Source of the DNA: Hydrogenothermaceae bacterium | Lineage (GTDB): Bacteria; Aquificota; Aquificia; Aquificales; Hydrogenothermaceae | Length of the DNA: 54,864 bases | Direction of reading: 5' to 3' | NCBI GenBank assembly: GCA_015519975.1 | Contig: WIAL01000033.1 | Span: 1 to 54,864 of the forward strand | Shown: one piece after another, positions 1 through 54,864 of the stretch | Layout of the letters: the number at the start of each line of letters is the position of its first letter | Numbering within the stretch: the first letter of the stretch is position 1 | Translations under genes and position numbers: made by a program | Notes under the pieces: model-generated | What the model was told of the DNA's origin: nothing | Databases searched by the model: none | What the model saw: the letters and a program-made list of their open reading frames with translations, nothing else

Positions 1-522
1 AAAGGTAAATATTTTGTTTTTACCTCTAATGTAGACGGGCAGTTTCAAAAAGCAGGATATGATGAAAAAAGAATAGTTGAAATTCACGGAAGCATTCATT
101 TTATGCAGTGTACACTTCCTTGTAGAGATGATATATGGTCTGCAGATGAGATTGAGATAAAAATAGATGAGGAAAATTTTGAAGCCTTAGACCCATTACC
201 AAAATGTAAACACTGCCAAAGAGTGGCTAGACCTAATATACTTATGTTTGGCGACTATGAATGGATACCTGAAAGAACCGAAAAACAGGAATTTTTATTT
301 GAAAGATGGCTTGAAAAAATATCTTATATGGATTACAGGCTTGTCATTATAGAAATTGGAGCCGGTAAGGCAGTCCCAACAGTTAGATGGACATCAGAAA
401 GAATTTCTTCCCATTTTAATGCTCCTTTAATAAGAATTAACCCTAGAAATTATGATGTGCCTGCAGGAGGTATTTCAATACCACTTGGAGGTCTTGAAGG
501 TATAAAAAGGCTTGTTTCGTGA
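1..522 (+). CDS. Sir2-family NAD-dependent protein deacylase (5'-truncated)
   Basis: Open reading frame already open at base 1, so the N-terminal Rossmann part is missing. Seen: TSNVDG (equivalent of the TQNID motif), IHGS with the catalytic His, two zinc Cys pairs (CTLPC and CKHC), RPNILMFGD, and IEIGAGKAVPTVR near the NAD-binding end. Sirtuins remove acyl groups from lysine using NAD. It ends 12 bases before nadD, an NAD biosynthesis gene, so co-transcription is likely. The deacylase assignment is firm at family level; the acyl specificity cannot be read. Confidence 0.85.
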   Translation, partial: KGKYFVFTSNVDGQFQKAGYDEKRIVEIHGSIHFMQCTLPCRDDIWSADEIEIKIDEENFEALDPLPKCKHCQRVARPNILMFGDYEWIPERTEKQEFLFERWLEKISYMDYRLVIIEIGAGKAVPTVRWTSERISSHFNAPLIRINPRNYDVPAGGISIPLGGLEGIKRLVS

Positions 523-534
523 TACCATATTTGT

Positions 535-1164
535 ATGATTGCATTATACGGTGGAAGTTTTGATCCTGTTCATATAGGTCATTTAAGAATAGCTGAGGAT
601 ATAAGGGAAAATTATAATTTTGAAAAAATAATTTTTATTCCTGCTTATATTTCTCCACTCAAAGCAAAATCTAATGCCTCTGCAGAAGATAGATTGAATA
701 TGCTTCATCTTGCAACAAAAGACAATCCTAATTTTGAAATATCTACTATTGAAATAGACAGGAAAGGTAGATCTTATACAATAGATACTGTAAAGTTTTT
801 CAAAGAAAAACTAGGTTATAACCCATATTTCATAGTAGGTACAGATGCATTTTTAACTCTTCATTTATGGAAAGACTATAAAGAACTTGTAAAATTAACA
901 AATTTTATAGTTGTAGGCAGAGGACAAGATACATTTTACAGCATCAAAACTTACATTGAAGAATATTTTCCAAAAAGCCCTTTAATAAGAAAAACTAAAA
1001 TTAATCCTGAAATTACCGGCATATACTTTTTTGACTGTAGAAGAATAGATGTTTCTTCTACTGAAATAAGACATAGAATTAAAGAAAATAAGAGTATAAA
1101 ATATCTTGTATTAAAAGAAGTTGAAGATTATATTTATAAAAAAAACCTGTACAGAGGAGAATAA
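535..1164 (+). CDS. nadD: Nicotinate-nucleotide adenylyltransferase
   Basis: 209 residues, usual length for NadD, which adenylates nicotinate mononucleotide to deamido-NAD. The N-terminus carries the nucleotidyltransferase signature GGSFDPVHIGHL (residues 6-17), and the C-terminal part has VSSTEIR, the ISSTxIR motif. VGTDAFLTLHLWKDY in the middle matches the family. It follows the Sir2 gene by 12 bases and abuts clpS, so the three probably form one transcript. Cytosolic enzyme. Confidence 0.95.
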   Translation: MIALYGGSFDPVHIGHLRIAEDIRENYNFEKIIFIPAYISPLKAKSNASAEDRLNMLHLATKDNPNFEISTIEIDRKGRSYTIDTVKFFKEKLGYNPYFIVGTDAFLTLHLWKDYKELVKLTNFIVVGRGQDTFYSIKTYIEEYFPKSPLIRKTKINPEITGIYFFDCRRIDVSSTEIRHRIKENKSIKYLVLKEVEDYIYKKNLYRGE

Positions 1165-1443
1165 ATGGGAATTGGTTTTGAAGTTGATGTAAAGGAAAAA
1201 CAATCTACTGAAATAAATATTCCTGCTAAAGTCGTTTTATACGATGATGACTGGCATACTTTTGATGAGGTTATAAATCAGCTTATGAAAGCTTTAGGCT
1301 GTGATTATGCAACAGCAGAAAGATTGACCATGGAAGTACATACAAAAGGAAAATCAACAGTTTTTGAAGGGGATTTGGAAGAAGCATTAAAAGTTGCTAA
1401 TATTTTGGAAGAAATAGATCTATCAGTTGAAGTTTACATCTGA
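1165..1443 (+). CDS. clpS: ATP-dependent Clp protease adaptor ClpS
   Basis: 92 residues. The core VVLYDDDWHTFDEV is the ClpS N-degron pocket motif (LYNDDxTPMEFV in the family), followed by the helix with TMEVHTKGKSTVFEGDLEEA. ClpS delivers N-degron proteins to ClpA/ClpC. The ATG directly follows the nadD stop with an AGAGGAGAA ribosome site before it. The 3' end overlaps the convergent kdsB end by 10 bases. The Trp in place of the usual Thr-Pro is a modest family divergence. Confidence 0.88.
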   Translation: MGIGFEVDVKEKQSTEINIPAKVVLYDDDWHTFDEVINQLMKALGCDYATAERLTMEVHTKGKSTVFEGDLEEALKVANILEEIDLSVEVYI

Positions 1444-2168
1444 TTTAACATAGAACAAACTTTTTCATAATCTTCACGAGTATCTACCCCTACAGTTTCT
1501 GAAACTGCTTTTATCATTTTTATTTTAACGCCGTAGTGTAAAAATCGAAGCTGTTCTAATTTTTCGGCAAGTTCTAAAGGTGAAGGCTCATATTTATATG
1601 CAAAATTTAAAAGGGCTTTTCTTTGATAGCCGTAAACGCCAATATGCTTATTCACAAGGTTATTATTTTTTAAATATTCAACACTTTCATCTCTTACAAA
1701 AGGAACAGGACTTCTTGAAAAATAAAGAGCAAAATCTTCTTTATCCATTACTACCTTTACAACATTAGGATTTAAATAATCCTCTTCCTTTGAGATAGGA
1801 AAATACAAGGAGGCAACTTCCGCAGTTTCTAAAGCTTGAAATATTTTTTCTATATCTTCAATATTTACAAAAGGTTCATCTCCCTGCACATTAACAATTT
1901 TCTTAATTTCAGGTAATTCCTTTACAACATAAGCAATTCTATCACTTCCACTTTTTAATTCAGAGGGAGTTAGATAAACATCAACATCTAACCCTTTAAG
2001 AGTATCTTTTATTTTTTCAGAGTCTGTGGCAACAATAATTTTTACATCTTTTAATTTTAGGCAGTTTTCTACAGTCCATCTTATAAGAGGTTTTCCGCAA
2101 ATATCTAAAAGCATTTTATTTTTTAATCTGGTTGAACCTTCTCTTGCTGGAATTAAAACTGCTTTCAT
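1434..2168 (-). CDS. kdsB: 3-deoxy-manno-octulosonate cytidylyltransferase
   Basis: 244 residues, standard length. Seen: IPAREGSTRLKNKML at the N-terminus (nucleotide-binding loop), VQGDEPF in the middle (metal/substrate motif) and GVDTREDYEKV at the C-terminus. KdsB makes CMP-KDO for lipid A/inner core assembly, which implies a Gram-negative type envelope. Transcribed against clpS, with a 10-base tail-to-tail overlap. The next feature upstream is tRNA-Phe on the opposite strand. Confidence 0.95.
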   Translation of the reverse strand: MKAVLIPAREGSTRLKNKMLLDICGKPLIRWTVENCLKLKDVKIIVATDSEKIKDTLKGLDVDVYLTPSELKSGSDRIAYVVKELPEIKKIVNVQGDEPFVNIEDIEKIFQALETAEVASLYFPISKEEDYLNPNVVKVVMDKEDFALYFSRSPVPFVRDESVEYLKNNNLVNKHIGVYGYQRKALLNFAYKYEPSPLELAEKLEQLRFLHYGVKIKMIKAVSETVGVDTREDYEKVCSMLNQM

Positions 2169-2221
2169 TTCTTACCTCTTGCATTCATTGAAATTTCTTA
2201 TTATAATATATATTCCAAAGT

Positions 2222-2297
2222 GGCCAGGTAGCTCAGTTGGTAGAGCACGCGGCTGAAAACCGCGGTGTCGGCGGTTCGATTCCGCCCTTGGCCACCA
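2222..2297 (+). tRNA. tRNA-Phe (GAA)
   Basis: Complete cloverleaf of 76 bases with encoded CCA. Acceptor GGCCAGG pairs with CTTGGCC (one G-U). D arm GCTCAGTTGGTAGAGC, anticodon stem-loop CGCGGCTGAAAACCGCG with anticodon GAA, T arm GGCGGTTCGATTCCGCC. Confidence 0.97.
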
Positions 2298-2303
2298 TTA
2301 ATA

Positions 2304-2777
2304 TTAATACTCTTCAATGTAAAACTCATCAAGTTCATCTAAAAGCTCTTTTACTGTTTTTTTTAAAACTGGATGTATCAAATCTGGATTCAAATCACAA
2401 AGTGGCTTTAAAACAAAATCTCTTTCCTGAATTCTAGGATGAGGAATCACTAAAAAATCCGTTTCATAAATTAAATCCTCATAAAACAAAATATCTATAT
2501 CAATTTCCCTGGGACCCCAGTGAAATCTTTTTTTTCTGCCGACTTTATTTTCTACTTTCTTAACAAAATCAAAAAGCTCATCAGGAGAAAGATCCGTTAA
2601 ACCCATTAAAGCAGTGTTTAAAAAATAGTCTTGATTTTTAAAGCCGTAAGGTTTTGATTTATAAATTTTTGCGAGTTTTACATTATTTATTTTTTCTGAT
2701 AAAAGATTTACAGCATGTTTTATATTTTTTTCTTTATCTCCAACATTAGACCCAAGACCTAAAAAAATAGTTTTCAT
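2304..2777 (-). CDS. folK: 2-amino-4-hydroxy-6-hydroxymethyldihydropteridine pyrophosphokinase
   Basis: About 157 residues. Seen: LGLGSNVGDKEKN at the start and the HPPK signature WGPREIDIDILFY, with the catalytic Asp pair in DIDIL. It transfers pyrophosphate from ATP to the pterin in folate synthesis. The ATG at 2777 follows AGGTG closely. An in-frame GTG two codons earlier (2783) is an alternative start but has no ribosome site. The stop lies 6 bases beyond tRNA-Phe on the opposite strand. Confidence 0.93.
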   Translation of the reverse strand: MKTIFLGLGSNVGDKEKNIKHAVNLLSEKINNVKLAKIYKSKPYGFKNQDYFLNTALMGLTDLSPDELFDFVKKVENKVGRKKRFHWGPREIDIDILFYEDLIYETDFLVIPHPRIQERDFVLKPLCDLNPDLIHPVLKKTVKELLDELDEFYIEEY

Positions 2778-2833
2778 TTTCACCTGTTATATAATATTTT
2801 CTAAATTTTAAGATTATAACAAAAACTTGGAAA

Positions 2834-4108
2834 ATGAAAAAAATACTTGTACTGCTTTTAATTTTTAATATAAGTTTTGCTTCTATTGATCAGCTTTTAG
2901 AAAAAGCAAGTATATCTGCAAAAGAAAAGCAGCTAAGAAAATATTTTAATATAGCCTTTGAAAGTTATAACGAAGGTTTATTTGATATAACTGAAAAAAA
3001 CTGTCTTAAATTTTTAAAAACAGCTTCTCCAAATGACAAAAACTTTAGTAAAGTTTTAGAACTTTTAGCCCATACTTATTATAGAACCAAAAACAAATGG
3101 GCTATGGAAAATTATGTTGCAAAGTATCTCTACAAGTATAAAAGATTTATAGATGAGGACAGCGCCAAAAAAATCTTTGTTTTAATCAATAACCTGTTTT
3201 TAGACTATCCTAATAAAAAGCAGTATTTTTTAAAAAGGTTTAAATATATTTGGAAATTTAAAAAAAAGCCATTTCTACTGCCAGAAGAACTTAAAAATTT
3301 TACGCCTTATGTAAATGTTTTCCCTTTTGAAAATTCAAGGCTCTTTGGAATTAATAAAATTTATTTTTCAGATAAGAACCAGACATTATACGAAGTTGGT
3401 TATAAAGTGGATATGGGATTTGATGAGCTTAGAGAAGCTAATCCACTGTTAAATCCATTTGATATAAGAAAAGGAACCGCAATTTTTTTACCGAGAAGAA
3501 GAATTATCCCTGCTATAAAGTACCAAGATAGAGAAATTTATATAAATCTAACAGAAAAGAGACTCTATTACATTTATAAAGATAAAAAAAATAAAAACAG
3601 ATATGTGATAACTTTTCCTATTGGAATCGGTACAGATGATACAAAATCACCTGTTGGAGCATTTAAAATAACTGAAAAAAGAAAAAATCCTGCGTGGTAT
3701 GTTCCCAAAAACATAAAAGAAGAAAATCCTGAACTTCCAGATGTTGTCCCTCCAGGAGAGAACAATCCTTTAGGCACCAGGGCAATGAGATTAAGCCACA
3801 GCTCTTACCTGATTCACGGAACCAGTAAGAATTTTGGAGTAGGCTTAAAAGTAAGCCACGGCTGTATCAGACTTTTTAATAGAGATGTGGAAAGGCTTTT
3901 TGAAATAGTAGATATTAATACAAAAGTGAAAATTTTCGATAAAAAAATTAAGGCCACTTATATTGGCAAAAATAAATATGTTGAATTTCATGCAAAAAAA
4001 AAGGAATTAAATGAATTAAAATTAAATATATATGCTAGTAAGGTTAATAAAAATTATCTTGAATATTTAAAAAAGGAAAGAAGGGGATTTGCTTTTCCCC
4101 TTTATTGA
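2834..4108 (+). CDS. L,D-transpeptidase (YkuD domain) with N-terminal signal peptide
   Basis: 424 residues. A short signal peptide (ILVLLLIFNISFAS) precedes a helical N-terminal region. A LysM-like stretch (about residues 190-225, ending KGTAIFLPRRR) follows, then a YkuD domain with HGTSKN and SHGCIRLFNRDV carrying the catalytic His and Cys. Such enzymes make 3-3 cross-links in peptidoglycan or anchor lipoproteins to it in the periplasm. It is convergent with a coiled-coil lipoprotein gene, a possible anchoring partner by analogy with ErfK and Lpp, which is inference. Confidence 0.9.
   Translation: MKKILVLLLIFNISFASIDQLLEKASISAKEKQLRKYFNIAFESYNEGLFDITEKNCLKFLKTASPNDKNFSKVLELLAHTYYRTKNKWAMENYVAKYLYKYKRFIDEDSAKKIFVLINNLFLDYPNKKQYFLKRFKYIWKFKKKPFLLPEELKNFTPYVNVFPFENSRLFGINKIYFSDKNQTLYEVGYKVDMGFDELREANPLLNPFDIRKGTAIFLPRRRIIPAIKYQDREIYINLTEKRLYYIYKDKKNKNRYVITFPIGIGTDDTKSPVGAFKITEKRKNPAWYVPKNIKEENPELPDVVPPGENNPLGTRAMRLSHSSYLIHGTSKNFGVGLKVSHGCIRLFNRDVERLFEIVDINTKVKIFDKKIKATYIGKNKYVEFHAKKKELNELKLNIYASKVNKNYLEYLKKERRGFAFPLY
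4081..4103. terminator. Probable bidirectional terminator between convergent genes
   Basis: Inverted repeat AAGGGGA / TCCCCTT with an 8-base loop at the end of the L,D-transpeptidase gene. The minus strand continues into a T-rich run, which suits the lipoprotein gene reading toward it. The plus strand has only a short T run. Confidence 0.45.
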
Positions 4109-4110
4109 TA

Positions 4111-4509
4111 TTATTTTCTTAACTTTTTCTCAATTAAAGATTGTAAATTCTCATTAGTTCTTTTAAGTTCTGCCTGAAGAGCAGCTATATCTTCTGCATT
4201 TTTATCTGCTTTTTTATCAGCCATTTCAGCAGTATTAACTGCTTTATTTACTTTTGATTCAAGCTCATTTAGCTTGCTCTTTATTTCTTTGTGTTCTTTT
4301 TCAAGCTTAGCAATTTTATCCTTATTAGCCTGTACATCTCCTTTTAATCCTGCAAGTTGTTGTTCAACGTCAGATAATCTTTTCTCAAGTTGAGCCTGTT
4401 TTTCTTTTACAGGTGCTATCTGTTCCTCTACATAAGCTTTTGTGGCACATGATGTAAAAATTCCTGCAGAAATTAATCCAATAGCTGATAATTTTAAAAT
4501 TTTATTCAT
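4111..4509 (-). CDS. Lpp-like coiled-coil outer membrane lipoprotein
   Basis: 132 residues. The N-terminus is a lipoprotein signal ending in the lipobox IFTSC (Cys at about residue 20). The rest is an almost unbroken heptad coiled coil (EEQIAPVKEKQAQLEKRL onward) ending in Lys-Lys-Leu-Arg-Lys, similar in layout to the Lpp C-terminal Lys. Likely a trimeric spacer tying the outer membrane to peptidoglycan. SD AGGAGG lies about 9 bases before the ATG. No enzymatic domain is seen. Confidence 0.8.
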   Translation of the reverse strand: MNKILKLSAIGLISAGIFTSCATKAYVEEQIAPVKEKQAQLEKRLSDVEQQLAGLKGDVQANKDKIAKLEKEHKEIKSKLNELESKVNKAVNTAEMADKKADKNAEDIAALQAELKRTNENLQSLIEKKLRK

Positions 4510-4580
4510 ATCTTTTCTTCCTCCTATATTTTATGTTTCAAATTTAAGTATAAATAATTTTTCGAACAATATCAAACTTT

Positions 4581-5756
4581 CTAAAAGGATTTTTCGTAAA
4601 TCTCAAAAAAATTTTTTAGTACTTTATTGTATGTATCTGTTCTAATTTGATTTTTTTTTACATCTAAAGAATTATAAATTTCTAACACTTTTTGCTGTAG
4701 CTTCTTGTCCAAGGCTTTTGTTGGAAAATTTTCGTAAGTTTTACCTTTTATCCATTCAAAATAGCTTATAAAAACTCCTCCTCCATTAACTACAATATCA
4801 GGCATTACTATTATATTTTTCTCACGTAATTTTTTTTCTACAGATAGATTAATACCAGCATTCGATGCCTCTACAATTATTTTAGCTTTAATTTTATCCA
4901 CATTTTTTTCATTAATCGAATCTTCAACAGCCGCAAGAATCAGTACATCAAACTCTTGCTCTAAAAACTCTTTAGGAGGAAACATTTTACAATTTGGATA
5001 ATATATAACAGAACCCTTATCTTTCTTTATTTCGCTCAGTTTATCTAAATTAATATCACTGCAAACTATTCCACCTTTTGAATCACAAACTCCGCTTATT
5101 TTATATCCCATTTGAATTAATTTTTCTGCTACATAATACCCAACATTTCCAAAGCCTTGTATACCTATTTTGGGATTTTTGATTTTTAAGTCATTTAAAA
5201 GATTAATTAAAAAATAAGCCACTCCGTATCCTGTTGATTTTTTTCTATAATCAAGGCCCATTATATATTTTGGTTTTCCTGTTACTACAGAAAATGAGGT
5301 AATTCCTTTTACATTTCTATATTCTTCAAATATTGTTTGCATAACTGTTTCATCTGATCCCATATCAGGAGCTAAAACATCTTTATCTACTCCTATATTA
5401 TCTATCATTAACTTTGTGTACTCTTTTACTACTTGGTGCAGCTCTTTTTTGCCGTAATCCTTTACATCTATACAAATTCCCCCTTTAGCGCCTCCAAAAG
5501 GAAGATTATACAGTCTATTTTTCAGGCTCATAATAAAAGCTAATTTTTTCATTTCATTAAGAGATACATTTTTATGTAATCTAAAACCTCCTTTATAGAT
5601 TCCAAAATCATTGTTGTGCTGAGCCCTGTATCCTTTAAATATTTTTCCATTATGCTTTATAGATATAGAAACAATTTTATTAAAGGAAAATATGTATTCT
5701 ATAAACTCTTTTGGATAATCCAGATTTTCCTGAATATATGCTTTATATTCTTCCAT
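4581..5756 (-). CDS. Glu/Leu/Phe/Val dehydrogenase (glutamate dehydrogenase-like)
   Basis: 391 residues, shorter than the usual ~415-450 of hexameric GDH. Seen: LPFGGAKGGICIDV (substrate/catalytic Lys loop), APDMGSDE, the Rossmann IQGFGNVGYYVAEKL, and VEASNAGIN with VNGGGVFISYFEW at the C-terminal side. It probably interconverts 2-oxoglutarate and glutamate with NAD(P). The start codon directly follows the ligA stop, so it is the last gene of the minus-strand run. Substrate choice within the family is not certain. Confidence 0.85.
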   Translation of the reverse strand: MEEYKAYIQENLDYPKEFIEYIFSFNKIVSISIKHNGKIFKGYRAQHNNDFGIYKGGFRLHKNVSLNEMKKLAFIMSLKNRLYNLPFGGAKGGICIDVKDYGKKELHQVVKEYTKLMIDNIGVDKDVLAPDMGSDETVMQTIFEEYRNVKGITSFSVVTGKPKYIMGLDYRKKSTGYGVAYFLINLLNDLKIKNPKIGIQGFGNVGYYVAEKLIQMGYKISGVCDSKGGIVCSDINLDKLSEIKKDKGSVIYYPNCKMFPPKEFLEQEFDVLILAAVEDSINEKNVDKIKAKIIVEASNAGINLSVEKKLREKNIIVMPDIVVNGGGVFISYFEWIKGKTYENFPTKALDKKLQQKVLEIYNSLDVKKNQIRTDTYNKVLKNFFEIYEKSF

Positions 5757-7877
<2,121 letters not shown>

Positions 7878-7887
7878 TTATTTTCTA

Positions 7888-10800
7888 TTATACAACTTCA
7901 CCTTTCCATAATAGCCCTAGCTTAAATTCTATATCTTTTTCAGGAAAAATCTTTTTCACTGCTTTTAAATAGTACTCTTTTTGTTTTTCATAAGCTTTTA
8001 TTATTTTTTCTTTTTCTTCCTTTGTTTCATATCTATTTGTTTTGTAATCCATAACAGTTACTTTTCCATCCTTTTCATAAATAACATCTATTCTACCTTC
8101 TATGTACTTTTCATTCTCATATAATGTGAATGGAAGTTCTCTAAAAATTATATTAGCTTTTTTTAATTCCTCATGAAGGGGAGAGTTTATAAATTTTTCT
8201 AAAATTTTACGGCTGTTTTCTTTTACTATATCTTTAATAGGTTCGGGTATTATTTTCTCGTGTTTTTTTATTAATAGATTTAACTGTTCTAATGATACGT
8301 TATCGAAATCTAGTTCTTCTAAAACATTATGCACAACAATGCCTGTGTAAATAGAAATGTTTTCATCTGTATTTTTTGAAAAATTAAATTTTATTTCTTC
8401 CCTTTCCTTTTCTTCTTGCATTATCTGGGATACAGATGTAAATCTTGCGTTACTAAGATGTTTTTCATAAATTTCTTTTAGTTTTTTTTCCTTTTCTAAT
8501 ATTTTGTTAAGCTTTTCTTCTATATTATCGAGATCCGAATTATCTGTTGCCTCTAAAGTCTCTTCTAAATTATTAAAATCAGCTTCCCATTTTTCTATTT
8601 CAATGAAATTCTTATTTTTTTTCAAAAACTGATCTATAAATTTTCCAAAACTTCTGCTTCCACTTTTTTTACTTTTTATAAAAATAAGCTCTTTTTCTGC
8701 CCTTGTAATTGCTACATAAAAGAGTCTTTCCCATTCTTGGCTTATGTTTTCCTTTACCTTTTCCTCATATATATTCATTTTTTCGCTTTTAGCATAAGGA
8801 AAGTTAAGGAGTATTTCATTATTATAAATATTGATATTATTTGCTTTTAGCTGGTCAGGTTCTATGGATATTAAAGGAATAATTACAACTTTATTTTGAA
8901 GACCTTTTGATTTATGCATTGTTAAAAGCTGAACTGCATTCTCATTAAATGCCTGTGCCTCTGAAACAGCTGCTGTTTCTGCAAATAATATAAAATCTCG
9001 TAAAGAAAAGTTTTCTAGTGTTTTTTGTTTTGCTATTAATTTAAACTTTTTTAAATTTTCTAAAATTTGACCGTTTTCATCAATAAGAGAAAAACTTTCA
9101 AGTAAGTCTGTATCCTGATAAATTTTATCCACAATTTCTTCAACGGAAAGATTGTATTTATTTTTTATTATTTCATTTATAGTATCTAAGTTGTCTGTTT
9201 TTAACTCATTTATGGAGAAGTTATTTTTATTTTCATAAAGTTTTTTATCTTCTAAGAGTATTAAAGGAGATTTTAAAACTTTTAAAAGCTCTATCTTCCT
9301 TTTTGGAAATTCTATTAGTTTTAAGATATTTATTAAGGTTTTTACTTCATGAGTTTCAAAAATGTTTTCACCTTCTGGTATGGAGGTTGGTATATTATAG
9401 GATTTTAAAATTTCTTCAAATGTATATAGATGATTATTTCTTCTAAAAAGAACCATTATATCTTTATAATCATACCCTTGTTGTTTTAATTTCTTTATTA
9501 AATCTGCTGTAGCTCTTGCTTCGATCTCAACTATTTCATTATTTTTTAAATTTCCAAGCTTTAAATCTATTAATTTTATTTTTCCAGATTCATTTTTATT
9601 TGCTTCTAAATTTTGTTTGAATTTGTCGTCCAAATAATTAAGGATAATACCATCTGAAAGTATTTTATTGAAAAATTCTACCAGCTTAGGCTCACTTCTA
9701 TAGTTCCTATTTAAAGCCTTATCCAAGAAAGAGTTTTCATTTAAAAAATCAAAGTATACATCTAAATCTGCATTTCTCCAGGTGTAAATACATTGTTTTG
9801 GGTCCCCAAAAACATAAATGTTATCATTTGATATTTCTTTTATTATCTGCGTCTGAATGTTATCTGTGTCCTGAAACTCGTCAATGAAAATGTACTTGAA
9901 GCTGTTCTTTATCTGCTTTTTTATGTCTGGCTCATTTTTTATCATTTTGAGAGTTTTTTCTAGAATATCATTAAAATCTAGTATTTTTTCTTCTTTTTTA
10001 ATATCATCAACAAATGAAATAAATTCAAAAACTTTATTCAAAAGTAAATTTGCGTTGTAATCCAGTAATTTGGTTTTTAACCTATAAAGTGCATTTATGA
10101 TATCTTTTTGAAGGCTTAAAAATTCTTCATCTTTCAATAAGGGTTTTATATTTTCTTTATAAAATTCCTTTTCTTCTTCTGTTAAATTTTTTGGTTTTTT
10201 GAAAATTTTAGCTTTTTCAAGTTTTATGCTGGGTAAATTTTGTAAATCCTCTGAACTTAATTTATGTAGTATAACATCTAGATTTGTTTCCCAAAATTTT
10301 TCTGCCTGCGGGAAAAGGTATGAGTATTTGTCAAAGAACTCATTAATTAAATATTCAATCTGTTTAGATAAATCATTAATATTTTTTTCTTGCTGATTAA
10401 AGTTAGTATTAGGTTTTTTAAGCTTTAATCTTTCTTTGTAAAGCTGCATAAAAATCTTTTTTAATTTTTTTTCGCTATCTGTAAAAAAAGTTATTATTTT
10501 TTCCCAGTCTTTAGGGCTTTCTTTAAAATCTTTTTCTATCCATTTTTCAAAAAATAATTTTAAAGTATAATCAAGCTGAGAATTTAAAATAGAAAATGAC
10601 CTGTCTATTCCTGAAGCGTGAGGATATTTTTTTAAAAATCTAAAAAATATGCTATGAAAAGTTCCTATATACCCGCTGTCTATAAATAAAAGCTGTTTAT
10701 GTAGTTTTATTTTTTCTTTTTTGGATACATTCGGGTCTTTTAATGCTTCTTTTATCCTCTCTGAAATTTTTAATTTTAACTCTGCTGCTGCTTTTTCTGT

Positions 10801-10923
10801 GAAGGTAAGAATTAACATTTGTCTTAAGGGTATATTTTCATTTTTTATTTTATCTATAACTTCAGATACAAGATTATAAGTTTTACCTGTACCGGCTGAT
10901 GCTATATAGTTTATATTTGCCAT
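7888..10923 (-). CDS. AddA/RecB-like UvrD-family helicase-nuclease
   Basis: 1011 residues. Walker A ASAGTGKT at residues 9-16, motif II FIDEFQDTD, motif III GDPKQCIY, NYRS, HKSKGLQNKVVI (motif V) and FYVAITRAEKEL. A C-terminal PD-(D/E)xK nuclease follows with GRIDVIYEKDGKVTVMDYKTN. It should unwind and resect double-strand ends for recombination. It directly follows the AddB-like gene (stop 10924, start 10923), so the two probably form one complex. Shorter than B. subtilis AddA (~1230), so 'AddA-like' is the safe call. Confidence 0.87.
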   Translation of the reverse strand: MANINYIASAGTGKTYNLVSEVIDKIKNENIPLRQMLILTFTEKAAAELKLKISERIKEALKDPNVSKKEKIKLHKQLLFIDSGYIGTFHSIFFRFLKKYPHASGIDRSFSILNSQLDYTLKLFFEKWIEKDFKESPKDWEKIITFFTDSEKKLKKIFMQLYKERLKLKKPNTNFNQQEKNINDLSKQIEYLINEFFDKYSYLFPQAEKFWETNLDVILHKLSSEDLQNLPSIKLEKAKIFKKPKNLTEEEKEFYKENIKPLLKDEEFLSLQKDIINALYRLKTKLLDYNANLLLNKVFEFISFVDDIKKEEKILDFNDILEKTLKMIKNEPDIKKQIKNSFKYIFIDEFQDTDNIQTQIIKEISNDNIYVFGDPKQCIYTWRNADLDVYFDFLNENSFLDKALNRNYRSEPKLVEFFNKILSDGIILNYLDDKFKQNLEANKNESGKIKLIDLKLGNLKNNEIVEIEARATADLIKKLKQQGYDYKDIMVLFRRNNHLYTFEEILKSYNIPTSIPEGENIFETHEVKTLINILKLIEFPKRKIELLKVLKSPLILLEDKKLYENKNNFSINELKTDNLDTINEIIKNKYNLSVEEIVDKIYQDTDLLESFSLIDENGQILENLKKFKLIAKQKTLENFSLRDFILFAETAAVSEAQAFNENAVQLLTMHKSKGLQNKVVIIPLISIEPDQLKANNINIYNNEILLNFPYAKSEKMNIYEEKVKENISQEWERLFYVAITRAEKELIFIKSKKSGSRSFGKFIDQFLKKNKNFIEIEKWEADFNNLEETLEATDNSDLDNIEEKLNKILEKEKKLKEIYEKHLSNARFTSVSQIMQEEKEREEIKFNFSKNTDENISIYTGIVVHNVLEELDFDNVSLEQLNLLIKKHEKIIPEPIKDIVKENSRKILEKFINSPLHEELKKANIIFRELPFTLYENEKYIEGRIDVIYEKDGKVTVMDYKTNRYETKEEKEKIIKAYEKQKEYYLKAVKKIFPEKDIEFKLGLLWKGEVV

Positions 10924-13575
10924 TTATTTTTCCTCTGTAAATTTATCTTTTAAACAAAAATCCTGATACTGACAATAAATACATAAATCATTTTCTAAAG
11001 GATAAAAATATTTTTCTTCTAACTGCTTGAGTAAATTTTTTAAATGCGTTGTAAGCTGATTTATTTGTACCTCATCATTTATGGAGTAAATAAATTTTCC
11101 AGTTTCATCATTTAACGCTATTATTCCAAGTTCTTTAATATTTTTTCCTTCATTTTCTAAAAAATCTTTGTATATAACAAGCTGAATGTACTTATTTTTT
11201 ATCTCTTCTTCTAAATTTTCTGGAGATTTTCCTGTTTTATAATCATATATGTAGAAATTATTTTGAGAATCCATATCTACCCTATCTATTTTCCCTGAAA
11301 AGTATTCATTTTTGTAGCTTTTTTCTAAAATTTCAGGTTTTTTACTTTCTTTTTTTAATCTCTGGATATCAAAATAAATAAATCTTATTGTTCTATCTAA
11401 AAGTTTTAATGCTTTATTTTCTTCAAAAGGTCTAAATGACGGCAGTATCATTTTTAATTTTTCTTTTATTTCTTTTTCAAATTCATTTTTAAATTCTTCT
11501 AATTCCTCTTTTAAATTTTCAAATGGATATTTTTTATACAGCTGTTCAAGGAGACTGTGTATTATTGTTCCTTTTTCGGCAGGGGAAATGACCGTCCTAT
11601 CAGGTTCTTCAATTTCTTCAATGCCTATAATATTATCCAAATAAAATTTATAAGGGCAGTAAGCATAAGTGCTAAAGCCTGTAGCCGAAACTGGAAATTG
11701 GATTTCTACATTATCAAATTTAAAATCTTCTTTAGAAATGCTCATAAGCTTTTCAAGTTTTTCCCATTTATTTTTTAAATTTTCATCAACGTTTTTCAAA
11801 TATTTAGCATATTTAACATAAAAATCTTTTAAACTGTTTTCATTAGATACATTTACAAGATTTATTTCTTCTAAATCAAGAATTCTAGCTATTTCTTCTA
11901 TTAAGAATGAATGAGGTTTTTCCCCTACAAATAGCGAAGATGATACAAAAGATAGGGTTATTTTTTTATCTTTATCAAGTAAGTTTGTAAAATTTAAAAC
12001 TTCCTGCATTAAAAGATGAAATGGATAATCAAGTCCGTTTAGTTCTTTTGCAGTTGCAAAGATTTCCTCACTCAGATTAGATGGAAAATCTCCTGAGTTT
12101 AGGTTTAGAAAATAGATATATTTAAAATTATTTCCTTCTGCAGAAATAGGCGTAAGCACTCTAACTGTATTACCTTTAATTTTGTTTTCTTTGTTTTCTT
12201 CATTGAAAAACTGCTCTAATATAGATACAAACTCTTCATAACTAACTTTTTCAAAAAGTTTTTTATAAATATCTGATTTTTTTATGGTCTGAAAGATATT
12301 TTCAAGGAAATTTTTTGCTTTTTTACTTTTTATAAAGTTATCTTTGATTTTGCTAAAATTTTGGATGTAATTATCTAAAGTGTCTTCATCTTTGATCAAA
12401 TTTATTTCAGATAACAGCTTAAAAATACTGCTGTTTTTATCAAGAACCTCTGACCATTCATTAAACCCTTCGTTAATAGAGCTTAGAATAATAAGTTCTT
12501 CTAATTTTTCAATATCTTCAATATCCAAAAGCTCATCGGAAAGTGTATTTAAAACGCTATCTTTTGAAAAATTGTTTTCCTTTATTTTGAAAATATTAAA
12601 AAGTTTTTTAAAAAGAATTTCATCTATAAATCTGCTTTCTTCAACAAGGTAATAAGGAATACTGTGTTTTTTAAATACTTCCTTTATAAAAGGAAGATAA
12701 TGGGATATCTGGGGTACTACAACACCTATGTTATGAGGTTTTTCTCCCTGTAAAAGAAGATTTGAAATACTTTCTGCTACGTATTCAACCTCTTCCTGTT
12801 CATTTTTTGCTTTTATTATTTTTATATCTTCGTTTTTTATTTCTTTTGAAGCATAATTGAAATTAATAATTTCCTTTGCAAGAGCTACATTTGCATTATT
12901 TGTCCCTTCATCTTCGTAAAGATTCGTTAAACCTTCCCAAAAATCCCTGACTTCTTTTAAATGTAAATACTCCTGATAAACTCCGCTGTCAGAAAAAACA
13001 GGCGAAAAAACATAAAAATTATTTGAATGTTTCTTTATACTTTTGAAAAGTTTTTGATGCAAAGACGGTACAGATTTTAATCCAAATACAAAAACTGTTC
13101 CAAGATTTTCATTTAGGCTGTTTATGGCTATTTTATGAACGTCTTCTCTATCATAGAAATCATTCTTTTTTAAGAAACTTTGATAACTGTTTATAATTTC
13201 TTTAACAGTAGATTCTTTTAAATTATTTACCGGTATTTCAAACTCCTTTAACTGCTGAATAAGAAGACCTATATCTTCTGCAATCCCGTCCAGTTTTAAT
13301 CCTTTCTCATATAAGAACTTTTTTATAATAAGTTCTTTATCAAAATCCTGAAGGGGCTCAATTTTTGTTATTTTTTTTGATATATCAATTAAAGTGTAAA
13401 ATTCAGAATTTATCAGTATTCCAAGCTTTTCAGCGAGATATTCTTTTAAATAAGTTCTCATTTGGTTTGTATGAACAATGAAGGTTAGCTTTTCCTTAAT
13501 ATTGTTTTTCTGAACAGCTTTTACAGTTTCAAGCAGTTTTTCTTTTAAATATGAATAACTTCCGCAGTAAAGCAT
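10924..13575 (-). CDS. AddB-like PD-(D/E)xK exonuclease subunit
   Basis: 883 residues. A degenerate helicase-like N-terminal half leads to a C-terminal PD-(D/E)xK nuclease (GTIIHSLLEQLY, GKIDRVDMD, YIYDYKTG). Cysteines at YCPYKFYL and in CIYCQYQDFC have the layout of the AddB/Cas4 iron-sulfur staple. Its stop and the AddA-like start are adjacent, and its own start (13575) abuts the exonuclease stop. Inferred partner of the AddA-like protein in end resection. Confidence 0.83.
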   Translation of the reverse strand: MLYCGSYSYLKEKLLETVKAVQKNNIKEKLTFIVHTNQMRTYLKEYLAEKLGILINSEFYTLIDISKKITKIEPLQDFDKELIIKKFLYEKGLKLDGIAEDIGLLIQQLKEFEIPVNNLKESTVKEIINSYQSFLKKNDFYDREDVHKIAINSLNENLGTVFVFGLKSVPSLHQKLFKSIKKHSNNFYVFSPVFSDSGVYQEYLHLKEVRDFWEGLTNLYEDEGTNNANVALAKEIINFNYASKEIKNEDIKIIKAKNEQEEVEYVAESISNLLLQGEKPHNIGVVVPQISHYLPFIKEVFKKHSIPYYLVEESRFIDEILFKKLFNIFKIKENNFSKDSVLNTLSDELLDIEDIEKLEELIILSSINEGFNEWSEVLDKNSSIFKLLSEINLIKDEDTLDNYIQNFSKIKDNFIKSKKAKNFLENIFQTIKKSDIYKKLFEKVSYEEFVSILEQFFNEENKENKIKGNTVRVLTPISAEGNNFKYIYFLNLNSGDFPSNLSEEIFATAKELNGLDYPFHLLMQEVLNFTNLLDKDKKITLSFVSSSLFVGEKPHSFLIEEIARILDLEEINLVNVSNENSLKDFYVKYAKYLKNVDENLKNKWEKLEKLMSISKEDFKFDNVEIQFPVSATGFSTYAYCPYKFYLDNIIGIEEIEEPDRTVISPAEKGTIIHSLLEQLYKKYPFENLKEELEEFKNEFEKEIKEKLKMILPSFRPFEENKALKLLDRTIRFIYFDIQRLKKESKKPEILEKSYKNEYFSGKIDRVDMDSQNNFYIYDYKTGKSPENLEEEIKNKYIQLVIYKDFLENEGKNIKELGIIALNDETGKFIYSINDEVQINQLTTHLKNLLKQLEEKYFYPLENDLCIYCQYQDFCLKDKFTEEK

Positions 13576-14364
13576 TTAAACCTCTATTATTATTTGTGGA
13601 TTTATTTCATTAATATACTCAATTAATGGGAAATTATATTTCCTATAAAAGAAATACTGGTTAATTAGTGCAAAAAGAGATGCCGTTGCCTTTACATCTT
13701 CACTGCAGTATCTTGCAATTTTTTCAAAGTCTCCATTTTCAAAATAAGTTTTAACTTCTTTCCCATCTCCTTCTTGCTTTACAGGTATTCCTGCAAGATG
13801 GCAAAGTTTTTTTAATGATATTTTTTTACCAAAGATATCTATCGGAATATCAATGTGAAAAAGAGTATATCTGTTAGAGTAATTTGGATAATTTTTCTCC
13901 CATTTATCAAAATTGTCAAAAAATACACTTATATAGAATTTTCCTTTCTCATCTATTTCTTTTATGTGCTTTAAGGTTCTTGTGATTATTACAGGAACGT
14001 CAAAATCTTTTCCATTTATAGTTATTAAAACCGGAAAATCTGTTATTTTGTTGTTATCATTTTTTGTGTGGGAATTTCGAAATGTGTTCCAGAAAGTGTT
14101 TAAAATATTTGCTTCATTATTTGATACCTTAGAAATATATTCATCAACATCTCCATTTTTAACAATCATGTAGCTGAGGGCTACAATCCTATGGTAGGCA
14201 TGAGGCAAAAACTCATCATTTTCAAATTTTTCTTTTTCCTTGTCATCGGCAATTTCAAATATCATTCTTTCATCAGGTATAGTTTCTATATCAAATATTA
14301 AAAAGTTTGTATATTTTGAGCTATGGTTGTTCCTTTCCCTTAAAATATCATTAAATCCCCACAT
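13576..14364 (-). CDS. Predicted 3'-5' exonuclease, DNA polymerase B-like family
   Basis: 262 residues. DEDD-type exonuclease motifs are visible: Exo I FDIETIPDE, Exo II around KDFDVPVI, Exo III YCSEDVKATASL. This matches the stand-alone PolB-like exonuclease family (PF10108). SD AGGAGGGG precedes the ATG. It is first in the exo-addB-addA-ligA-gdh run, all nearly gap-free, which suggests a role in recombinational repair; that role is inference. Confidence 0.82.
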   Translation of the reverse strand: MWGFNDILRERNNHSSKYTNFLIFDIETIPDERMIFEIADDKEKEKFENDEFLPHAYHRIVALSYMIVKNGDVDEYISKVSNNEANILNTFWNTFRNSHTKNDNNKITDFPVLITINGKDFDVPVIITRTLKHIKEIDEKGKFYISVFFDNFDKWEKNYPNYSNRYTLFHIDIPIDIFGKKISLKKLCHLAGIPVKQEGDGKEVKTYFENGDFEKIARYCSEDVKATASLFALINQYFFYRKYNFPLIEYINEINPQIIIEV

Positions 14365-14502
14365 ATACCCCTCCTAATAAAACTTTTCGTTTATGAAAAT
14401 TTTAACTTAATTTGTTAATATAAATACAGGTCTTGACATTTTATGTAAAAATAGCTTAATTTAAGTTAGTAAACAAAAACATAAAAACCAAGAGGGAGCT
14501 TT

Positions 14503-14802
14503 ATGAAAATAACTTCTCCGGAAAGTTTAGTACCGTTAGTTCAGAAGTATAAGCTAGAAAACGGTATAACCTTATATAAACTTGCAAAAGGGTTTGAACT
14601 TTTAGATATAATAGAACCACAGCTTGCAAAAGATGTTCTTTATTTCATTTTAAAGAAAAAAGAAGGTAATGTAACAACATATAGATTCTTAAGGTATAAA
14701 AAAAATATCCATGACGTGTCTATAGATGCTGAGTTTCCTGCGGGAACTATGGATGGAGCTGTATTAAATACTGTTGAGGCATTGTCTAAACACCTATTCT
14801 AA
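14503..14802 (+). CDS. Hypothetical protein, 99 aa
   Basis: Not recognised. A soluble mixed alpha/beta sequence with no signal peptide or membrane segment; contains [29 protein letters not shown] lies before the ATG, and TTGACA at 14433 may be its promoter -35. The last codon overlaps the convergent nth stop by 4 bases. Coding potential is supported by the ribosome site and by its fitting between two real genes. Confidence 0.7.
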
Positions 14803-15455
14803 CGATACTTTTTCACATCAACCTTTTCACAAAATTTTTCAACAGGACACTTACTGCAGTAAGGTGAAACAGGCTTACATATAGTTTGTCCAAATCCTAC
14901 CAGCAGCTTGTTTATTTTGTTCCAGTATTTTTCAGGAAGCTTTTTCATCAAAGCAAACTCAGTTTCTTCTGGTGTTTTTGTTTTAATAAATCCAAGTCTA
15001 TTTGATATTCTATGAACGTGTACATCAACGCAAATAGCAGGTTTATTGAATCCTTCACTTAAAACAAGGTTTGCTGTTTTTCTCCCAACACCTTTAAATT
15101 TTAAAAGTTCCTCCAGAGTGTTAGGTACTTTTCCATTATACTTTTCTAAAATTATTTTGGATATCTCTTTTATTGTTTTTGCTTTGTTTTTATAAAAACC
15201 TGCCGGATAAATAAGTTTTGCAATTTCTTCTTCAGAAAGTTTGAAAATTTCTTCTGGAGTTTTTGCTACAGAAAAAAGTCTTTTTGAAGCCTCGGCTGTT
15301 ACTTCATCTTTGGTTCTTAAACTTATAATTGTAGAAATTAAAATTCTAAAGGGGTCTTTTGTTTGCTGTGCCATTAGTGAAACTACAGGAGCTTTCCATT
15401 TTGGAAATTCCTTTTCTAATATTTCTAAAACCTTTATAAATTCTTTTGTTTGCAT
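14799..15455 (-). CDS. nth: Endonuclease III, DNA glycosylase/AP lyase
   Basis: 218 residues. Helix-hairpin-helix [16 protein letters not shown] with the catalytic Lys, catalytic Asp in CVDVHVHRI, and the C-terminal [4Fe-4S] loop C-x6-C-x2-C-x5-C ([18 protein letters not shown]). It removes oxidised pyrimidines. The start lies only 14 bases from the divergent DUF501 start and no SD is obvious, so the mRNA may be leaderless or the start slightly downstream. Confidence 0.94.
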
Positions 15456-15469
15456 ATAATAATGTTACC

Positions 15470-15904
15470 ATGATATATGACCTTGGATACATTATATACA
15501 GCAGAGTAAATAAGCAAAAACAGCCTAATCCGACGAGATACTGGCTGTATGATAAGAAATTTGATAGGCTTATATCTAAGCTTGAAGAAAAAGGAGAAAT
15601 TAAAAAGCTTTCCACGATCATATCTGAAAATGATGAGATATTTAAAAGCCTTGTAGAACTCCATAAAAAAGAAATAAATCAAAGAAAAGAATTTGTAAAA
15701 AATAATCCTGATATTCCTGAAATTTTTAAAAAAGCGCTCCTTGATGAAACAGTCGGTATTGGAGGAATAAAGAACTTCTGGGAAAAACCATTCAAAGTAA
15801 AATGTCTTCATTTATGGACTGCATACCATCTTGGAAATGAAAAATTTAAGAACTTTATAGGAGAGTATGTTTTAAGAAAAATTAAAGAGATGCAAAATTT
15901 ATAA
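15470..15904 (+). CDS. DUF501 family protein
   Basis: 144 residues from the ATG at 15470. Features of the DUF501 family: TRYWLYDKKFDRLISKLE early, GIGGIKNFWE in the middle and VKCLHLWTAYHLGN near the end, with conserved Cys and His. Function unknown; conserved in bacteria. Divergent from nth with a 14-base gap and overlapping the convergent mqnA end by 23 bases. An earlier in-frame ATG (15446) would overlap nth and is less likely. Confidence 0.75.
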   Translation: MIYDLGYIIYSRVNKQKQPNPTRYWLYDKKFDRLISKLEEKGEIKKLSTIISENDEIFKSLVELHKKEINQRKEFVKNNPDIPEIFKKALLDETVGIGGIKNFWEKPFKVKCLHLWTAYHLGNEKFKNFIGEYVLRKIKEMQNL

Positions 15905-16664
15905 CAGGTTTTTCATTTAAATATCCCATTTCCAAAAGATATTCTGAAAGCTTTTCCAGTCCTTTTATATGTTTTTCAGATAGTGAATAATCTATATTTG
16001 ATAAATAAAACTTTGCAAAATCTTTGCCTATATTCACGTCTTTTAAGAACAAGTCTAAATTACTTAGAATCTGAGCTTTTGCTTTTTTTAAAGTGTTTAA
16101 CAGCTCTTTAACTTCTTCTATTCTTTCATTAAACACTTCCTTTCTAACAACCCACAAAGCAAAAACAAAAGGAAGTTTTGTATATTCATACCATATTTCA
16201 GATAAATCATATGCATACTTAAATTTATCCTTATATAAAATTGCGTTATCTCCTATTAAAAGTACGGGCTCCTCACTTTCTACATTTTCTAGTTCTTTAT
16301 AAATTACTTTCTTGTTTAAAAATTTTTCAAAAACTATTTTCGTTAAATACCGTGAGCTTTTAGAAGCTTTTGTTAAATAAATTTCTTCAATCTCTTCTAG
16401 TCTAGTGTTAGAGAGAATAGAAACAGAAAAAACTTTCCCCTGTGCAGATATTGAAAGGTCAGGAAGTATTAAATAGTTATTGTAGTTCTCTAAATATTCA
16501 GCTGAAGATATAATCCCAACATCAATTTTTCCTTCCCTAAGAAGTTTATTTAAACTAGAAGGCACTCCTTTTACAAGCTCATAATCAAAAGAAAGCTTAA
16601 AACCTGCTTTTTCAAAATTAAACGGCAGTGTATTTAGAAAATCTATCCAGCCTATCTTAAGCAT
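15882..16664 (-). CDS. mqnA: Chorismate dehydratase (menaquinone futalosine pathway)
   Basis: 260 residues with the MqnA/MqnD substrate-binding-like fold: IGWIDFLNTLPF at the N-terminus, VPSSLNKLLREGKIDVGIISSAEY, SKSSRYLTKIV and LPFVFALWVVRKEV. MqnA converts chorismate to 3-enolpyruvylbenzoate, first step of the futalosine route. Its start overlaps the upstream exporter stop by 8 bases. This supports an Aquificota or Epsilonproteobacteria-like menaquinone pathway. Confidence 0.9.
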   Translation of the reverse strand: MLKIGWIDFLNTLPFNFEKAGFKLSFDYELVKGVPSSLNKLLREGKIDVGIISSAEYLENYNNYLILPDLSISAQGKVFSVSILSNTRLEEIEEIYLTKASKSSRYLTKIVFEKFLNKKVIYKELENVESEEPVLLIGDNAILYKDKFKYAYDLSEIWYEYTKLPFVFALWVVRKEVFNERIEEVKELLNTLKKAKAQILSNLDLFLKDVNIGKDFAKFYLSNIDYSLSEKHIKGLEKLSEYLLEMGYLNEKPVINFASL

Positions 16665-17706
16665 TCTTATGTCTCATTTTCTCAAGCTGAATTTCAATAT
16701 AAACCTTCAGCCTATGGGTTATACTGCTTATAATAAACCCAAAAATTATACTGAAAATAATAACGCTCACAGCGTATAAATGAGGATGTTCAAATGCAAA
16801 TTTAGCAATAGGGTTATCTAAAACTTGCTCTAAAGGCATTTTAGGTTTGGGTTTTTCAAAAAACAGCTGGTAAAAACTAAGTACTGCTACTGCTGAAACT
16901 AAGGAGGCCATTAAAAATTTAAGTTTTTCTTTGCTTATTTTTTGTCCCACAGCTGCACCAAAAACCGCACCAAAAGAAGAACCTGCCATTAAAACAGCTG
17001 CAAGTATTATGTCAACGCCGTGATTAACAACAGAATGAAAATAAGATAAAAAAGCAGTTACAAATATCATCTGAAAAAGACTCATTCCTACAGCCTTTTG
17101 TACAGGAAAACTTGCAAGATATATAAGTGCAGGGATGATAACAAACCCTCCACCAACTCCCATTACGGCTGCTAGAAATCCAGCAAATGCTCCAATTCCT
17201 ACAGGTACCAAAACTGAAACTTCTGTAAACTGAAACTTCATTTTAAATGGCAAATTATCTATAAATTGTTTTAGGTTAGACTTTTTCTCTTTTTTTTCTT
17301 TTCTCAAAACATCCAAAAACATTGTGATTCCGGTAAATCCAAGATAAAAAGTATATAAAGATAAAACGAACGTTCTAAAATAACCTGCATCTTCAAGTAA
17401 TTTTGAAAGAATTACGCCTAAGCCCCCACCTGCAAATCCTGAAAGTACCATTATCCAGCCCATTTTTAGATCTATATTTTTAAGCTTTAAATGAGCTAAA
17501 AAACCAGAAACCGTGGCACCAACCATCTGGGCAACAGAAGTGCCAACAGTAACTATTGGGGGAACTCCTAACTTTATAAGTGCAGGGTTTAATATTATTC
17601 CGCCTCCTATTCCCATTAAACCAGATAAAAATCCCACAATCAGTCCAAGTAAAATAATGTAAAATATATTTATCTCAATACCTGCAATAGGAAGGTATAT
17701 TTCCAA
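16657..17706 (-). CDS. TSUP (TauE/SafE) family anion exporter
   Basis: About 350 residues, multiple membrane segments, two copies of the Gly-rich TSUP repeat (GLMGIGGGIILNPALI near the start, AAVMGVGGGFVIIPALI in the second half). The family moves sulfite, sulfoacetate or related anions across the inner membrane; a sulfur role fits a sulfur-oxidising thermophile but is inference. The start is set at TTG 17706 because GGAGG sits 7 bases upstream; the frame is open further upstream but lacks such a site. Confidence 0.85.
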   Translation of the reverse strand: MEIYLPIAGIEINIFYIILLGLIVGFLSGLMGIGGGIILNPALIKLGVPPIVTVGTSVAQMVGATVSGFLAHLKLKNIDLKMGWIMVLSGFAGGGLGVILSKLLEDAGYFRTFVLSLYTFYLGFTGITMFLDVLRKEKKEKKSNLKQFIDNLPFKMKFQFTEVSVLVPVGIGAFAGFLAAVMGVGGGFVIIPALIYLASFPVQKAVGMSLFQMIFVTAFLSYFHSVVNHGVDIILAAVLMAGSSFGAVFGAAVGQKISKEKLKFLMASLVSAVAVLSFYQLFFEKPKPKMPLEQVLDNPIAKFAFEHPHLYAVSVIIFSIIFGFIISSITHRLKVYIEIQLEKMRHKNA

Positions 17707-17782
17707 AATTTGTCCTCCAAAATAAGAAGTTATAAAAATATTAGAATATTTTATCAATTATTGTAAAAGGAGGTTTGTCATA

Positions 17783-18937
17783 CTGAAATTAAAAGAGATA
17801 CACGTAAAAAATCCAACATCATTCACAATTGGAATACTGGGCGGTGGTCAGCTTGCTAAAATGACTGCTCAGGAAGCAAGAAAGCTTGGCTTTAATGTTA
17901 TAGTTCTTGATCCAGTAAAGGACTGTCCGGCCTCTATGGTGGCAAATCAGATAATTGGAAGTGTCAATGATCCTGAAAAACTTCATATATTAAACAAAAA
18001 CAGCAATATTATTACTTATGAAATTGAGCAGATAGACACTCATATATTAAAGCAAAATGTTGACGTAGAAAAAGTATTCCCACAGATAGAAATTTTAGAA
18101 ATAATACAGGATAAATTTAGGCAAAAAAACTTCTTCAATAAAAAAGGGATACCTGTTCCATTTTTCAAAGAAATAAATACTATAGATGAAATAAAAGAGC
18201 ATATACCTGTCGTTCAAAAAGTAAGATTTGGAGGATATGACGGTAGAGGTGTTATTGTAATAAAAGATGAAAAAGATTTGGAAAAGGCAGTAGATAAACC
18301 TTCATACATAGAAGAGCTTATAGATATAGAAAAAGAATTAGCTGTTATGGTAGTAAGAGATTCCCACGGAAATATAAAAACCTATCCAGTTGTTGAAATG
18401 GTTTTTAACCCAGAAGGAAATCTTCTTGATTATCTTATATCTCCTTCAGATTTAGAAGAAAAATATATAAAAGAAGCAAAAGAAGTAGCAAAATCAGCTG
18501 TAGATGCTTTAGATGGGGTCGGGGTTTTTGGTGTCGAGCTGTTTCTAGATAAAAAGGGAAGAATACTTCTAAATGAAATAGCTCCAAGACCTCACAATTC
18601 TGGACACTACACAATAGAATCCTGTGAAACAAGCCAGTTTGAACAGCACGTTAGAATAGCAGCAAATCTTCCACTTGGTTCAACTTATCAGATGATTCCT
18701 GCAGTTACAATAAATTTATTAGGTGAAAGCGGATATAAAGGAAATCCTGTTTATGAAGGCCTTGAAAATGTTATGAAAATAGATGGAGTATACGTTCATA
18801 TTTATGGTAAGAAAAATACATTTCCCCTTAGGAAAATGGGTCACGTAACGGTTATAGATAAAGATAAGAATAAAGCCATTGAAAAAGCAAAATTTGTTAA
18901 ACAAAATTTAAAAGTTAAAGGAGATGAGAAAATATGA
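17783..18937 (+). CDS. purK: 5-(carboxyamino)imidazole ribonucleotide synthase
   Basis: ATP-grasp protein with PurK signatures: [18 protein letters not shown] at the N-terminus, [25 protein letters not shown] and [14 protein letters not shown]. It makes N5-CAIR from AIR, ATP and bicarbonate. The first ATG (17861) falls after GGGQL, so it cannot be the start. The frame runs back to a GGAGG at 17770 followed by ATA (17780) or CTG (17783) but no ATG/GTG/TTG, so a non-standard start is inferred. Overlaps purE by 4 bases. Confidence 0.9.
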
Positions 18938-19440
18938 TAGGTATAATAATGGGAAGTGATTCAGATCTGCCTGTAATGAAGCAGGCTGCAGAAATTTTAG
19001 ATCAGTTTGGTGTAGAGTATGAAATAACAATAGTGTCAGCTCATAGAACGCCGGAGAGAATGTTTGAGTATGCAAAAACAGCAGAAGAAAGAGGAGTTAA
19101 AGTAATTATTGCAGGAGCCGGCGGTGCTGCTCATCTTCCTGGAATGGTTGCTTCTTTAACGCATCTACCCGTAATAGGCGTTCCTGTAAAAACATCTTCA
19201 TTAAACGGTTTAGACTCACTTTTATCAATAGTTCAGATGCCTGCAGGTATACCTGTTGCAACAGTTGCAATAAACAATGCAAAAAATGCTGCTCTTTTAG
19301 CACTTTCTATCTTATCTACTTCAAATGAAGAAATAGCAAAAAAATTAAAAGAATATAGAGAAAGCTTAAAAAATATGGTTTTAGAAAAAGCTGAAAAACT
19401 GGAAAAGTTAGGATATGAAAAATACTTAGAGGAAATGTAG
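18934..19440 (+). CDS. purE: N5-carboxyaminoimidazole ribonucleotide mutase
   Basis: 168 residues, class I PurE length. GSDSDLPVM at the N-terminus, SAHRTPERM (catalytic His), [15 protein letters not shown] and [15 protein letters not shown]. It converts N5-CAIR to CAIR. The ATG overlaps the purK stop (ATGA), so the pair is translationally coupled. Confidence 0.96.
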
Positions 19441-19441
19441 T

Positions 19442-21043
19442 TTGAGCCTGCAGGAGAAATATAAATATAGCCTTCTCATTTTTTTACTTGCTTTTACATA
19501 TACGTGGAACTTCTGGATAAATGATATATGGATTCCAAATGAAAGTTTTTATGCTGAAGCTGTCAGAGAAATGTTTGAAAATCATAATTTTCTAGATATT
19601 TATTACAATTATGAACCAAGGTTTAATAAACCTCCCTTAACCTACTGGATCATTGCCTTATCAACTGCTATTTTTGGCATTACAGAGTTTGCAGTTAGAC
19701 TTCCTATTGTTCTAATGGCACTTGGAACAGTTTTTCTTACTTTCCTTATAGGAAAAAGACTTTATGGGTTTAATGTTGGACTACTCTCTGCTTTTATAAT
19801 GTCTGTAGCAGTTCAGTTTGTAAGTGATTCAAGATATGCTTCTCCTGAAACACCCCTTGCTTTTTTCTTTACCCTTACTCTTTATTTATTTTTGGTTGGA
19901 TATCAGGATAAAAAATTCAAGTATATCTTACTTTCTTACGTTTCTCTTGGCCTTACTGTTTTAACAAAAGGTTTTCCTTATATATTTGTTATTGGTGCAA
20001 TTGTTATTTTCTATCTACTTATAGAATCAGATTTCAAATTAAAAGATTTCTGGAAAAAATTCTTATTCTTAAAAATATGGATAGGTTTTCCTATAGTTAT
20101 AATTATTGGATTTTGGTGGTATGTATACTCATATATGAAATTTGGAGATGCTTTCTGGCAGGTTTACTATCAGGAAACTTTCGGCAGGGCTTTTGGAAAA
20201 AAGATACCGTTTTTCAGCATAGAAAACTTGTCTTATTACTGGGTAGTTATTTTATGGGGGTTTTTCCCTTTTTCACTTGTGTTTTACTGGGCACTAGTTA
20301 AATATTTTAAAAATTTAAAGCAGTTTTCATTTGTTTTTTCGTGGTTCTGGTCAATGATGGTTATCTTCACCATTGCAAAAGGAAAGCTTCCAACCTATAT
20401 CATACAGGCTTTCCCTGCACTTTCCATTTTATCTGCTTATTTGATGTTAAATTATAAACCAGCAGGCATAAAAAAATACCTTTACTCTTTAACCTTTGTA
20501 ATACCTACTGCTGTTACTGTTTTAGCTATGGGTTTCCTTATTTATGTTTTCAAGCTTGATTATCTGTATTACATTTTTGTAGTTTTCATACCTTTATATA
20601 CTTTTAGATACAAAGATATAAAAATCACTCCTTATCTTTCCTTTATTCTTTTATTATTAATTTTTGTTATTTCGGTACTGCCTAAAATTGAAAAATATAG
20701 ACCTTATGATAAGATAGGACAGGCAATAGAGGATAATTTTATTCCAAAAAATATTCCTTTAATAATTGAAAACAAATTTTTCCACAATCTACCTTTTTAT
20801 GCAAAAAGAAAAGTTCTAAGGGATTATCCTCTTGAAAAGATTATTTCTTATAAAAAGCCTAAGCTTGCCCTTGTTTTCCAGAAGGATTTAATCTACTTTA
20901 AAAATGCCCAGGTTTTGTGGAAAGGAAAGCTTTACGATAGAGGAAGTGAGTCCCAATTTGCAAAATTTTTAAAGGCTATTATAAAAGCCCAAAAAGGGGA
21001 CTATTCTGATTTTAGAGATTGGGCACTTATCTACGAGAGGTAA
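19442..21043 (+). CDS. ArnT/PMT-like membrane glycosyltransferase
   Basis: 533 residues with about 10-12 membrane spans. The N-terminus has WIPNESFYAEAVREMFE (the DE/E-containing first periplasmic loop of GT-C enzymes), then RFNKPPLTYW, typical of ArnT-like transferases that use polyprenyl-phosphate sugars on lipid A or proteins. The exact donor and acceptor are not readable. TTG start immediately after the purE stop; the ribosome site GAGG is inside purE. It may share the transcript with the lyase that follows. Confidence 0.8.
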   Translation: MSLQEKYKYSLLIFLLAFTYTWNFWINDIWIPNESFYAEAVREMFENHNFLDIYYNYEPRFNKPPLTYWIIALSTAIFGITEFAVRLPIVLMALGTVFLTFLIGKRLYGFNVGLLSAFIMSVAVQFVSDSRYASPETPLAFFFTLTLYLFLVGYQDKKFKYILLSYVSLGLTVLTKGFPYIFVIGAIVIFYLLIESDFKLKDFWKKFLFLKIWIGFPIVIIIGFWWYVYSYMKFGDAFWQVYYQETFGRAFGKKIPFFSIENLSYYWVVILWGFFPFSLVFYWALVKYFKNLKQFSFVFSWFWSMMVIFTIAKGKLPTYIIQAFPALSILSAYLMLNYKPAGIKKYLYSLTFVIPTAVTVLAMGFLIYVFKLDYLYYIFVVFIPLYTFRYKDIKITPYLSFILLLLIFVISVLPKIEKYRPYDKIGQAIEDNFIPKNIPLIIENKFFHNLPFYAKRKVLRDYPLEKIISYKKPKLALVFQKDLIYFKNAQVLWKGKLYDRGSESQFAKFLKAIIKAQKGDYSDFRDWALIYER

Positions 21044-21048
21044 GAAAA

Positions 21049-21789
21049 ATGAAGGAACTTGTAACTCTAAACGGAAAAAGATTTTTAAACAAAAAAATTC
21101 TCAGGACTTTAATGTATGGAGAAGGTGTTTTTGAAACTTTCAGGTATAACGGAAAACTACCAAAGTTTATAGAAAAGCATTACAACCGTTTAAAACAAGG
21201 AGCACAGGTTTTAGATATCCCTCTACTTTCTTTCGAAGATTACATAAAATTTATAGAAGATACAGTAAGACAGTCTAAAACTGATGACCTGTACGTGAAA
21301 ACAATTCTTACATCAGAAGGAAATATTTACTTTCCAGAAAAAGCTGAAAATTCTAATTTACTCGTAATTATAAAACCTTTTATACCCCTTGAAAAAAAAG
21401 AGGTGAAACTAACTGTAGCACCTTTTAAAGTCCATTCTTCAGATCCATTATTGAAGATAAAATCAACAAACTATACAAGAAATGTACTTGCAAAAAGGTA
21501 TGCACTGGAAAAAGGATGCTTTGATGCAGTATTTTTAAATGAAAGTAATGAAGTAACTGAAACGTCATCTGCAAATATTTTCTGGGTAAAAGGAAAATAT
21601 TTATACACACCTTCGTTAGAATGCGGTCTTTTAAATGGGATAACCAGGCAGTTCGTAATAGAAAAGGCTAAAGATGAAGGGTTTGTTGTTGTTGAAGGAA
21701 GATTTTATCTTAATGATGTTAAAAATTCTGACATGATTTTTATAACTAATTCTTTAAATGGTATAATTAAAGTAAGCTCTATAGTTTAA
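21049..21789 (+). CDS. Class IV PLP aminotransferase (aminodeoxychorismate lyase-like)
   Basis: About 246 residues. MYGEGVFETFRYNGKLP near the start, KIKSTNYTRNVLAK with the PLP Lys, and NEVTETSSANIFWV with the conserved Glu; LNGITRQFVIEKA follows. The family includes PabC and branched-chain aminotransferases; the short length favours PabC-type lyase for folate synthesis. The start at 21049 is chosen because GAGAGG precedes it and the upstream gene ends at 21043. Confidence 0.78.
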   Translation: MKELVTLNGKRFLNKKILRTLMYGEGVFETFRYNGKLPKFIEKHYNRLKQGAQVLDIPLLSFEDYIKFIEDTVRQSKTDDLYVKTILTSEGNIYFPEKAENSNLLVIIKPFIPLEKKEVKLTVAPFKVHSSDPLLKIKSTNYTRNVLAKRYALEKGCFDAVFLNESNEVTETSSANIFWVKGKYLYTPSLECGLLNGITRQFVIEKAKDEGFVVVEGRFYLNDVKNSDMIFITNSLNGIIKVSSIV

Positions 21790-21807
21790 AATTCAGGAGG
21801 ATAGATT

Positions 21808-23040
21808 TTGTCCTTAGTTGTTAAAAAATTTGGTGGAACGTCGGTTGGTAGTATAGAAAGGATTAAAAATGTTGCAAAAAGAGTAAAAGAAGCTGTAGAT
21901 AAAGGAGAAAAGGTAGTTGTTGTTTCATCTGCTATGTCCGGTGAAACAGATAGACTCTTATCCCTTGCATATGAAATATCAAACAGACCAGATCCTAGAG
22001 AAGTTGATCAGGTGGTTTCAACGGGAGAACAGGTTGCAATAGGGCTTTTATCAATAGCTCTTCAGGAGCTTGGAGTATCTGCGATATCATTTACAGGATG
22101 GCAGGTACCAATAGAAACAGACAGCGTACATACTAAAGCAAGAATAACTCACATAAAAAAAGAAAGAATTTTAGAAGAGATTGAAAAAGGAAAAGTTGTA
22201 ATCGTTGCAGGTTTTCAGGGGATAAGTCCAAAAGGTGATATAACAACCCTTGGAAGAGGTGGTTCAGATACAACTGCAGTTGCTTTAGCAGCAGCTTTAA
22301 ATGCAGATGTTTGTGAGATATACACAGATGTTCCTGGAGTGTTTACTGCAGACCCTAGAATTGTTGATGATGCAAGGAAAATACCGGTAATTTCCTACGA
22401 AGAAATGATGGAGATGGCATCTCTTGGTTCGAAAGTAATGCAAATAAGATCTGTTGAATTTGCAGCTAAATACGGCGTTAAAATACACGTAAGGTCTTCA
22501 TTTAGCGATGAAGACGGAACATGGATAGTGGAGGAAAATGAAGATATGGAAAAAGTAGCTGTTAGAGGTATAAGCCACGAATTAAAAGAATCAAGAATTA
22601 CAGTAGTTAAAGTCCCTGACAAACCAGGAATAGCAGCTAAACTATTTAAAGCACTTGGAGATAATAACATAGTAGTTGATATGATTGTGCAAAATGTATC
22701 CCACGAAGGATTTACAGATATATCATTTACAGTAAATAAAACTGACGCTGATTTTGCAGAAGATATAGCACGTGAAGTTGCAGAAGAGGTTGGTGCAGGC
22801 GGAGTTGAAAGAAATGATAAAATTGCAAAAATATCTGTTGTTGGTCTTGGGATGAAAACCCATGCAGGAACAGCTGGAAAAATGTTTGAAGTTTTACACA
22901 AAATTGGGGTAAATATATATGCTATTTCAACTTCAGAAATAAAAATCTCCTGCCTTATAGATGAAAAGTATGCAGAGCTTGCAGTTAGAGCACTACATGA
23001 GGCATTCATAGAAGATAAAGATGTGATGGTTATAGATTAA
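21808..23040 (+). CDS. lysC: Aspartate kinase
   Basis: 410 residues. Kinase domain with [10 protein letters not shown] (residues 5-14), [23 protein letters not shown], and [15 protein letters not shown]; two C-terminal ACT domains ([14 protein letters not shown] and [17 protein letters not shown]) for feedback by Lys or Thr. First step of aspartate-family amino acids. TTG start with AGGAGG 7-8 bases upstream. Confidence 0.95.
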
Positions 23041-23054
23041 ATGGGAGTTTAAAA

Positions 23055-24488
23055 ATGAGAAAGAAAAAAATAAAAAAGGTTTTGATTGCAAATAGAGGAG
23101 AAATAGCCACAAGGATAATAAGAGCCTGTAAAGAACTTGGAATAAAAACAGTTGCAATATATTCAGAAGTTGACTCTAAAGGTTTATGGGTTAAAAAAGC
23201 AGACGAAGCATATATGATTCCAGGAGACCCAATAAAAGCTTATTTAAATTTTTACAAAATAGTAGATATAGCACGTAGCACTGGTGCTGATGCTATTCAT
23301 CCTGGATACGGCTTTCTATCTGAAAATGCAGATTTTGCAAGATACTGTGATAAAAGAGGAATAATATTTATAGGACCAAAAGCTGAGCATATTGAGCTTT
23401 TTGGAGATAAGATAAAATCAAAAAAAGCTATGAGAGAAGCTGGGGTTCCAGTTTTACCTGGAACAGATGAACCTATAACAGATTTAGAAGAAGCCAAAAA
23501 ATTTGCAAAAAAAATAGGTTTTCCAGTCATCATAAAAGCTGCTTACGGCGGCGGCGGCCGTGGAATGAGGGTGGTAAAAAAAGAAAAGGATTTTGAAGAA
23601 CTTTTTAAATCTGCTACCGCTGAAGCTGAAAAGTTTTTTGGAAACGGAGCTGTATTTATTGAAAAATACGTTGAAAATCCAAGACACATAGAAGTTCAGA
23701 TAGTTGCAGATAAATACGGTAATGTGGTACATCTTGGAGAAAGGGACTGTTCAATTCAAAGAAGACATCAAAAAGTTATAGAAATTGCTCCATCACCCTC
23801 ACTTTCAGAAAAAGTTAGGAGAGAGCTTTACAGAGTTTCTGTAAAATCCATGTTTAAACTTGGATATGAAAGCGTTGGAACCCTTGAGTTTTTAGTTGAT
23901 GAAGATGATAATTTCTATTTCATAGAAATGAACACAAGAATACAGGTTGAACATCCTGTAACTGAACTTATAACAGGAATAGACCTTTTACAAAGAATGA
24001 TTGAAATAGCTGAAGGTAAACCTCTTCCTTTCTTGCAAGAGGAAATAGATTTTAGAGGATATGCTATTGAGTTTAGAATAAATGCAGAGGACCCATCTAA
24101 AAATTTTGCACCATCACCTGGAAAAATAACTTCTTATTATTCACCAGGTGGTCCTGGAGTTAGGATAGATGCCGCCGTTTACAAAGATTATGTTATCCCA
24201 CCTTATTATGATTCTATGGTTGCAAAACTAAATGTATGGGCACTTAGATGGGATCAAGTAGTAAATAGGGCTAGAAGAGCTTTAGATGAATTTATTTTAA
24301 GAGGAACTCCTACTAACCTACCTCTTTTAAGACAGATAGTTAGAGATAAAGATTTTATAAAAGGAAAGTTTGATACTGGCTATATAGATAAGAAACTTCC
24401 TAAGTTTAACCTTAAAGGTGAAACAATAGACCCAGAAGAACTTGCAACAGCAATAGCAGCAGCAATAGCTGCTTATCATAAATTATAA
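23055..24488 (+). CDS. Biotin carboxylase subunit (AccC / PycA / CfiB type)
   Basis: 477 residues. KVLIANRGEIATRIIRACKE, HPGYGFLSENADFA, AAYGGGGRGMRVV (ATP-grasp Gly loop), the HLGERDCSIQRRHQK block and EMNTRIQVEHPVTE are all biotin carboxylase landmarks. It carboxylates biotin on a partner protein using ATP and bicarbonate. No partner gene (biotin carrier or carboxyltransferase) is adjacent. In Aquificota, related proteins serve 2-oxoglutarate or pyruvate carboxylase in the reductive TCA cycle, which is the likely but unproven role here. Confidence 0.88.
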   Translation: MRKKKIKKVLIANRGEIATRIIRACKELGIKTVAIYSEVDSKGLWVKKADEAYMIPGDPIKAYLNFYKIVDIARSTGADAIHPGYGFLSENADFARYCDKRGIIFIGPKAEHIELFGDKIKSKKAMREAGVPVLPGTDEPITDLEEAKKFAKKIGFPVIIKAAYGGGGRGMRVVKKEKDFEELFKSATAEAEKFFGNGAVFIEKYVENPRHIEVQIVADKYGNVVHLGERDCSIQRRHQKVIEIAPSPSLSEKVRRELYRVSVKSMFKLGYESVGTLEFLVDEDDNFYFIEMNTRIQVEHPVTELITGIDLLQRMIEIAEGKPLPFLQEEIDFRGYAIEFRINAEDPSKNFAPSPGKITSYYSPGGPGVRIDAAVYKDYVIPPYYDSMVAKLNVWALRWDQVVNRARRALDEFILRGTPTNLPLLRQIVRDKDFIKGKFDTGYIDKKLPKFNLKGETIDPEELATAIAAAIAAYHKL

Positions 24489-26172
<1,684 letters not shown>

Positions 26173-26800
26173 ATACTTTTCTTTTTGACCTTGATGGTAC
26201 GTTAATAGATTCATCAAAAGATATTGCCGTATCTGCTAATTATGCTTTAAAAACTTTAGGATTTGATGAGCTTGAAGAAAGCCAGATAATAAAACATGTC
26301 GGATATGGCGGTGAAAATTTAATAAGGAATATACTGCTTGTTAAGGATGAAGAATTAATAAAAAAGGCAGTTGAAATATTTAGAGAGTACTATTTTTCAA
26401 ATCCTGCTGTTTATACAAAGGCTTTTGAAAATATAACTCAGATATTAGAAAATTTGAAAAAAAGAAATAAAAAGCTCGCCGTGATAACAAACAAGTATAG
26501 AGATATCTCTGTTGAAATATTGAAAAAGTTAAATCTTATTGATTTTTTTGATGAGGTTATAGGTGGAGATACATTCGAAAATAAAAAACCGCACCCACAG
26601 CCGATAATTGAAACTTTAAAAATACTAAAAAGCCAGAGAGCAGTAATGATAGGAGACAGCGAAGCGGATATAAACGCAGGGAAAAGTGCCGGAGTAACTA
26701 CAGCTTTAGTCCTTTACGGCTTTGGAAATCCCGAAAAACTTAAAACCTTAAAGCCAGATTTCACCTTTAAAACCACTGCCGAGCTTTTGGAGGCTATATC

Positions 26801-27022
26801 TTGATAGTTAAAGTAAAAGTTAAACCGAATGCTAAAAAAGAAGAAATAAAAGAACTTGGTAAAGATTATTATGAAATAAGAGTTACTGTTGTTCCGGAAA
26901 AAGGAAAAGCCAATAAAAAAGTTATTGAAATTCTTTCTAAACATTTAAAAGTTCCAAAATCAAGGATAAAACTAATTCGCGGAGAAACCTCACGGGAAAA
27001 ATTATTTGAAATTGATATGTAA
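26801..27022 (+). CDS. DUF167 (YggU) family protein
   Basis: 73 residues with the family core VKVKPNAKKEEI, VTVVPEKGKANKKVIEIL and IKLIRGETSREKLFEI. Function unknown; the fold is a small alpha/beta domain. TTG start overlaps the gph stop (TTGA), so it is translationally coupled. Confidence 0.9.
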   Translation: MIVKVKVKPNAKKEEIKELGKDYYEIRVTVVPEKGKANKKVIEILSKHLKVPKSRIKLIRGETSREKLFEIDM

Positions 27023-27023
27023 T

Positions 27024-27317
27024 TTACCAGTAGTTTGGAGCATTTGATAAGTGCGCCATTAAAATAGAACAGCTTCCAACCAATATAATAGCCGATAAGA
27101 TCATTACTATAAAAGATAATCTTAGAGCGTATTCTTTTGGATAAAACCTGTAAAAAAGATAGTATAGAACTAGGAAAGGTAAAATAAATGATATAAAAAT
27201 CATCTTAGAGGGATTTATTTTAAACAAATCAGAAATAAAAATAACTGTGGAAGTTATAATGAAAAATAAAAATAAATAAATTACAATGCCCAGTGTGATG
27301 GCAATAAACTTTTTCAT
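27024..27317 (-). CDS. Small membrane protein, 97 aa, unknown
   Basis: About three hydrophobic spans (IAITLGIVIYLFLFFIITS, MIFISFILPFLVLYYLF, LSFIVMILSAIILVG). No family recognised. Minus strand, 11 bases downstream of queA, so probably transcribed with it; convergent with the DUF167 gene. Confidence 0.65.
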   Translation of the reverse strand: MKKFIAITLGIVIYLFLFFIITSTVIFISDLFKINPSKMIFISFILPFLVLYYLFYRFYPKEYALRLSFIVMILSAIILVGSCSILMAHLSNAPNYW

Positions 27318-27328
27318 AACATTACCAT

Positions 27329-28342
27329 TTATTTTATTAACATTGCATCACCATAAGAAAAAAATCTATATTTCTTTTCTACTGCATCATTATAAGCTTT
27401 AAAAATAAAATCTTTTCCTGCAAAAGCTGAGACTAGAAGTAATAAAGTGGATTTTGGAAGATGAAAGTTTGTAATAAGCGCATCAACTATTTTAAATTCA
27501 TAAGGAGGGTAAATAAAAAGATTAGAAAATCCTTCTTTTTTACCGGTTTTTGCATACGTTTCCAAAGTTCTAACTACAGTTGTTCCTACTGCAATTACTT
27601 TTTTTCCTTTCTTTTTTGTCTTTTCTATTTCTTTGATAGTTTCTTCAGGTATTTGATAAAATTCTTCGTGCATTTTATGCTTTGTTATATCTTCAGTTTG
27701 TATAGGTCTAAATGTTCCAAGTCCAACGTGAAGTGTGCAAAAAACTTTTTTCACTCCTTTTTTTTCAAGTTTTTCTAAAAGCTCTTTTGTAAAATGAAGC
27801 CCTGCTGTTGGAGAAGCTACAGCACCTTCTTTTTTTGCAAAAACTGTCTGATAGTAATCTTTGTCTTTTTCTTCATCTTCCCTTTCTATGTAAGGAGGTA
27901 GTGGTATGTGCCCGTATTTTTTTATAAGCTCATTTACATTTTCGCCAATTAATTTTACTTTAGCCTTTCCATCTTCGTATTTTTCAATAAGCTCAGCTTG
28001 AAAGTCTTCAGTAATTATTACTTTTTGTCCTTCTTTTAGTCTTTTAATATTTTTTATTAAAACTTCCCACATATTTTCTTCGTAAGGACGCAGTAAAAAT
28101 ATTTCAATTTTTGCCCCAGTTTCCTTTTTACCTTTAAGCCGTGCAGGTATTACTTTTGTATCGTTCAGAACAAGAAGGTCACCTTCTTCGACATAATCAA
28201 CGATATCTCTAAATATTTTATGCTGAATGCTTTTATCTTTTCTGTTTAAAACCATCAACCTACAAGCATCACGAGGTTCGACCGGATATTTTGCAATCAG
28301 TTCTTTAGGAAGGTGATAGTCGTAATCTGACAATTTTATCAT
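27329..28342 (-). CDS. queA: S-adenosylmethionine:tRNA ribosyltransferase-isomerase
   Basis: 337 residues. N-terminus DYHLPKELIAKYPVEPRDACRL, VLNDTKVIPARLKG, ASPTAGLHFT, LHVGLGTFRP, TVVRTLET and ITNFHLPKSTLLLLVSAF are hallmark QueA blocks. It adds the epoxycyclopentane ring in queuosine synthesis. Overlaps the DUF2905 stop by 4 bases. Confidence 0.97.
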   Translation of the reverse strand: MIKLSDYDYHLPKELIAKYPVEPRDACRLMVLNRKDKSIQHKIFRDIVDYVEEGDLLVLNDTKVIPARLKGKKETGAKIEIFLLRPYEENMWEVLIKNIKRLKEGQKVIITEDFQAELIEKYEDGKAKVKLIGENVNELIKKYGHIPLPPYIEREDEEKDKDYYQTVFAKKEGAVASPTAGLHFTKELLEKLEKKGVKKVFCTLHVGLGTFRPIQTEDITKHKMHEEFYQIPEETIKEIEKTKKKGKKVIAVGTTVVRTLETYAKTGKKEGFSNLFIYPPYEFKIVDALITNFHLPKSTLLLLVSAFAGKDFIFKAYNDAVEKKYRFFSYGDAMLIK

Positions 28343-28563
28343 TTGCTTACCTTTGAAATCAGTATTAATATTAATGAAATGACAACGCTTATTAAAATTG
28401 ACGTAGTTAAAGGAAAATAAAAAACAAAATTATCTCTTTTTATGTAAATATCTCCTGGAAGTTTCCCAAGTCCAAACGGTAGTTTTTCAAAAAAAGTAAA
28501 TAATATCCCTATAAAAACTATAAGCAGTCCAATAAATATTAAAGTTTTTCCTATACTTTCCAT
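28339..28563 (-). CDS. DUF2905 family membrane protein
   Basis: 74 residues, two hydrophobic segments flanking LPFGLGKLPGDIYIKRDNF, the conserved DUF2905 core (LGRLPGDI in most members). Function unknown. Upstream of, and overlapping, queA, so likely in one operon. Confidence 0.85.
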   Translation of the reverse strand: MESIGKTLIFIGLLIVFIGILFTFFEKLPFGLGKLPGDIYIKRDNFVFYFPLTTSILISVVISLILILISKVSK

Positions 28564-28616
28564 TGCAACCTCATATATTTATTTTTGAGGTAATAATATA
28601 AACCTATGAAACAAAT

Positions 28617-29252
28617 TTAAAACCCCATTTTTCTTTTCAAAGATAATTTTTCTTTTAGCCTTTTTGCATCTTGTTTAATATTTTCACCTTTAAATATAGC
28701 TGAAACTACAGCTACATTTTTACATCCAGTTTCTAAAACTTTTTCAATATTTCCCTCTGTTATTCCACCAATTGCCACCACTGGTACGAGTGAAAGTCGT
28801 ACAGCCTCTTTTAAATTTTTTAAACCTGTTAAAACAATATCTTTTTTAGTTGTAGTTTGAAATATTGAACCAAATCCAATATAATCAACAGGTAATTTGT
28901 TAGCTTCTTCTACCTGCTCTAATGTTTTAGTAGAAAGACCTAAAATTTTATTAAAACCTATTAGTCTTCTTGCAACTTCAACAGGCATATCATCCTGTCC
29001 TACATGAACACCATCTGCATCAACAGCTAAAGCTATATCTATCCTATCATTTATGATTAAAGGTTTCTTATAATAATCACATATTTTTTTCAACTGCTGG
29101 GCTTCTTCATACATTTCTTTAGTCTCTTTTTTCTTTGCCCTGTATTGCACTATGTCGGCACCGCCTTCTATAGCTTCTTTTACCGCCCCTATCAAATTGT
29201 TTTTTAAAAGATTTTCATCAGTTATTACATAAAGGGTAGGATTTTGAAACAT
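28617..29252 (-). CDS. thiE: Thiamine phosphate synthase
   Basis: 211 residues, TIM barrel. Seen: LYVITDENL, ADIVQYRAKKKETKEMYEEA, PLIINDRIDIALAVDADGVHVGQDDMP, GLSTKTLEQVEEA, DYIGFGSIFQTTTK and VAIGGITEGNI. It joins HMP-pyrophosphate and thiazole phosphate. Confidence 0.95.
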   Translation of the reverse strand: MFQNPTLYVITDENLLKNNLIGAVKEAIEGGADIVQYRAKKKETKEMYEEAQQLKKICDYYKKPLIINDRIDIALAVDADGVHVGQDDMPVEVARRLIGFNKILGLSTKTLEQVEEANKLPVDYIGFGSIFQTTTKKDIVLTGLKNLKEAVRLSLVPVVAIGGITEGNIEKVLETGCKNVAVVSAIFKGENIKQDAKRLKEKLSLKRKMGF

Positions 29253-29308
29253 GTTATCTCCAAAATTTGAAAATGATATTAAATAGTATATAATATTTAC
29301 TCTGCCTT

Positions 29309-29402
<94 letters not shown>

Positions 29403-29423
29403 AAGTTAATTGAATAAGCAGTC

Positions 29424-29452
29424 TTGACAATATTAGAAATTTAAGATATATT
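29424..29452 (+). promoter_or_regulatory. Sigma-70-type promoter before tRNA-Pro
   Basis: TTGACA at 29424, 17-base spacer, TATATT at 29447, placed 16 bases before the tRNA-Pro 5' end. Confidence 0.65.
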
Positions 29453-29467
29453 ATTGTTCCTGTTTTT

Positions 29468-29540
29468 CGGAGTGTAGCTCAGGTGGCAGAGCACGTGCCT
29501 TGGGAGCACGGGGTCGCAGGTTCAAGTCCTGCCACTCCGA
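29468..29540 (+). tRNA. tRNA-Pro (TGG)
   Basis: Acceptor CGGAGTG / CACTCCG with discriminator A; anticodon stem-loop GTGCCTTGGGAGCAC with anticodon TGG; T arm GCAGGTTCAAGTCCTGC. CCA is not encoded (ACT follows), unlike the other three in the cluster. Confidence 0.95.
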
Positions 29541-29555
29541 CTTTATATGAGCTAC

Positions 29556-29632
<77 letters not shown>

Positions 29633-29638
29633 TTTGAC

Positions 29639-29666
29639 TTGAATATGTAAAAAATTTGATTATAAT
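29639..29666 (+). promoter_or_regulatory. Promoter before tRNA-fMet
   Basis: TTGAAT at 29639, 16-base spacer, perfect TATAAT at 29661, 14 bases before the tRNA 5' end. Gives the initiator tRNA its own promoter. Confidence 0.6.
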
Positions 29667-29680
29667 ATTTATCTCATTGA

Positions 29681-29757
29681 CGCGGGGTGGAGCAGCCTGG
29701 TAGCTCGCCGGGCTCATAACCCGGAGGTCGAGGGTTCAAATCCCTCCCCCGCAACCA
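29681..29757 (+). tRNA. Initiator tRNA-fMet (CAT)
   Basis: 77 bases with encoded CCA. The unpaired C1-A72 end (CGCGGGG against CCCCGCA), the three G-C pairs in the anticodon stem (GGGCTCATAACCC) and anticodon CAT mark it as the initiator. Its 3' half is overlapped on the minus strand by the tail of the serine recombinase gene, so it is the integration target of the element. Confidence 0.97.
29714..29757. other. Probable attachment-site half at the tRNA-fMet 3' end
   Basis: The 44 bases where recombinase gene and tRNA overlap mark the left junction of the element. Core genes lie left and accessory genes right. No second copy of this 3' end was found by eye up to 54,864, so the crossover core is either short, as usual for serine integrases, or the right end is outside the window. 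Confidence 0.5.
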
Positions 29758-31237
29758 TATTGATTTTACGGTCATAGGTTCTAAACGGGTTCTTAAAGCT
29801 GTATTCAATCCAGTAAAAGCCTTCTATTTTATCTTTTTCTATTCTGACTTCTTCAAGCACATTTTTTATTATTTCCCTTGCCTGAGATATATCCATGCTT
29901 AAAACATTATCTATCTGCTCAAGGAGTATATCTATTACCCCATCATCAATTTCTACATCTTCTATTTCCTCAAAAGATTTAAGTTCCATCTCCAAAAGTC
30001 TTATCTGCTCTTCGTATTCCTGTATCTTTTTGGCTATGGTTTTGCTTGGATTTTCCTCAAATATCTCCAGGAAGCTCTGGAGTTTTTTGTTTAAGGTTTC
30101 TATTTCTTTTTCTATATCTGTCTTTGTTTTCTGTCTGGAGTAGAGGGCTCTTATTTGCTCTTCCAGTTCTTCTTTGAATATCTGTCTGTTTTCTATTAAA
30201 TGCTGTTTTATAGCGTGTATAACAAGGATATTCAGCATATCTTCTCTGAAACTTGCTGTTACATCGCAGGCTCCTACTAAAGCCTGTCTACATTTGAAGG
30301 AAACCTTTGAATGTTTTATAAGATTACTTCCACATTGACATTTTATAAATCCACCTAAAAGGGTAGTGTATCCTACTCTGTTTTTGCTGTTGTCCTGCCT
30401 TTGTCTTGATACTCTTTTTCTGTTAGCTTCTTCCCAGATTTCCACAGGAACTATCTGTAAATCTGGTCTTTCAATCCTTATCCACTGCTCAGGCGGGTTA
30501 GGTATTTTCTTCCTTTTGGAAAACCCTGGTATCTTACGATATTGGTATTTGTTCCAGACTATTACTCCTTTGTATATCTCATTTGTGATTATCTCCCTTA
30601 CAGCTGTTAAAGACCATTTGGTTCCTCTTGGAGATGGAATACCTCTTTGGTTTAGTATTCTTGCTATTTCTTTAAATCCTTTTCCTGATATGTATAACTC
30701 AAATATCTCTTTGACTATTTCTGCTTCCTTTTCATCTATATAGAGTTCCCCATCTTTTAGCTTGTATCCGAACTTAGGAGCAAATACTGCCTTTCCCTGC
30801 TGCAGCCTGCCGTATAAACCTCTCCATGTGTTTTTTCTAATGCTTTCTACATACTGTTCATCTGCTATACCATTTGCAGATAAGAGAAGTTCAATATTCT
30901 CCTGTTCTGTAGATATTCCCTGTGAAACGAATATTATATTTACCCCATAAATATATTTAAGCTCTCTTACCCTTAGCTTTATTTCTGCTGTGTCCCTGGA
31001 TATTCTGCTGGTGTGGTATGTATATATTTTCTTTATCCTGTACTTTTTTACATACTCAAGCATCTGTTGATAAGCTTCCCTATCATCTGAAAGACCGCTT
31101 TTAGCCTCATCAAAGAAAACAGCAACAACCTCATCACTTTGCTTTTCTGCCTCTATCTGACAGAGAATAACCTGGTCTTTGATAGATTTTTTATCTTGAT
31201 TTTTAGAACTGTATCTTGCGTATATAACTGCCTTCAT
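29714..31237 (-). CDS. Large serine recombinase (element integrase)
   Basis: 507 residues. N-terminal resolvase domain with the nucleophile Ser in YARYSSKNQ (residues 7-15), a Recombinase domain (EAEIVKEIFELYISGKGFKEI, TAVREIITNEIYKGV), a zinc ribbon (CQCGSNLIKHSKVSFKC), then a coiled coil (about residues 350-420). The last 14 residues (MVAGEGFEPSTSGL) are encoded by the antisense strand of tRNA-fMet. It should drive site-specific integration and excision. Its transcript runs against the tRNA cluster. Start coupled (ATGA) to a 44-aa upstream gene. Confidence 0.92.
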   Translation of the reverse strand: MKAVIYARYSSKNQDKKSIKDQVILCQIEAEKQSDEVVAVFFDEAKSGLSDDREAYQQMLEYVKKYRIKKIYTYHTSRISRDTAEIKLRVRELKYIYGVNIIFVSQGISTEQENIELLLSANGIADEQYVESIRKNTWRGLYGRLQQGKAVFAPKFGYKLKDGELYIDEKEAEIVKEIFELYISGKGFKEIARILNQRGIPSPRGTKWSLTAVREIITNEIYKGVIVWNKYQYRKIPGFSKRKKIPNPPEQWIRIERPDLQIVPVEIWEEANRKRVSRQRQDNSKNRVGYTTLLGGFIKCQCGSNLIKHSKVSFKCRQALVGACDVTASFREDMLNILVIHAIKQHLIENRQIFKEELEEQIRALYSRQKTKTDIEKEIETLNKKLQSFLEIFEENPSKTIAKKIQEYEEQIRLLEMELKSFEEIEDVEIDDGVIDILLEQIDNVLSMDISQAREIIKNVLEEVRIEKDKIEGFYWIEYSFKNPFRTYDRKINMVAGEGFEPSTSGL

Positions 31238-31368
31238 GCTTTTACTACCTTGACTACTCCTTTTTCTATTTTGATTTTTATAATGCCTTTTTTCTCAAGT
31301 TTTTTCAAATATTTTAGAGAGATGATTGCTGTTTTTTCTATTACTCTGTCTTTCTCAACTGTTTTCAT
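31234..31368 (-). CDS. Small basic protein, 44 aa, coupled to the recombinase
   Basis: Sequence MKTVEKDRVIEKTAIISL... ending KVVKA, rich in Lys; begins after AGAGGGG and ends in an ATGA overlap with the recombinase start. Not recognised. Position directly before an integrase would suit a recombination directionality factor or regulator, but that is only a positional guess. Confidence 0.55.
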   Translation of the reverse strand: MKTVEKDRVIEKTAIISLKYLKKLEKKGIIKIKIEKGVVKVVKA

Positions 31369-31369
31369 A

Positions 31370-31561
31370 CTACCCCTCTAACAAGGCTTTTATATATAAA
31401 ACGGAATTTTTCATTTGCCTGATGTCAGTTTGTATTTTTTGTTTTCCTCTTTTCTCTTTTTCCTGATTTCCGTAAGGGTTTTTAACATCATCTATAACTT
31501 TATTGGTTTTCCCTTTTTCCAGCTTTCTAATCCGCTTCTCATAAAGTCTTACATCTGTCAT
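31370..31561 (-). CDS. Small charged protein, 63 aa, unknown
   Basis: Starts at ATG 31561 (TDVRLYEKRIRKLEKGKTNK) with GGAGG upstream; strongly charged, helical, no recognised family. The start is one base beyond the previous gene's stop, so the two are coupled. A TTCCGTTTTATATATA motif lies inside its 3' end and probably serves the next gene. Confidence 0.55.
   Translation of the reverse strand: MTDVRLYEKRIRKLEKGKTNKVIDDVKNPYGNQEKEKRGKQKIQTDIRQMKNSVLYIKALLEG
31391..31406 (-). promoter_or_regulatory. Element promoter-like motif, variant copy
   Basis: Minus-strand TTCCGTTTTATATATA, one change (C for A) from the element consensus, about 22 bases upstream of the start of the 44-aa gene at 31368. 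Confidence 0.5.
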
Positions 31562-31562
31562 C

Positions 31563-31739
31563 CTACACACCCTCCTGTTTGTATTTGATAAGCATAAACA
31601 AAGAATAAATCCAAAGGGTTCCTACAATTAGAGGCGAAAAATACTGAACAAAAGCTATAAAAAGTTGTGAGATAGAATTTGTCTTAAGCAGAAAAGCTAT
31701 TACCCCAAATAGTATTAGAACAGATACTAAAACTTTCAT
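31563..31739 (-). CDS. Small membrane protein, 58 aa
   Basis: From ATG 31739 after AGGAGG. Two hydrophobic segments (VLVSVLILFGVIAFLL and FSPLIVGTLWIYSLFMLI), no recognised family. A copy of the TTACGTT-TATATA motif lies 26 bases upstream. An upstream in-frame start at 31787 would place the motif inside the gene and lacks a ribosome site. Confidence 0.6.
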   Translation of the reverse strand: MKVLVSVLILFGVIAFLLKTNSISQLFIAFVQYFSPLIVGTLWIYSLFMLIKYKQEGV

Positions 31740-31764
31740 CTCATCCTCCTGAAAAATCCTTTCA

Positions 31765-31779
31765 TATATATAAACGTAA
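31765..31779 (-). promoter_or_regulatory. Element promoter-like motif
   Basis: Minus-strand TTACGTTTATATATA, followed after about 14 bases by AGGAGG and the ATG at 31739. Confidence 0.6.
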
Positions 31780-31790
31780 TTTTTCATATT

Positions 31791-31929
31791 GACCCAGGAT
31801 ATACAAAAAACAAGGAAGGTAAGATAAAAGTTAAAGATGCAGATGAAGTTTTCAAAAGGTTGGGTATAGATGTATAAGCTGAAAATATCAGAAATTGCAG
31901 AAAAAGATTTGGAAAAATTTTCTGTTTAA
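31791..31929 (+). pseudogene. Remnants of a RelB/RelE-like toxin-antitoxin pair
   Basis: The C-terminal end of an antitoxin-like frame (DADEVFKRLGIDV, stop at 31875-31877) overlaps an ATG opening MYKLKISEIAEKDLEKF, the typical start of a RelE/ParE toxin. The toxin frame stops at 31927, after 19 codons. The antitoxin's N-terminus and most of the toxin are gone. It lies just outside the small-gene operon and reads in the opposite direction. Confidence 0.6.
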
Positions 31930-31958
31930 GAGAATATTAAATTTTACATTTTTTTCAT

Positions 31959-32006
31959 TTATCCTATGGTAAAATTTTTCGCCTGAAACATATTTAGTTT
32001 TATAAA
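31959..32006 (+). repeat. 48-bp repeat, left copy
   Basis: TTATCCTATGGTAAAATTT, 12 variable bases, then ATATTTAGTTTTATAAA. The same two blocks at the same spacing occur at 54424-54471. Both copies lie just upstream of antitoxin-like genes, so it may be a promoter carried with such modules. Confidence 0.75.
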
Positions 32007-32033
32007 CTATGGAATTTCCATAGGAGATGTAAG

Positions 32034-32243
32034 ATGAAGATAATAATTGATATATCTAATGAAGGAAAAGCAAAACATTTGATTGATATACTAAAAGACA
32101 TTCCATATGTAAAAAATATAAAAGTAGAACCTGAAAAGAAGAAAGGGAAACCAGATTTTGAATCAGTGTTTGGAATATGGAAAGATAGAGATATTACAAT
32201 AGAAAACATTAGAAAAAAAGCATGGGGAAGAATAGCTAAATGA
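32034..32243 (+). CDS. VapB-like antitoxin candidate, 69 aa
   Basis: Begins MKIIIDISNEGKAKHLIDIL, ends ENIRKKAWGRIAK, with a Gly/Lys-rich middle. SD AGGAG is 8 bases upstream. It overlaps the PIN-domain gene that follows by 4 bases, the usual antitoxin-toxin arrangement. The C-terminal WGR-type tail is like that of toxin-neutralising tails. Its toxin is frameshifted. Confidence 0.65.
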   Translation: MKIIIDISNEGKAKHLIDILKDIPYVKNIKVEPEKKKGKPDFESVFGIWKDRDITIENIRKKAWGRIAK

Positions 32244-32609
32244 TAATTTTGGATACAAATATAATTATTGAGTTATTTAAAGGAAATACGGAAACCAAAG
32301 AGCTTCTTGAAAATATTAATGAAGAAAACTTTGCAATTAGTATTTATAACCAGTATGGAACTATACTACGGAGCTATAAATAAAAAAGAACTTAATAAAA
32401 TAAAGAGATTTTTAAAAAGTTTTAATTTGCTGGTAATAAATGAAGAAATTTCAAAAATTGCTTTAGAATTAATAGAAAAGTACTCAAAAAGCCACGGATT
32501 AGAAATTCCTGATGCTTTAATAGCAGCAACATCTATATACTATGACCTTCCTTTATTAACTTATAATAAAAAAGATTTCAAATATATTGAAGGTTTACAG
32601 CTTTTTTAA
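32240..32609 (+). pseudogene. VapC-like PIN-domain toxin, frameshifted
   Basis: The frame from 32240 gives MIILDTNIIIELFKGN (first catalytic Asp) but stops after 47 codons. The next frame continues TSMELYYGAINKKELNK, then IPDALIAATSIYYDLPLLTYNKKDF, the remaining PIN motifs. Removing one T near 32345 restores a full ~122-residue PIN ribonuclease. Either a real disabling mutation or a sequencing error in a T run. Confidence 0.8.
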
Positions 32610-32680
32610 TAGTCTTATCCACAGAGTTAGTAAGAGGAAGAGTATTTATAAACTTTTGACAAATATTTTTTATACATTAA

Positions 32681-32706
32681 TGTATTATACATTTATGTAT
32701 AATACA
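32681..32706. promoter_or_regulatory. 26-bp palindromic operator-like site
   Basis: TGTATTATACAT, two T, ATGTATAATACA: 12-bp perfect arms. A second overlapping palindrome, TACATTAATGTA, begins just before it, and TTGACA lies at about 32656. It is upstream of the broken ATPase gene at 32717. Confidence 0.55.
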
Positions 32707-32716
32707 GGTTTGTATA

Positions 32717-32871
32717 ATGAAACATAAAGAAAGAAATCCTTTTTATTTTGGTGGAACTGTCAGCAACGAAGATTTTTGTAAAAAGAACTCCAAGAGCTTT
32801 TAAATTTATCAGAACATTCTGTAAGAATTAGTTTATATGCCTTAGGAAAAAAGAAAAAACAAAACTTTTAG
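32717..32871 (+). pseudogene. Remnant of an archaeal-type AAA ATPase
   Basis: MKHKERNPFYFGGTVSNEDF is the characteristic N-terminus of this ATPase family, but the frame ends after 28 codons. The next frame supplies KELQELLNLSEHSVRISLYALG, so the Walker region has been lost by deletion plus a frameshift. No ATP-binding motif remains. Confidence 0.6.
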
Positions 32872-32915
32872 TTTAATATTGAAATTTTTTATTTGATTAA
32901 CTAATCTTATTTATC

Positions 32916-33416
32916 ATGCAGAATAAAAACAAATTTACAGAATTTGATAAAGATAAACTTTCTAAAAAGTTATTAGAAGAGAAAAAACATAGGAAGGCTA
33001 TCAATAGGCTGTTTTATATTTTAAATAACCAAAAAAACTTTAGTATTAAAATAAAACTTTTAAGCCTTTTTACTATATTTCTTTTTATACCATCATTTGG
33101 AAATGAGCTTGTAGGTAAATGGATTTTTAAATCTATTAAAGGACCTGTCTTTGTTTCTGGAGTTAGTGGATATAAAATACCTGTGAAGTTTAATGAAGAT
33201 GGAACCGTAGAAATGGGGAATTTAAAAATATTTAATTACAAGAAATATTATGAGTTTGATGGAAATACTTTGAAGTTATGGATTGGTAAAAAAAGTAAAA
33301 GGAACTTTTCAACAACTGTATTTAAAATAATCAATTTTGATGGAAACTGTTATAAATTGAAATACATAAAGGCAACCGTTAGAAACAAATACGGTGCTCT
33401 TTTATGTAAAGACTAA
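32916..33416 (+). CDS. Hypothetical exported or anchored protein, 166 aa
   Basis: A charged N-terminal 40 residues precede one hydrophobic span (IKIKLLSLFTIFLFIPSF). A beta-rich domain follows beginning ELVGKWIFKS, with the FNEDGTVEMGN turn typical of lipocalin-like or DUF-type periplasmic domains. No family recognised. No clear SD at the ATG. Opposite in direction to the neighbouring element genes and tail-to-tail with the next (4-base overlap). Confidence 0.5.
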   Translation: MQNKNKFTEFDKDKLSKKLLEEKKHRKAINRLFYILNNQKNFSIKIKLLSLFTIFLFIPSFGNELVGKWIFKSIKGPVFVSGVSGYKIPVKFNEDGTVEMGNLKIFNYKKYYEFDGNTLKLWIGKKSKRNFSTTVFKIINFDGNCYKLKYIKATVRNKYGALLCKD

Positions 33417-33586
33417 GAAAGAACCTTTATTTTATTTTTTTCAAGATTCACATTAAATTCTTTTTTTCCTCTTAACATTCTTTCTAAATCTTCTATTTTT
33501 ACGAGCTCTTCTTTTCCATTTTCTTCCAGAAATACAACTTTTTTGCGATATTTTAGTAAGATTTCAGCTATAATTTTAGGATTCAT
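33413..33586 (-). CDS. Small protein, 57 aa, unknown
   Basis: From ATG 33586 (NPKIIAEILLKYRKKVVFLEE) with GGAGG 7 bases upstream and the TTACGTT-TATATATA motif about 25 bases upstream of that start. Soluble, charged, possibly a small regulatory protein. No family recognised. Confidence 0.6.
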   Translation of the reverse strand: MNPKIIAEILLKYRKKVVFLEENGKEELVKIEDLERMLRGKKEFNVNLEKNKIKVLS

Positions 33587-33610
33587 ATATAAACCTCCAA
33601 AATTTATGTC

Positions 33611-33626
33611 TATATATAAAACGTAA
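33611..33626 (-). promoter_or_regulatory. Element promoter-like motif, consensus copy
   Basis: Minus-strand TTACGTTTTATATATA, with GGAGG about 14 bases after it and the ATG at 33586. It is the fullest copy of the motif. Confidence 0.65.
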
Positions 33627-33638
33627 GAACGGAGTAGG

Positions 33639-33797
33639 TTATACCTTTCTAAGTTCATACATTCTCTTCACTGAATAAAAGATTACAAATAGCAAAAGAC
33701 CTGATACTATTATTGCTGCTATTTGGGAAACTCCTGGAATGAAAGAAATCAGATAAGCTATAAGAACAATTATAAAAAATGCTAATACTTCATTCAC
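33639..33797 (-). CDS. Small membrane protein, 52 aa (GTG start)
   Basis: GTG at 33797 after GGAGG (9-base spacing). The product has two hydrophobic stretches (VLAFFIIVLIAYLISF and AAIIVSGLLLFVIFYSV) and a basic C-terminus (KRMYELRKV). Unrecognised. Another TTACGTT motif copy precedes it. Confidence 0.6.
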   Translation of the reverse strand: MNEVLAFFIIVLIAYLISFIPGVSQIAAIIVSGLLLFVIFYSVKRMYELRKV

Positions 33798-33820
33798 GGC
33801 AAAATTCCTCCAAGCTTATT

Positions 33821-33836
33821 TATGTATAAAACGTAA
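33821..33836 (-). promoter_or_regulatory. Element promoter-like motif
   Basis: Minus-strand TTACGTTTTATACATA, about 24 bases before the GTG at 33797, with GGAGG between. Confidence 0.6.
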
Positions 33837-33860
33837 TTTTTTCAGGAAGCAGTAATAAAA

Positions 33861-33889
33861 GAAAATTAAAAGAAGGGACAAATGTCCCT
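33861..33889 (-). terminator. Intrinsic terminator after the 103-aa membrane protein gene
   Basis: Minus-strand stem AGGGAC / GTCCCT with a 4-base loop, followed by TTCTTTTAATTTTC. It separates the 34208 gene from the 33797 gene, so the latter needs its own promoter, where the motif is found. Confidence 0.6.
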
Positions 33890-33899
33890 AAAAGAAAGG

Positions 33900-34208
33900 C
33901 TAAAAGCGAGACATTTGTGAAATACAAAAATCAAAAGAATCCATCATATCTTCCTGATTTTCTACTTTTTGGTTAAAAGCAAATACTGCACATGGTTTTG
34001 AAATAAACAATAAAGACTGATAGGTTTCACATATCTCTTGAAGTTCTCTTTTTTTACCATAGCCTTTTTGTGATTGCTCAACAGCCCAGCGGTAACATTC
34101 TGTATTTTTACTATTTGTTGATTGTGGTAGATTTTGCAATCTGTGTGAAACCAATACAATAAATAGTAAAAGAAGCCAAAAGGAAATAAATAATTTTGCT
34201 AATTTCAT
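33900..34208 (-). CDS. Signal-anchored small protein with several Cys, 102 aa
   Basis: ATG 34208 preceded by AGGAGGTGTTAGTC. N-terminal membrane segment (LFISFWLLLLFIVLVS), then a 75-residue exposed part with five Cys (ECYRWAVEQSQKGYG, EICETYQ, KPCAVFA, DFCISQ). No family recognised. Its SD and spacer are identical to those of the SWIM gene at 34787, so the two are probably controlled together, possibly by the RNA at 51829. Confidence 0.65.
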   Translation of the reverse strand: MKLAKLFISFWLLLLFIVLVSHRLQNLPQSTNSKNTECYRWAVEQSQKGYGKKRELQEICETYQSLLFISKPCAVFAFNQKVENQEDMMDSFDFCISQMSRF

Positions 34209-34235
34209 GACTAACACCTCCTGTGAAGTAAAAGA

Positions 34236-34787
34236 TTAAAATGAAATAGTTTGATTTTCTAAAGCATGTTTTTTCAGTTCTTCAGTAATTTCTACATACT
34301 CATAGTTAATCTCATCCCAAATTTCTTCCGGAATACAGTCCGATATTCTGTCCATAAATTCAGATAGAGCTTTTAGAGCAGTGCCATTTTCAATGTCAAA
34401 AAGAGTTTCTTCAGACTGGATAAGCATAGAAAAGCCTTTTAATTTTGTATAGTAGCTTCCACCAGTTTTAATAAATTCTGTAGCTCTAAAAGATGAAACA
34501 GCCATAGATAATGCTATTGAGTGCTTGCATAGACATCTGTCCTTGCATGTGCAGTTAGCAGAAAAATTCCCATCAATAATAGAAATAGTAGTGTAGTAAT
34601 AGTCATCATAAGTTTGGGATTTTACCTTTGCAGAAAATACAGCTTTCTTTTCAGAATATACATGTCCATGAATGTAAAAATCCTGACTTTCAAAAATATT
34701 AACTGCCCTTTGATACCTTTTAACATCTCTCTTTAATTTTTTTAGATTTTGAGAGATAAAAGATTTGAAATAATTAAATGTAGCCAT
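34236..34787 (-). CDS. SWIM-type zinc-finger protein
   Basis: 183 residues from ATG 34787 (GGAGG 7-8 bases upstream). The centre holds NFSANCTCKDRCLCKHSIAL, the CxC...CxH SWIM zinc motif found in DNA/RNA-binding or recombination-linked proteins. An N-terminal basic part (KKLKRDVKRYQRAVNIF) precedes it. Target unknown. Preceded by a long structured leader that can hide or expose its ribosome site. Confidence 0.72.
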   Translation of the reverse strand: MATFNYFKSFISQNLKKLKRDVKRYQRAVNIFESQDFYIHGHVYSEKKAVFSAKVKSQTYDDYYYTTISIIDGNFSANCTCKDRCLCKHSIALSMAVSSFRATEFIKTGGSYYTKLKGFSMLIQSEETLFDIENGTALKALSEFMDRISDCIPEEIWDEINYEYVEITEELKKHALENQTISF

Positions 34788-34890
34788 GACTAACACCTCC
34801 GTAAAAGAATTTGCTCCTGTGGAGCTTCCTAAAAACTCCTAAAGCTTTTAGAATGCCCCACAGGAGCTTTGGAAGTGTTAGCCTTTTACT
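34788..34890 (-). promoter_or_regulatory. Two-state structured leader (possible RNA switch) of the SWIM gene
   Basis: On the minus strand a 13-base element (34883-34871, GGCTAACACTTCC) can pair along its whole length, with two G-U pairs, with the SD/spacer GGAGGTGTTAGTC (34800-34788). A 10-bp perfect hairpin (GCTCCTGTGG / CCACAGGAGC) lies inside. A second pairing, GTAAAAG with CTTTTAC (34889-34883 with 34807-34801), crosses the first, so the two exclude each other: one hides the ribosome site, the other frees it. No known riboswitch class recognised. Confidence 0.6.
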
Positions 34891-35011
34891 GAAATTACTG
34901 CTTCTATATGGAAATATTCTTTTGCAAGTAAATTTTGATTAAAATTTATTAAAAGAGATGGTCATTTAAAAGCTTTTTAGACAAGCTAAAAGATTTAGTA
35001 AAAATTATATG

Positions 35012-36082
35012 TTATAACTTTCCTTCACGCAATAATTTCCTAAAATTTTTCATATTTCCATATTTTTTCCTGTAGAAATCATATATACATTTATTTGCGA
35101 GCCTTTTAACTGCTATCATATAACCTTCCTTTTTAGCTACATTCAAAAAAGTTTCTTTATCATAAATATCTTTTTTTAAGTTCTTATTTATTTTCATTCG
35201 CTCCTTTTTTTGTTCCTGTTTTATTCCATTTTGCTTGAAATATCTTGTATCTACGTATTTAAATAATTTTTCGATAAATTTTTCCTTGAACTCCTTGGAA
35301 GACTTACTTTCTGCAATCATTTTATCCATTATCTTTTTAGACAAAAGCCGGGATCTAAGCCAATCACGTACAAATCCTTGAAATGATTTTTTTGCTGAAA
35401 ATTTATCTAATTTTCTTAAAGGAATTTGCTGCTCATATATAGCTAAAATAAACCCTTCAAAATCACTTATTTCTAATCTTTTTTTTAGATATGTTTTTAC
35501 AGCAATTTCTTTTAATTCCTTAATATCTTTTTCCATTACATCCTGTATAGTGAGCCCATACTTTTTCAATCTTTCTTTAATGGATCTGGTTAGAGCATAT
35601 TGCCTTAATTTTTTTAATCCGGAATCTTTTGATGGTGCAGATTTTAAGGTTTTTATTATTATCTCAAGGGTTAATTTTTTCATCTTTCTTCCCGGTCCTT
35701 CTCTATATATTGAAAGAATGTTTTGCTGCAGTTTTTCTTTCCTCTTCCTTTCCATATCGCTTTTTCTGGTAAAAATAGACTTGTAATAATCTTCTCCTAA
35801 ATTATGTTTTATCCATAAGTTTGAATATCCCTTTTCTAAAAATTTTTTTACGAAATATTTCTTTGATAATTTGCAATAAGTCCCTTTGAAAATGGAAATT
35901 AAATCTATATTATTTCTTATAACACCATACCTTTTTGCTTTAAAAATAAAATAATGCTCTACCTTTAAAATCTTTGCTACCTGCCTGCTAGAATATCCTT
36001 TTTTCTTTTTAACTCCTATCCCTATTTTTGCATCAAGTGTAGCAATAATATCGTATATTTTTTGTTTTTCTTCTTTTGTCAT
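35012..36082 (-). CDS. Basic protein with N-terminal HTH-like segment, 356 aa
   Basis: Very Lys-rich, all-helical. Residues about 28-50 (GYSSRQVAKILKVEHYFIFK) resemble a helix-turn-helix. No catalytic motif or membrane segment found. Probably nucleic-acid binding. It has its own TTACGTT motif but only a weak ribosome site (AAGTGG). It lies 26 bases downstream of the secreted-protein gene and may also be read from that operon. Confidence 0.6.
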   Translation of the reverse strand: MTKEEKQKIYDIIATLDAKIGIGVKKKKGYSSRQVAKILKVEHYFIFKAKRYGVIRNNIDLISIFKGTYCKLSKKYFVKKFLEKGYSNLWIKHNLGEDYYKSIFTRKSDMERKRKEKLQQNILSIYREGPGRKMKKLTLEIIIKTLKSAPSKDSGLKKLRQYALTRSIKERLKKYGLTIQDVMEKDIKELKEIAVKTYLKKRLEISDFEGFILAIYEQQIPLRKLDKFSAKKSFQGFVRDWLRSRLLSKKIMDKMIAESKSSKEFKEKFIEKLFKYVDTRYFKQNGIKQEQKKERMKINKNLKKDIYDKETFLNVAKKEGYMIAVKRLANKCIYDFYRKKYGNMKNFRKLLREGKL

Positions 36083-36100
36083 TTTTCCACTTGGATAGTT

Positions 36101-36118
36101 TTATATAATTAACGTAAT
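36101..36118 (-). promoter_or_regulatory. Element promoter-like motif, spaced variant
   Basis: Minus-strand TTACGTTAATTATATAA, with two extra bases between CGTT and TATATA, 19 bases before the ATG at 36082. It overlaps the stop region of the gene at 36109. Confidence 0.5.
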
Positions 36119-37122
36119 AATCTAAAAAGTGTTTCAGGCTTTTCTTCTTCTTTCATTTTTGTAAGAATAAGATCCAATCCTTTTGTATCTTTTACAGCTC
36201 TTTCAAGTAAGAGTTTCTTTAAAAGGGTTTTATTAACAGATATTCCTTTTCTTTCCATTCTTCTAACATACTTTTCAACTGCATTTGATATTGCTCTATA
36301 AGTTTCTGTTGATTTAACTTCATTTTCTACATCTTTCATAGAATAAATTGTGTTTGCTGTTGCTCTTATTGAATATCCAAGCAGACTATCCGGAGAAAAT
36401 ACCTTTATTCCACTGCAACTTAAAACAGGAATTCCTGAAGAGTTTGAAACATCTAAAGTGCAAGTTCCGCATCTAAAGTGCTGATAATCTGAAACTAAAA
36501 TACATCTATTAGAAATTGGAAATATCTCTTTTTTCTTTTTAATATTTACTTTTTCAGCTATATCTTTTGCTATTTCATTAAAATCATCTATTCCAAGAGT
36601 TTCTCCATTTATTATTTTTGCATGGGATAATATTTGAGAAGATATTGACATAAGGGTTTTTATGTAATCTATAACAGCTTTTGTATTTATATAATCTGTT
36701 GTAGTTTGTGCTTTTGCTACTGAGTTTAGATATTCAATTCTTGTCAGGTTTATTATTCCATTTTCAGATAAGGAAACAGTATAAAAATCGTTAATGGTTT
36801 TTTGAAATACAGATGGATATTTTTTTGAAAGTTCCATAAATACAAGAGTAGGAAGGGAAACTTCAATAGTTATTCCTTCACTTTTTAATCTTTCAAGTGC
36901 TTTTGATATTTCTTTTCTTTCTGCTTCTCTGATTCCTTTCTCGGCTCTAATAGTTTTTCCAAATCCTTTTTCTTTTGACTTTTCACGTGTAATGCTTTTT
37001 TGTTTTGATTTTTCTGTTGATTTTGCTTTAGTGCTTTCTGTGCTTTTATTTACTTTCACTTCCGGGGATGCAAGTGCTATAGATGCTGCAAGCAAGCTAA
37101 ATATAAATGCTTTTTCAATCAT
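36109..37122 (-). CDS. Secreted protein of unknown function, 337 aa
   Basis: Signal peptide AFIFSLLAASIALASPEV, then a Lys/Ser/Glu-rich low-complexity stretch (residues 20-60), a helical part, and a Cys cluster in the middle (RCILVSDYQHFRCGTCTLDV and LSCSG) that could form disulfides outside the cytoplasm. C-terminal third is charged and helical. Last gene of the subtilisin operon; the start overlaps the previous stop and AGGAGG precedes it. It might be the substrate of the protease, which is inference. Confidence 0.65.
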   Translation of the reverse strand: MIEKAFIFSLLAASIALASPEVKVNKSTESTKAKSTEKSKQKSITREKSKEKGFGKTIRAEKGIREAERKEISKALERLKSEGITIEVSLPTLVFMELSKKYPSVFQKTINDFYTVSLSENGIINLTRIEYLNSVAKAQTTTDYINTKAVIDYIKTLMSISSQILSHAKIINGETLGIDDFNEIAKDIAEKVNIKKKKEIFPISNRCILVSDYQHFRCGTCTLDVSNSSGIPVLSCSGIKVFSPDSLLGYSIRATANTIYSMKDVENEVKSTETYRAISNAVEKYVRRMERKGISVNKTLLKKLLLERAVKDTKGLDLILTKMKEEEKPETLFRLLR

Positions 37123-37513
37123 TCTTTTCCTCCTGAAATGATATTAAAAGTGGAGATAAAAATAATGAAAGAAGATAGTAAGGGTCTTTATTAATGAAAG
37201 CTAAAAATAAAATGCAGGAAGTAAAAATTGAAATGAAAATAAGAGAGTTTTTAATATCTATCTTTCTTTTAGGTTTTTCTTTCTTAATTTCCGGAAGTTC
37301 CCCTTTTATGGCTTTTAAAAGCTCATCTTTATTTTTAAAAAGAAGTATATCCTGGAAAGATGTATCTAAATTCTCATATTCCTGTAATGAAGAATGTAAA
37401 TAACCAATAAAAAATCCGCAAATAGTAAGTAAAATAAGAGCAATAATATCTTTTTCAAAAATAGTAAAAGCTATAGCCAAAATGTAAAAAACAATGCTGT
37501 ATCTGTTTAGCAT
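37115..37513 (-). CDS. Membrane protein, 132 aa, in the subtilisin operon
   Basis: From ATG 37513, overlapping the protease stop by 7 bases, with GGAG upstream. Two N-terminal spans (SIVFYILAIAFTIF, IIALILLTICGFFIGYL), a charged cytoplasmic or periplasmic loop, then two more (SLIFISIFTSCILFLAF, YYLLSLFLSPLLISF). No family recognised. The frame extends upstream but without a ribosome site. Confidence 0.65.
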   Translation of the reverse strand: MLNRYSIVFYILAIAFTIFEKDIIALILLTICGFFIGYLHSSLQEYENLDTSFQDILLFKNKDELLKAIKGELPEIKKEKPKRKIDIKNSLIFISIFTSCILFLAFINKDPYYLLSLFLSPLLISFQEEKND

Positions 37514-38862
37514 TTTCTTCTCCTGCTTATAATATAACGTGCAAACAAGATAAAGATTATCCAGGTAAATGAAAAACTTGTTGTATTTCCAAAACTGCAT
37601 CCACCTGATTTATAAACTATTTGATTTTCTTTTAATGAACTTGCATAGCATACTATTTCTTTATCAACCTCAACTATGCAGCTGTCAGATATACCGCAAT
37701 GTTTGCAATCTCCTTCCCACTCTACAGGCTCATAGGCATTTAACTTAACTGATGAATATAATAGGACTTTAAAACTACATTCACTTTTATTACAGCTTCC
37801 AAGCAGGGATGTTATCGTTGTATCTGTAATTACTTTTAAAAATGTATAGATAGAAAAGAAAGATATTTTATAAAGCTTCATTAAATCAAGAGTTCCTCCG
37901 GATTTTGTTCTATTTTCAAGGTAAATGGAAGGATTTATTGAAGATGTTATTATCTGTTTTATCTCTTTTAAATCTTTATCTGTATTCATTTCCCTTGCTA
38001 TTACAACTGAAGCAGATACAAATGGAGAGGACATAGATGTTCCATACATTCCAAAAGCATATCCAGGAGCTGTCAGGTCAACTGACTTTTTTCCATAATT
38101 TGAAAAATCAAAAAGGTTATTTTCCTTTGTTGAAGCTCCGACGCATATAACATTTTCAAAATCATTTGTGTATAAACATGGATATGAATTTTTAGTTTCG
38201 TCAAGATTACTCCCATCATTTCCTGCAGAAGTTACAAGCATTATTCCATTTTCTTTTAACTTCTTTATTTCTTTCCTTACCAAGTAGCTATCAGATTGTG
38301 AAGAAAAGGAAGCATTAATTACAGCTATGTTAAATCCTTCTTGTTTCTTTTTTATTATGTATTCATAGCAGGTTATTTCATTAAAAAGATTTCCGAAGTC
38401 TTTTTCAATAAACTTACAAGGAATAATTTGAGGATTATAAAGAACCGAAGCTATAACCTTAGAGACACCTGTCCCATGTCCTGTATTATCTGAAACATCA
38501 CTGCTGTCATCAATCGCATTGTAAGGCTCTATTATCTGATACATATCTCTTTCATTAAGACCGCTGTCCATTACTGCAATAATATAGCTATTTGGCTGAA
38601 AGGATATATAAGCATTTACGCTATTAACAGCCCAGCCTATATCATTTTCCTGCAATTTTATTTTTTTGTTTTCTTCTATTGCTTCTATGCAGTTTAAAGG
38701 AAGATTATTTAGCTTTACAGGCTCAATATCTATAAGAAAAATGCTATTGTTTATCTGTTTTTTAATATTGGTATTTAAAATGCAGTTTTCATTCTTTAGC
38801 TTTACTATATACTCATCTGCAAATGAAAAGGAAAAAAGAAAAAGAAGGAGAAGGAAAATCAT
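37507..38862 (-). CDS. Membrane-anchored subtilisin-like serine protease (S8)
   Basis: 451 residues. Signal peptide (FLLLLFLFSFSFADE), an inhibitor-like N-terminal part, then the triad: Asp in AVMDSGLNERD, His in DNTGHGTGVSKVIA, Ser in YGTSMSSPFVSASVV, plus the oxyanion Asn in TSAGNDGSN. A Cys-containing domain (CKHCGISDSC) and a C-terminal span (TSFSFTWIIFILFARYII) ending RRRKC anchor it outside the cytoplasm. Start overlaps the previous gene (ATGA). Unusual cargo for a mobile element; probably processes a co-encoded surface protein. Confidence 0.88.
   Translation of the reverse strand: MIFLLLLFLFSFSFADEYIVKLKNENCILNTNIKKQINNSIFLIDIEPVKLNNLPLNCIEAIEENKKIKLQENDIGWAVNSVNAYISFQPNSYIIAVMDSGLNERDMYQIIEPYNAIDDSSDVSDNTGHGTGVSKVIASVLYNPQIIPCKFIEKDFGNLFNEITCYEYIIKKKQEGFNIAVINASFSSQSDSYLVRKEIKKLKENGIMLVTSAGNDGSNLDETKNSYPCLYTNDFENVICVGASTKENNLFDFSNYGKKSVDLTAPGYAFGMYGTSMSSPFVSASVVIAREMNTDKDLKEIKQIITSSINPSIYLENRTKSGGTLDLMKLYKISFFSIYTFLKVITDTTITSLLGSCNKSECSFKVLLYSSVKLNAYEPVEWEGDCKHCGISDSCIVEVDKEIVCYASSLKENQIVYKSGGCSFGNTTSFSFTWIIFILFARYIISRRRKC
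37528..37541 (-). promoter_or_regulatory. Weak element motif inside the subtilisin gene 3' end
   Basis: Minus-strand CACGTTATATTATA, differing from the consensus at the first bases, 15 bases before the ATG at 37513. It may give the last two genes an internal promoter. Confidence 0.35.
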
Positions 38863-39353
38863 CTTTTTCTCCTTTTTGGAAGAAACTCATTAATAAAAAA
38901 TCCAAGAAGTGCAAGAAAAGAAACAAGTGTTAAAACAAGCATTGCAAATGGAAGTGGAGTTTGCTGTGCTGATTTTATAACAGCATCATAATAGGTTTTA
39001 ACCTGCTTTTCTGTTTGAAATAGTTTATCCTTTTTAGCAATTACTTTTTTATATTCCTCTTTTGCTTTTTTTAGTTCCTCTTTAGCTTCTTTACATTCTT
39101 CAGTTTCTACAGGTTTATCGTCAAGATTGAAATTTTCGCAGTTAAACTCAACATCAAACTTTGCTTTGTCAAGTTTTTGCTCTGCAAGTGCAACTATGTT
39201 TGCAAAGTCGTATGAAACCCTCAAATCCCACATTTTATTAACCTTGTCAAAAAATGAAGAATAGGACTTATAGAGGCTAAAACCAACTATTATTAGCATT
39301 GCAAGAAGAAGTATTTTTCTATACTGATGCTTTATTACTGTTTTAAAATCCAT
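38859..39353 (-). CDS. Two-span membrane protein with coiled coil, 164 aa
   Basis: N-terminal span (ILLLAMLIIVGFSLYKSY), a ~90-residue charged region with a coiled coil (ECKEAKEELKKAKEEYKKVI), and a C-terminal span (FAMLVLTLVSFLALLGFFI) followed by LPKRRKR. Not recognised. Coupled on both sides (TAA-to-ATG with 3-base gap upstream, ATGA overlap downstream), so it is an integral part of the subtilisin operon. Confidence 0.68.
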   Translation of the reverse strand: MDFKTVIKHQYRKILLLAMLIIVGFSLYKSYSSFFDKVNKMWDLRVSYDFANIVALAEQKLDKAKFDVEFNCENFNLDDKPVETEECKEAKEELKKAKEEYKKVIAKKDKLFQTEKQVKTYYDAVIKSAQQTPLPFAMLVLTLVSFLALLGFFINEFLPKRRKR

Positions 39354-39356
39354 TAT

Positions 39357-39863
39357 TTACCCCCTTACAGGAAACTCTATCTTTGGTTTTCCTTCTTCAT
39401 CTATAAAAAGAATTGCCTCAAATGTTTTACCTGCTTTAGATTTAAAATCTTTTATAGGAACTTTATCCCCTTGAAGGACATATACAGCTATATCTCTTGT
39501 AATTGTTTTTGAATACATCTTTTTATAGACAAATGCTTTACAGGAAGAACAGAAGTAAGTTTTTTGGCTTTCTCTTATTATTCCTCCGCATTTACATTTA
39601 TCCACATTAATAGCTTCTTTTATCTTATCTTCATCAAATATAAGTTCTAATTTTTCATTAAGCTTTACACCAGATGAAAATTTTTTACCTGATTTTCTTG
39701 AGACAAGACCATCAACATAAATGGTTAAACCCTGAAAAAGATAATCAATTTCGCTTTCTTTGAACTTCCTTCCAAAAAACTCCTTCCATACTTTCTTTTT
39801 ACATCCTGAGCATTCATAAAAATTTTCTTTTTCAATAATTTCAGAGCCGCATTTGCATTCCAT
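39357..39863 (-). CDS. Stand-alone topoisomerase C-terminal repeat protein
   Basis: 168 residues from ATG 39863 (GGAGG upstream). Two repeats, each with two Cys pairs in zinc-ribbon style (CKCGSEI ... CSGCKK; CKCGGI ... CSSCKA) followed by a block ending in KSGKKFSSGVKL or KAGKTFEAILFI. This is the pattern of the Toprim_Crpt repeat found at the C-terminus of type IA topoisomerases. No catalytic topoisomerase part is present. First gene of the operon, directly behind a motif copy. Confidence 0.72.
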   Translation of the reverse strand: MECKCGSEIIEKENFYECSGCKKKVWKEFFGRKFKESEIDYLFQGLTIYVDGLVSRKSGKKFSSGVKLNEKLELIFDEDKIKEAINVDKCKCGGIIRESQKTYFCSSCKAFVYKKMYSKTITRDIAVYVLQGDKVPIKDFKSKAGKTFEAILFIDEEGKPKIEFPVRG

Positions 39864-39890
39864 AATATTTTCCTCCAATCTTTTTTCTAA

Positions 39891-39903
39891 TATATAAACG
39901 TAA
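39891..39903 (-). promoter_or_regulatory. Element promoter-like motif driving the subtilisin operon
   Basis: Minus-strand TTACGTTTATATA, then GGAGG about 14 bases further and the ATG at 39863. Confidence 0.65.
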
Positions 39904-39932
39904 GGATTGGAAGGATTGATATTATTTGATTT

Positions 39933-40011
39933 GACATTCTGTATTGGAATGTCGTGTAATTAAATGTATTTTGGATTGTCACGAAAATTAAAAATTATCT
40001 TTAACGTGACA
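39933..40011. promoter_or_regulatory. Two inverted repeats between the subtilisin operon and fic
   Basis: GACATTC / GAATGTC (39933-39953) and TGTCACG / CGTGACA (39977-40011); the second extends to GGAT on one side and ATCC on the other with a one-base bulge. They lie in the divergent intergenic space and could be operators or RNA hairpins in the fic leader. Confidence 0.5.
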
Positions 40012-40070
40012 TCCTATAGATATAGTAGTATCTTAAATTTATTCAATTTTTTCTTTTAAAAAGGTGACAA

Positions 40071-41027
40071 ATGATTAATGAAGCATTAATAAAAAAAAGA
40101 AAAGAGATTATTGAAAAGCTTGGAGGACTTCCAGAGCCAAAGATACAGAATAAGGAATGGCTTTACTTACTTGAAGAAGAAACAAGAAACTCAATTTTAG
40201 TTGAAGGATATTTTATTTCTGAAAAAGAACTTAAAGAAGTTTTATCCGGAAATAAGCCAATGACAAGAACTGAAGAAGAAGCATTTAACTATTTTAGAAC
40301 TGCCAGTTTTATTTATGAACTTGCCTATGAAAACTATAAACAAAAAGAATTCATATTTGCAGTTCCTTTAATAAGACAGATAAATAAAAGTTTAGGATAT
40401 AAAGGAGAGTTTAGAAAAGGAAAGATTAAAATAGTAGGAGCAAAGTTTAATCCTCCGGAAATGTATATAGAAGAATGGTTAAGAATATTTGTGAAATTTG
40501 TTAAGGATGTAGAAAAAGAAGAAAACTTTAAAAAGTTGGCAGTATCCCACGCATTTTTTGAAGAAATACATCCCTTTGAAGATGGAAATGGAAGAACAGG
40601 AAGGATAATTCTAAATTACATGTTAATAAGCAAAGGTTATCCTCTTGTAATAATAAAAGGAGATGATAAAAGTAAAAAACTTTATTATAAATCTTTAGAA
40701 GAAATAGATTTACAGATGAAGGATATCTTTGAAAAGTTTAAAAATAAAAAGCCTGAAGAAAAGCAAATTCTTGAAAGATTAAATAATGTTAATTCAAAAC
40801 TTCTGCTAAATTTAATACTAGAAGGATTAAGGGAAAGTATGGATAGAGTAATTATAGGAATTTATAAGGAAAGGGGAGCTAAATTAGAGCCTGTATCTAA
40901 GCTTTTAGAGGAAATTGGGTACAGCTCTAAAAGCTCAAGGCAGCTAATAAAAAGAGGGAAAATAATAGCAGTAAAAGTTAAAAATACATGGATGAGCAGC
41001 AAAGAAATTATTGAAAAACTTTTATAA
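40071..41027 (+). CDS. Fic-domain AMP/UMP-transferase with N-terminal inhibitory helix
   Basis: 318 residues. Catalytic motif HPFEDGNGRTGR at residues 167-178 with the catalytic His. Near the N-terminus SILVEG (41-46) matches the inhibitory [S/T]xxxE[G/N] motif, so activity is probably self-restrained. A C-terminal ~70-residue winged-helix-like part (SKLLEEIGYSSKSSRQLIKRG) follows. It probably modifies a host or element protein with a nucleotide. AAAGGTG precedes the ATG. Convergent with a 46-aa gene. Confidence 0.88.
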   Translation: MINEALIKKRKEIIEKLGGLPEPKIQNKEWLYLLEEETRNSILVEGYFISEKELKEVLSGNKPMTRTEEEAFNYFRTASFIYELAYENYKQKEFIFAVPLIRQINKSLGYKGEFRKGKIKIVGAKFNPPEMYIEEWLRIFVKFVKDVEKEENFKKLAVSHAFFEEIHPFEDGNGRTGRIILNYMLISKGYPLVIIKGDDKSKKLYYKSLEEIDLQMKDIFEKFKNKKPEEKQILERLNNVNSKLLLNLILEGLRESMDRVIIGIYKERGAKLEPVSKLLEEIGYSSKSSRQLIKRGKIIAVKVKNTWMSSKEIIEKLL

Positions 41028-41162
41028 ATTATTTTTATATTTTTCAACAAAAGCTTTTTCTAAAACCTTTCCTTCATCTTTCATAATTTTTTCAATATTC
41101 TTATCTTTTTTAGCATACTTTTTTAAACTTCCTGCAATTTTTAGTCGTTTTGGAATATGCAT
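41022..41162 (-). CDS. Small basic protein, 46 aa, convergent with fic
   Basis: Begins MHIPKRLKIAGSLKKYAKK and is Lys-rich and helical. SD AAGGAATAAG precedes the ATG, and a degenerate CGTTATATGATAT element lies about 30 bases further upstream. Overlaps the fic stop by 6 bases on the opposite strand. Could be read with the HD gene or regulate fic by antisense; no direct evidence. Confidence 0.5.
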   Translation of the reverse strand: MHIPKRLKIAGSLKKYAKKDKNIEKIMKDEGKVLEKAFVEKYKNNL

Positions 41163-41232
41163 TTCTTATTCCTTAAAACATGTAATATCATATAACGATA
41201 GTAATACAAAAATTTTTATTGTCAAACTCCTT

Positions 41233-42282
41233 TTAAAGTTCCACTTCATTTACATTCTGTGATTGTATTTCTACCTTTTTAAATCTTTTGCTTTCAAGTT
41301 CTTTTTGGGAAAATACTTTATCTGCTTTTATTGGTAATACACTAAAATCTACAACCTTACCGCTTGGAAGCTTTATGGATTTTTTAACAATCCTTTCATC
41401 TGAATATCCCCTTTCTAATAATTCATCTATTATTACATCTTCACTTACAGGCTCTCCTAATATTTCATTTATCTGTTTTACAATCTTTTGATGAAGTGCA
41501 GGATTTAATATTAAAAAGTAATCTCCGGAGTAAAAATAAAGGTCTGTAGAAGATAAAGTCCATTTTTTAAATGCATCTATGTAAGCCTGTGCAAGGTTAA
41601 GTTCTTCAATTTCTTCCTTTCTTTCTATAAATACTTCATTTCTTTCCTGTGCAACGCTCATTCCATCTGCTTTCTTTAATATCCTTAGAATAGGATTATC
41701 TACCATAACCTTATAATGCTCTAAATGAACTGCCTCAAGCATCATTGTTATGTATCTAAAGTCATATAAAAAGCTTTCATAGTATTTCTTTCCGGCTCTT
41801 TCAAGTAATATCCCAAATGCCAATCCGGATAAATGGGTTGAATTTATGTAGTTAACTCCTTTATTTCCTTCTATTTTAAAATCTTCATCCAGAATATCTT
41901 TTGTTGAAGTTATGAAGGGGATGTAATACCATCTGCTTTTTATCTCATAAGCTCCTATCTTTCCTATATCGTGTAAAAGGCCTGTTAGTGCAAGGTGAAA
42001 AAGCATTTTTTCATATCTGCTTTGATATTCTCCTGTCTTTTCATTTTCATATCTTGGAAGATATTCATCCCTGTTTTCTTCAAATATTTCTATCATCTTG
42101 TTTGCAACTTCAAGGGAATGTATAAATAGACCTTCATCTTCTTTGTGGTGGTGCTCCTTACTTGCAGGATAGACATAAGTTATTTTTTCAATTTCAAGGA
42201 CAAAAGGCTCTAAAAACTCATAAAGCCTTCCAAGTTTTATCTTTAAATCAGTTATTAATTTCAATTCCTTTAACCTTCTCAT
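41233..42282 (-). CDS. HD-domain protein resembling the TraI_2 (MobH) relaxase N-domain
   Basis: About 350 residues. YPASKEHHHKEDEGLFIHSLEVANKM followed by LLHDIGKIGAYE is the three-His plus HD metal site of the TraI_2 family, used by MobH relaxases in integrative elements. The C-terminal part (HQKIVKQINEILGEP...) looks winged-helix-like. Full MobH proteins are usually longer, so it may be a nuclease or phosphohydrolase for replication instead. Starts inside the HTH gene; ATG 42282 or TTG 42264 are both possible. Confidence 0.65.
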   Translation of the reverse strand: MRRLKELKLITDLKIKLGRLYEFLEPFVLEIEKITYVYPASKEHHHKEDEGLFIHSLEVANKMIEIFEENRDEYLPRYENEKTGEYQSRYEKMLFHLALTGLLHDIGKIGAYEIKSRWYYIPFITSTKDILDEDFKIEGNKGVNYINSTHLSGLAFGILLERAGKKYYESFLYDFRYITMMLEAVHLEHYKVMVDNPILRILKKADGMSVAQERNEVFIERKEEIEELNLAQAYIDAFKKWTLSSTDLYFYSGDYFLILNPALHQKIVKQINEILGEPVSEDVIIDELLERGYSDERIVKKSIKLPSGKVVDFSVLPIKADKVFSQKELESKRFKKVEIQSQNVNEVEL

Positions 42283-42571
42283 ATAAAGGTAGGAGATTAA
42301 CAAAGGAAAGATTGTAGTTTATTATTTGCCTTCTTGTGAGATTTGGAATGATTTTATCAAGTTCCTCATCTTTAAATCCAAATATTTTTGCAACTTTCTT
42401 AAATCTTTCTATTTCTCCTTTTGTAGGGACTTTCCTTTCTATATCCCTTGTGTATTTGTTAACAGTATAAGCTGATATTCCTACCATATCTGCTATTTCA
42501 TGGACGCTGTATCCCTGCTTGTAAAGCTCTCTGGCTTCTTCTATTTTTTCCTTTGGTATTATCTTTGGCAT
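42248..42571 (-). CDS. HTH DNA-binding protein, 107 aa
   Basis: N-terminal 45 residues (EEARELYKQGYSVHEIADMVGISAYTV) form a resolvase/Hin-type helix-turn-helix. The remainder (RFKKVAKIFGFKDEELDKII) is helical. AGGAGG precedes the ATG. Overlaps the HD gene's 5' end by about 35 bases, so the two are coupled; it may bind DNA for the HD protein. Confidence 0.75.
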   Translation of the reverse strand: MPKIIPKEKIEEARELYKQGYSVHEIADMVGISAYTVNKYTRDIERKVPTKGEIERFKKVAKIFGFKDEELDKIIPNLTRRQIINYNLSFVNLLPLYEKVKGIEINN

Positions 42572-42598
42572 TTTCTTCCTCCTGGATGTTTTTATAAC

Positions 42599-42610
42599 TA
42601 TAAAACGTAA
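42599..42610 (-). promoter_or_regulatory. Element promoter-like motif
   Basis: Minus-strand TTACGTTTTATA, followed by GTTATAAAA, then AGGAGG and the ATG at 42571. Confidence 0.6.
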
Positions 42611-42613
42611 GAT

Positions 42614-43147
42614 TTAATATTTATAAACAAATATTAATTTCCTCTTTGTTAATTCCTTTTGTGAGGATGACAGCTTCCTTTTCCCTCCTTTCCTTTTTAC
42701 TTTTATTCCTTTTGTGTATCCAAGTTCTATCCAGTTATCAGCTTTATATACAGCTCCGGTGCGGGGCGGTTCTACAAATGTCATTAATCCTATTAAATCA
42801 TCTCCATATTTTTCTTTATATAGTTCTTTAACCTTTTTTCTTGCCTCTTTTAATACACGTGTTCCAAGATTTTTCTCTCTAATTTCCAGCCTAAAGATAT
42901 TATTGTTTAGATACAATTTTGCCCTTTCCTGGGGAGAAAGAAACTTGGGAATTTCTAAAAATTCTTCTACATTTTGATAGGATAAAGGTGGACTTGAAAA
43001 TCCTATAATGCCTACCGGAAGTCTATTTTTCAATATCGCAAACAGGATTCTTCTCCCAACGATTCCCTTACTTTTTGGATAATGTGTTTTAAAAAGATTT
43101 TTAAAATAACTATTTGAAAAGCTTACTTCTATTAGCTTAATTGACAT
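42614..43147 (-). CDS. DUF4338/DruA-like (GNAT-like) protein
   Basis: 177 residues. GIVGRRILFAILKNRLPVGIIGFS, NNNIFRLEIREKNLGTRVL and TFVEPPRTGAVYKADNWIELG resemble the DUF4338 family (DruA of Druantia defence) and, more remotely, Mom-type acyltransferases of phages. Such proteins modify nucleic acid or act in defence; the chemistry is not known. Only this component of a Druantia system is present (no DruE helicase). No strong SD; a motif copy is 28 bases upstream. Confidence 0.6.
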   Translation of the reverse strand: MSIKLIEVSFSNSYFKNLFKTHYPKSKGIVGRRILFAILKNRLPVGIIGFSSPPLSYQNVEEFLEIPKFLSPQERAKLYLNNNIFRLEIREKNLGTRVLKEARKKVKELYKEKYGDDLIGLMTFVEPPRTGAVYKADNWIELGYTKGIKVKRKGGKRKLSSSQKELTKRKLIFVYKY

Positions 43148-43174
43148 GATTTTTCTTTTTAGTTTTTGTATCTG

Positions 43175-43188
43175 TTATATAAACGTAA
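43175..43188 (-). promoter_or_regulatory. Element promoter-like motif
   Basis: Minus-strand TTACGTTTATATAA, 28 bases before the ATG at 43147. Divergent to the XRE regulator's control region. Confidence 0.6.
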
Positions 43189-43222
43189 GAAATAAGGGGG
43201 TTTTAAGAGATATAGAGGAAAT

Positions 43223-43257
43223 TTTTGATTATAAATTTATAATCAAAATACTTTAGT
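43223..43257. promoter_or_regulatory. Operator region of the XRE regulator
   Basis: A 26-bp perfect palindrome (TTTTGATTATAAA and its complement, 43223-43248) is followed directly by ATACTTTAGTAT (43246-43257), which has ATACT / AGTAT arms. The latter also appears, with one more T, near 49892. It lies about 70-100 bases upstream of the regulator start, the place expected for autoregulation. Confidence 0.6.
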
Positions 43258-43284
43258 ATTAAAATATTTATTAATCAATTTTTT

Positions 43285-43303
43285 AATAGCTTTTAAAGCT
43301 ATT
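43285..43303 (+). other. Hairpin in the XRE leader
   Basis: AATAGCTTT, one T, AAAGCTATT: 9-bp perfect arms, 24 bases before the XRE start. A near-identical palindrome (AATAGCCTTAAGGCTATT) lies at 46464 after the iterons. Confidence 0.5.
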
Positions 43304-43326
43304 GTTAGTAAAGGAGAAATTTTAAA

Positions 43327-44319
43327 ATGGACGAAAAAGAAAAGCTGCAAAAAGAGATAGGGCAGAGATTAGAGGAGATTATAAAAAAATTAGGGTTAAA
43401 GAAAGGTGATATTGCAAAAATATTAGGAGTGGATTCTAGTCTTATTTCTAGAATTTTAAAGGGGGAGAGGACTTTAAATGTATGGCAGCTTAAAAAATTA
43501 TATGATGAATTAAATATTGATTTGAATTACCTAATTACAGGAAAACGTTTAAAATCCAAATTCATGCCTTCCTCTAAATGTTATTTTATTGGGAGTGCAT
43601 TAAAGTTTCTGGAAGAAAAAAACAATTACAATTCCAAGAAAATGTTTGCATTAATTCCTTCACTCGTAAAAGAAAGTGAATATTTATCAATAAGGGATAA
43701 CAAAAAGGAAGCCTGTGAGGATTTAATATATGAAATTGCTCTAGTGTTTGGTGCAAATCCGGAGTGGATAGAAGGACTTGAGGCTGAAAAAATCCTTTTC
43801 AGAAAGGAGTTTAACGCTTTATATGTTGATGATTTAACGAAAAAATATGAAGAAGTTATAAAAGAAATAGAAGAAAAGACAGAACGAAACTATAGTTTAA
43901 AATTATCTCAAGGTTTTATAAGTCAAGATAAATTGAGAATAGCAATTATCGCAGAATATAGAGCAGGAACACATATAGGTGGAATAGCATTTGTAGATGA
44001 ACAACCATATAATACAGAATATTGGTGGGGAGAGGTTGAAAAAATCAAATACTTAAAGGATTTTTTCTTAAAAACAGCAAAAGATATTTCTTTTTCTATA
44101 ATTTCAGAACACGATTTTGATTACTTTTCATACGAGCACTCGAAACATTCGCTAAGTTATGTGATAAAAAATATAACAATAATAAAAGCATTGCATAACA
44201 ACATACAATGGGCATTAGAATTTGAAGATAAAAGCTTCATAAGTGAGATATTGGAGGGAAAAAGAAAATCTAAAGCAGTTGATTTAAAGGTTTGGGAAAT
44301 AATGCATAAGATTAAATAG
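43327..44319 (+). CDS. XRE-family transcriptional regulator with unknown C-terminal domain
   Basis: 330 residues. Residues about 12-65 are a lambda-repressor-type HTH (KKGDIAKILGVDSSLISRILKGERTLNVWQLKKLYDEL). The other 260 residues have no recognised motif. AAGGAG lies 10 bases before the ATG. Position between the leftward operons and the rightward replication module suits a CI-like switch. Likely binds the palindromes just upstream and the related sites at 49877-49931. Confidence 0.82.
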   Translation: MDEKEKLQKEIGQRLEEIIKKLGLKKGDIAKILGVDSSLISRILKGERTLNVWQLKKLYDELNIDLNYLITGKRLKSKFMPSSKCYFIGSALKFLEEKNNYNSKKMFALIPSLVKESEYLSIRDNKKEACEDLIYEIALVFGANPEWIEGLEAEKILFRKEFNALYVDDLTKKYEEVIKEIEEKTERNYSLKLSQGFISQDKLRIAIIAEYRAGTHIGGIAFVDEQPYNTEYWWGEVEKIKYLKDFFLKTAKDISFSIISEHDFDYFSYEHSKHSLSYVIKNITIIKALHNNIQWALEFEDKSFISEILEGKRKSKAVDLKVWEIMHKIK

Positions 44320-44370
44320 CAAATCAAATTTAGCGTCAATTTGACAAATTAGGTTTACCCAAAAAAAACC

Positions 44371-44399
44371 TTGACAAAAAAGATGAAAAAAAATATAAT
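44371..44399 (+). promoter_or_regulatory. Perfect-consensus sigma-70 promoter for the replication module
   Basis: TTGACA at 44371, exactly 17 bases, TATAAT at 44394. A second TTGACA lies 30 bases upstream (44341). It is among the strongest-looking promoters in the window and stands before the structured leader of the replication genes. Confidence 0.8.
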
Positions 44400-44430
44400 A
44401 ATACATATGAAAAACAAATAAGAAAAAAAT

Positions 44431-44448
44431 CCCGGCAAGGAGGCCGGG
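44431..44448. promoter_or_regulatory. Hairpin with SD in its loop; terminator on the opposite strand
   Basis: CCCGGC, loop AAGGAG, GCCGGG. Read on the plus strand, the loop presents a ribosome site 8 bases before ATG 44451. Read on the minus strand, the same GC stem is followed by ATTTTTTTC, a good intrinsic terminator, although no minus-strand gene is present here; this suggests an antisense RNA. Confidence 0.7.
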
Positions 44449-44450
44449 AA

Positions 44451-44675
44451 ATGACCATAATACATGAAAAAATAAGCGTAGTATATAAAAATAATACAAA
44501 ATCAACAAAATATCAATGTCTTTTCCTTTGTGCCTCCTTCTGGGTGAAGGAGGTATATTCATGTATAAGTATATACTTTCATGCTTGCATTCTGAATGGG
44601 GTTCGCTTTTTTTCGAGTATGAAAAATGGTTCAATTCGAAAACGACGGAGGAAGCTGTTGAAATCATCATTTTGA
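44451..44675 (+). CDS. Possible leader ORF of the replication operon
   Basis: 74 codons starting 8 bases after the looped AAGGAG (MTIIHEKISVVYKNN...). It overlaps the next gene by 115 bases in another frame and has no family. Its translation would run through the hairpin at 44533-44553 and could free that gene's ribosome site, like leader peptides in plasmid copy-number control. The C-terminal half is probably without function of its own. Confidence 0.45.
   Translation: MTIIHEKISVVYKNNTKSTKYQCLFLCASFWVKEVYSCISIYFHACILNGVRFFSSMKNGSIRKRRRKLLKSSF
44533..44553 (+). promoter_or_regulatory. SD-sequestering hairpin
   Basis: CCTCCTTC, loop TGGGT, GAAGGAGG: an 8-bp perfect stem that buries the only strong ribosome site of the gene at 44561 (7 bases from its ATG). 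Confidence 0.75.
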
Positions 44676-45211
44676 CTCTCCGAGATACTCTTCCGCAAAG
44701 CCATGAAATTCAAGGTTCGGAACTGTCTGAGAAAGATATGAAGAAAAACTGGCTTTTTGAAATCGTTCAAAAACAGGAATTCATTGGGCTTGCAAAAAAA
44801 GAAGCGCAACAAAGAAAAAAGAAAAATCCTATGAAAGAAAATTTCGACATCGCAATAGAAGCAATATCTGCAACACTCCGGAACGTCTACAAAGACATTG
44901 ATTGGCGGGGGAGCAAGGGAAAACGGACATACGCAAAACCTGAGTTAATTTCGCTCATATCATCCCTTCCTCTGTCATTTGAAAATGAGAAAGTGTCCCG
45001 CAAAACCTTGAAAATGCTGGGTTTCATTGATGCCCAAAAAGAAACAAATCTCGACAATTTCGCTGAAATATATCAAAAACACAAACAAAATGCACAAAAG
45101 ACCTTTTTAGTTTCGAATCTCTTTGAAAAACAAAGGAAAAAAAGAAGAAAGAAATCTTCCGGCCCTTCATCTTCAAGTGCTCCAGCAGCTCAGCAATTAT
45201 CCTTGATTTGA
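44561..45211 (+). CDS. Replication-module protein, 216 aa, unknown family
   Basis: Start ATG 44561 (MYKYILSCLHSEWGSLFF) with GAAGGAGG in a hairpin. Soluble; the C-terminal tail is basic and then Ser/Pro/Ala-rich (KKRRKKSSGPSSSS). Base composition is visibly richer in G and C than the neighbours, which hints at a different origin. Position between a leader with copy-control features and the iteron-bearing gene suggests a role in replication initiation or its control. No family recognised. Confidence 0.6.
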   Translation: MYKYILSCLHSEWGSLFFEYEKWFNSKTTEEAVEIIILTLRDTLPQSHEIQGSELSEKDMKKNWLFEIVQKQEFIGLAKKEAQQRKKKNPMKENFDIAIEAISATLRNVYKDIDWRGSKGKRTYAKPELISLISSLPLSFENEKVSRKTLKMLGFIDAQKETNLDNFAEIYQKHKQNAQKTFLVSNLFEKQRKKRRKKSSGPSSSSAPAAQQLSLI

Positions 45212-45228
45212 TTGGGAGGTGAGGGGTG

Positions 45229-46497
45229 ATGATATCCAAAGAAGAAATGATTGCAGAGATAGAAAAAGAGTACAGGAGAAGGAAAAAAAGTGCAAAAACA
45301 AATGAAGAACGAAAGAGAATACGAGAAATAAGAAACGAGGCAATATCGCTTGTTTCATCCCCAAATTTTGCGGATTTTGCAAAAAATGAAATACTCAGGG
45401 CAGTGATGGGTCGCATTGAGAAAAATGAAAATACAGAAAAATTTTATAAATCCTATAATAAAAACAAAACACAACTCCCTATCCTCCACATAATATCCAG
45501 GAACAATCCATATCTATTGACCCCCGAAATATTACAAAAAAACGATGAATTTAAAATAAACTCATACTGGAGCAGTTTTATTCTTCAAGCAACTGAAGAT
45601 GTAGAAATTTTTGAACCTTACGATATTAAAAACTTACTTGCTATTTTATCTGTAAAGTCAGCATATATAGAACACTTAAAAAAAGAAAAATTATCAGATG
45701 AGGAAATATTAAAAATTTTAGTAATTAATGGATTTATCATTCCTTTACCTATGGTTGCTGAAATTAGGGAAATTTCAAAGAGAAAAGAAAACTATCAAAG
45801 AATTATAAACAGTATAGACAAAGCTCAGAAAATACAAATTAAAGGTAAATTATCTGTCGATATAAAAGGAGAACCTTTAGAAGTTAAAAAAGCATTTTCT
45901 TTTATTAGTGAATACGAAGAAATTACTTACAAGAATAAAAAAGCTTTGAATATTAAACTATCTCCCACAGTAGCGAGATTACTAATTGAAAAAAAAGGCA
46001 GATATTACAATAGAAAATTAATCAATAATATTCCGGATAATCTTTTACCTCTTTACTTTACATTAGACAATTTCAGACTTAATCAAAACATAAAAGAAAA
46101 AATAATAAGTAAGAAAGCCCTTATAGAAAATTCGAGACTCATATACGGAAAAACAGCAAAAGAAAGACCGGACAAGGTAGAAAAATATCTTATAGAAAAA
46201 ATAAACAAACTCAAAAATGGAATAGCTATCGATAAAAATACCAAAATTAAAATGATAAAAGATTGGGAAGAAGTAGAAATGTATAATGGAGAAAAAGGGA
46301 TAAAGATAATATATGAGTCCAAAACCCTACACTCTGAATCCGAAAACCCTACACTCTCAATCCGAAAACCCTACACTGCCAATCCAAAAACCCTACACTC
46401 TCAATCCAAAAATGCACTTCTAACTCTTGAAAATCAACGATTTCATTTAGTCTTAATATTCTTAATAGCCTTAAGGCTATTATTCAGGTCTTTTTGA
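45229..46497 (+). CDS. Putative replication initiator (Rep-like) carrying iterons in its 3' end
   Basis: About 422 residues; start ATG 45229 with GGGAGG 9 bases upstream (a GTG one codon earlier is possible). N-terminal part is charged and helical; residues about 190-365 contain two segments (FSFISEYEEITYKNKKALNIKLS and VEKYLIEKINKLKNGIAIDK) that look like paired winged helices, as in iteron-binding Rep proteins, by appearance only. The C-terminal ~45 residues are encoded by the iterons and look like a by-product. Confidence 0.55.
   Translation: MISKEEMIAEIEKEYRRRKKSAKTNEERKRIREIRNEAISLVSSPNFADFAKNEILRAVMGRIEKNENTEKFYKSYNKNKTQLPILHIISRNNPYLLTPEILQKNDEFKINSYWSSFILQATEDVEIFEPYDIKNLLAILSVKSAYIEHLKKEKLSDEEILKILVINGFIIPLPMVAEIREISKRKENYQRIINSIDKAQKIQIKGKLSVDIKGEPLEVKKAFSFISEYEEITYKNKKALNIKLSPTVARLLIEKKGRYYNRKLINNIPDNLLPLYFTLDNFRLNQNIKEKIISKKALIENSRLIYGKTAKERPDKVEKYLIEKINKLKNGIAIDKNTKIKMIKDWEEVEMYNGEKGIKIIYESKTLHSESENPTLSIRKPYTANPKTLHSQSKNALLTLENQRFHLVLIFLIALRLLFRSF
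46321..46408 (+). repeat. Four 22-bp iterons (likely replication origin)
   Basis: AAAACCCTACACTCT recurs at 46321, 46343, 46365 (ending GC for CT) and 46387, exactly 22 bases apart, followed each time by SAATCC-type spacer. A degenerate fifth unit begins at 46409. Exact two-turn spacing of direct repeats next to a Rep-like gene is the hallmark of an iteron origin. All lie within the coding frame. Confidence 0.85.
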
Positions 46498-46503
46498 CCT
46501 GAA
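46464..46503 (+). other. Two hairpins at the end of the Rep-like gene
   Basis: AATAGCCTTAAGGCTATT (18-bp perfect palindrome) and TTCAGGTC-TTTTT-GACCTGAA (8-bp arms) lie back to back across the stop codon. They may be part of the origin (primer or single-strand initiation) or a processing/termination signal before the helicase gene. Confidence 0.55.
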
Positions 46504-46537
46504 AATATTTAGAAAAAAGAAAAAGGAGGAAAAAGAA

Positions 46538-48508
46538 ATGGAAACCTTAAACGAAAAAATCCAATTATCTCATGGATTAATTTTGAAATTATTAGATAGA
46601 GCAGGTTGGAGTTATAAGAAAATCGGGAATGTATATATGGGGGCTTGTCCGGTTTGCAAAAATGGGACCAGAACTCCAAATACAAAATTTAATTTAGATA
46701 CTAATTCTTTTAAGTGTTTTAACAAAAGTTGCGGAGTTTCCGGAGGATTAAAAGATATAGCTGAAAATTTAGGTGTAGATTTTAGAGAATTTTTAATAGA
46801 TGAAGGAATAATAGAAGATAAAAAATTACCTGAAAAAGATAAGCAATATCAAGGCTTTAAAAGGGAGAAAATGCAAGATAAAGGGATAACTACCAATGGA
46901 GAAAAAAAAGAAAGAAAAATAGAAATAGATTTAGAGAAAATATCAACAGCTGTCTTAGATGAAGAAACTAAAAATTATCTTTTATCAAGATATATAAACC
47001 CTACAACTGTAAACGGTTATGTAAGAATGGTAAGACCTAAACAAGATAAGTCTTTTAGTTATTTAGAAAACTATTTCAAAGAAGGCTATAAATTACTTAT
47101 TCCAGCTTTTGACCTTGAAGGAAATTTAAAATCTGTAAAGATAAGGAATGTAAAAGGAGATAAAGAACCAAAAGTTAAAAATCTAAAAGGATTAAGGCAG
47201 TCAATTATTGGAATAGATAAGCTGAAAAAAAATATAAATGATTATGTGATAGTAGTTGAAGGAGAAATTGACTATTTAACAGGCGTTTATTTATCACCAG
47301 GAGATAATTTTATTGCCATACCATCTTCTACATATATCTTTGCAGTTGAAGAAAAAGAGGTTTTACCTGAAAAGGTTATTTTATTACTGGATAATGATGA
47401 TGCAGGTAAATCTGCGACCGAAAGAATAGCAACAGATTTAAAAAAAGAAGGAAAAAAAGTTTATATAGGTCAATATCCGGAAGGAATAAAAGATTTAAAT
47501 GAGCTTTTAGCGAAACATAAAGGTGATACAGATGAAACTTTAGAGGAACTACAAGAGATTTTATTTATGGCATATCAAAATCCTTTTACTCTTACTAAAA
47601 CACTAAAAGAAACAGGAAAATCACTAATAGAAAGATTAAGAAACAGAGTTGAAGAAGCTGAAAAAGAAGGGAAAGAAAGACCTGAACCATTAGCATTTAA
47701 AACAGGTTTAGAGTTTCTTGATGAGTTGTTAGATGGCGGGTTAAGAAGGGGATTATATGCAATAGCAGGACAACCAGCAATTGGTAAAACTTCTTTTGTT
47801 TTAGCACTTGCAAAGCACTTAGCAGAAAATAAAAATAATGCTTTAATTTTCAGTTTAGAAATGACAGACGAAGATTTATTAATTCAGATTTTGAGCTGGC
47901 TTACAGGAATATCCAAAAGAAAAATATTAGATGAAACAATTAATAGATTTGAGCTTGAAGAAATAGAAGAAGCATTAAACAATTCTATTTTTAACCATAT
48001 TTTTATCGATACCGAAAGCAGAACTGTAGAAGATATTGAAAGCAAGGTAATAGATACTTTAAACGATATAAACAATAGTCGTTTAATTGCTTTTGTAGAT
48101 TATCTTCAGCAAATCAAACCAAGCAAGGAGTTTTTAAAAAGTGATTATAGACTGCAGATGAAAGATATTAGTTATAAGCTGAAAGAAATAGCTAATAAGT
48201 ATAATATCCCTCTGTTCGTTATATCTTCTACCCAAAGAGATGGATATAATGCAAAAGACAAAAAGTCTGAACCAAACTATATAGCAATGTTTAAAGAAAG
48301 TGGAGATATAGAATATAGTCTTTATGCAGGATATTATTTAGATTATCCATCTGAAAAAGAACTTGAAGGATTCACAAAAGCAGAATGGGAACTTCCTATA
48401 AAGATAGTGAAAGTAAAATCCAGATTTGGAAGTGTTAAGGACGAAAGACATAAACATATTTCTAAAGTTGCTGTATTGAATTTTAAAAATGGAGAACTAA
48501 TATGTTAA
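46538..48508 (+). CDS. Bifunctional primase-helicase (TOPRIM + DnaB-like)
   Basis: 656 residues. N-terminal zinc finger (CPVCKNGTRTPN ... CFNKSC, residues about 35-70), TOPRIM motifs YVIVVEGEIDYL and LLLDNDDAG, then a RecA-fold helicase with Walker A AGQPAIGKTS, SLEMTDEDLL, and Walker B LIAFVDYLQQIKP. Layout as in T7 gp4 or Twinkle. It should prime and unwind at the element's origin. GGAGG lies 8 bases before the ATG. Confidence 0.93.
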   Translation: METLNEKIQLSHGLILKLLDRAGWSYKKIGNVYMGACPVCKNGTRTPNTKFNLDTNSFKCFNKSCGVSGGLKDIAENLGVDFREFLIDEGIIEDKKLPEKDKQYQGFKREKMQDKGITTNGEKKERKIEIDLEKISTAVLDEETKNYLLSRYINPTTVNGYVRMVRPKQDKSFSYLENYFKEGYKLLIPAFDLEGNLKSVKIRNVKGDKEPKVKNLKGLRQSIIGIDKLKKNINDYVIVVEGEIDYLTGVYLSPGDNFIAIPSSTYIFAVEEKEVLPEKVILLLDNDDAGKSATERIATDLKKEGKKVYIGQYPEGIKDLNELLAKHKGDTDETLEELQEILFMAYQNPFTLTKTLKETGKSLIERLRNRVEEAEKEGKERPEPLAFKTGLEFLDELLDGGLRRGLYAIAGQPAIGKTSFVLALAKHLAENKNNALIFSLEMTDEDLLIQILSWLTGISKRKILDETINRFELEEIEEALNNSIFNHIFIDTESRTVEDIESKVIDTLNDINNSRLIAFVDYLQQIKPSKEFLKSDYRLQMKDISYKLKEIANKYNIPLFVISSTQRDGYNAKDKKSEPNYIAMFKESGDIEYSLYAGYYLDYPSEKELEGFTKAEWELPIKIVKVKSRFGSVKDERHKHISKVAVLNFKNGELIC

Positions 48509-48579
48509 TTTTTAGAAATACCATTAAACTTTAAAAAGCTAAATATTAGAATATCCGGAAGTAAATGAAAGAATAGGAT

Positions 48580-48693
48580 TTAATGTTTTCTTTCTTTTAA
48601 AAAGTCCTGGATAGAAGTAAAAAGCATAACCCCGCCCAATGCTAATATTACTATTACAAACAAAGCAAAAAGGGTTAAAATTAAGGTTTCCAT
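48580..48693 (-). CDS. Tiny membrane protein, 37 aa (cassette copy A)
   Basis: METLILTLFALFVIVILALG..., one span, ending SIQDFLKERKH. AAAGG lies 8 bases before the ATG. The ending matches that of the 34-aa gene at 49340-49444 (SIQDYLEERKH), so the two are paralogs. Convergent with the helicase gene. Confidence 0.65.
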   Translation of the reverse strand: METLILTLFALFVIVILALGGVMLFTSIQDFLKERKH

Positions 48694-48697
48694 TTGT

Positions 48698-48805
48698 TTA
48701 ACCTTTCTTAACAACTTCCTTTACTTCATCAATAACTATGTATAACCCGAATGAAATTAAAACAAGAAAAGCTAAAACAGAGAGTAAAATTATTAATGTA
48801 TCCAT
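48698..48805 (-). CDS. Tiny membrane protein, 35 aa
   Basis: MDTLIILLSVLAFLVLISFG... one span, basic tail EVVKKG. Its start overlaps the end of the preceding frame (ATGGATACATTA), so it is coupled. No counterpart in copy B. Confidence 0.6.
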   Translation of the reverse strand: MDTLIILLSVLAFLVLISFGLYIVIDEVKEVVKKG

Positions 48806-49084
48806 TTTTCCATCTCCTTTATTTTCTTTTGCAATTTTAACCATATAAAACCAAAGGAAAAAGCAAATATAAAAAACACTACTAAAACCCCGATTAATAA
48901 CAACTTCTTTGTAAAAACTCCGGGATAAATCATTTTTATTAAAGTTCCTATTCCTGCCCCTGTAGTTAAAACAATGATTGCTAAAGTTCTAAAATAACCT
49001 TCTAATACTTTAATCTTTTCAGGCTCTATATTTCTTTTCTCTAATTCTAATTTTTTAAGTTCAAGTTCTTTTTTCTTTTTCCAT
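48793..49084 (-). pseudogene. Coiled-coil membrane protein with apparent frameshift (copy A)
   Basis: The natural start (ATG at 49084, overlapping the previous stop as TAATG) reads only seven codons before TGA. Shifting frame in the run of six A (49069-49074 on the complement) gives ELELKKLELEKRNIEPEK, then FRTLAIIVLTTGAGIGTL and a second span ending KKIKEMEKWIH. This matches copy B (MDKEQREIELKKLEIEK...). The shifted frame is also in line with the 80-aa gene's stop. Frameshift, slippage site or sequence error. Confidence 0.6.
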
Positions 49085-49326
49085 TATTCAAACTCTATAT
49101 ATAAGGTTAAAGGCTCAAATTCACTGCTATATTTCCATCTTATATTTTGGATTTTTCTCTGCAGCTGCCATTTATCAACTTCAGATTTAGCTTTTATTTT
49201 TAAGGACAGGTCAAACTTTGCATCTTCTTCAGGAGCTTCTATTATTTCAGCCTTTTCAATTTCCGGTAAATTATTTATTTCTTCTAAAAGTTTTAAGTAT
49301 TTTAATAATTCTATTGTTTTACTCAT
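49084..49326 (-). CDS. Small acidic protein, 80 aa, unknown
   Basis: MSKTIELLKYLKLLEEINNL, then an acidic centre (EIIEAPEEDAKFDLSLKIK) and a beta-rich end (LTLYIEFE). AAAGG lies 9 bases before the ATG. It separates the two cassette copies. Unrecognised; its stop is in frame with the following coiled-coil sequence. Confidence 0.6.
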   Translation of the reverse strand: MSKTIELLKYLKLLEEINNLPEIEKAEIIEAPEEDAKFDLSLKIKAKSEVDKWQLQRKIQNIRWKYSSEFEPLTLYIEFE

Positions 49327-49339
49327 ATCTGAAAACCTT

Positions 49340-49444
49340 TTAGTGTTTTCTTTCCTCTAAATAATCTTGAATAGATTGGAAAGCCATTATTCCAAAAACT
49401 AAAATTGTTAGTATTCCTAAAATTGTTATTATTACTTCAACCAT
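49340..49444 (-). CDS. Tiny membrane protein, 34 aa (cassette copy B)
   Basis: MVEVIITILGILTILVFG..., one span, ending SIQDYLEERKH. Start overlaps the end of the preceding frame (CAATGG). Paralog of the gene at 48580-48693. Confidence 0.6.
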   Translation of the reverse strand: MVEVIITILGILTILVFGIMAFQSIQDYLEERKH

Positions 49445-49721
49445 TGTTCTAACTCCTTTAATTTTTTTCTGATAGAAAACCATAATGACAAAACAAAACC
49501 TAATAGTAAAACAAATACAATAGAAATTAGAGAAAGCAAGTAAATATGCATTTGAACGCTATAATTTTAAATGTTAAAGTTCCTATCCCAGCCCCAACAG
49601 TGAGTAAAGCTATAACTAAAGTCCTAAATAATCCTTCCTTTATTTTTAACTTTTCAAGTTCTATTTTAGCCTTTTCAATCTCTAACTTCTTAAGCTCTAT
49701 TTCTCTCTGCTCTTTATCCAT
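49432..49721 (-). pseudogene. Coiled-coil membrane protein with apparent frameshift (copy B)
   Basis: ATG 49721 opens MDKEQREIELKKLEIEK, the EGLFRTLVIALLTVGAGIGTL span, then leaves frame and stops at 49527. The frame from ATG 49551 supplies the matching second half (HIYLLSLISIVFVLLLGFVL ... KKLKELEQWLK). Together they align with copy A over their length. The break is at a different place from copy A's. It could also be two separate small proteins. Confidence 0.6.
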
Positions 49722-49751
49722 TTCTTAACATTTACAATATAGATTACTTTT

Positions 49752-49780
49752 AATATAATCTAAGATTAGTAACTTATCAA
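49752..49780 (-). promoter_or_regulatory. Sigma-70-type promoter of the small-membrane-protein cassettes
   Basis: Minus-strand TTGATA (49780-49775), 17 bases, TATATT (49757-49752), 31 bases before ATG 49721. Confidence 0.6.
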
Positions 49781-49789
49781 TTATATCTA

Positions 49790-49857
49790 TCCCCAATCCA
49801 ATCCAACCCAAACCAAACCAATCCAATCCAAACCAAAACCTAAACCAATCCAAATCC
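49790..49857 (-). repeat. G-tract array (13 GG tracts on the minus strand)
   Basis: On the plus strand 13 runs of CC (one CCCC, one CCC) separated by 2-4 A/T bases, built from CCAAT and CCAAA units. On the minus strand this reads GG-ATT-GG-TTT-GG and so on, which could form two-tier G-quadruplexes. It lies directly upstream of the cassette promoter. Confidence 0.75.
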
Positions 49858-49876
49858 ATTGACTAAAAATAAAACC

Positions 49877-49931
49877 ATTATACTTTTGGTATTATACTTT
49901 TAGTATTAAATTTATTTTACTAAAGGTATAA
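49877..49931. promoter_or_regulatory. Operator cluster related to the XRE site
   Basis: Two tandem 14-bp repeats, ATTATACTTTTGGT and ATTATACTTTTAGT (49877-49904), and an inverted, near-identical copy (ACTAAAGGTATAA, 49919-49931). The unit ATACTTTTAGTAT matches ATACTTTAGTAT near the XRE gene (43246). Presumed binding sites for that regulator. Confidence 0.55.
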
Positions 49932-49966
49932 AATCCTTATTTCTTATCCGGAACTTAATTTAAATC

Positions 49967-50241
49967 CTACTTTATCTTAAGAACTTTTAAGAATTCTTCC
50001 GGTTCATATATAGGAATTTCTCTTGCTTTAAAATCTTTTGGATTCCTTGTTATTATAGATCTACATTAGAATGAAAAGCCGATGAATAGATTACAGCATC
50101 CTCAAAACCTTTAAGCTTTAAATTTTTAGCTGCTTTTAAAACTATTCTATTAACCGGAGCAATTTCAAATAAAGAGAAAATAAATTCCAATGATTTATTT
50201 GCGTCTTCTTTTGATAAAAATTTACTTACTAAAATATTTAC
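49967..50241 (-). pseudogene. VapC-like PIN toxin remnant
   Basis: Minus-strand pieces VNILVSKFLSKEDANKSLEFIF, KLKGFEDAVIYSSAFHSNVD and, one frame over, IITRNPKDFKAREIPIYEPEEF. These are the middle and C-terminal PIN motifs; the N-terminal catalytic Asp segment is missing and a base is lost near 50066. It follows a broken antitoxin. Confidence 0.7.
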
Positions 50242-50253
50242 TTTCTAAATGTT

Positions 50254-50448
50254 TTAATCATCTTCCTCAATTTTTCTATTCTTTAATAATCCTTTAAGGT
50301 TTTTTACTATAGGGGTTAATTTTTCTTCTGTTGTGGATTTAAAATAATCTTAAATGAGTTTAGACACAGAATATCCTTTCTCTTTTGATATCTTTTTCAT
50401 CTTAGCAATAATTTCTTCATCAATTCTTAAAGTTAATTTTGATTTCAT
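50254..50448 (-). pseudogene. Ribbon-helix-helix antitoxin with internal stop
   Basis: MKSKLTLRIDEEIIAKMKKI and GYSVSKLI, then an in-frame TAA (50350-50352), then DYFKSTTEEKLTPIVKNLKG in the same frame to a stop at 50254. A single nonsense change explains it. Partner of the PIN remnant. Confidence 0.75.
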
Positions 50449-50627
50449 TTTTAAGGGATAGGATAACCTATCCCTAAGGATTAGCAAATAACCAATCACT
50501 ATCTGCCCAGCAAACTGGGTTAATGTATTTTTAAGTAAGCTATCTTCTGCCCAGCTCTCCAGGAGCTTTATATGTTTTCTTTTAATTATAAAAAATTTCC
50601 GAAAAAAATCAACTAATTTATTAAACC

Positions 50628-50645
50628 TTACGTTATATATGTATA
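50628..50645 (+). promoter_or_regulatory. Element promoter-like motif before the sliding clamp gene
   Basis: TTACGTTATATATGTATA on the plus strand, then GGAGG about 13 bases on and the ATG at 50672. Confidence 0.65.
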
Positions 50646-50671
50646 AGAAAGCATTTTTGGAGGATTTAGTT

Positions 50672-51805
50672 ATGGAAAAGCTTTTAAGCAAAAAATCATT
50701 TTCAATCAAAAGGAAGAAACTCCTTACAGCTTTAAGAAAAATCTCAAATGCATCAGAAAGAAAATCTGCATTTCCTATCCTTTCATCTGTTAAAATTTCA
50801 AATAAGAATGGAATACTGGAGCTTACAGCTACAGACCTTGAAGTTCAGGCAAGCGTTCAGATAAAAATGGATATATATGCAGATTTTGAATTATGCCTTC
50901 CAATTACTAAACTGATAAACATTGTATCTCTTCTTCCGGATGAAAATATAAACTTCGAAATAGATGATAAAGCTAGAATAAAATCCGGAAAATCAAAATT
51001 TACATTACCTTTTTATAATCCCGAAGATTTTCCTTTATTAAGCGATGAAGATTTAGGTTTTTATTCATTTGAAATAAATGAAAAAACTTTAAAAAAAGCA
51101 ATAAAAAATATTCAATATGCAGTTTCTAAGGAAGAACATAGATACTCCCTTGAAGGCATATTCATTAAAAGCTATGAAAATAAAGTTGATTTTGTAGGAA
51201 GTGATGGACATAGATTATCCCTTTACAGCATTGAAACAGATATAGAAAATGAAATAAGTACTATTATCCCTGCAAAAGCAGTATCAGAGCTCTTAAAGCT
51301 TATAGATGATGATACAAGCGTAAAAGTTTATGCAAATCCTTCTTATGTAATATTTAAATCAGATAACTGGAAACTTATAACAAGACAACTTGAAGGAAGC
51401 TATATAGATTATAAAACCTTAATTGAAAACAATCTAGAAAAGTTAAAAGAAGGAGCGGTATTTAAAGCAGATAGAAACAAACTTTTAGAAATAATTCAAA
51501 GGGTTTCTATTATTTCGGCCACGAATAGCAATATTAGGCCTTTATATATAAAGCTAAAATATAACAGTCTAATAGTTTCAGCAAAAGGAGAAGATGGAGC
51601 TTTTTCAGAAGAAGATTTAAATGTAGAAGTAATTAATCCTGCAGAACCGGAACTAAAAGTTAATGCGGCATATCTTATCGAAGCATTAAAAAACCTTGAA
51701 GATGAAAAAATAGAATTTTCTTTCCTGGATGAGAATACCCCAGTAATAATAACTGCGGAAAAAGAAAAAGGATTTCTTGGATTAATTATGCCAATGAATA
51801 TGTGA
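50672..51805 (+). CDS. dnaN: DNA polymerase III beta subunit (sliding clamp), element-encoded
   Basis: 377 residues from ATG 50672 with GGAGG 8 bases upstream. Three clamp domains visible: FPILSSVKISNKNGILELTATDLEV, FVGSDGHRLSLYSI in the second, and the C-terminal LGLIMPMNM, which matches the usual MPM.L ending. It tethers polymerase to DNA. A clamp gene within an element, apart from dnaA/gyrB, is unusual and points to its own replisome part. Flanked by two copies of the TTACGTT motif. Confidence 0.93.
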   Translation: MEKLLSKKSFSIKRKKLLTALRKISNASERKSAFPILSSVKISNKNGILELTATDLEVQASVQIKMDIYADFELCLPITKLINIVSLLPDENINFEIDDKARIKSGKSKFTLPFYNPEDFPLLSDEDLGFYSFEINEKTLKKAIKNIQYAVSKEEHRYSLEGIFIKSYENKVDFVGSDGHRLSLYSIETDIENEISTIIPAKAVSELLKLIDDDTSVKVYANPSYVIFKSDNWKLITRQLEGSYIDYKTLIENNLEKLKEGAVFKADRNKLLEIIQRVSIISATNSNIRPLYIKLKYNSLIVSAKGEDGAFSEEDLNVEVINPAEPELKVNAAYLIEALKNLEDEKIEFSFLDENTPVIITAEKEKGFLGLIMPMNM

Positions 51806-51810
51806 AAACC

Positions 51811-51826
51811 TTACGTTATATATATA
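51811..51826 (+). promoter_or_regulatory. Element promoter-like motif before the anti-SD RNA
   Basis: TTACGTTATATATATA, beginning 5 bases after the clamp stop, with no gene but a terminator behind it. Confidence 0.6.
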
Positions 51827-51828
51827 GA

Positions 51829-51903
51829 ACGTTGGCCTTCATAGGAAACACCTCCTCTCCCCTAACCTCCCTTTGACAGGGTGCAACGCCCTGTCCTTTT
51901 TAT
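51829..51903 (+). ncRNA. Predicted ~75-nt small RNA with 16S-like anti-SD sequence
   Basis: Bounded by the motif at 51811-51826 and the terminator at 51875. Its unstructured middle holds AACACCTCCTC (51847-51857) and CCTCCC (51866-51871). CACCTCCT equals the anti-Shine-Dalgarno core of 16S rRNA. The AACACCTCCT stretch is complementary over 10 bases to the ribosome site of the gene at 34208 and over 9 to that at 34787. No open frame with a start is present. Predicted, not shown to be transcribed. Confidence 0.5.
51875..51903 (+). terminator. Intrinsic terminator
   Basis: GACAGGG / CCCTGTC with a 7-base loop, followed by CTTTTTATT. Serves the clamp gene and/or the predicted small RNA. Confidence 0.85.
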
Positions 51904-51990
51904 TAAAAATTAACTGCTTCTACACTATTGGAAAAAAAAGAATCTATGTATATACTTATATATACAAATTCAAATTTAGGAGTTTGGCAT

Positions 51991-52230
51991 ATGATTACAA
52001 TTAACAAGTGGGGAAATTCACAAGGAATAAGAATACCTAAAAGTTATCTAAAAAGATTAGGGTTAGAAATAGGGGATGAAGTTGAGATTAGGATTGAAGA
52101 TGAAAAACTTATAATTGTTCCTATAAAGAGAAAAAGAAAGCCCAAATTGGACATAAATAAATTATTTAAAGAAAAATATAAAGAAAATGAAGAATATAAC
52201 TGGGGAAAAGCAGGAAAAGAGATATGGTAG
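51991..52230 (+). CDS. mazE: MazE-like (AbrB-fold) antitoxin
   Basis: 79 residues from ATG 51991 (AGGAG 8 bases upstream). INKWGNSQGIRIPKSYLKRLGLEIGDEVEI is the SpoVT/AbrB swapped-hairpin DNA-binding domain. The C-terminal ~35 residues would bind the toxin. Overlaps mazF by 7 bases. Confidence 0.9.
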   Translation: MITINKWGNSQGIRIPKSYLKRLGLEIGDEVEIRIEDEKLIIVPIKRKRKPKLDINKLFKEKYKENEEYNWGKAGKEIW

Positions 52231-52559
52231 ATTACATTCCAAAGAAAGGCGATATAATTCATCTTAACTTTGACCCTTCATTAGGACATGAGCAAAAAGG
52301 AAATAGATATGCTGTTGTAGTAAGCCATTATATTTTTAATAAGAATACCGGAATGTGTTATGCAATTCCTATTACTTCAAAATGTAAAGGTTATCCTACT
52401 CAGGTTCAGATAAAAGCAGGGAAAATAAAAGGATGTGCTTTAATAGACCAGTTGAAAAGCATAGACTATAGAGCAAGACAAGTGGTTTTCAGAGGAGAAC
52501 TTCCCAAAAATCAGTTAGAAAGAATCCTTGATATACTTGAAACTATAATCTTTTCTTGA
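52224..52559 (+). CDS. mazF: MazF-like mRNA endonuclease toxin
   Basis: 111 residues. IPKKGDIIHLNFDPSLGHEQKGNRYAVVVS (with the catalytic Arg region), PITSKCKG, GCALIDQLKSIDYRAR. Typical MazF, cutting mRNA at short sequences. Apparently intact and paired with MazE. Confidence 0.92.
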   Translation: MVDYIPKKGDIIHLNFDPSLGHEQKGNRYAVVVSHYIFNKNTGMCYAIPITSKCKGYPTQVQIKAGKIKGCALIDQLKSIDYRARQVVFRGELPKNQLERILDILETIIFS

Positions 52560-52589
52560 ATTTTATAGAAAACCGTTTATTATACAAAT

Positions 52590-52883
52590 TTAATATGCAA
52601 CAAAAATATCAATTAATTTAGTTTTTAAATCTTCATTCTGAGGTTCTACAATTTTCTCATAAAGAAGTGGATATTTTTGTCTAATTTTCTTTATATACTT
52701 AGAAAGTTCTTTTTCTATACTTAAAAATTCTTTAACTTCTTTCCATGTAAGATTATCAAAATTTTTTAATATCTCACCTCTTCTATAAAATACTTCCTGG
52801 ATTTCAACAGGGTCATTATCTATAAAATCCTTTATATACTTAACATCTATCTTGTATTGCTTTAATAAATTTTGCATATTCAT
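52590..52883 (-). CDS. Hypothetical protein downstream of a broken gene, 97 aa
   Basis: MNMQNLLKQYKIDVKYIKDFI, all-helical, charged, no family recognised. Start at 52883 (GAGG 3 bases upstream) or 52877 (8 bases). Overlaps the end of the broken gene at 52840-53238 and probably forms a three-gene module with it and the 48-aa gene at 53225. Confidence 0.55.
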   Translation of the reverse strand: MNMQNLLKQYKIDVKYIKDFIDNDPVEIQEVFYRRGEILKNFDNLTWKEVKEFLSIEKELSKYIKKIRQKYPLLYEKIVEPQNEDLKTKLIDIFVAY

Positions 52884-53238
52884 TGTCCTCATCTTTTTTG
52901 ACCTCTATATATGTTTCTTTTTCACAATCGTCGGATAATCCATATTGTATATTTCTAACTTTAAAAAATTCTTCTATGCTTGCATATTGTAAATAAAAAG
53001 CAGTTATTATTCTTTTTTCATCTATTAAAACCCACACAGTCCATTTATTAAAGTAAAAACTATTTTGTCTTTGCAATCCGAAAATTGTTTAACAACAAAA
53101 TATCTATTTGCATTTCTTATAGTGTTTTCGATAATTTCTATATAATGATTTTTATTTTTTATCAAACCTTCTTCGAATCTTTTTTTTATAATGTTTCTCG
53201 AAAAAACTATCTGGAAAATTCAGTTCACAGATTTTCAA
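52840..53238 (-). pseudogene. Middle gene of a three-gene module, two frameshifts
   Basis: Pieces in three frames line up end to end: MKICELNFPDSFFEKHYKK (TTG start 53238), RFEEGLIKNKNHYIEIIENT, VKQFSDCKDKIVFTLI, then KWTVWVLIDEKRIITAFYL to IKAIQDRC. Breaks are at a run of eight A and near TTTAATAAATGG. The whole would be ~130 residues, resembling small ribonuclease-type toxins, though no family is certain. Confidence 0.55.
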
Positions 53239-53371
53239 TTTTATACTCCAATTTTATTTTTCTTATCCATCCGGAAGGTAAAGATTTTAGTCTACGTTCT
53301 ATTACTTTTAGTCTTCCTAAAAGTCTTTTTCTTTCTTCTATTAATATATTTTCTATGATTTTATTTTTCAT
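53225..53371 (-). CDS. Antitoxin-like small protein, 48 aa
   Basis: MKNKIIENILIEERKRLLGRL, then LKSLPSGWIRKIKLEYKIENL. The helix followed by LPSGWIR is seen in antitoxin-like proteins of small modules. No ribosome site; the start lies inside an inverted repeat and may be leaderless. Overlaps the next (broken) gene by 14 bases. Confidence 0.5.
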   Translation of the reverse strand: MKNKIIENILIEERKRLLGRLKVIERRLKSLPSGWIRKIKLEYKIENL

Positions 53372-53409
53372 TACACTACATAATGTATGTTAAATTCAAT
53401 ATAGTGTAA
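53371..53409. promoter_or_regulatory. Inverted repeat at the start of the three-gene module
   Basis: TTACACTA (53371-53378) and TAGTGTAA (53402-53409), 8-bp arms 23 bases apart; minus-strand TTGAAT and TACATTATG lie between. Operator-like position for autoregulation. Confidence 0.5.
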
Positions 53410-53606
53410 AGATCATGAGAATAAAAACTATTAGAAAAGAATTTTTTAGGTTTTTTCTATAAAAAACGGACGATAACTTGATTATTATTTAATGCAAAAA
53501 GTATAGTTTTTTTGAAAGAAATATATTAAAACAAATAAAAGATAAATAGGTTTTTTGAAAGCTTCAAAAAGTGGTAAAATTTTAAATAAGATACATCTTT
53601 AATATT

Positions 53607-53957
53607 ATGATTAGAAATAAAAAAGATTTTCCACATCTTTTAAATAAGGAAATAAAATCCATCTTAGAGCTAAAAAAAGAAATTTCAAAATTAGTTCCTA
53701 ATGCAAATATTATACTTTATGGCTCAAAAGTTAAAGGTAATTTTGATAAGGAAAGCGATTTAGACCTTTTAATTATCATCCCAAACCTTAGTAAAGAATT
53801 AAAATATAAAATAATAGAAATATCTACAGAAATAGAATTAGAATATGATGTAGTTTTTGGATTAGTAATTATTAGCGAAGAAAAATATAAAAACTCAAAT
53901 CTCTTTAAAAGTTCTTTATATTACAAAAATATAAAAAAAGAAGGTATAACTGTTTGA
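53607..53957 (+). CDS. MNT-type minimal nucleotidyltransferase (antitoxin)
   Basis: 116 residues. ILYGSKVKGNFDKESDLDLLIII is the GSxxxG...DxD nucleotidyltransferase motif. In MNT/HEPN pairs this enzyme modifies and silences the HEPN ribonuclease. Overlaps the HEPN gene by 4 bases. No SD visible before the ATG. Confidence 0.88.
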   Translation: MIRNKKDFPHLLNKEIKSILELKKEISKLVPNANIILYGSKVKGNFDKESDLDLLIIIPNLSKELKYKIIEISTEIELEYDVVFGLVIISEEKYKNSNLFKSSLYYKNIKKEGITV

Positions 53958-54367
53958 ACGACGAAAACTTAGAGCTTGCTAAATATTGGATAGAAAAAGC
54001 ATATAGGACTTTGGAAACTGCTAAACATGATTTTAGAGGAAATTTTTTAGAATCATCTTTAGATAGGCTTTATTATGCTGCCTTTTACATGGTATTAGCA
54101 TATTTAACATTAGAAAAAGAACAATTTAAAAAACATAGTGGAGTAAAATCTTTCTTTTTTAAGAAGATAATTAAAGAAGGTTTATTAGATAAAAGTTATG
54201 GGAAACTTTACAATAAACTTTATTACTTAAGAGAAGAAGCAGATTACACACCTAATCCAACTTTTGGAAAAGATGAAATTGAAGTTTTGATTAAAGAGGC
54301 TGAAGACTTTTTAGAAAAAATGGAATTTATAATAAAGAAAAGGATAGAAACATCGTCAAATGAATAA
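53954..54367 (+). CDS. HEPN-domain protein (UPF0332-like toxin)
   Basis: 137 residues. YWIEKAYRTLETAKHDFRGN, SLDRLYYAAFYMVLAYL, KKHSGVKSFFFKKIIKEG and LREEADYTPNPTF follow the UPF0332/HEPN pattern. Likely RNase toxin paired with the MNT protein upstream. TTG start overlapping the MNT stop. Confidence 0.85.
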   Translation: MNDENLELAKYWIEKAYRTLETAKHDFRGNFLESSLDRLYYAAFYMVLAYLTLEKEQFKKHSGVKSFFFKKIIKEGLLDKSYGKLYNKLYYLREEADYTPNPTFGKDEIEVLIKEAEDFLEKMEFIIKKRIETSSNE

Positions 54368-54419
54368 AACATACGCATACATAAGAGTATCAACAGATAA
54401 ACAAGACTTAGAAAATTAA
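54360..54419 (+). pseudogene. Truncated resolvase/IS607-type serine recombinase start
   Basis: MNKTYAYIRVSTDKQDLEN then stop: the first 19 residues of a serine resolvase, with the catalytic Ser in RVSTDKQ. Nothing of the rest follows. Directly upstream of the 48-bp repeat's right copy. Confidence 0.75.
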
Positions 54420-54423
54420 AAAA

Positions 54424-54471
54424 TTATCCTATGGTAAAATTTAGCTTAAAATTTATATTTAGTTTTATAAA
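54424..54471 (+). repeat. 48-bp repeat, right copy
   Basis: TTATCCTATGGTAAAATTT, 12 variable bases, ATATTTAGTTTTATAAA, identical in its two blocks and spacing to 31959-32006. Confidence 0.75.
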
Positions 54472-54499
54472 TTTAATTTAATTTAATTAAGGTGCTCTC

Positions 54500-54695
54500 A
54501 TGGGTAAAGTTATGATAGAAACAAAAGATGAAAAAGAACTAAAAATAAAAACTTCTCTGACTTCCGAACAAAAAGAGCTTGAAGAAAAAAAAGAAAGATG
54601 AAGCTGCCCTGAATAAACTTAGAGGAATACTAAAAACAGATGGTTTGTTGGAGAAATTTATGAAAAATCTTTTTAAAGATACTAAATTTTATTAA
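54500..54695 (+). pseudogene. Antitoxin-like gene, frameshifted
   Basis: MGKVMIETKDEKELKIKTSL to a stop at 54600; the other frame continues KDEAALNKLRGILKTDGLLEKF to a stop at 54695. The shift is in the run of A at about 54584-54591. Followed by a UPF0175 gene. Confidence 0.6.
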
Positions 54696-54708
54696 ACGAG
54701 GTATTGTT

Positions 54709-54864
54709 ATGAAATTAATAATGGAACTTCCAGATGATGTTTTAACTATACTTAATATACCAAAAGATAAACTTTCATCAGAGTTAAGAATTCAACTTGC
54801 TTTATTTTTATACGAAAAAGGAAAATTATCTTTTGGTAAAGCAAGAGAATTGGCTGGCTTAAGT
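54709..54864 (+). CDS. UPF0175 family antitoxin-like protein (3'-truncated by window)
   Basis: MKLIMELPDDVLTILNIPKDK then LRIQLALFLYEKGKLSFGKARELAGLS, matching the UPF0175 helix-turn-helix proteins usually paired with PIN toxins. The frame is open at the last base. Confidence 0.8.
   Translation, partial: MKLIMELPDDVLTILNIPKDKLSSELRIQLALFLYEKGKLSFGKARELAGLS

Follow-up and report, generated by a model that had tools for sequence, protein, structure and literature searches.

An unusually strong leader that hides the ribosome-binding site of a SWIM-like gene on probable mobile-element cargo in a Hydrogenothermaceae bacterium

How is a gene translated when its ribosome-binding site (RBS) forms one arm of a long hairpin, and does such a leader act as a switch? 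The question is raised by a locus on contig WIAL01000033.1 of a Hydrogenothermaceae bacterium (assembly GCA_015519975.1), of which positions 1 to 54,864 were analysed (54,864 nucleotides, hereafter the window). The gene behind the leader (34236-34787, minus strand) encodes a 183-residue protein with a weak match to the SWIM zinc finger (Pfam PF04434; E-value 0.0089, 16 bits, hence below the cut-off of 19.6). Its CxC...CxH core aligns with three distant proteins, and the usable relatives show 22-25% identity. PADLOC gave one weak match (PDC-S62, E-value 3e-4, 17 bits). The second gene of the cassette (33900-34208, minus strand) encodes 102 residues with a hydrophobic N-terminus and matches no known family above cut-off; an intrinsic terminator-like hairpin (33874-33889, minus strand) lies at the cassette end.

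On the minus strand the order from 34889 to 34785 is GTAAAAGGCTAACACTTCC-AAA-inner hairpin-AAATTCTTTTAC-GGAGGTGTTAGTC-ATG. The initial annotation had described a 13-base upstream element fully complementary to the Shine-Dalgarno (SD) sequence and spacer, and this is what we find: the 5' arm GGCTAACACTTCC (34883-34871, minus strand) forms 13 base pairs, exactly two of them G-U, with the 3' arm GGAGGTGTTAGTC (34800-34788, minus strand), which comprises the SD GGAGG (34800-34796) and the spacer and adjoins the ATG. We refer to this outer helix as helix A. The perfect 10-bp hairpin said to be enclosed by it is present, but it is the base of a longer one consisting of 13 bp, an A.A mismatch and 12 bp. 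Specifically, the inner stem pairs GCTCCTGTGGGGC (34867-34855) with GCTCCACAGGAGC (34825-34813), and beyond the mismatch the apical stem (34827-34853, minus strand) pairs 34853-34842 with 34838-34827 around a 3-nt loop, giving 38 pairs in total (13 outer, 13 inner and 12 apical). The minimum free energy (MFE) of the leader is -57.9 kcal/mol compared to -26.3 +/- 3.5 kcal/mol for 200 dinucleotide shuffles (z = -9.1), none of which was as stable, and the leader has the lowest MFE among 5,474 segments of 130 nt covering both strands of the window, the tRNA cluster being less stable. When the upstream 120 nt were shuffled 4,000 times, a run of 13 pairs with the SD and spacer, irrespective of the number of G-U pairs, arose in six cases. 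The presence of an SD-hiding leader is confirmed, and it is stronger than first described.

In the folding model the probability that an SD base is unpaired does not exceed 0.003 at 37°C or 0.022 at 70°C, and even at 80°C it reaches no more than 0.051. Opening the RBS of the SWIM gene costs 18.6 kcal/mol, which is the highest value among the 56 starts in the window (median 4.8) and the third highest among 402 gene starts (mean 5.6, SD 2.9) sampled from 391 kb of this genome plus the window. Two of the 402 genes, on L074 and L091, are costlier to open (at the L091 start a terminator-like hairpin overlaps the RBS), and a buried SD is therefore not unique to the SWIM leader. With the 5' end of the transcript at 34883 or farther upstream the cost is 17.5-18.7 kcal/mol, with 18.7 kcal/mol for 34883 itself, and it is 6.7 kcal/mol from 34870, such that the value without the 5' arm (approximately 7 kcal/mol) is close to the mean of the 402 starts; at 70°C the corresponding change is from 8.4 to 1.4 kcal/mol. 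Since the opening cost collapses without 34883-34871, the predicted lock resides in the 13-base 5' arm. The leader hence has the pairing of the SD with an upstream arm and, as computed, the dependence on that arm that mark an RBS-sequestering leader. Reverse gyrase is present above its family cut-off in the host genome, split over two contig ends; judged from this gene the host is probably a thermophile, and the figures for 70°C are probably the relevant ones. An RNA thermometer was rejected because the SD is not released in the model at 70 or 80°C, the growth temperature being inferred from the reverse gyrase.

The pairing, its strength, its strand bias (see below), its placement relative to the SD and the ATG, and the computed dependence of the lock on the 5' arm are all demonstrated features of this leader. 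We consider it reasonably probable (roughly 0.6) that the leader is a cis-acting lock, in which the SD and spacer are buried so that the SWIM gene is poorly translated by default while the second gene is accessible; the leader would thus probably be an off-by-default translation lock, of a general type already known. In transcripts containing 34883-34871 the SD and spacer would be buried in the 13-bp helix that encloses the long inner hairpin, and translation of the SWIM gene in the cell would be lowered. The lock would most likely open through loss of the 5' arm, with a productive transcript that starts downstream of it or with a cut in the RNA there, and read-through transcripts from the upstream genes of the element would then be silent. 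Alternatively, a protein or another RNA might capture the 5' arm. A search of 33350-35300 for sigma-70-like promoters found no minus-strand site at the leader, upstream of it or between its arms; on the opposite strand there is one weak consensus promoter (34720-34748), and promoter-like sites in the region number 5 compared to 10.3 in shuffles. A leader peptide with translational coupling was also considered and rejected, given that, by eye, no ATG-started frame runs across the 5' arm and that a GTG frame of 10 codons within the inner hairpin has no SD.

The RBS of the second gene (34206-34235, minus strand) consists of TCTTTTAC (34235-34228) and the 16-mer GGAGGTGTTAGTCATG (34221-34206). The genome has just two exact copies of the 16-mer, one in front of each cassette gene, and TCTTTTAC likewise precedes both genes, with six extra bases between TCTTTTAC and GGAGGTGTTAGTCATG at the second. 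No significant hairpin was detected at the RBS of the second gene (z = -0.8), and its opening cost is 7.9 kcal/mol. According to the folding model, two nearly identical RBS modules on one mRNA would differ in access, the first being shut, while the second, with its identical SD and start context and no such hairpin, would stay open. Separately, the 16-mer occurs exactly in seven viral contigs, each time before an open frame, and by eye these genes look unrelated; in two of the seven (L031 approximately 7237-7252, plus strand; L036 approximately 381-396, minus strand) it lies in an inverted repeat of, by eye, 14 and 9 bp, respectively. The pattern of the inner arms gave two viral matches (L037 and L038), viewed as short flanks.

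Does the inverted repeat operate as RNA or as DNA? On the minus strand the three helices contain 32 Watson-Crick pairs, six G-U pairs and no C-A pair, the A.A between two of the helices being the sole other mismatch there. For an inverted repeat kept as DNA, C-A and G-U should fall on either strand, and the one-sided G-U therefore speaks for RNA; the chance that all six non-Watson-Crick pairs are G-U on the coding strand is 1/64, considering orientation alone. The fold of the plus strand is weaker (-39.4 kcal/mol, z = -5.5, versus -57.9 kcal/mol on the coding strand), and with DNA parameters the coding strand gives -26.3 and the other strand -21.1 kcal/mol. For this single sequence, the one-sided G-U pairs and the better fold of the coding strand are modest evidence that suggests selection on the mRNA. 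It is unlikely that the locus is instead a DNA-level element, in which two GCTCC-N3-GGAGC dyads (34813-34825 and 34855-34867, 42 bp from centre to centre) serve as operators for a repressor, perhaps the SWIM protein, with the RNA fold as a by-product. Both inner arms are indeed palindromic in themselves, and with at most one mismatch the dyad pattern occurs four times in the window compared to 0.19 expected, two of the four being the leader sites. However, an exact match exists at only one other position in the genome, so no regulon is visible, and operator dyads leave the outer helix, the apical helix and the one-sided G-U pairs unexplained.

We also regard it as improbable that the leader is primarily a transcription terminator, or a barrier to read-through from the upstream genes of the element, with the SD pairing secondary. 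The 3' part of the inner hairpin, where GCTCCACAGGAGC also forms a local 5-bp hairpin followed by AAATTCTTTT, scores terminator-like, and the same scan gave no other terminator between the end of the upstream gene (35012) and the leader. Yet three A residues separate the stem from the U-tract, the stem far exceeds the usual length, and an outer helix that is superfluous for termination matches the SD and spacer exactly.

The leader had initially been described as having two states, based on a second 7-base pairing. This helix B is present: GTAAAAG (34889-34883, minus strand) pairs with CTTTTAC (34807-34801, minus strand) directly before the SD, and it crosses helix A, base 34883 being common to both. 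A Watson-Crick run of at least seven at this place was seen in 3.7% of 20,000 shuffles and is thus only marginally beyond chance. Imposing helix B carries a penalty of 11.1 kcal/mol at 37°C, which falls to 7.3 kcal/mol at 70°C. When the transcript is folded stepwise, helix B is best at 37°C only with the transcript end at 34801-34794, with helix A taking over from 34793, and at 70°C it is never best; moreover, helix B leaves the SD uncovered. Helix B may be a passing intermediate, and in the model it does not compete as a stable state unless a partner supports it. A true switch, with helix B as the ON state, helix A as the OFF state and a ligand, a protein or a trans RNA choosing between them, accords with the crossing of the two helices, with helix B being the first to form at 37°C and with the recurrence of its partner TCTTTTAC before the second gene. 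It is nevertheless very unlikely considering the cost of helix B, its absence from stepwise folding at 70°C, its frequency in shuffles and the result, given below, that the small RNA leaves helix A closed; furthermore, Rfam 15 at gathering scores identified five tRNAs only in the window and no riboswitch. Accordingly, of the two-state description the hiding of the SD is supported but the balanced switch is not, and the riboswitch logic lacks both a family at the Rfam gathering score and an alternative fold of comparable stability.

The trans RNA proposed as an opener is a putative small RNA (51828-51904, plus strand) between the DNA-clamp gene and mazEF. It has a terminator and two anti-SD stretches rich in C, and directly upstream of it lies the promoter-like motif TTACGTTATATATATA. 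Co-folding keeps the 13-bp helix A closed, contrary to the suggestion that this RNA opens the leader. It was also thought to compete for the same SD, and it does have anti-SD sense. However, its stretch ACACCTCC runs in the sense of the blocking arm itself and, by occupying the SD, could therefore only add to the repression, and by duplex energy the SWIM gene ranks only 16th among the 402 genes. The best site in that sample belongs to the gene at 45226-45229 (-27.8 to -28.6 kcal/mol); when all genes are considered, 32 of 300 shuffled RNAs reach a pairing this strong, which is consequently not significant. By eye, CCCCTAACCTCCC in the small RNA is complementary to the ribosome site of the 45226 gene at 12 of 13 bases. 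Hence neither the riboswitch nor the trans RNA of the first reading finds support.

An integron-type (attC-like) recombination hairpin, or another mobile-element end abutting the ATG by chance, is hardly credible: the length of 96 bp, the leader ends GGCTAAC and GTTAGTC (each matching six of seven positions of the attC R-box consensus) and the recurrence of GTTAGTC before the second gene would fit, but no integron integrase (TIGR02249) scores over the cut-off in the genome, the outer helix is an unbroken 13 bp while attC sites have unpaired spacers, the second gene has no significant hairpin before it, and the leader is single-copy in the genome. A MITE was rejected as well, with no second copy in the genome and, by eye, no target duplication.

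Relatives of the leader were sought in several collections. The outer-helix pattern gave no stretch in a collection of genome contigs and the short-loop pattern none in viral contigs; when 136 genomes of the phylum were searched at the DNA level, 10 genomes gave matches, which besides the window itself spanned only 18-38 bases, and distant blastn against plasmids and phages returned none. As no homologous leader was found, covariation could not back the pairs. Similarly, the SWIM protein has no close homolog in genome contigs, viral contigs, plasmids or phages, and its weak matches in five of 135 other genomes of the phylum lie mainly around the SWIM core. Folds upstream of three of these five (those on L016 and L018 being left out) include no comparable leader, and the z of -3.5 upstream of the match on L029 stems from an adjoining tRNA-like stretch. 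For the second gene no homolog was found in viral contigs, and a single weak match, which contains a stop, came from the other 135 phylum genomes.

The cassette lies in an element with a large serine recombinase, the 3' end of which overlaps a tRNA-Met gene; the element also carries genes for a primase-helicase, a DNA clamp, MazE/MazF, a Fic protein, a subtilase and a TraI_2/HD protein. The neighbour gene (35012-36082) is present in four of 60 relatives, and at two of these loci (L024 and L025) the recombinase is present as well (92-95% identity). In all four, the slot beside the neighbour gene holds, in place of the SWIM cassette, a frame of 374 residues that by eye encodes an AAA-type ATPase and runs opposite to the neighbour gene (L024:8285-9409, L025:7947-9071, L026:188-1312 and L023:657-1781). 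Judging from this exchange the SWIM cassette is probably cargo that can be swapped, and this would account for the absence of homologs. As a separate observation, tandem 22-nt repeats, AAAACCCTACACTCTCAATCCG, with at least four units (46321-46430, plus strand), lie within a 423-residue frame (45226-46497) just before the primase-helicase gene; these could be replication iterons.

A promoter-like motif, TTACGTTWTATATATA, recurs shortly before ribosome sites of element genes and before the putative small RNA. It is found on the minus strand at 31391-31406, 33611-33626, 33821-33836, 36102-36117 and 42595-42610, on the plus strand at 50628-50643 and 51811-51826, and, likewise on the plus strand, in another contig of the same genome (C3) at 2775 and 4685, while related elements have TTCCGTTTTATATATA at comparable positions. 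The motif may represent the element's own class of promoter or operator. With up to two mismatches genome-wide, a backward-read control pattern has 42 matches compared to 19 for the motif, and thus only close matches matter; these cluster in this element.

Two further starts bear on read-through. At the zinc-ribbon/Toprim_Crpt gene starting at 39863 (39863-39930, minus strand), a promoter-like TTACGTTTATATATTAGA copy of the motif is preceded by a complement of the SD, and the predicted opening cost is 14-15 kcal/mol in a long transcript and 2.7-3.6 kcal/mol from or after the motif. In the model this gene looks like a lock on read-through transcripts and displays the read-through logic more plainly than the SWIM gene. 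At the gene starting at 44561, a local hairpin, GTGCCTCCTTC/GAAGGAGGTAT, covers the SD (44520-44563, plus strand), with an opening cost of 16.8 kcal/mol. Starts that cost at least 14 kcal/mol number three of 37 in the element and four of 365 outside it (p = 0.02, with a threshold picked after seeing the data), and the whole distribution of opening costs is not shifted in the element (p = 0.46). The enrichment of buried starts is therefore weak and post hoc; it suggests, but does not show, protection against read-through. Tentatively, and with little probability, the element might insulate its genes by RBS complements placed upstream of their own starts (39863, 34787 and perhaps 44561), such that they are silent in long transcripts and open from their own promoters; the SWIM 5' arm, once released by a cut, might in addition bind the second gene's ribosome site, which is identical, and so set the ratio of the two proteins.

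Taken together, this is a real and unusually strong RBS-hiding leader on mobile-element cargo in a probable thermophile, of a general kind already known. With 38 pairs hiding the SD at 70°C by calculation it would be an unusually strong translation lock and, if the lock is true, a compact case for the silencing of accessory genes on mobile elements of thermophiles, while two or three genes of this one element offer a test of the read-through-lock idea. Being one orphan leader without homologs, its wider weight is limited. A search of the literature on SWIM leaders, integrative conjugative elements, read-through locks and type I toxins gave nothing on this leader.

Like translational riboswitches, the SWIM leader occludes the SD from within the 5' leader, but it differs in having no Rfam match, no balanced alternative fold and no conserved relative. 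With integron attC hairpins it shares a long imperfect hairpin between genes near the RBS, from which it is set apart by its single copy, its lack of unpaired central spacers and a genome with no integrase over the cut-off. In IS10/IS50-type read-through locks a complement of the RBS lies upstream, and transcripts entering from outside are silenced. The SWIM leader also has its RBS complement upstream and transcripts from outside would be silenced; however, no sigma-70-like promoter was recognised between its arms, and the gene at 39863 fits this type better. No passage on an IS10/IS50-type read-through lock was found in PMC5006887. Finally, passages on type I toxin mRNAs describe tisB as RBS-sequestered (PMC7708055), aapA3 as having metastable hairpins that hide the SD (PMC6733600) and timP as adopting mutually exclusive conformations (PMC11228461), and according to these passages an upstream element pairs with the SD and the primary transcript is inactive, as would be the case for the SWIM leader. 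No antisense partner was found for the SWIM leader, where the opposite strand offers only the weak consensus promoter at 34720-34748, and the product of the SWIM locus, in contrast, is a putative zinc-finger protein of 183 residues with a SWIM-like core rather than a small toxic peptide or short hydrophobic toxin.

Follow-up and report, generated by a model that had tools for sequence, protein, structure and literature searches.

The window analyzed here is the whole of contig WIAL01000033.1 (54,864 nt) from a Hydrogenothermaceae bacterium (assembly GCA_015519975.1). Between positions 48580 and 49721 its minus strand carries, in order, a coiled-coil two-span gene (hereafter CC) of copy B, the accompanying one-span peptide, an 80-aa soluble gene (hereafter X80), the CC gene of copy A and two one-span peptides. 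The first-pass annotation had described two copies of a unit separated by an 80-aa gene, with CC out of frame at a different place in each, and all of these elements were found where it had placed them. Its description of the unit as CC followed by a single one-span peptide held for copy B, while in copy A an additional one-span peptide had been overlooked. The copy B CC gene (49432-49721) is broken; its 34-aa peptide (49340-49444; MVEVIITILGILTILVFGIMAFQSIQDYLEERKH) is intact, overlaps the 3' end of CC, contains one hydrophobic segment and matches the family profile with an E-value of 4e-18. X80 occupies 49084-49326, between copies B and A. The copy A CC gene (48793-49084) is broken at its start, and its end is overlapped by the peptide that had been missed (48698-48805; MDTLIILLSVLAFLVLISFGLYIVIDEVKEVVKKG; 35 aa, intact), which lies between CC and a 37-aa peptide ending in SIQDFLKERKH (48580-48693). 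The latter is likewise intact, matches the profile and contains one hydrophobic segment. Copies A and B share 66% identity in CC (47 residues; tblastn E 5e-17), far above chance, and 43% identity in their SIQDxLxERKH peptides. These two are the only CC copies in the genome from which the window derives. An AACC/ATCC-rich tract of short repeats is present just upstream of copy B (49780-49860).

The two CC genes are disrupted differently. In copy B, the frame encoding MDKEQREIELKKLEIEK...GAGIGTL is open from 49721 (first-span frame, 49721-49527) and is lost in the loop after the first span, while the second span and the C-terminus resume in another frame (49551-49432). Compared to intact relatives, including that of genome G004, the lesion is a 4-nt gap at ~49561/49562, where there is no homopolymer. 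The two halves of copy B display a dN of ~0.02 against a dS of 0.3-0.5 each relative to G004, indicating either that the break is recent or that the halves are still in use. In copy A, the ATG (49084-49082) overlaps the TAA of the upstream gene, and the frame that it opens runs for 7 codons before closing. The CC frame is open between the nucleotide immediately past that TAA and 48793; it shares the reading frame of the upstream gene (IEFE*WKKKKELELKK...), as the first-pass annotation had observed. The switch between frames falls within an A5-G-A6 tract whose A6 run spans 49069-49074; intact relatives start MDKEKEL... or MEKEKEI... Such a break, in an A6 run adjoining an A5 run, is what would speak for a homopolymer sequencing or assembly error. 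We nevertheless consider an error of this kind very improbable: uninterrupted window ORFs of at least 200 aa contain 135 A6/T6 runs and 77 longer ones, for a total of 212 A/T runs of 6 or more, the 4-nt gap of copy B lies outside any homopolymer, and other genomes also contain damaged copies, some with in-frame nonsense codons.

Relatives were identified using a profile built from 15 intact CC proteins, with which 41 genomes of Hydrogenothermaceae and 136 of the class were searched. The profile matched ~48 distinct places in 15 of the 41 Hydrogenothermaceae genomes, and 22 of the 136 genomes of the class contained matches. Copy number ranged from 0 to 12 per genome, and close relatives have none at all. 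A one-span peptide immediately follows CC at essentially every place. Counting those of the window, 46 distinct places could be scored, and 33 of these held intact CC-peptide pairs (one of the 33 is weak); at 11 places CC was broken and the peptide intact, at 2 both were damaged, and at none was the peptide broken and CC intact, these status calls having been made partly by eye. CC and its peptide are a real two-gene module, previously unnamed, that is present in multiple copies, has spread as one package to dozens of sites in genomes of thermophilic Aquificota and is missed by existing family libraries.

Lesions in CC genes of the relatives map near codons 5, 19, 26, 30, 33, 45-52, 57, 60 and 62, and include in-frame nonsense codons at codon 5 (G009:C12) and codon 19 (G009:C38). 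Since lesion positions differ, some are nonsense and the copy B gap lies outside a homopolymer, these findings argue for independent decay and make sequencing error a poor candidate. The first-pass annotation had offered slippage and naturally split proteins beside independent decay, and had asked whether the breaks are conserved in homologous elements. Comparison of relatives indicates that they are not: break points vary among them, each damaged copy being hit at a different position, and intact relatives exist for both window copies. A programmed frameshift, transcriptional slippage or a naturally split CC would accommodate the frame change at an A run in copy A, as well as the fact that the second half of copy B has its own ATG and that both halves look conserved relative to G004. 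We regard it as improbable in light of the intact pair in 33 scorable relatives and of scattered lesions, nonsense codons among them, that share no conserved signal; lesions at differing positions together with in-frame nonsense codons argue against a conserved programmed event. Taken together, these results support the view that the window CC copies decayed independently and are neither programmed nor naturally split; in themselves, the broken frames are a case of ordinary decay. The neighborhood contains other damaged genes. At 50000-50461, beside the cassettes, a DUF6364-type antitoxin gene is truncated, matching positions 1-32 of 70, and is followed by what by eye looks like its PIN-type partner gene, also broken.

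CC proteins are 80-102 aa in length and consist of a cytoplasmic coiled coil, two spans and a basic C-terminus. The partner peptide, of 29-50 aa with a single span, usually touches or overlaps CC and bears more positive charge at its C-terminal end. Two hydrophobic segments were found in CC in 30 of 31 pairs, and one in the peptide in all 31. An AlphaFold model of CC is a helical hairpin (helices 2-51 and 56-95; pLDDT 80) for which Foldseek returned no match at E <1, making the fold uninformative. Both genes are under purifying selection, with dN/dS values of ~0.06-0.42 for CC and 0.09-0.36 for the peptide. CC and peptide also co-diverge (Mantel r 0.82 over 31 pairs, p ~1e-4), with the same result when shuffling was restricted to within genomes, and CC sequence subtypes track peptide subtypes. 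The pair is inherited, diversified and inserted as a unit, and of its two genes the two-span one is the first to be lost in decay. Lone one-span peptides lacking CC were found in G019:C8, at a trpB site that is occupied by the full pair in G027, and twice in G026. In G006:C29 (L242:1876-2283), a CC-family one-span peptide lies directly behind a DUF2335 gene, which suggests that such a peptide can have another two-span partner.

Intact copies are patchily distributed and either fit seamlessly into or behind housekeeping genes of unrelated kinds or are carried by mobile elements. The neighbors, identified by eye, include prfB, trpB, argG, pyrD, pyrH, der, fabI and rimO/mtnA, among others, and are unrelated between copies; among 43 scored cases, the upstream housekeeping gene had the same direction as the pair in 36. 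Some copies lie next to replication genes on elements (window, G002:C3 and G015:C81). At the junction between an MltD-like gene and a 165-aa gene, the cassette is present in G026, G018 and G011, which belong to one genus, and its right half was seen in G039; this junction is empty in nine inspected relatives, where the MltD-like and 165-aa genes overlap or directly adjoin each other. The junction between FlgA-like and TolC-like genes is likewise filled in G004 and empty, with the genes overlapping, in G003 and G005. The flanking genes are complete after insertion at both junctions, implying duplication of the overlap, and the apparent duplication measures ~10-20 bp (ATGxxGGATAA at the MltD site and the gene overlap at FlgA/TolC). 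A fixed target-site duplication was considered and set aside, as divergence of the flanks prevents its length from being defined at either site. No recombinase accompanies the CC unit, which measures 380 bp.

We compared the module to known systems. Searches of Pfam, NCBIfam and PHROG yielded no match above threshold, the PDB yielded none, and no CC relatives were present in phage, plasmid and viral-contig collections. Likewise, known toxin, antitoxin and defense families yielded no match above threshold, and the open literature that was searched contained no description of the module. The first-pass annotation had proposed that the small membrane proteins might be virion coat, holin or conjugation parts of a resident element. 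The cassette does lie at the edge of an element that encodes a serine recombinase, a TraI_2/HD protein and a primase-helicase, and there was a weak holin match (Holin_3_6, 16.9 bits, below the cut-off of 28.4). However, most copies reside in chromosomal housekeeping operons devoid of phage or transfer genes, and neither a significant PHROG match nor relatives in the phage, plasmid and viral-contig collections support this proposal, which we consider very improbable.

Several small membrane proteins resemble parts of the module. Fst, Ldr and Lpt are small hydrophobic type I toxins. The peptide of the CC module is similarly a single-span protein of 29-50 aa that is often multi-copy; in contrast to these toxins, as compared on protein genes alone, its partner is a conserved coiled-coil two-span protein and not an antisense RNA, and it is the part that is kept upon decay. 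The 2TM effectors of Pycsar/CBASS type share the helical hairpin and coiled coil, and one of three CC proteins gave a sub-threshold match to PADLOC PycTM over the two spans (E 9e-4). This similarity is that of any two-span helical protein, and the CC module lacks a cyclase or sensor: none was found adjacent to CC, where the neighbors are varied housekeeping genes. DUF2335 (PF10097) proteins also consist of a soluble helical part followed by a two-span hydrophobic end, but none of the 15 CC proteins tested matched PF10097.

The closest parallel in organization is to type II toxin-antitoxin systems, which are also small two-gene units that touch or overlap, occur patchily and in multiple copies on mobile elements and chromosomes, and preferentially lose one gene. 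Unlike these systems, both products of the CC module are membrane proteins. Membrane-protein pairs were left aside in a 2009 survey of such systems, on the grounds that none of the type II systems detected until then had a membrane component, and the prediction of HicAB as a toxin-antitoxin system was based on two-gene, small, patchy and mobile criteria (PMC2701414). The CC module is a compact two-gene operon of small proteins, and its distribution is patchy and mobile, mobile elements included, albeit with no match in plasmid or phage collections. It is not homologous to any toxin or antitoxin fold known, and in place of a DNA-binding, autoregulating antitoxin it has a single-span peptide of 29-50 aa that matches no family. 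With the context agreeing and both homology and regulator lacking, we have not filed the module as a member of the toxin-antitoxin systems.

A second, unrelated family behaves in a similar way. At the locus that holds CC and its peptide in G026 and G011, G018 (G018:C1:723882, L156) contains an unrelated pair, referred to as FGK-2TM/1TM, composed of a 66-aa two-span gene (EFGKxLLNxxVAxxxF...) and a one-span peptide. FGK-2TM occurs at ~58 places in 17 of the 41 Hydrogenothermaceae genomes and in 32 of the 136 Aquificota genomes; 7 places are in the genome of the window itself (C60, C35, C33, C28 (two), C34 and C42). With few exceptions, a one-span peptide follows and overlaps the gene, and in a single case (G004:C235:8968, L232) the two are naturally fused in frame into a 99-aa protein. 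Like the CC module, this pair combines a two-span gene with an overlapping one-span peptide and is dispersed, and the two families have sites in common (the M16-peptidase/tRNA locus, rimO-mtnA and the fabI side), although they share no recognizable sequence relation. In the FGK-2TM family as well, the two-span gene was lost first (7 cases, compared to 1 of the reverse). For both families combined the asymmetry is 18 to 1, with a p value of 0.006 if lesions are proportional to length; this test is small, assumes that proportionality, treats copies as independent and uses status calls made partly by eye.

The early loss of the two-span gene, the lone peptides, the cognate pairing, the patchiness and the swapping of sites are in keeping with a toxin-antitoxin-like or defense module. 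We therefore favor, tentatively and from sequence comparisons, the reading that the window contains two decayed copies of a dispersed membrane module that is putatively toxin-antitoxin-like or acts in abortive defense. CC and the peptide would act together in a single membrane complex, where the two-span protein may be a costly, membrane-active effector that the one-span peptide would restrain or immunize against. In the genome of the window, both putative effectors would have been lost recently and the peptides kept. The main rival to this reading is that the pair is a benign accessory membrane micro-operon, serving in membrane stress or in the anchoring or assembly of its neighbors, beneficial to the host, spread by ordinary recombination and devoid of a toxic part. 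Strong purifying selection on both genes is consistent with such a role, as are the co-directional upstream housekeeping gene (36 of 43 scored), the orthologous retention at the MltD site and the many copies that look stably kept in operons. It is harder to reconcile with neighbors that are unrelated between copies, close relatives with no copy at all, a range of 0-12 copies per genome, copies on mobile elements and the loss of CC ahead of the peptide, and we consider it a realistic possibility, although less likely than not.

The toxin-antitoxin-like reading can be extended to both families, as an Aquificota class of wholly membrane-embedded two-gene conflict modules. This class would comprise at least 2 unrelated families and ~100 copies, each with a predicted two-span effector and a one-span antidote and with no soluble or DNA-binding component, lying seamlessly in or behind housekeeping operon genes and competing for sites. 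We view this broader proposal as speculative and, on balance, unlikely. If the modules do act in addiction or defense from within the membrane alone, the definition of such modules would have to be widened. The decayed copies expose an unnamed, co-evolving pair of tiny membrane proteins, and the natural replicates that accompany it (sites with and without the unit, copies that are intact or decayed, and swapped sites) make the function of the pair directly testable.

X80 belongs to a small family of soluble proteins, with loci at window 49084-49326, L025:6387-7261 and L027:17948-18160. Family library searches and PHROG gave no match for X80, and viral contigs contained no relatives of either X80 or CC. 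Paralogs are present in the same genome on C1 and C46, and a relative lies behind a CC-family one-span peptide in G004:C306. In G039:C16, an X80 relative is two genes from a gene that looks HEPN-like by eye and has no family match; this relative and a paralog precede that gene. Adjacent to the cassettes, window 29681-48508 is probably an integrated element, whose serine recombinase gene overlaps tRNA-Met at its end. It also encodes an S8 protease, Fic, TraI_2/HD and DruA-like proteins and a Toprim-DnaB primase-helicase, the last with relatives in G004, G039 and G002. Tandem repeats of 22 nt (46321-46430) lie within the 3' end of the ORF that precedes the primase-helicase gene.

Follow-up and report, generated by a model that had tools for sequence, protein, structure and literature searches.

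Small C-rich RNAs that act on Shine-Dalgarno (SD) sites are established, with IsrR and FsrA as examples (PMC9410917). AT-rich genomes have few G-rich stretches, the SD sites among them, and there the C-rich motifs of small RNAs (sRNAs) discriminate SD regions well (PMC9410917). RNAs of the IsrR/FsrA/RsaE class, from Firmicutes, have single-stranded, C-rich regions complementary to the SD, an AT-rich genome, their own promoter and an intrinsic terminator (PMC9410917), and the RNA predicted here would resemble them in all of these respects. It differs from them in being carried by a mobile element, in having no stable stem-loop besides the terminator and in having candidate targets only. The likeness to IsrR and FsrA is functional only, with no known kinship in sequence or synteny.

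The cuckoo/alpha-r14 RNAs (NfeR1, CcsR) also expose an unpaired anti-SD motif in a short RNA (PMC10746234). However, their motif is CCUCCUCCC, whereas the RNA described here contains CACCUCCUCUCCCC and ACCUCCC, has no hairpin series and comes from a locus that is not alphaproteobacterial. Membership in this family was rejected, since CCUCCUCCC is absent from positions 51827-51901 and the hairpin series is missing. In the DapZ/MicL type, an RNA in the 3' region of a coding gene has its own promoter at the end of that gene (PMC9438474). The present locus has a similar arrangement, but with the promoter-like motif just after, not inside, the upstream gene, and with a different seed. RNAs that act by anti-SD pairing are already known, and the RNA predicted here is a new candidate of this kind. 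Small RNAs of this lineage and its mobile elements appear to have received little study, as our literature search found nothing on them.

Genomic setting

The analyzed stretch of 54,864 nucleotides, hereafter the window, is the entire contig C23 of a draft genome of 1.92 Mb. The host is an AT-rich bacterium (30% GC genome) and, judging by its genome size, GC content and genes, probably a thermophile of the Aquificota type. The right-hand portion of the window, from approximately 31 kb through the contig end, is a mobile element. It encodes a primase-helicase (46538-48508) with relatives in three other genomes at 68–86% identity, a Fic protein, a HEPN/nucleotidyltransferase pair and an HD-domain protein with a weak match to TraI_2. 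Other parts of the element have integrated counterparts in the genomes G016, G018 and others, where they adjoin the same host genes. A second element, which carries a T4SS coupling protein, is located on contig C3 of the same genome. Near the island edge, at 32653-32794, the DNA is very similar in several related genomes and contains palindromic repeats of the TACATTAATGTA type. A low-complexity, C-rich and G-poor tract with CCAAT/CCAAAC-type units at 49785-49860, with no long genes around it, is perhaps part of an origin.

The locus of interest is located between two genes on the plus strand. Upstream is an element-borne DNA polymerase III beta clamp gene (50639..51805; Pfam E-value 4e-33), which is preceded by its own copy of the motif described below, at 50628. 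The product is approximately 33% identical to the chromosomal clamp, and a search for relatives returned solely chromosomal-type clamps at about 31–38% identity and none in viral or named genome contigs. Downstream is a mazE/mazF-like toxin-antitoxin pair (51991..52559; Pfam MazE 6.7e-16, PemK 4.6e-23), preceded by its own promoter-like region with the palindrome GTATATACTTATATATAC. A search of plasmid and phage collections gave a single short match to mazF.

The gene at 45229, which adjoins the primase-helicase gene, encodes a putative replication initiator. Its product has no Pfam match. Related elements encode a 644-aa protein ahead of the primase, and the 45229 product shares 82% identity with the C-terminal half of that protein. 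The putative replication protein of the related elements is a single open reading frame (ORF) of 644–658 aa. In the window (44561-46497) the conserved C-terminal half is a gene of its own, preceded by an unrelated ORF of 216 aa, and the junction is a mosaic one. Iteron-like repeats of 22 bp, AAAACCCTACACTCTCAATCCG, lie within the 3' end of the putative initiator gene (46321-46430) and are kept in related elements.

An element-specific promoter-like motif

The clamp ORF ends at 51805 and the heptamer TTACGTT begins at 51811. This heptamer is part of the promoter-like motif AACCTTACGTTATATATATA (51807..51826, plus strand), which scored 22.7 bits against a matrix built without this copy. The motif family, AACCTTACGTT-TATATATA, is specific to the element and consists of TTACGTT (in one case TTCCGTT) followed by an AT-rich, TATATA-like stretch. 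About 9–10 clear copies are present in the element of the window, including the one at 51811, which is among the two with the highest scores, and another three in contig C3. The best match in a scan of 766 kb of host DNA reached 16.8 bits, as compared to up to 23 bits for the element sites. Sites were recorded from 31406 to 51811 in the window, at 2775, 4685 and 6699 of locus L010 and in loci L145, L149, L150, L181, L182, L187 and L190.

At all the other copies a start codon follows, typically within about 20–35 bases and nearly always with an SD. The copy at 51811 leads instead to GAACGTTGGCCTTCATAGGAAACACCTCCTCTCCCCTAACCTCCCTTT, after which come a hairpin of 9 bp and its T-run. Cognate copies, TTMCGTTTATATA, are located upstream of homologous genes in related elements, and in those from other genera TTCCGTTTATATA or TTACGTATATATA takes the equivalent position. 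The form TTMCGTT-TATATA is common to related mobile elements from several genera of the family, where SD and start codon follow at a near-constant distance. Because the motif is element-specific, precedes genes and has cognates before the homologous genes of related elements, it appears to be the element family's own transcription signal, and it is presumably a promoter, not an operator. The named genomes gave 79 matches to the promoter pattern, which were taken as chance matches because they were scattered and none obviously came from this lineage.

In the related elements of genomes G004 and G022, motif copies also face regions without a long gene, which suggests that gene-less transcripts from the motif may be a habit of the element family. 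In addition, related elements contain two motif copies separated by 220 bp of DNA that has no long gene (minus strand; L181 6437-6217, L186 1854-1634, L187 1784-1564). The interval, which includes a hairpin TGTGTAGAT...ATCTACACA and the palindrome AAAATTCCGTATATACGGAATTTT, is possibly a second small RNA.

Anatomy of the predicted small RNA gene

The predicted small RNA has a length of about 70–75 nt (51827..51901, plus strand), with the start placed near 51827-51830 from the spacing of the motif to other leaders, and the end set by the terminator. No SD-led ORF was found between the clamp gene and mazE at 51991. The middle of the RNA is a C-rich, G-poor tract with 15 C and a single G in 28 nt (51845..51872), the most C-rich tract of the window. 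Stretches of 28 nt with at least 15 C and at most one G occur once in the window, at this tract, and five times in 766 kb of host DNA, both strands included. A second C-rich, G-poor tract of the host genome, at 1028-1055 of locus L102 (around 21030 of contig C43), is apparently intergenic and without an open frame.

The tract is followed by an intrinsic terminator (51875..51901), a hairpin at 51875-51895 with a 9-bp stem including one G-U pair and a T-run at 51897-51901. It is the sole match in the 54.9-kb window, on both strands, to the criteria of at least 8 pairs, at least 5 GC pairs and a T tail. The same criteria gave no match in four shuffled windows and 11 matches in 766 kb of host DNA. 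The stem is predicted at -14.7 kcal/mol on the plus strand and -11.9 kcal/mol on the other strand, where the G-U pair becomes a mismatch, and the plus strand is thus favoured as the transcribed one. According to the predicted fold, most of the tract is open at 37 °C and all of it at 70 °C, where the terminator hairpin alone stays folded. The fold z-score of the RNA is -2.9.

The initial annotation had proposed a motif copy directly after the clamp stop codon, a gene-free stretch and an intrinsic terminator, and all of these were confirmed at their coordinates and go beyond chance. With an almost optimal start signal, the extreme tract and the best stop signal all within 95 bases, a small-RNA gene is by far the simplest reading. 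We consider it quite likely, from sequence features, that the small RNA exists. The locus is intergenic and combines an intrinsic terminator with a motif that would act as its own promoter, as is generally expected of trans-acting sRNAs.

Anti-SD cores and comparison with known RNAs

The tract contains two anti-SD cores. The first, CACCTCCT (51849..51856, plus strand), is exactly identical to the core of the 16S rRNA 3' tail, GGATCACCTCCTTTA, of a gene that ends in GGCTGGATCACCTCCTTTA and was taken from a genome of the same genus, since this assembly is without its own 16S gene. The second, ACCTCCC, is located at 51865-51871 on the plus strand. In composition-matched shuffles CACCTCCT was obtained with P 0.007–0.012, and given the C content of the tract, two CCTCC cores were obtained with P 0.03 in mononucleotide and 0.11 in dinucleotide shuffles. 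The anti-SD character thus modestly exceeds what composition gives, and is not overwhelming, because shuffling yields CACCTCCT in about 1% and two CCTCC cores in 3–11% of cases. The rare feature is the C-rich composition itself. Motif score, tract and terminator give good support to an independent small RNA that exposes a 16S-like anti-SD segment, in line with the initial annotation.

A search of the window against Rfam at gathering score identified five tRNAs alone, and permissive thresholds likewise assigned the RNA to no family. The covariance model of SorX (RF02784) showed a weak likeness over the C-rich tract and the terminator (E-value 0.044 in a 301-base search). The score of 18.3 bits falls short of the gathering score, 46.6, and membership was rejected. 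SorX also differs from the RNA predicted here in arising by processing of an mRNA 3' end (PMC9438474).

DNA searches of 41 genomes of the family and 136 of the phylum revealed no homologues of the RNA, and short C-rich partial matches at most. No clamp/sRNA locus is present on the contigs that carry the replication module in relatives. No relative was found in a viral collection using the pattern of promoter plus anti-SD and AACACCTCCTCTCCCC; one match was dismissed because it looks like a phage SD read in antisense, and the others because their contigs are unrelated and have neither the promoter motif nor the terminator. In related elements, a gene for a 483-aa protein with no Pfam match has the leader CACCTCCC...GGAGGTG(TACT)ATG, with a loop that differs among the copies (L149 1940-1993, L186 ~4010-4060, L187 ~3930-3980 and L190 ~8770-8820, minus). 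This leader hairpin could bury the gene's own SD in cis.

Candidate targets

Duplex energies of the RNA were computed against 850 start regions, 50 from the two elements and 800 from the host. The start codons were called mechanically from ORF length and SD strength, and individual start regions may be wrong. The energies track SD strength and correlate with those of the 16S tail (0.64). Start regions of the elements and of the host were no different in mean energy (p = 0.60), and this check of all 850 regions thus showed no preference for the element.

The initial annotation had singled out the genes at 34208 and 34787 as targets. Both complementary stretches are real, with 10 contiguous pairs to AGGAGGTGTT before the 34208 gene (34213..34222, minus strand) and 9 to GGAGGTGTT before the 34787 gene (34792..34800, minus strand). 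However, runs of at least 9 contiguous pairs are found in 13 of the 800 host start regions (9–12 pairs), as compared to 2 of the 50 in the elements. Host start regions match or exceed the pairing of the two genes, whose specificity was rejected against this background. A match that extends past the generic SD does not support them as targets either, since the TT extension is also common among host genes. Directly upstream of the 34787 gene, a long imperfect inverted repeat, GCTCCTGTGGGG...GCTCCACAGGAGC, is present at 34800-34880 (minus strand).

The start region of the 45229 gene, GGGAGGTGAGGGGTG-ATG (45214..45231, plus strand), has a predicted duplex energy of -32.0 kcal/mol. It ranks second among the 850 regions at 37 °C, and first when the top-ranking region (29717) is discarded because its ORF overlaps a tRNA; at 70 °C it is second, behind a host gene. 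The pairing segment of the RNA is CCCCTAACCTCCC (51859..51871, plus strand), complementary at 12 of 13 bases, and the predicted duplex joins GGGAGGT-g-AGGGG to CCCCU-a-ACCUCCC. Against shuffled RNAs, the p-value was 0.04 for 45229 and 0.09 for the best among all element start regions. These statistics are only suggestive, and 45229 may be regarded as the leading candidate target. The target site is not conserved in related elements, because the N-terminal half of the replication protein differs there. A replication initiator, which the 45229 product putatively is, would be a natural target for an sRNA of the element.

Alternative interpretations

The alternative that survives best is that the locus gives a small transcript or just the 3' UTR of the clamp mRNA, where the C-rich stretch aids termination only and insulates mazEF, with no target in trans. 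The aid would be Rho-type or a pause-favouring, C-rich and G-poor bubble ahead of the intrinsic terminator. The tract does directly precede the terminator, the clamp's own promoter reads toward it, mazEF has a separate promoter-like region with a palindrome, and a target enrichment specific to the element is absent. However, a separate near-perfect promoter motif after the clamp stop codon would be pointless for a mere terminator, and the strongest host terminators found, in an unsystematic comparison, show no need of a C-rich tract. We hold this alternative to be possible, though not probable.

Action in cis or on the neighbouring gene is unlikely. As the 3' tail of the clamp mRNA, the sequence would then pair with the clamp SD TTTTTGGAGGATTTAG and limit clamp synthesis, in line with the known autoregulating 3'-end sRNAs OppZ and CarZ (PMC9438474). 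The clamp start region contains GGAGG and gives a predicted duplex of -16.2 kcal/mol, but it ranks only 258 of 850.

There is a still smaller chance that the opposite strand is the meaningful one, with AGGAGGTG-TTTCCT-ATG opening a tiny ORF (MKANVLYI) as a leader peptide or the remnant of a gene start. The SD and ATG are well spaced on the minus strand, and half of the window's CCTCC sites (30 of 60) oppose a GGAGG with a start codon at the usual distance, so that CCTCC is often merely the back of a start region. On the other hand, the ORF has just 8 codons and ends inside the promoter motif, and the minus strand has no promoter motif, a hairpin that pairs worse and no U-run.

It is very improbable that the element uses its own transcription signal to produce an RNA that imitates the 16S 3' tail and would globally sequester SDs and so shift host translation. 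Such a mimic would perhaps be linked to the neighbouring mazEF, because some MazF toxins elsewhere remove the ribosomal anti-SD (PMC12274833). Least probable of all is an mRNA or attenuator for a 14-codon peptide, MAFIGNTSSPLTSL. Its frame runs uninterrupted from TTG 51831 to a TGA at the base of the terminator stem, but it has no SD, starts a few bases from the predicted 5' end and is of a kind expected by itself in C-rich sequence.

Proposed function and implications

We conclude that 51811-51901 probably encodes a trans-acting, C-rich sRNA with an action like that of IsrR/FsrA or the cuckoo RNAs, with no demonstrated kinship to either. The element's own promoter motif would start a transcript of about 70 nt right behind the clamp gene, and the intrinsic terminator would end it. 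The single-stranded, C-rich middle would pair with G-rich SD regions, and the RNA would in this way repress the translation of several mRNAs in trans. With the replication gene 45229 as the leading target, the outcome may be copy or replication control. We assign a probability of roughly 0.5 to translational repression in trans as the main action of the RNA.

Should the RNA prove real, the mobile element would carry an anti-SD sRNA close to its replication genes and under its private promoter. It would also offer a simple case for target choice by a C-rich RNA, in a 30% GC genome that has few G-rich stretches besides the SDs. The element-specific promoter family may outweigh the RNA in importance.
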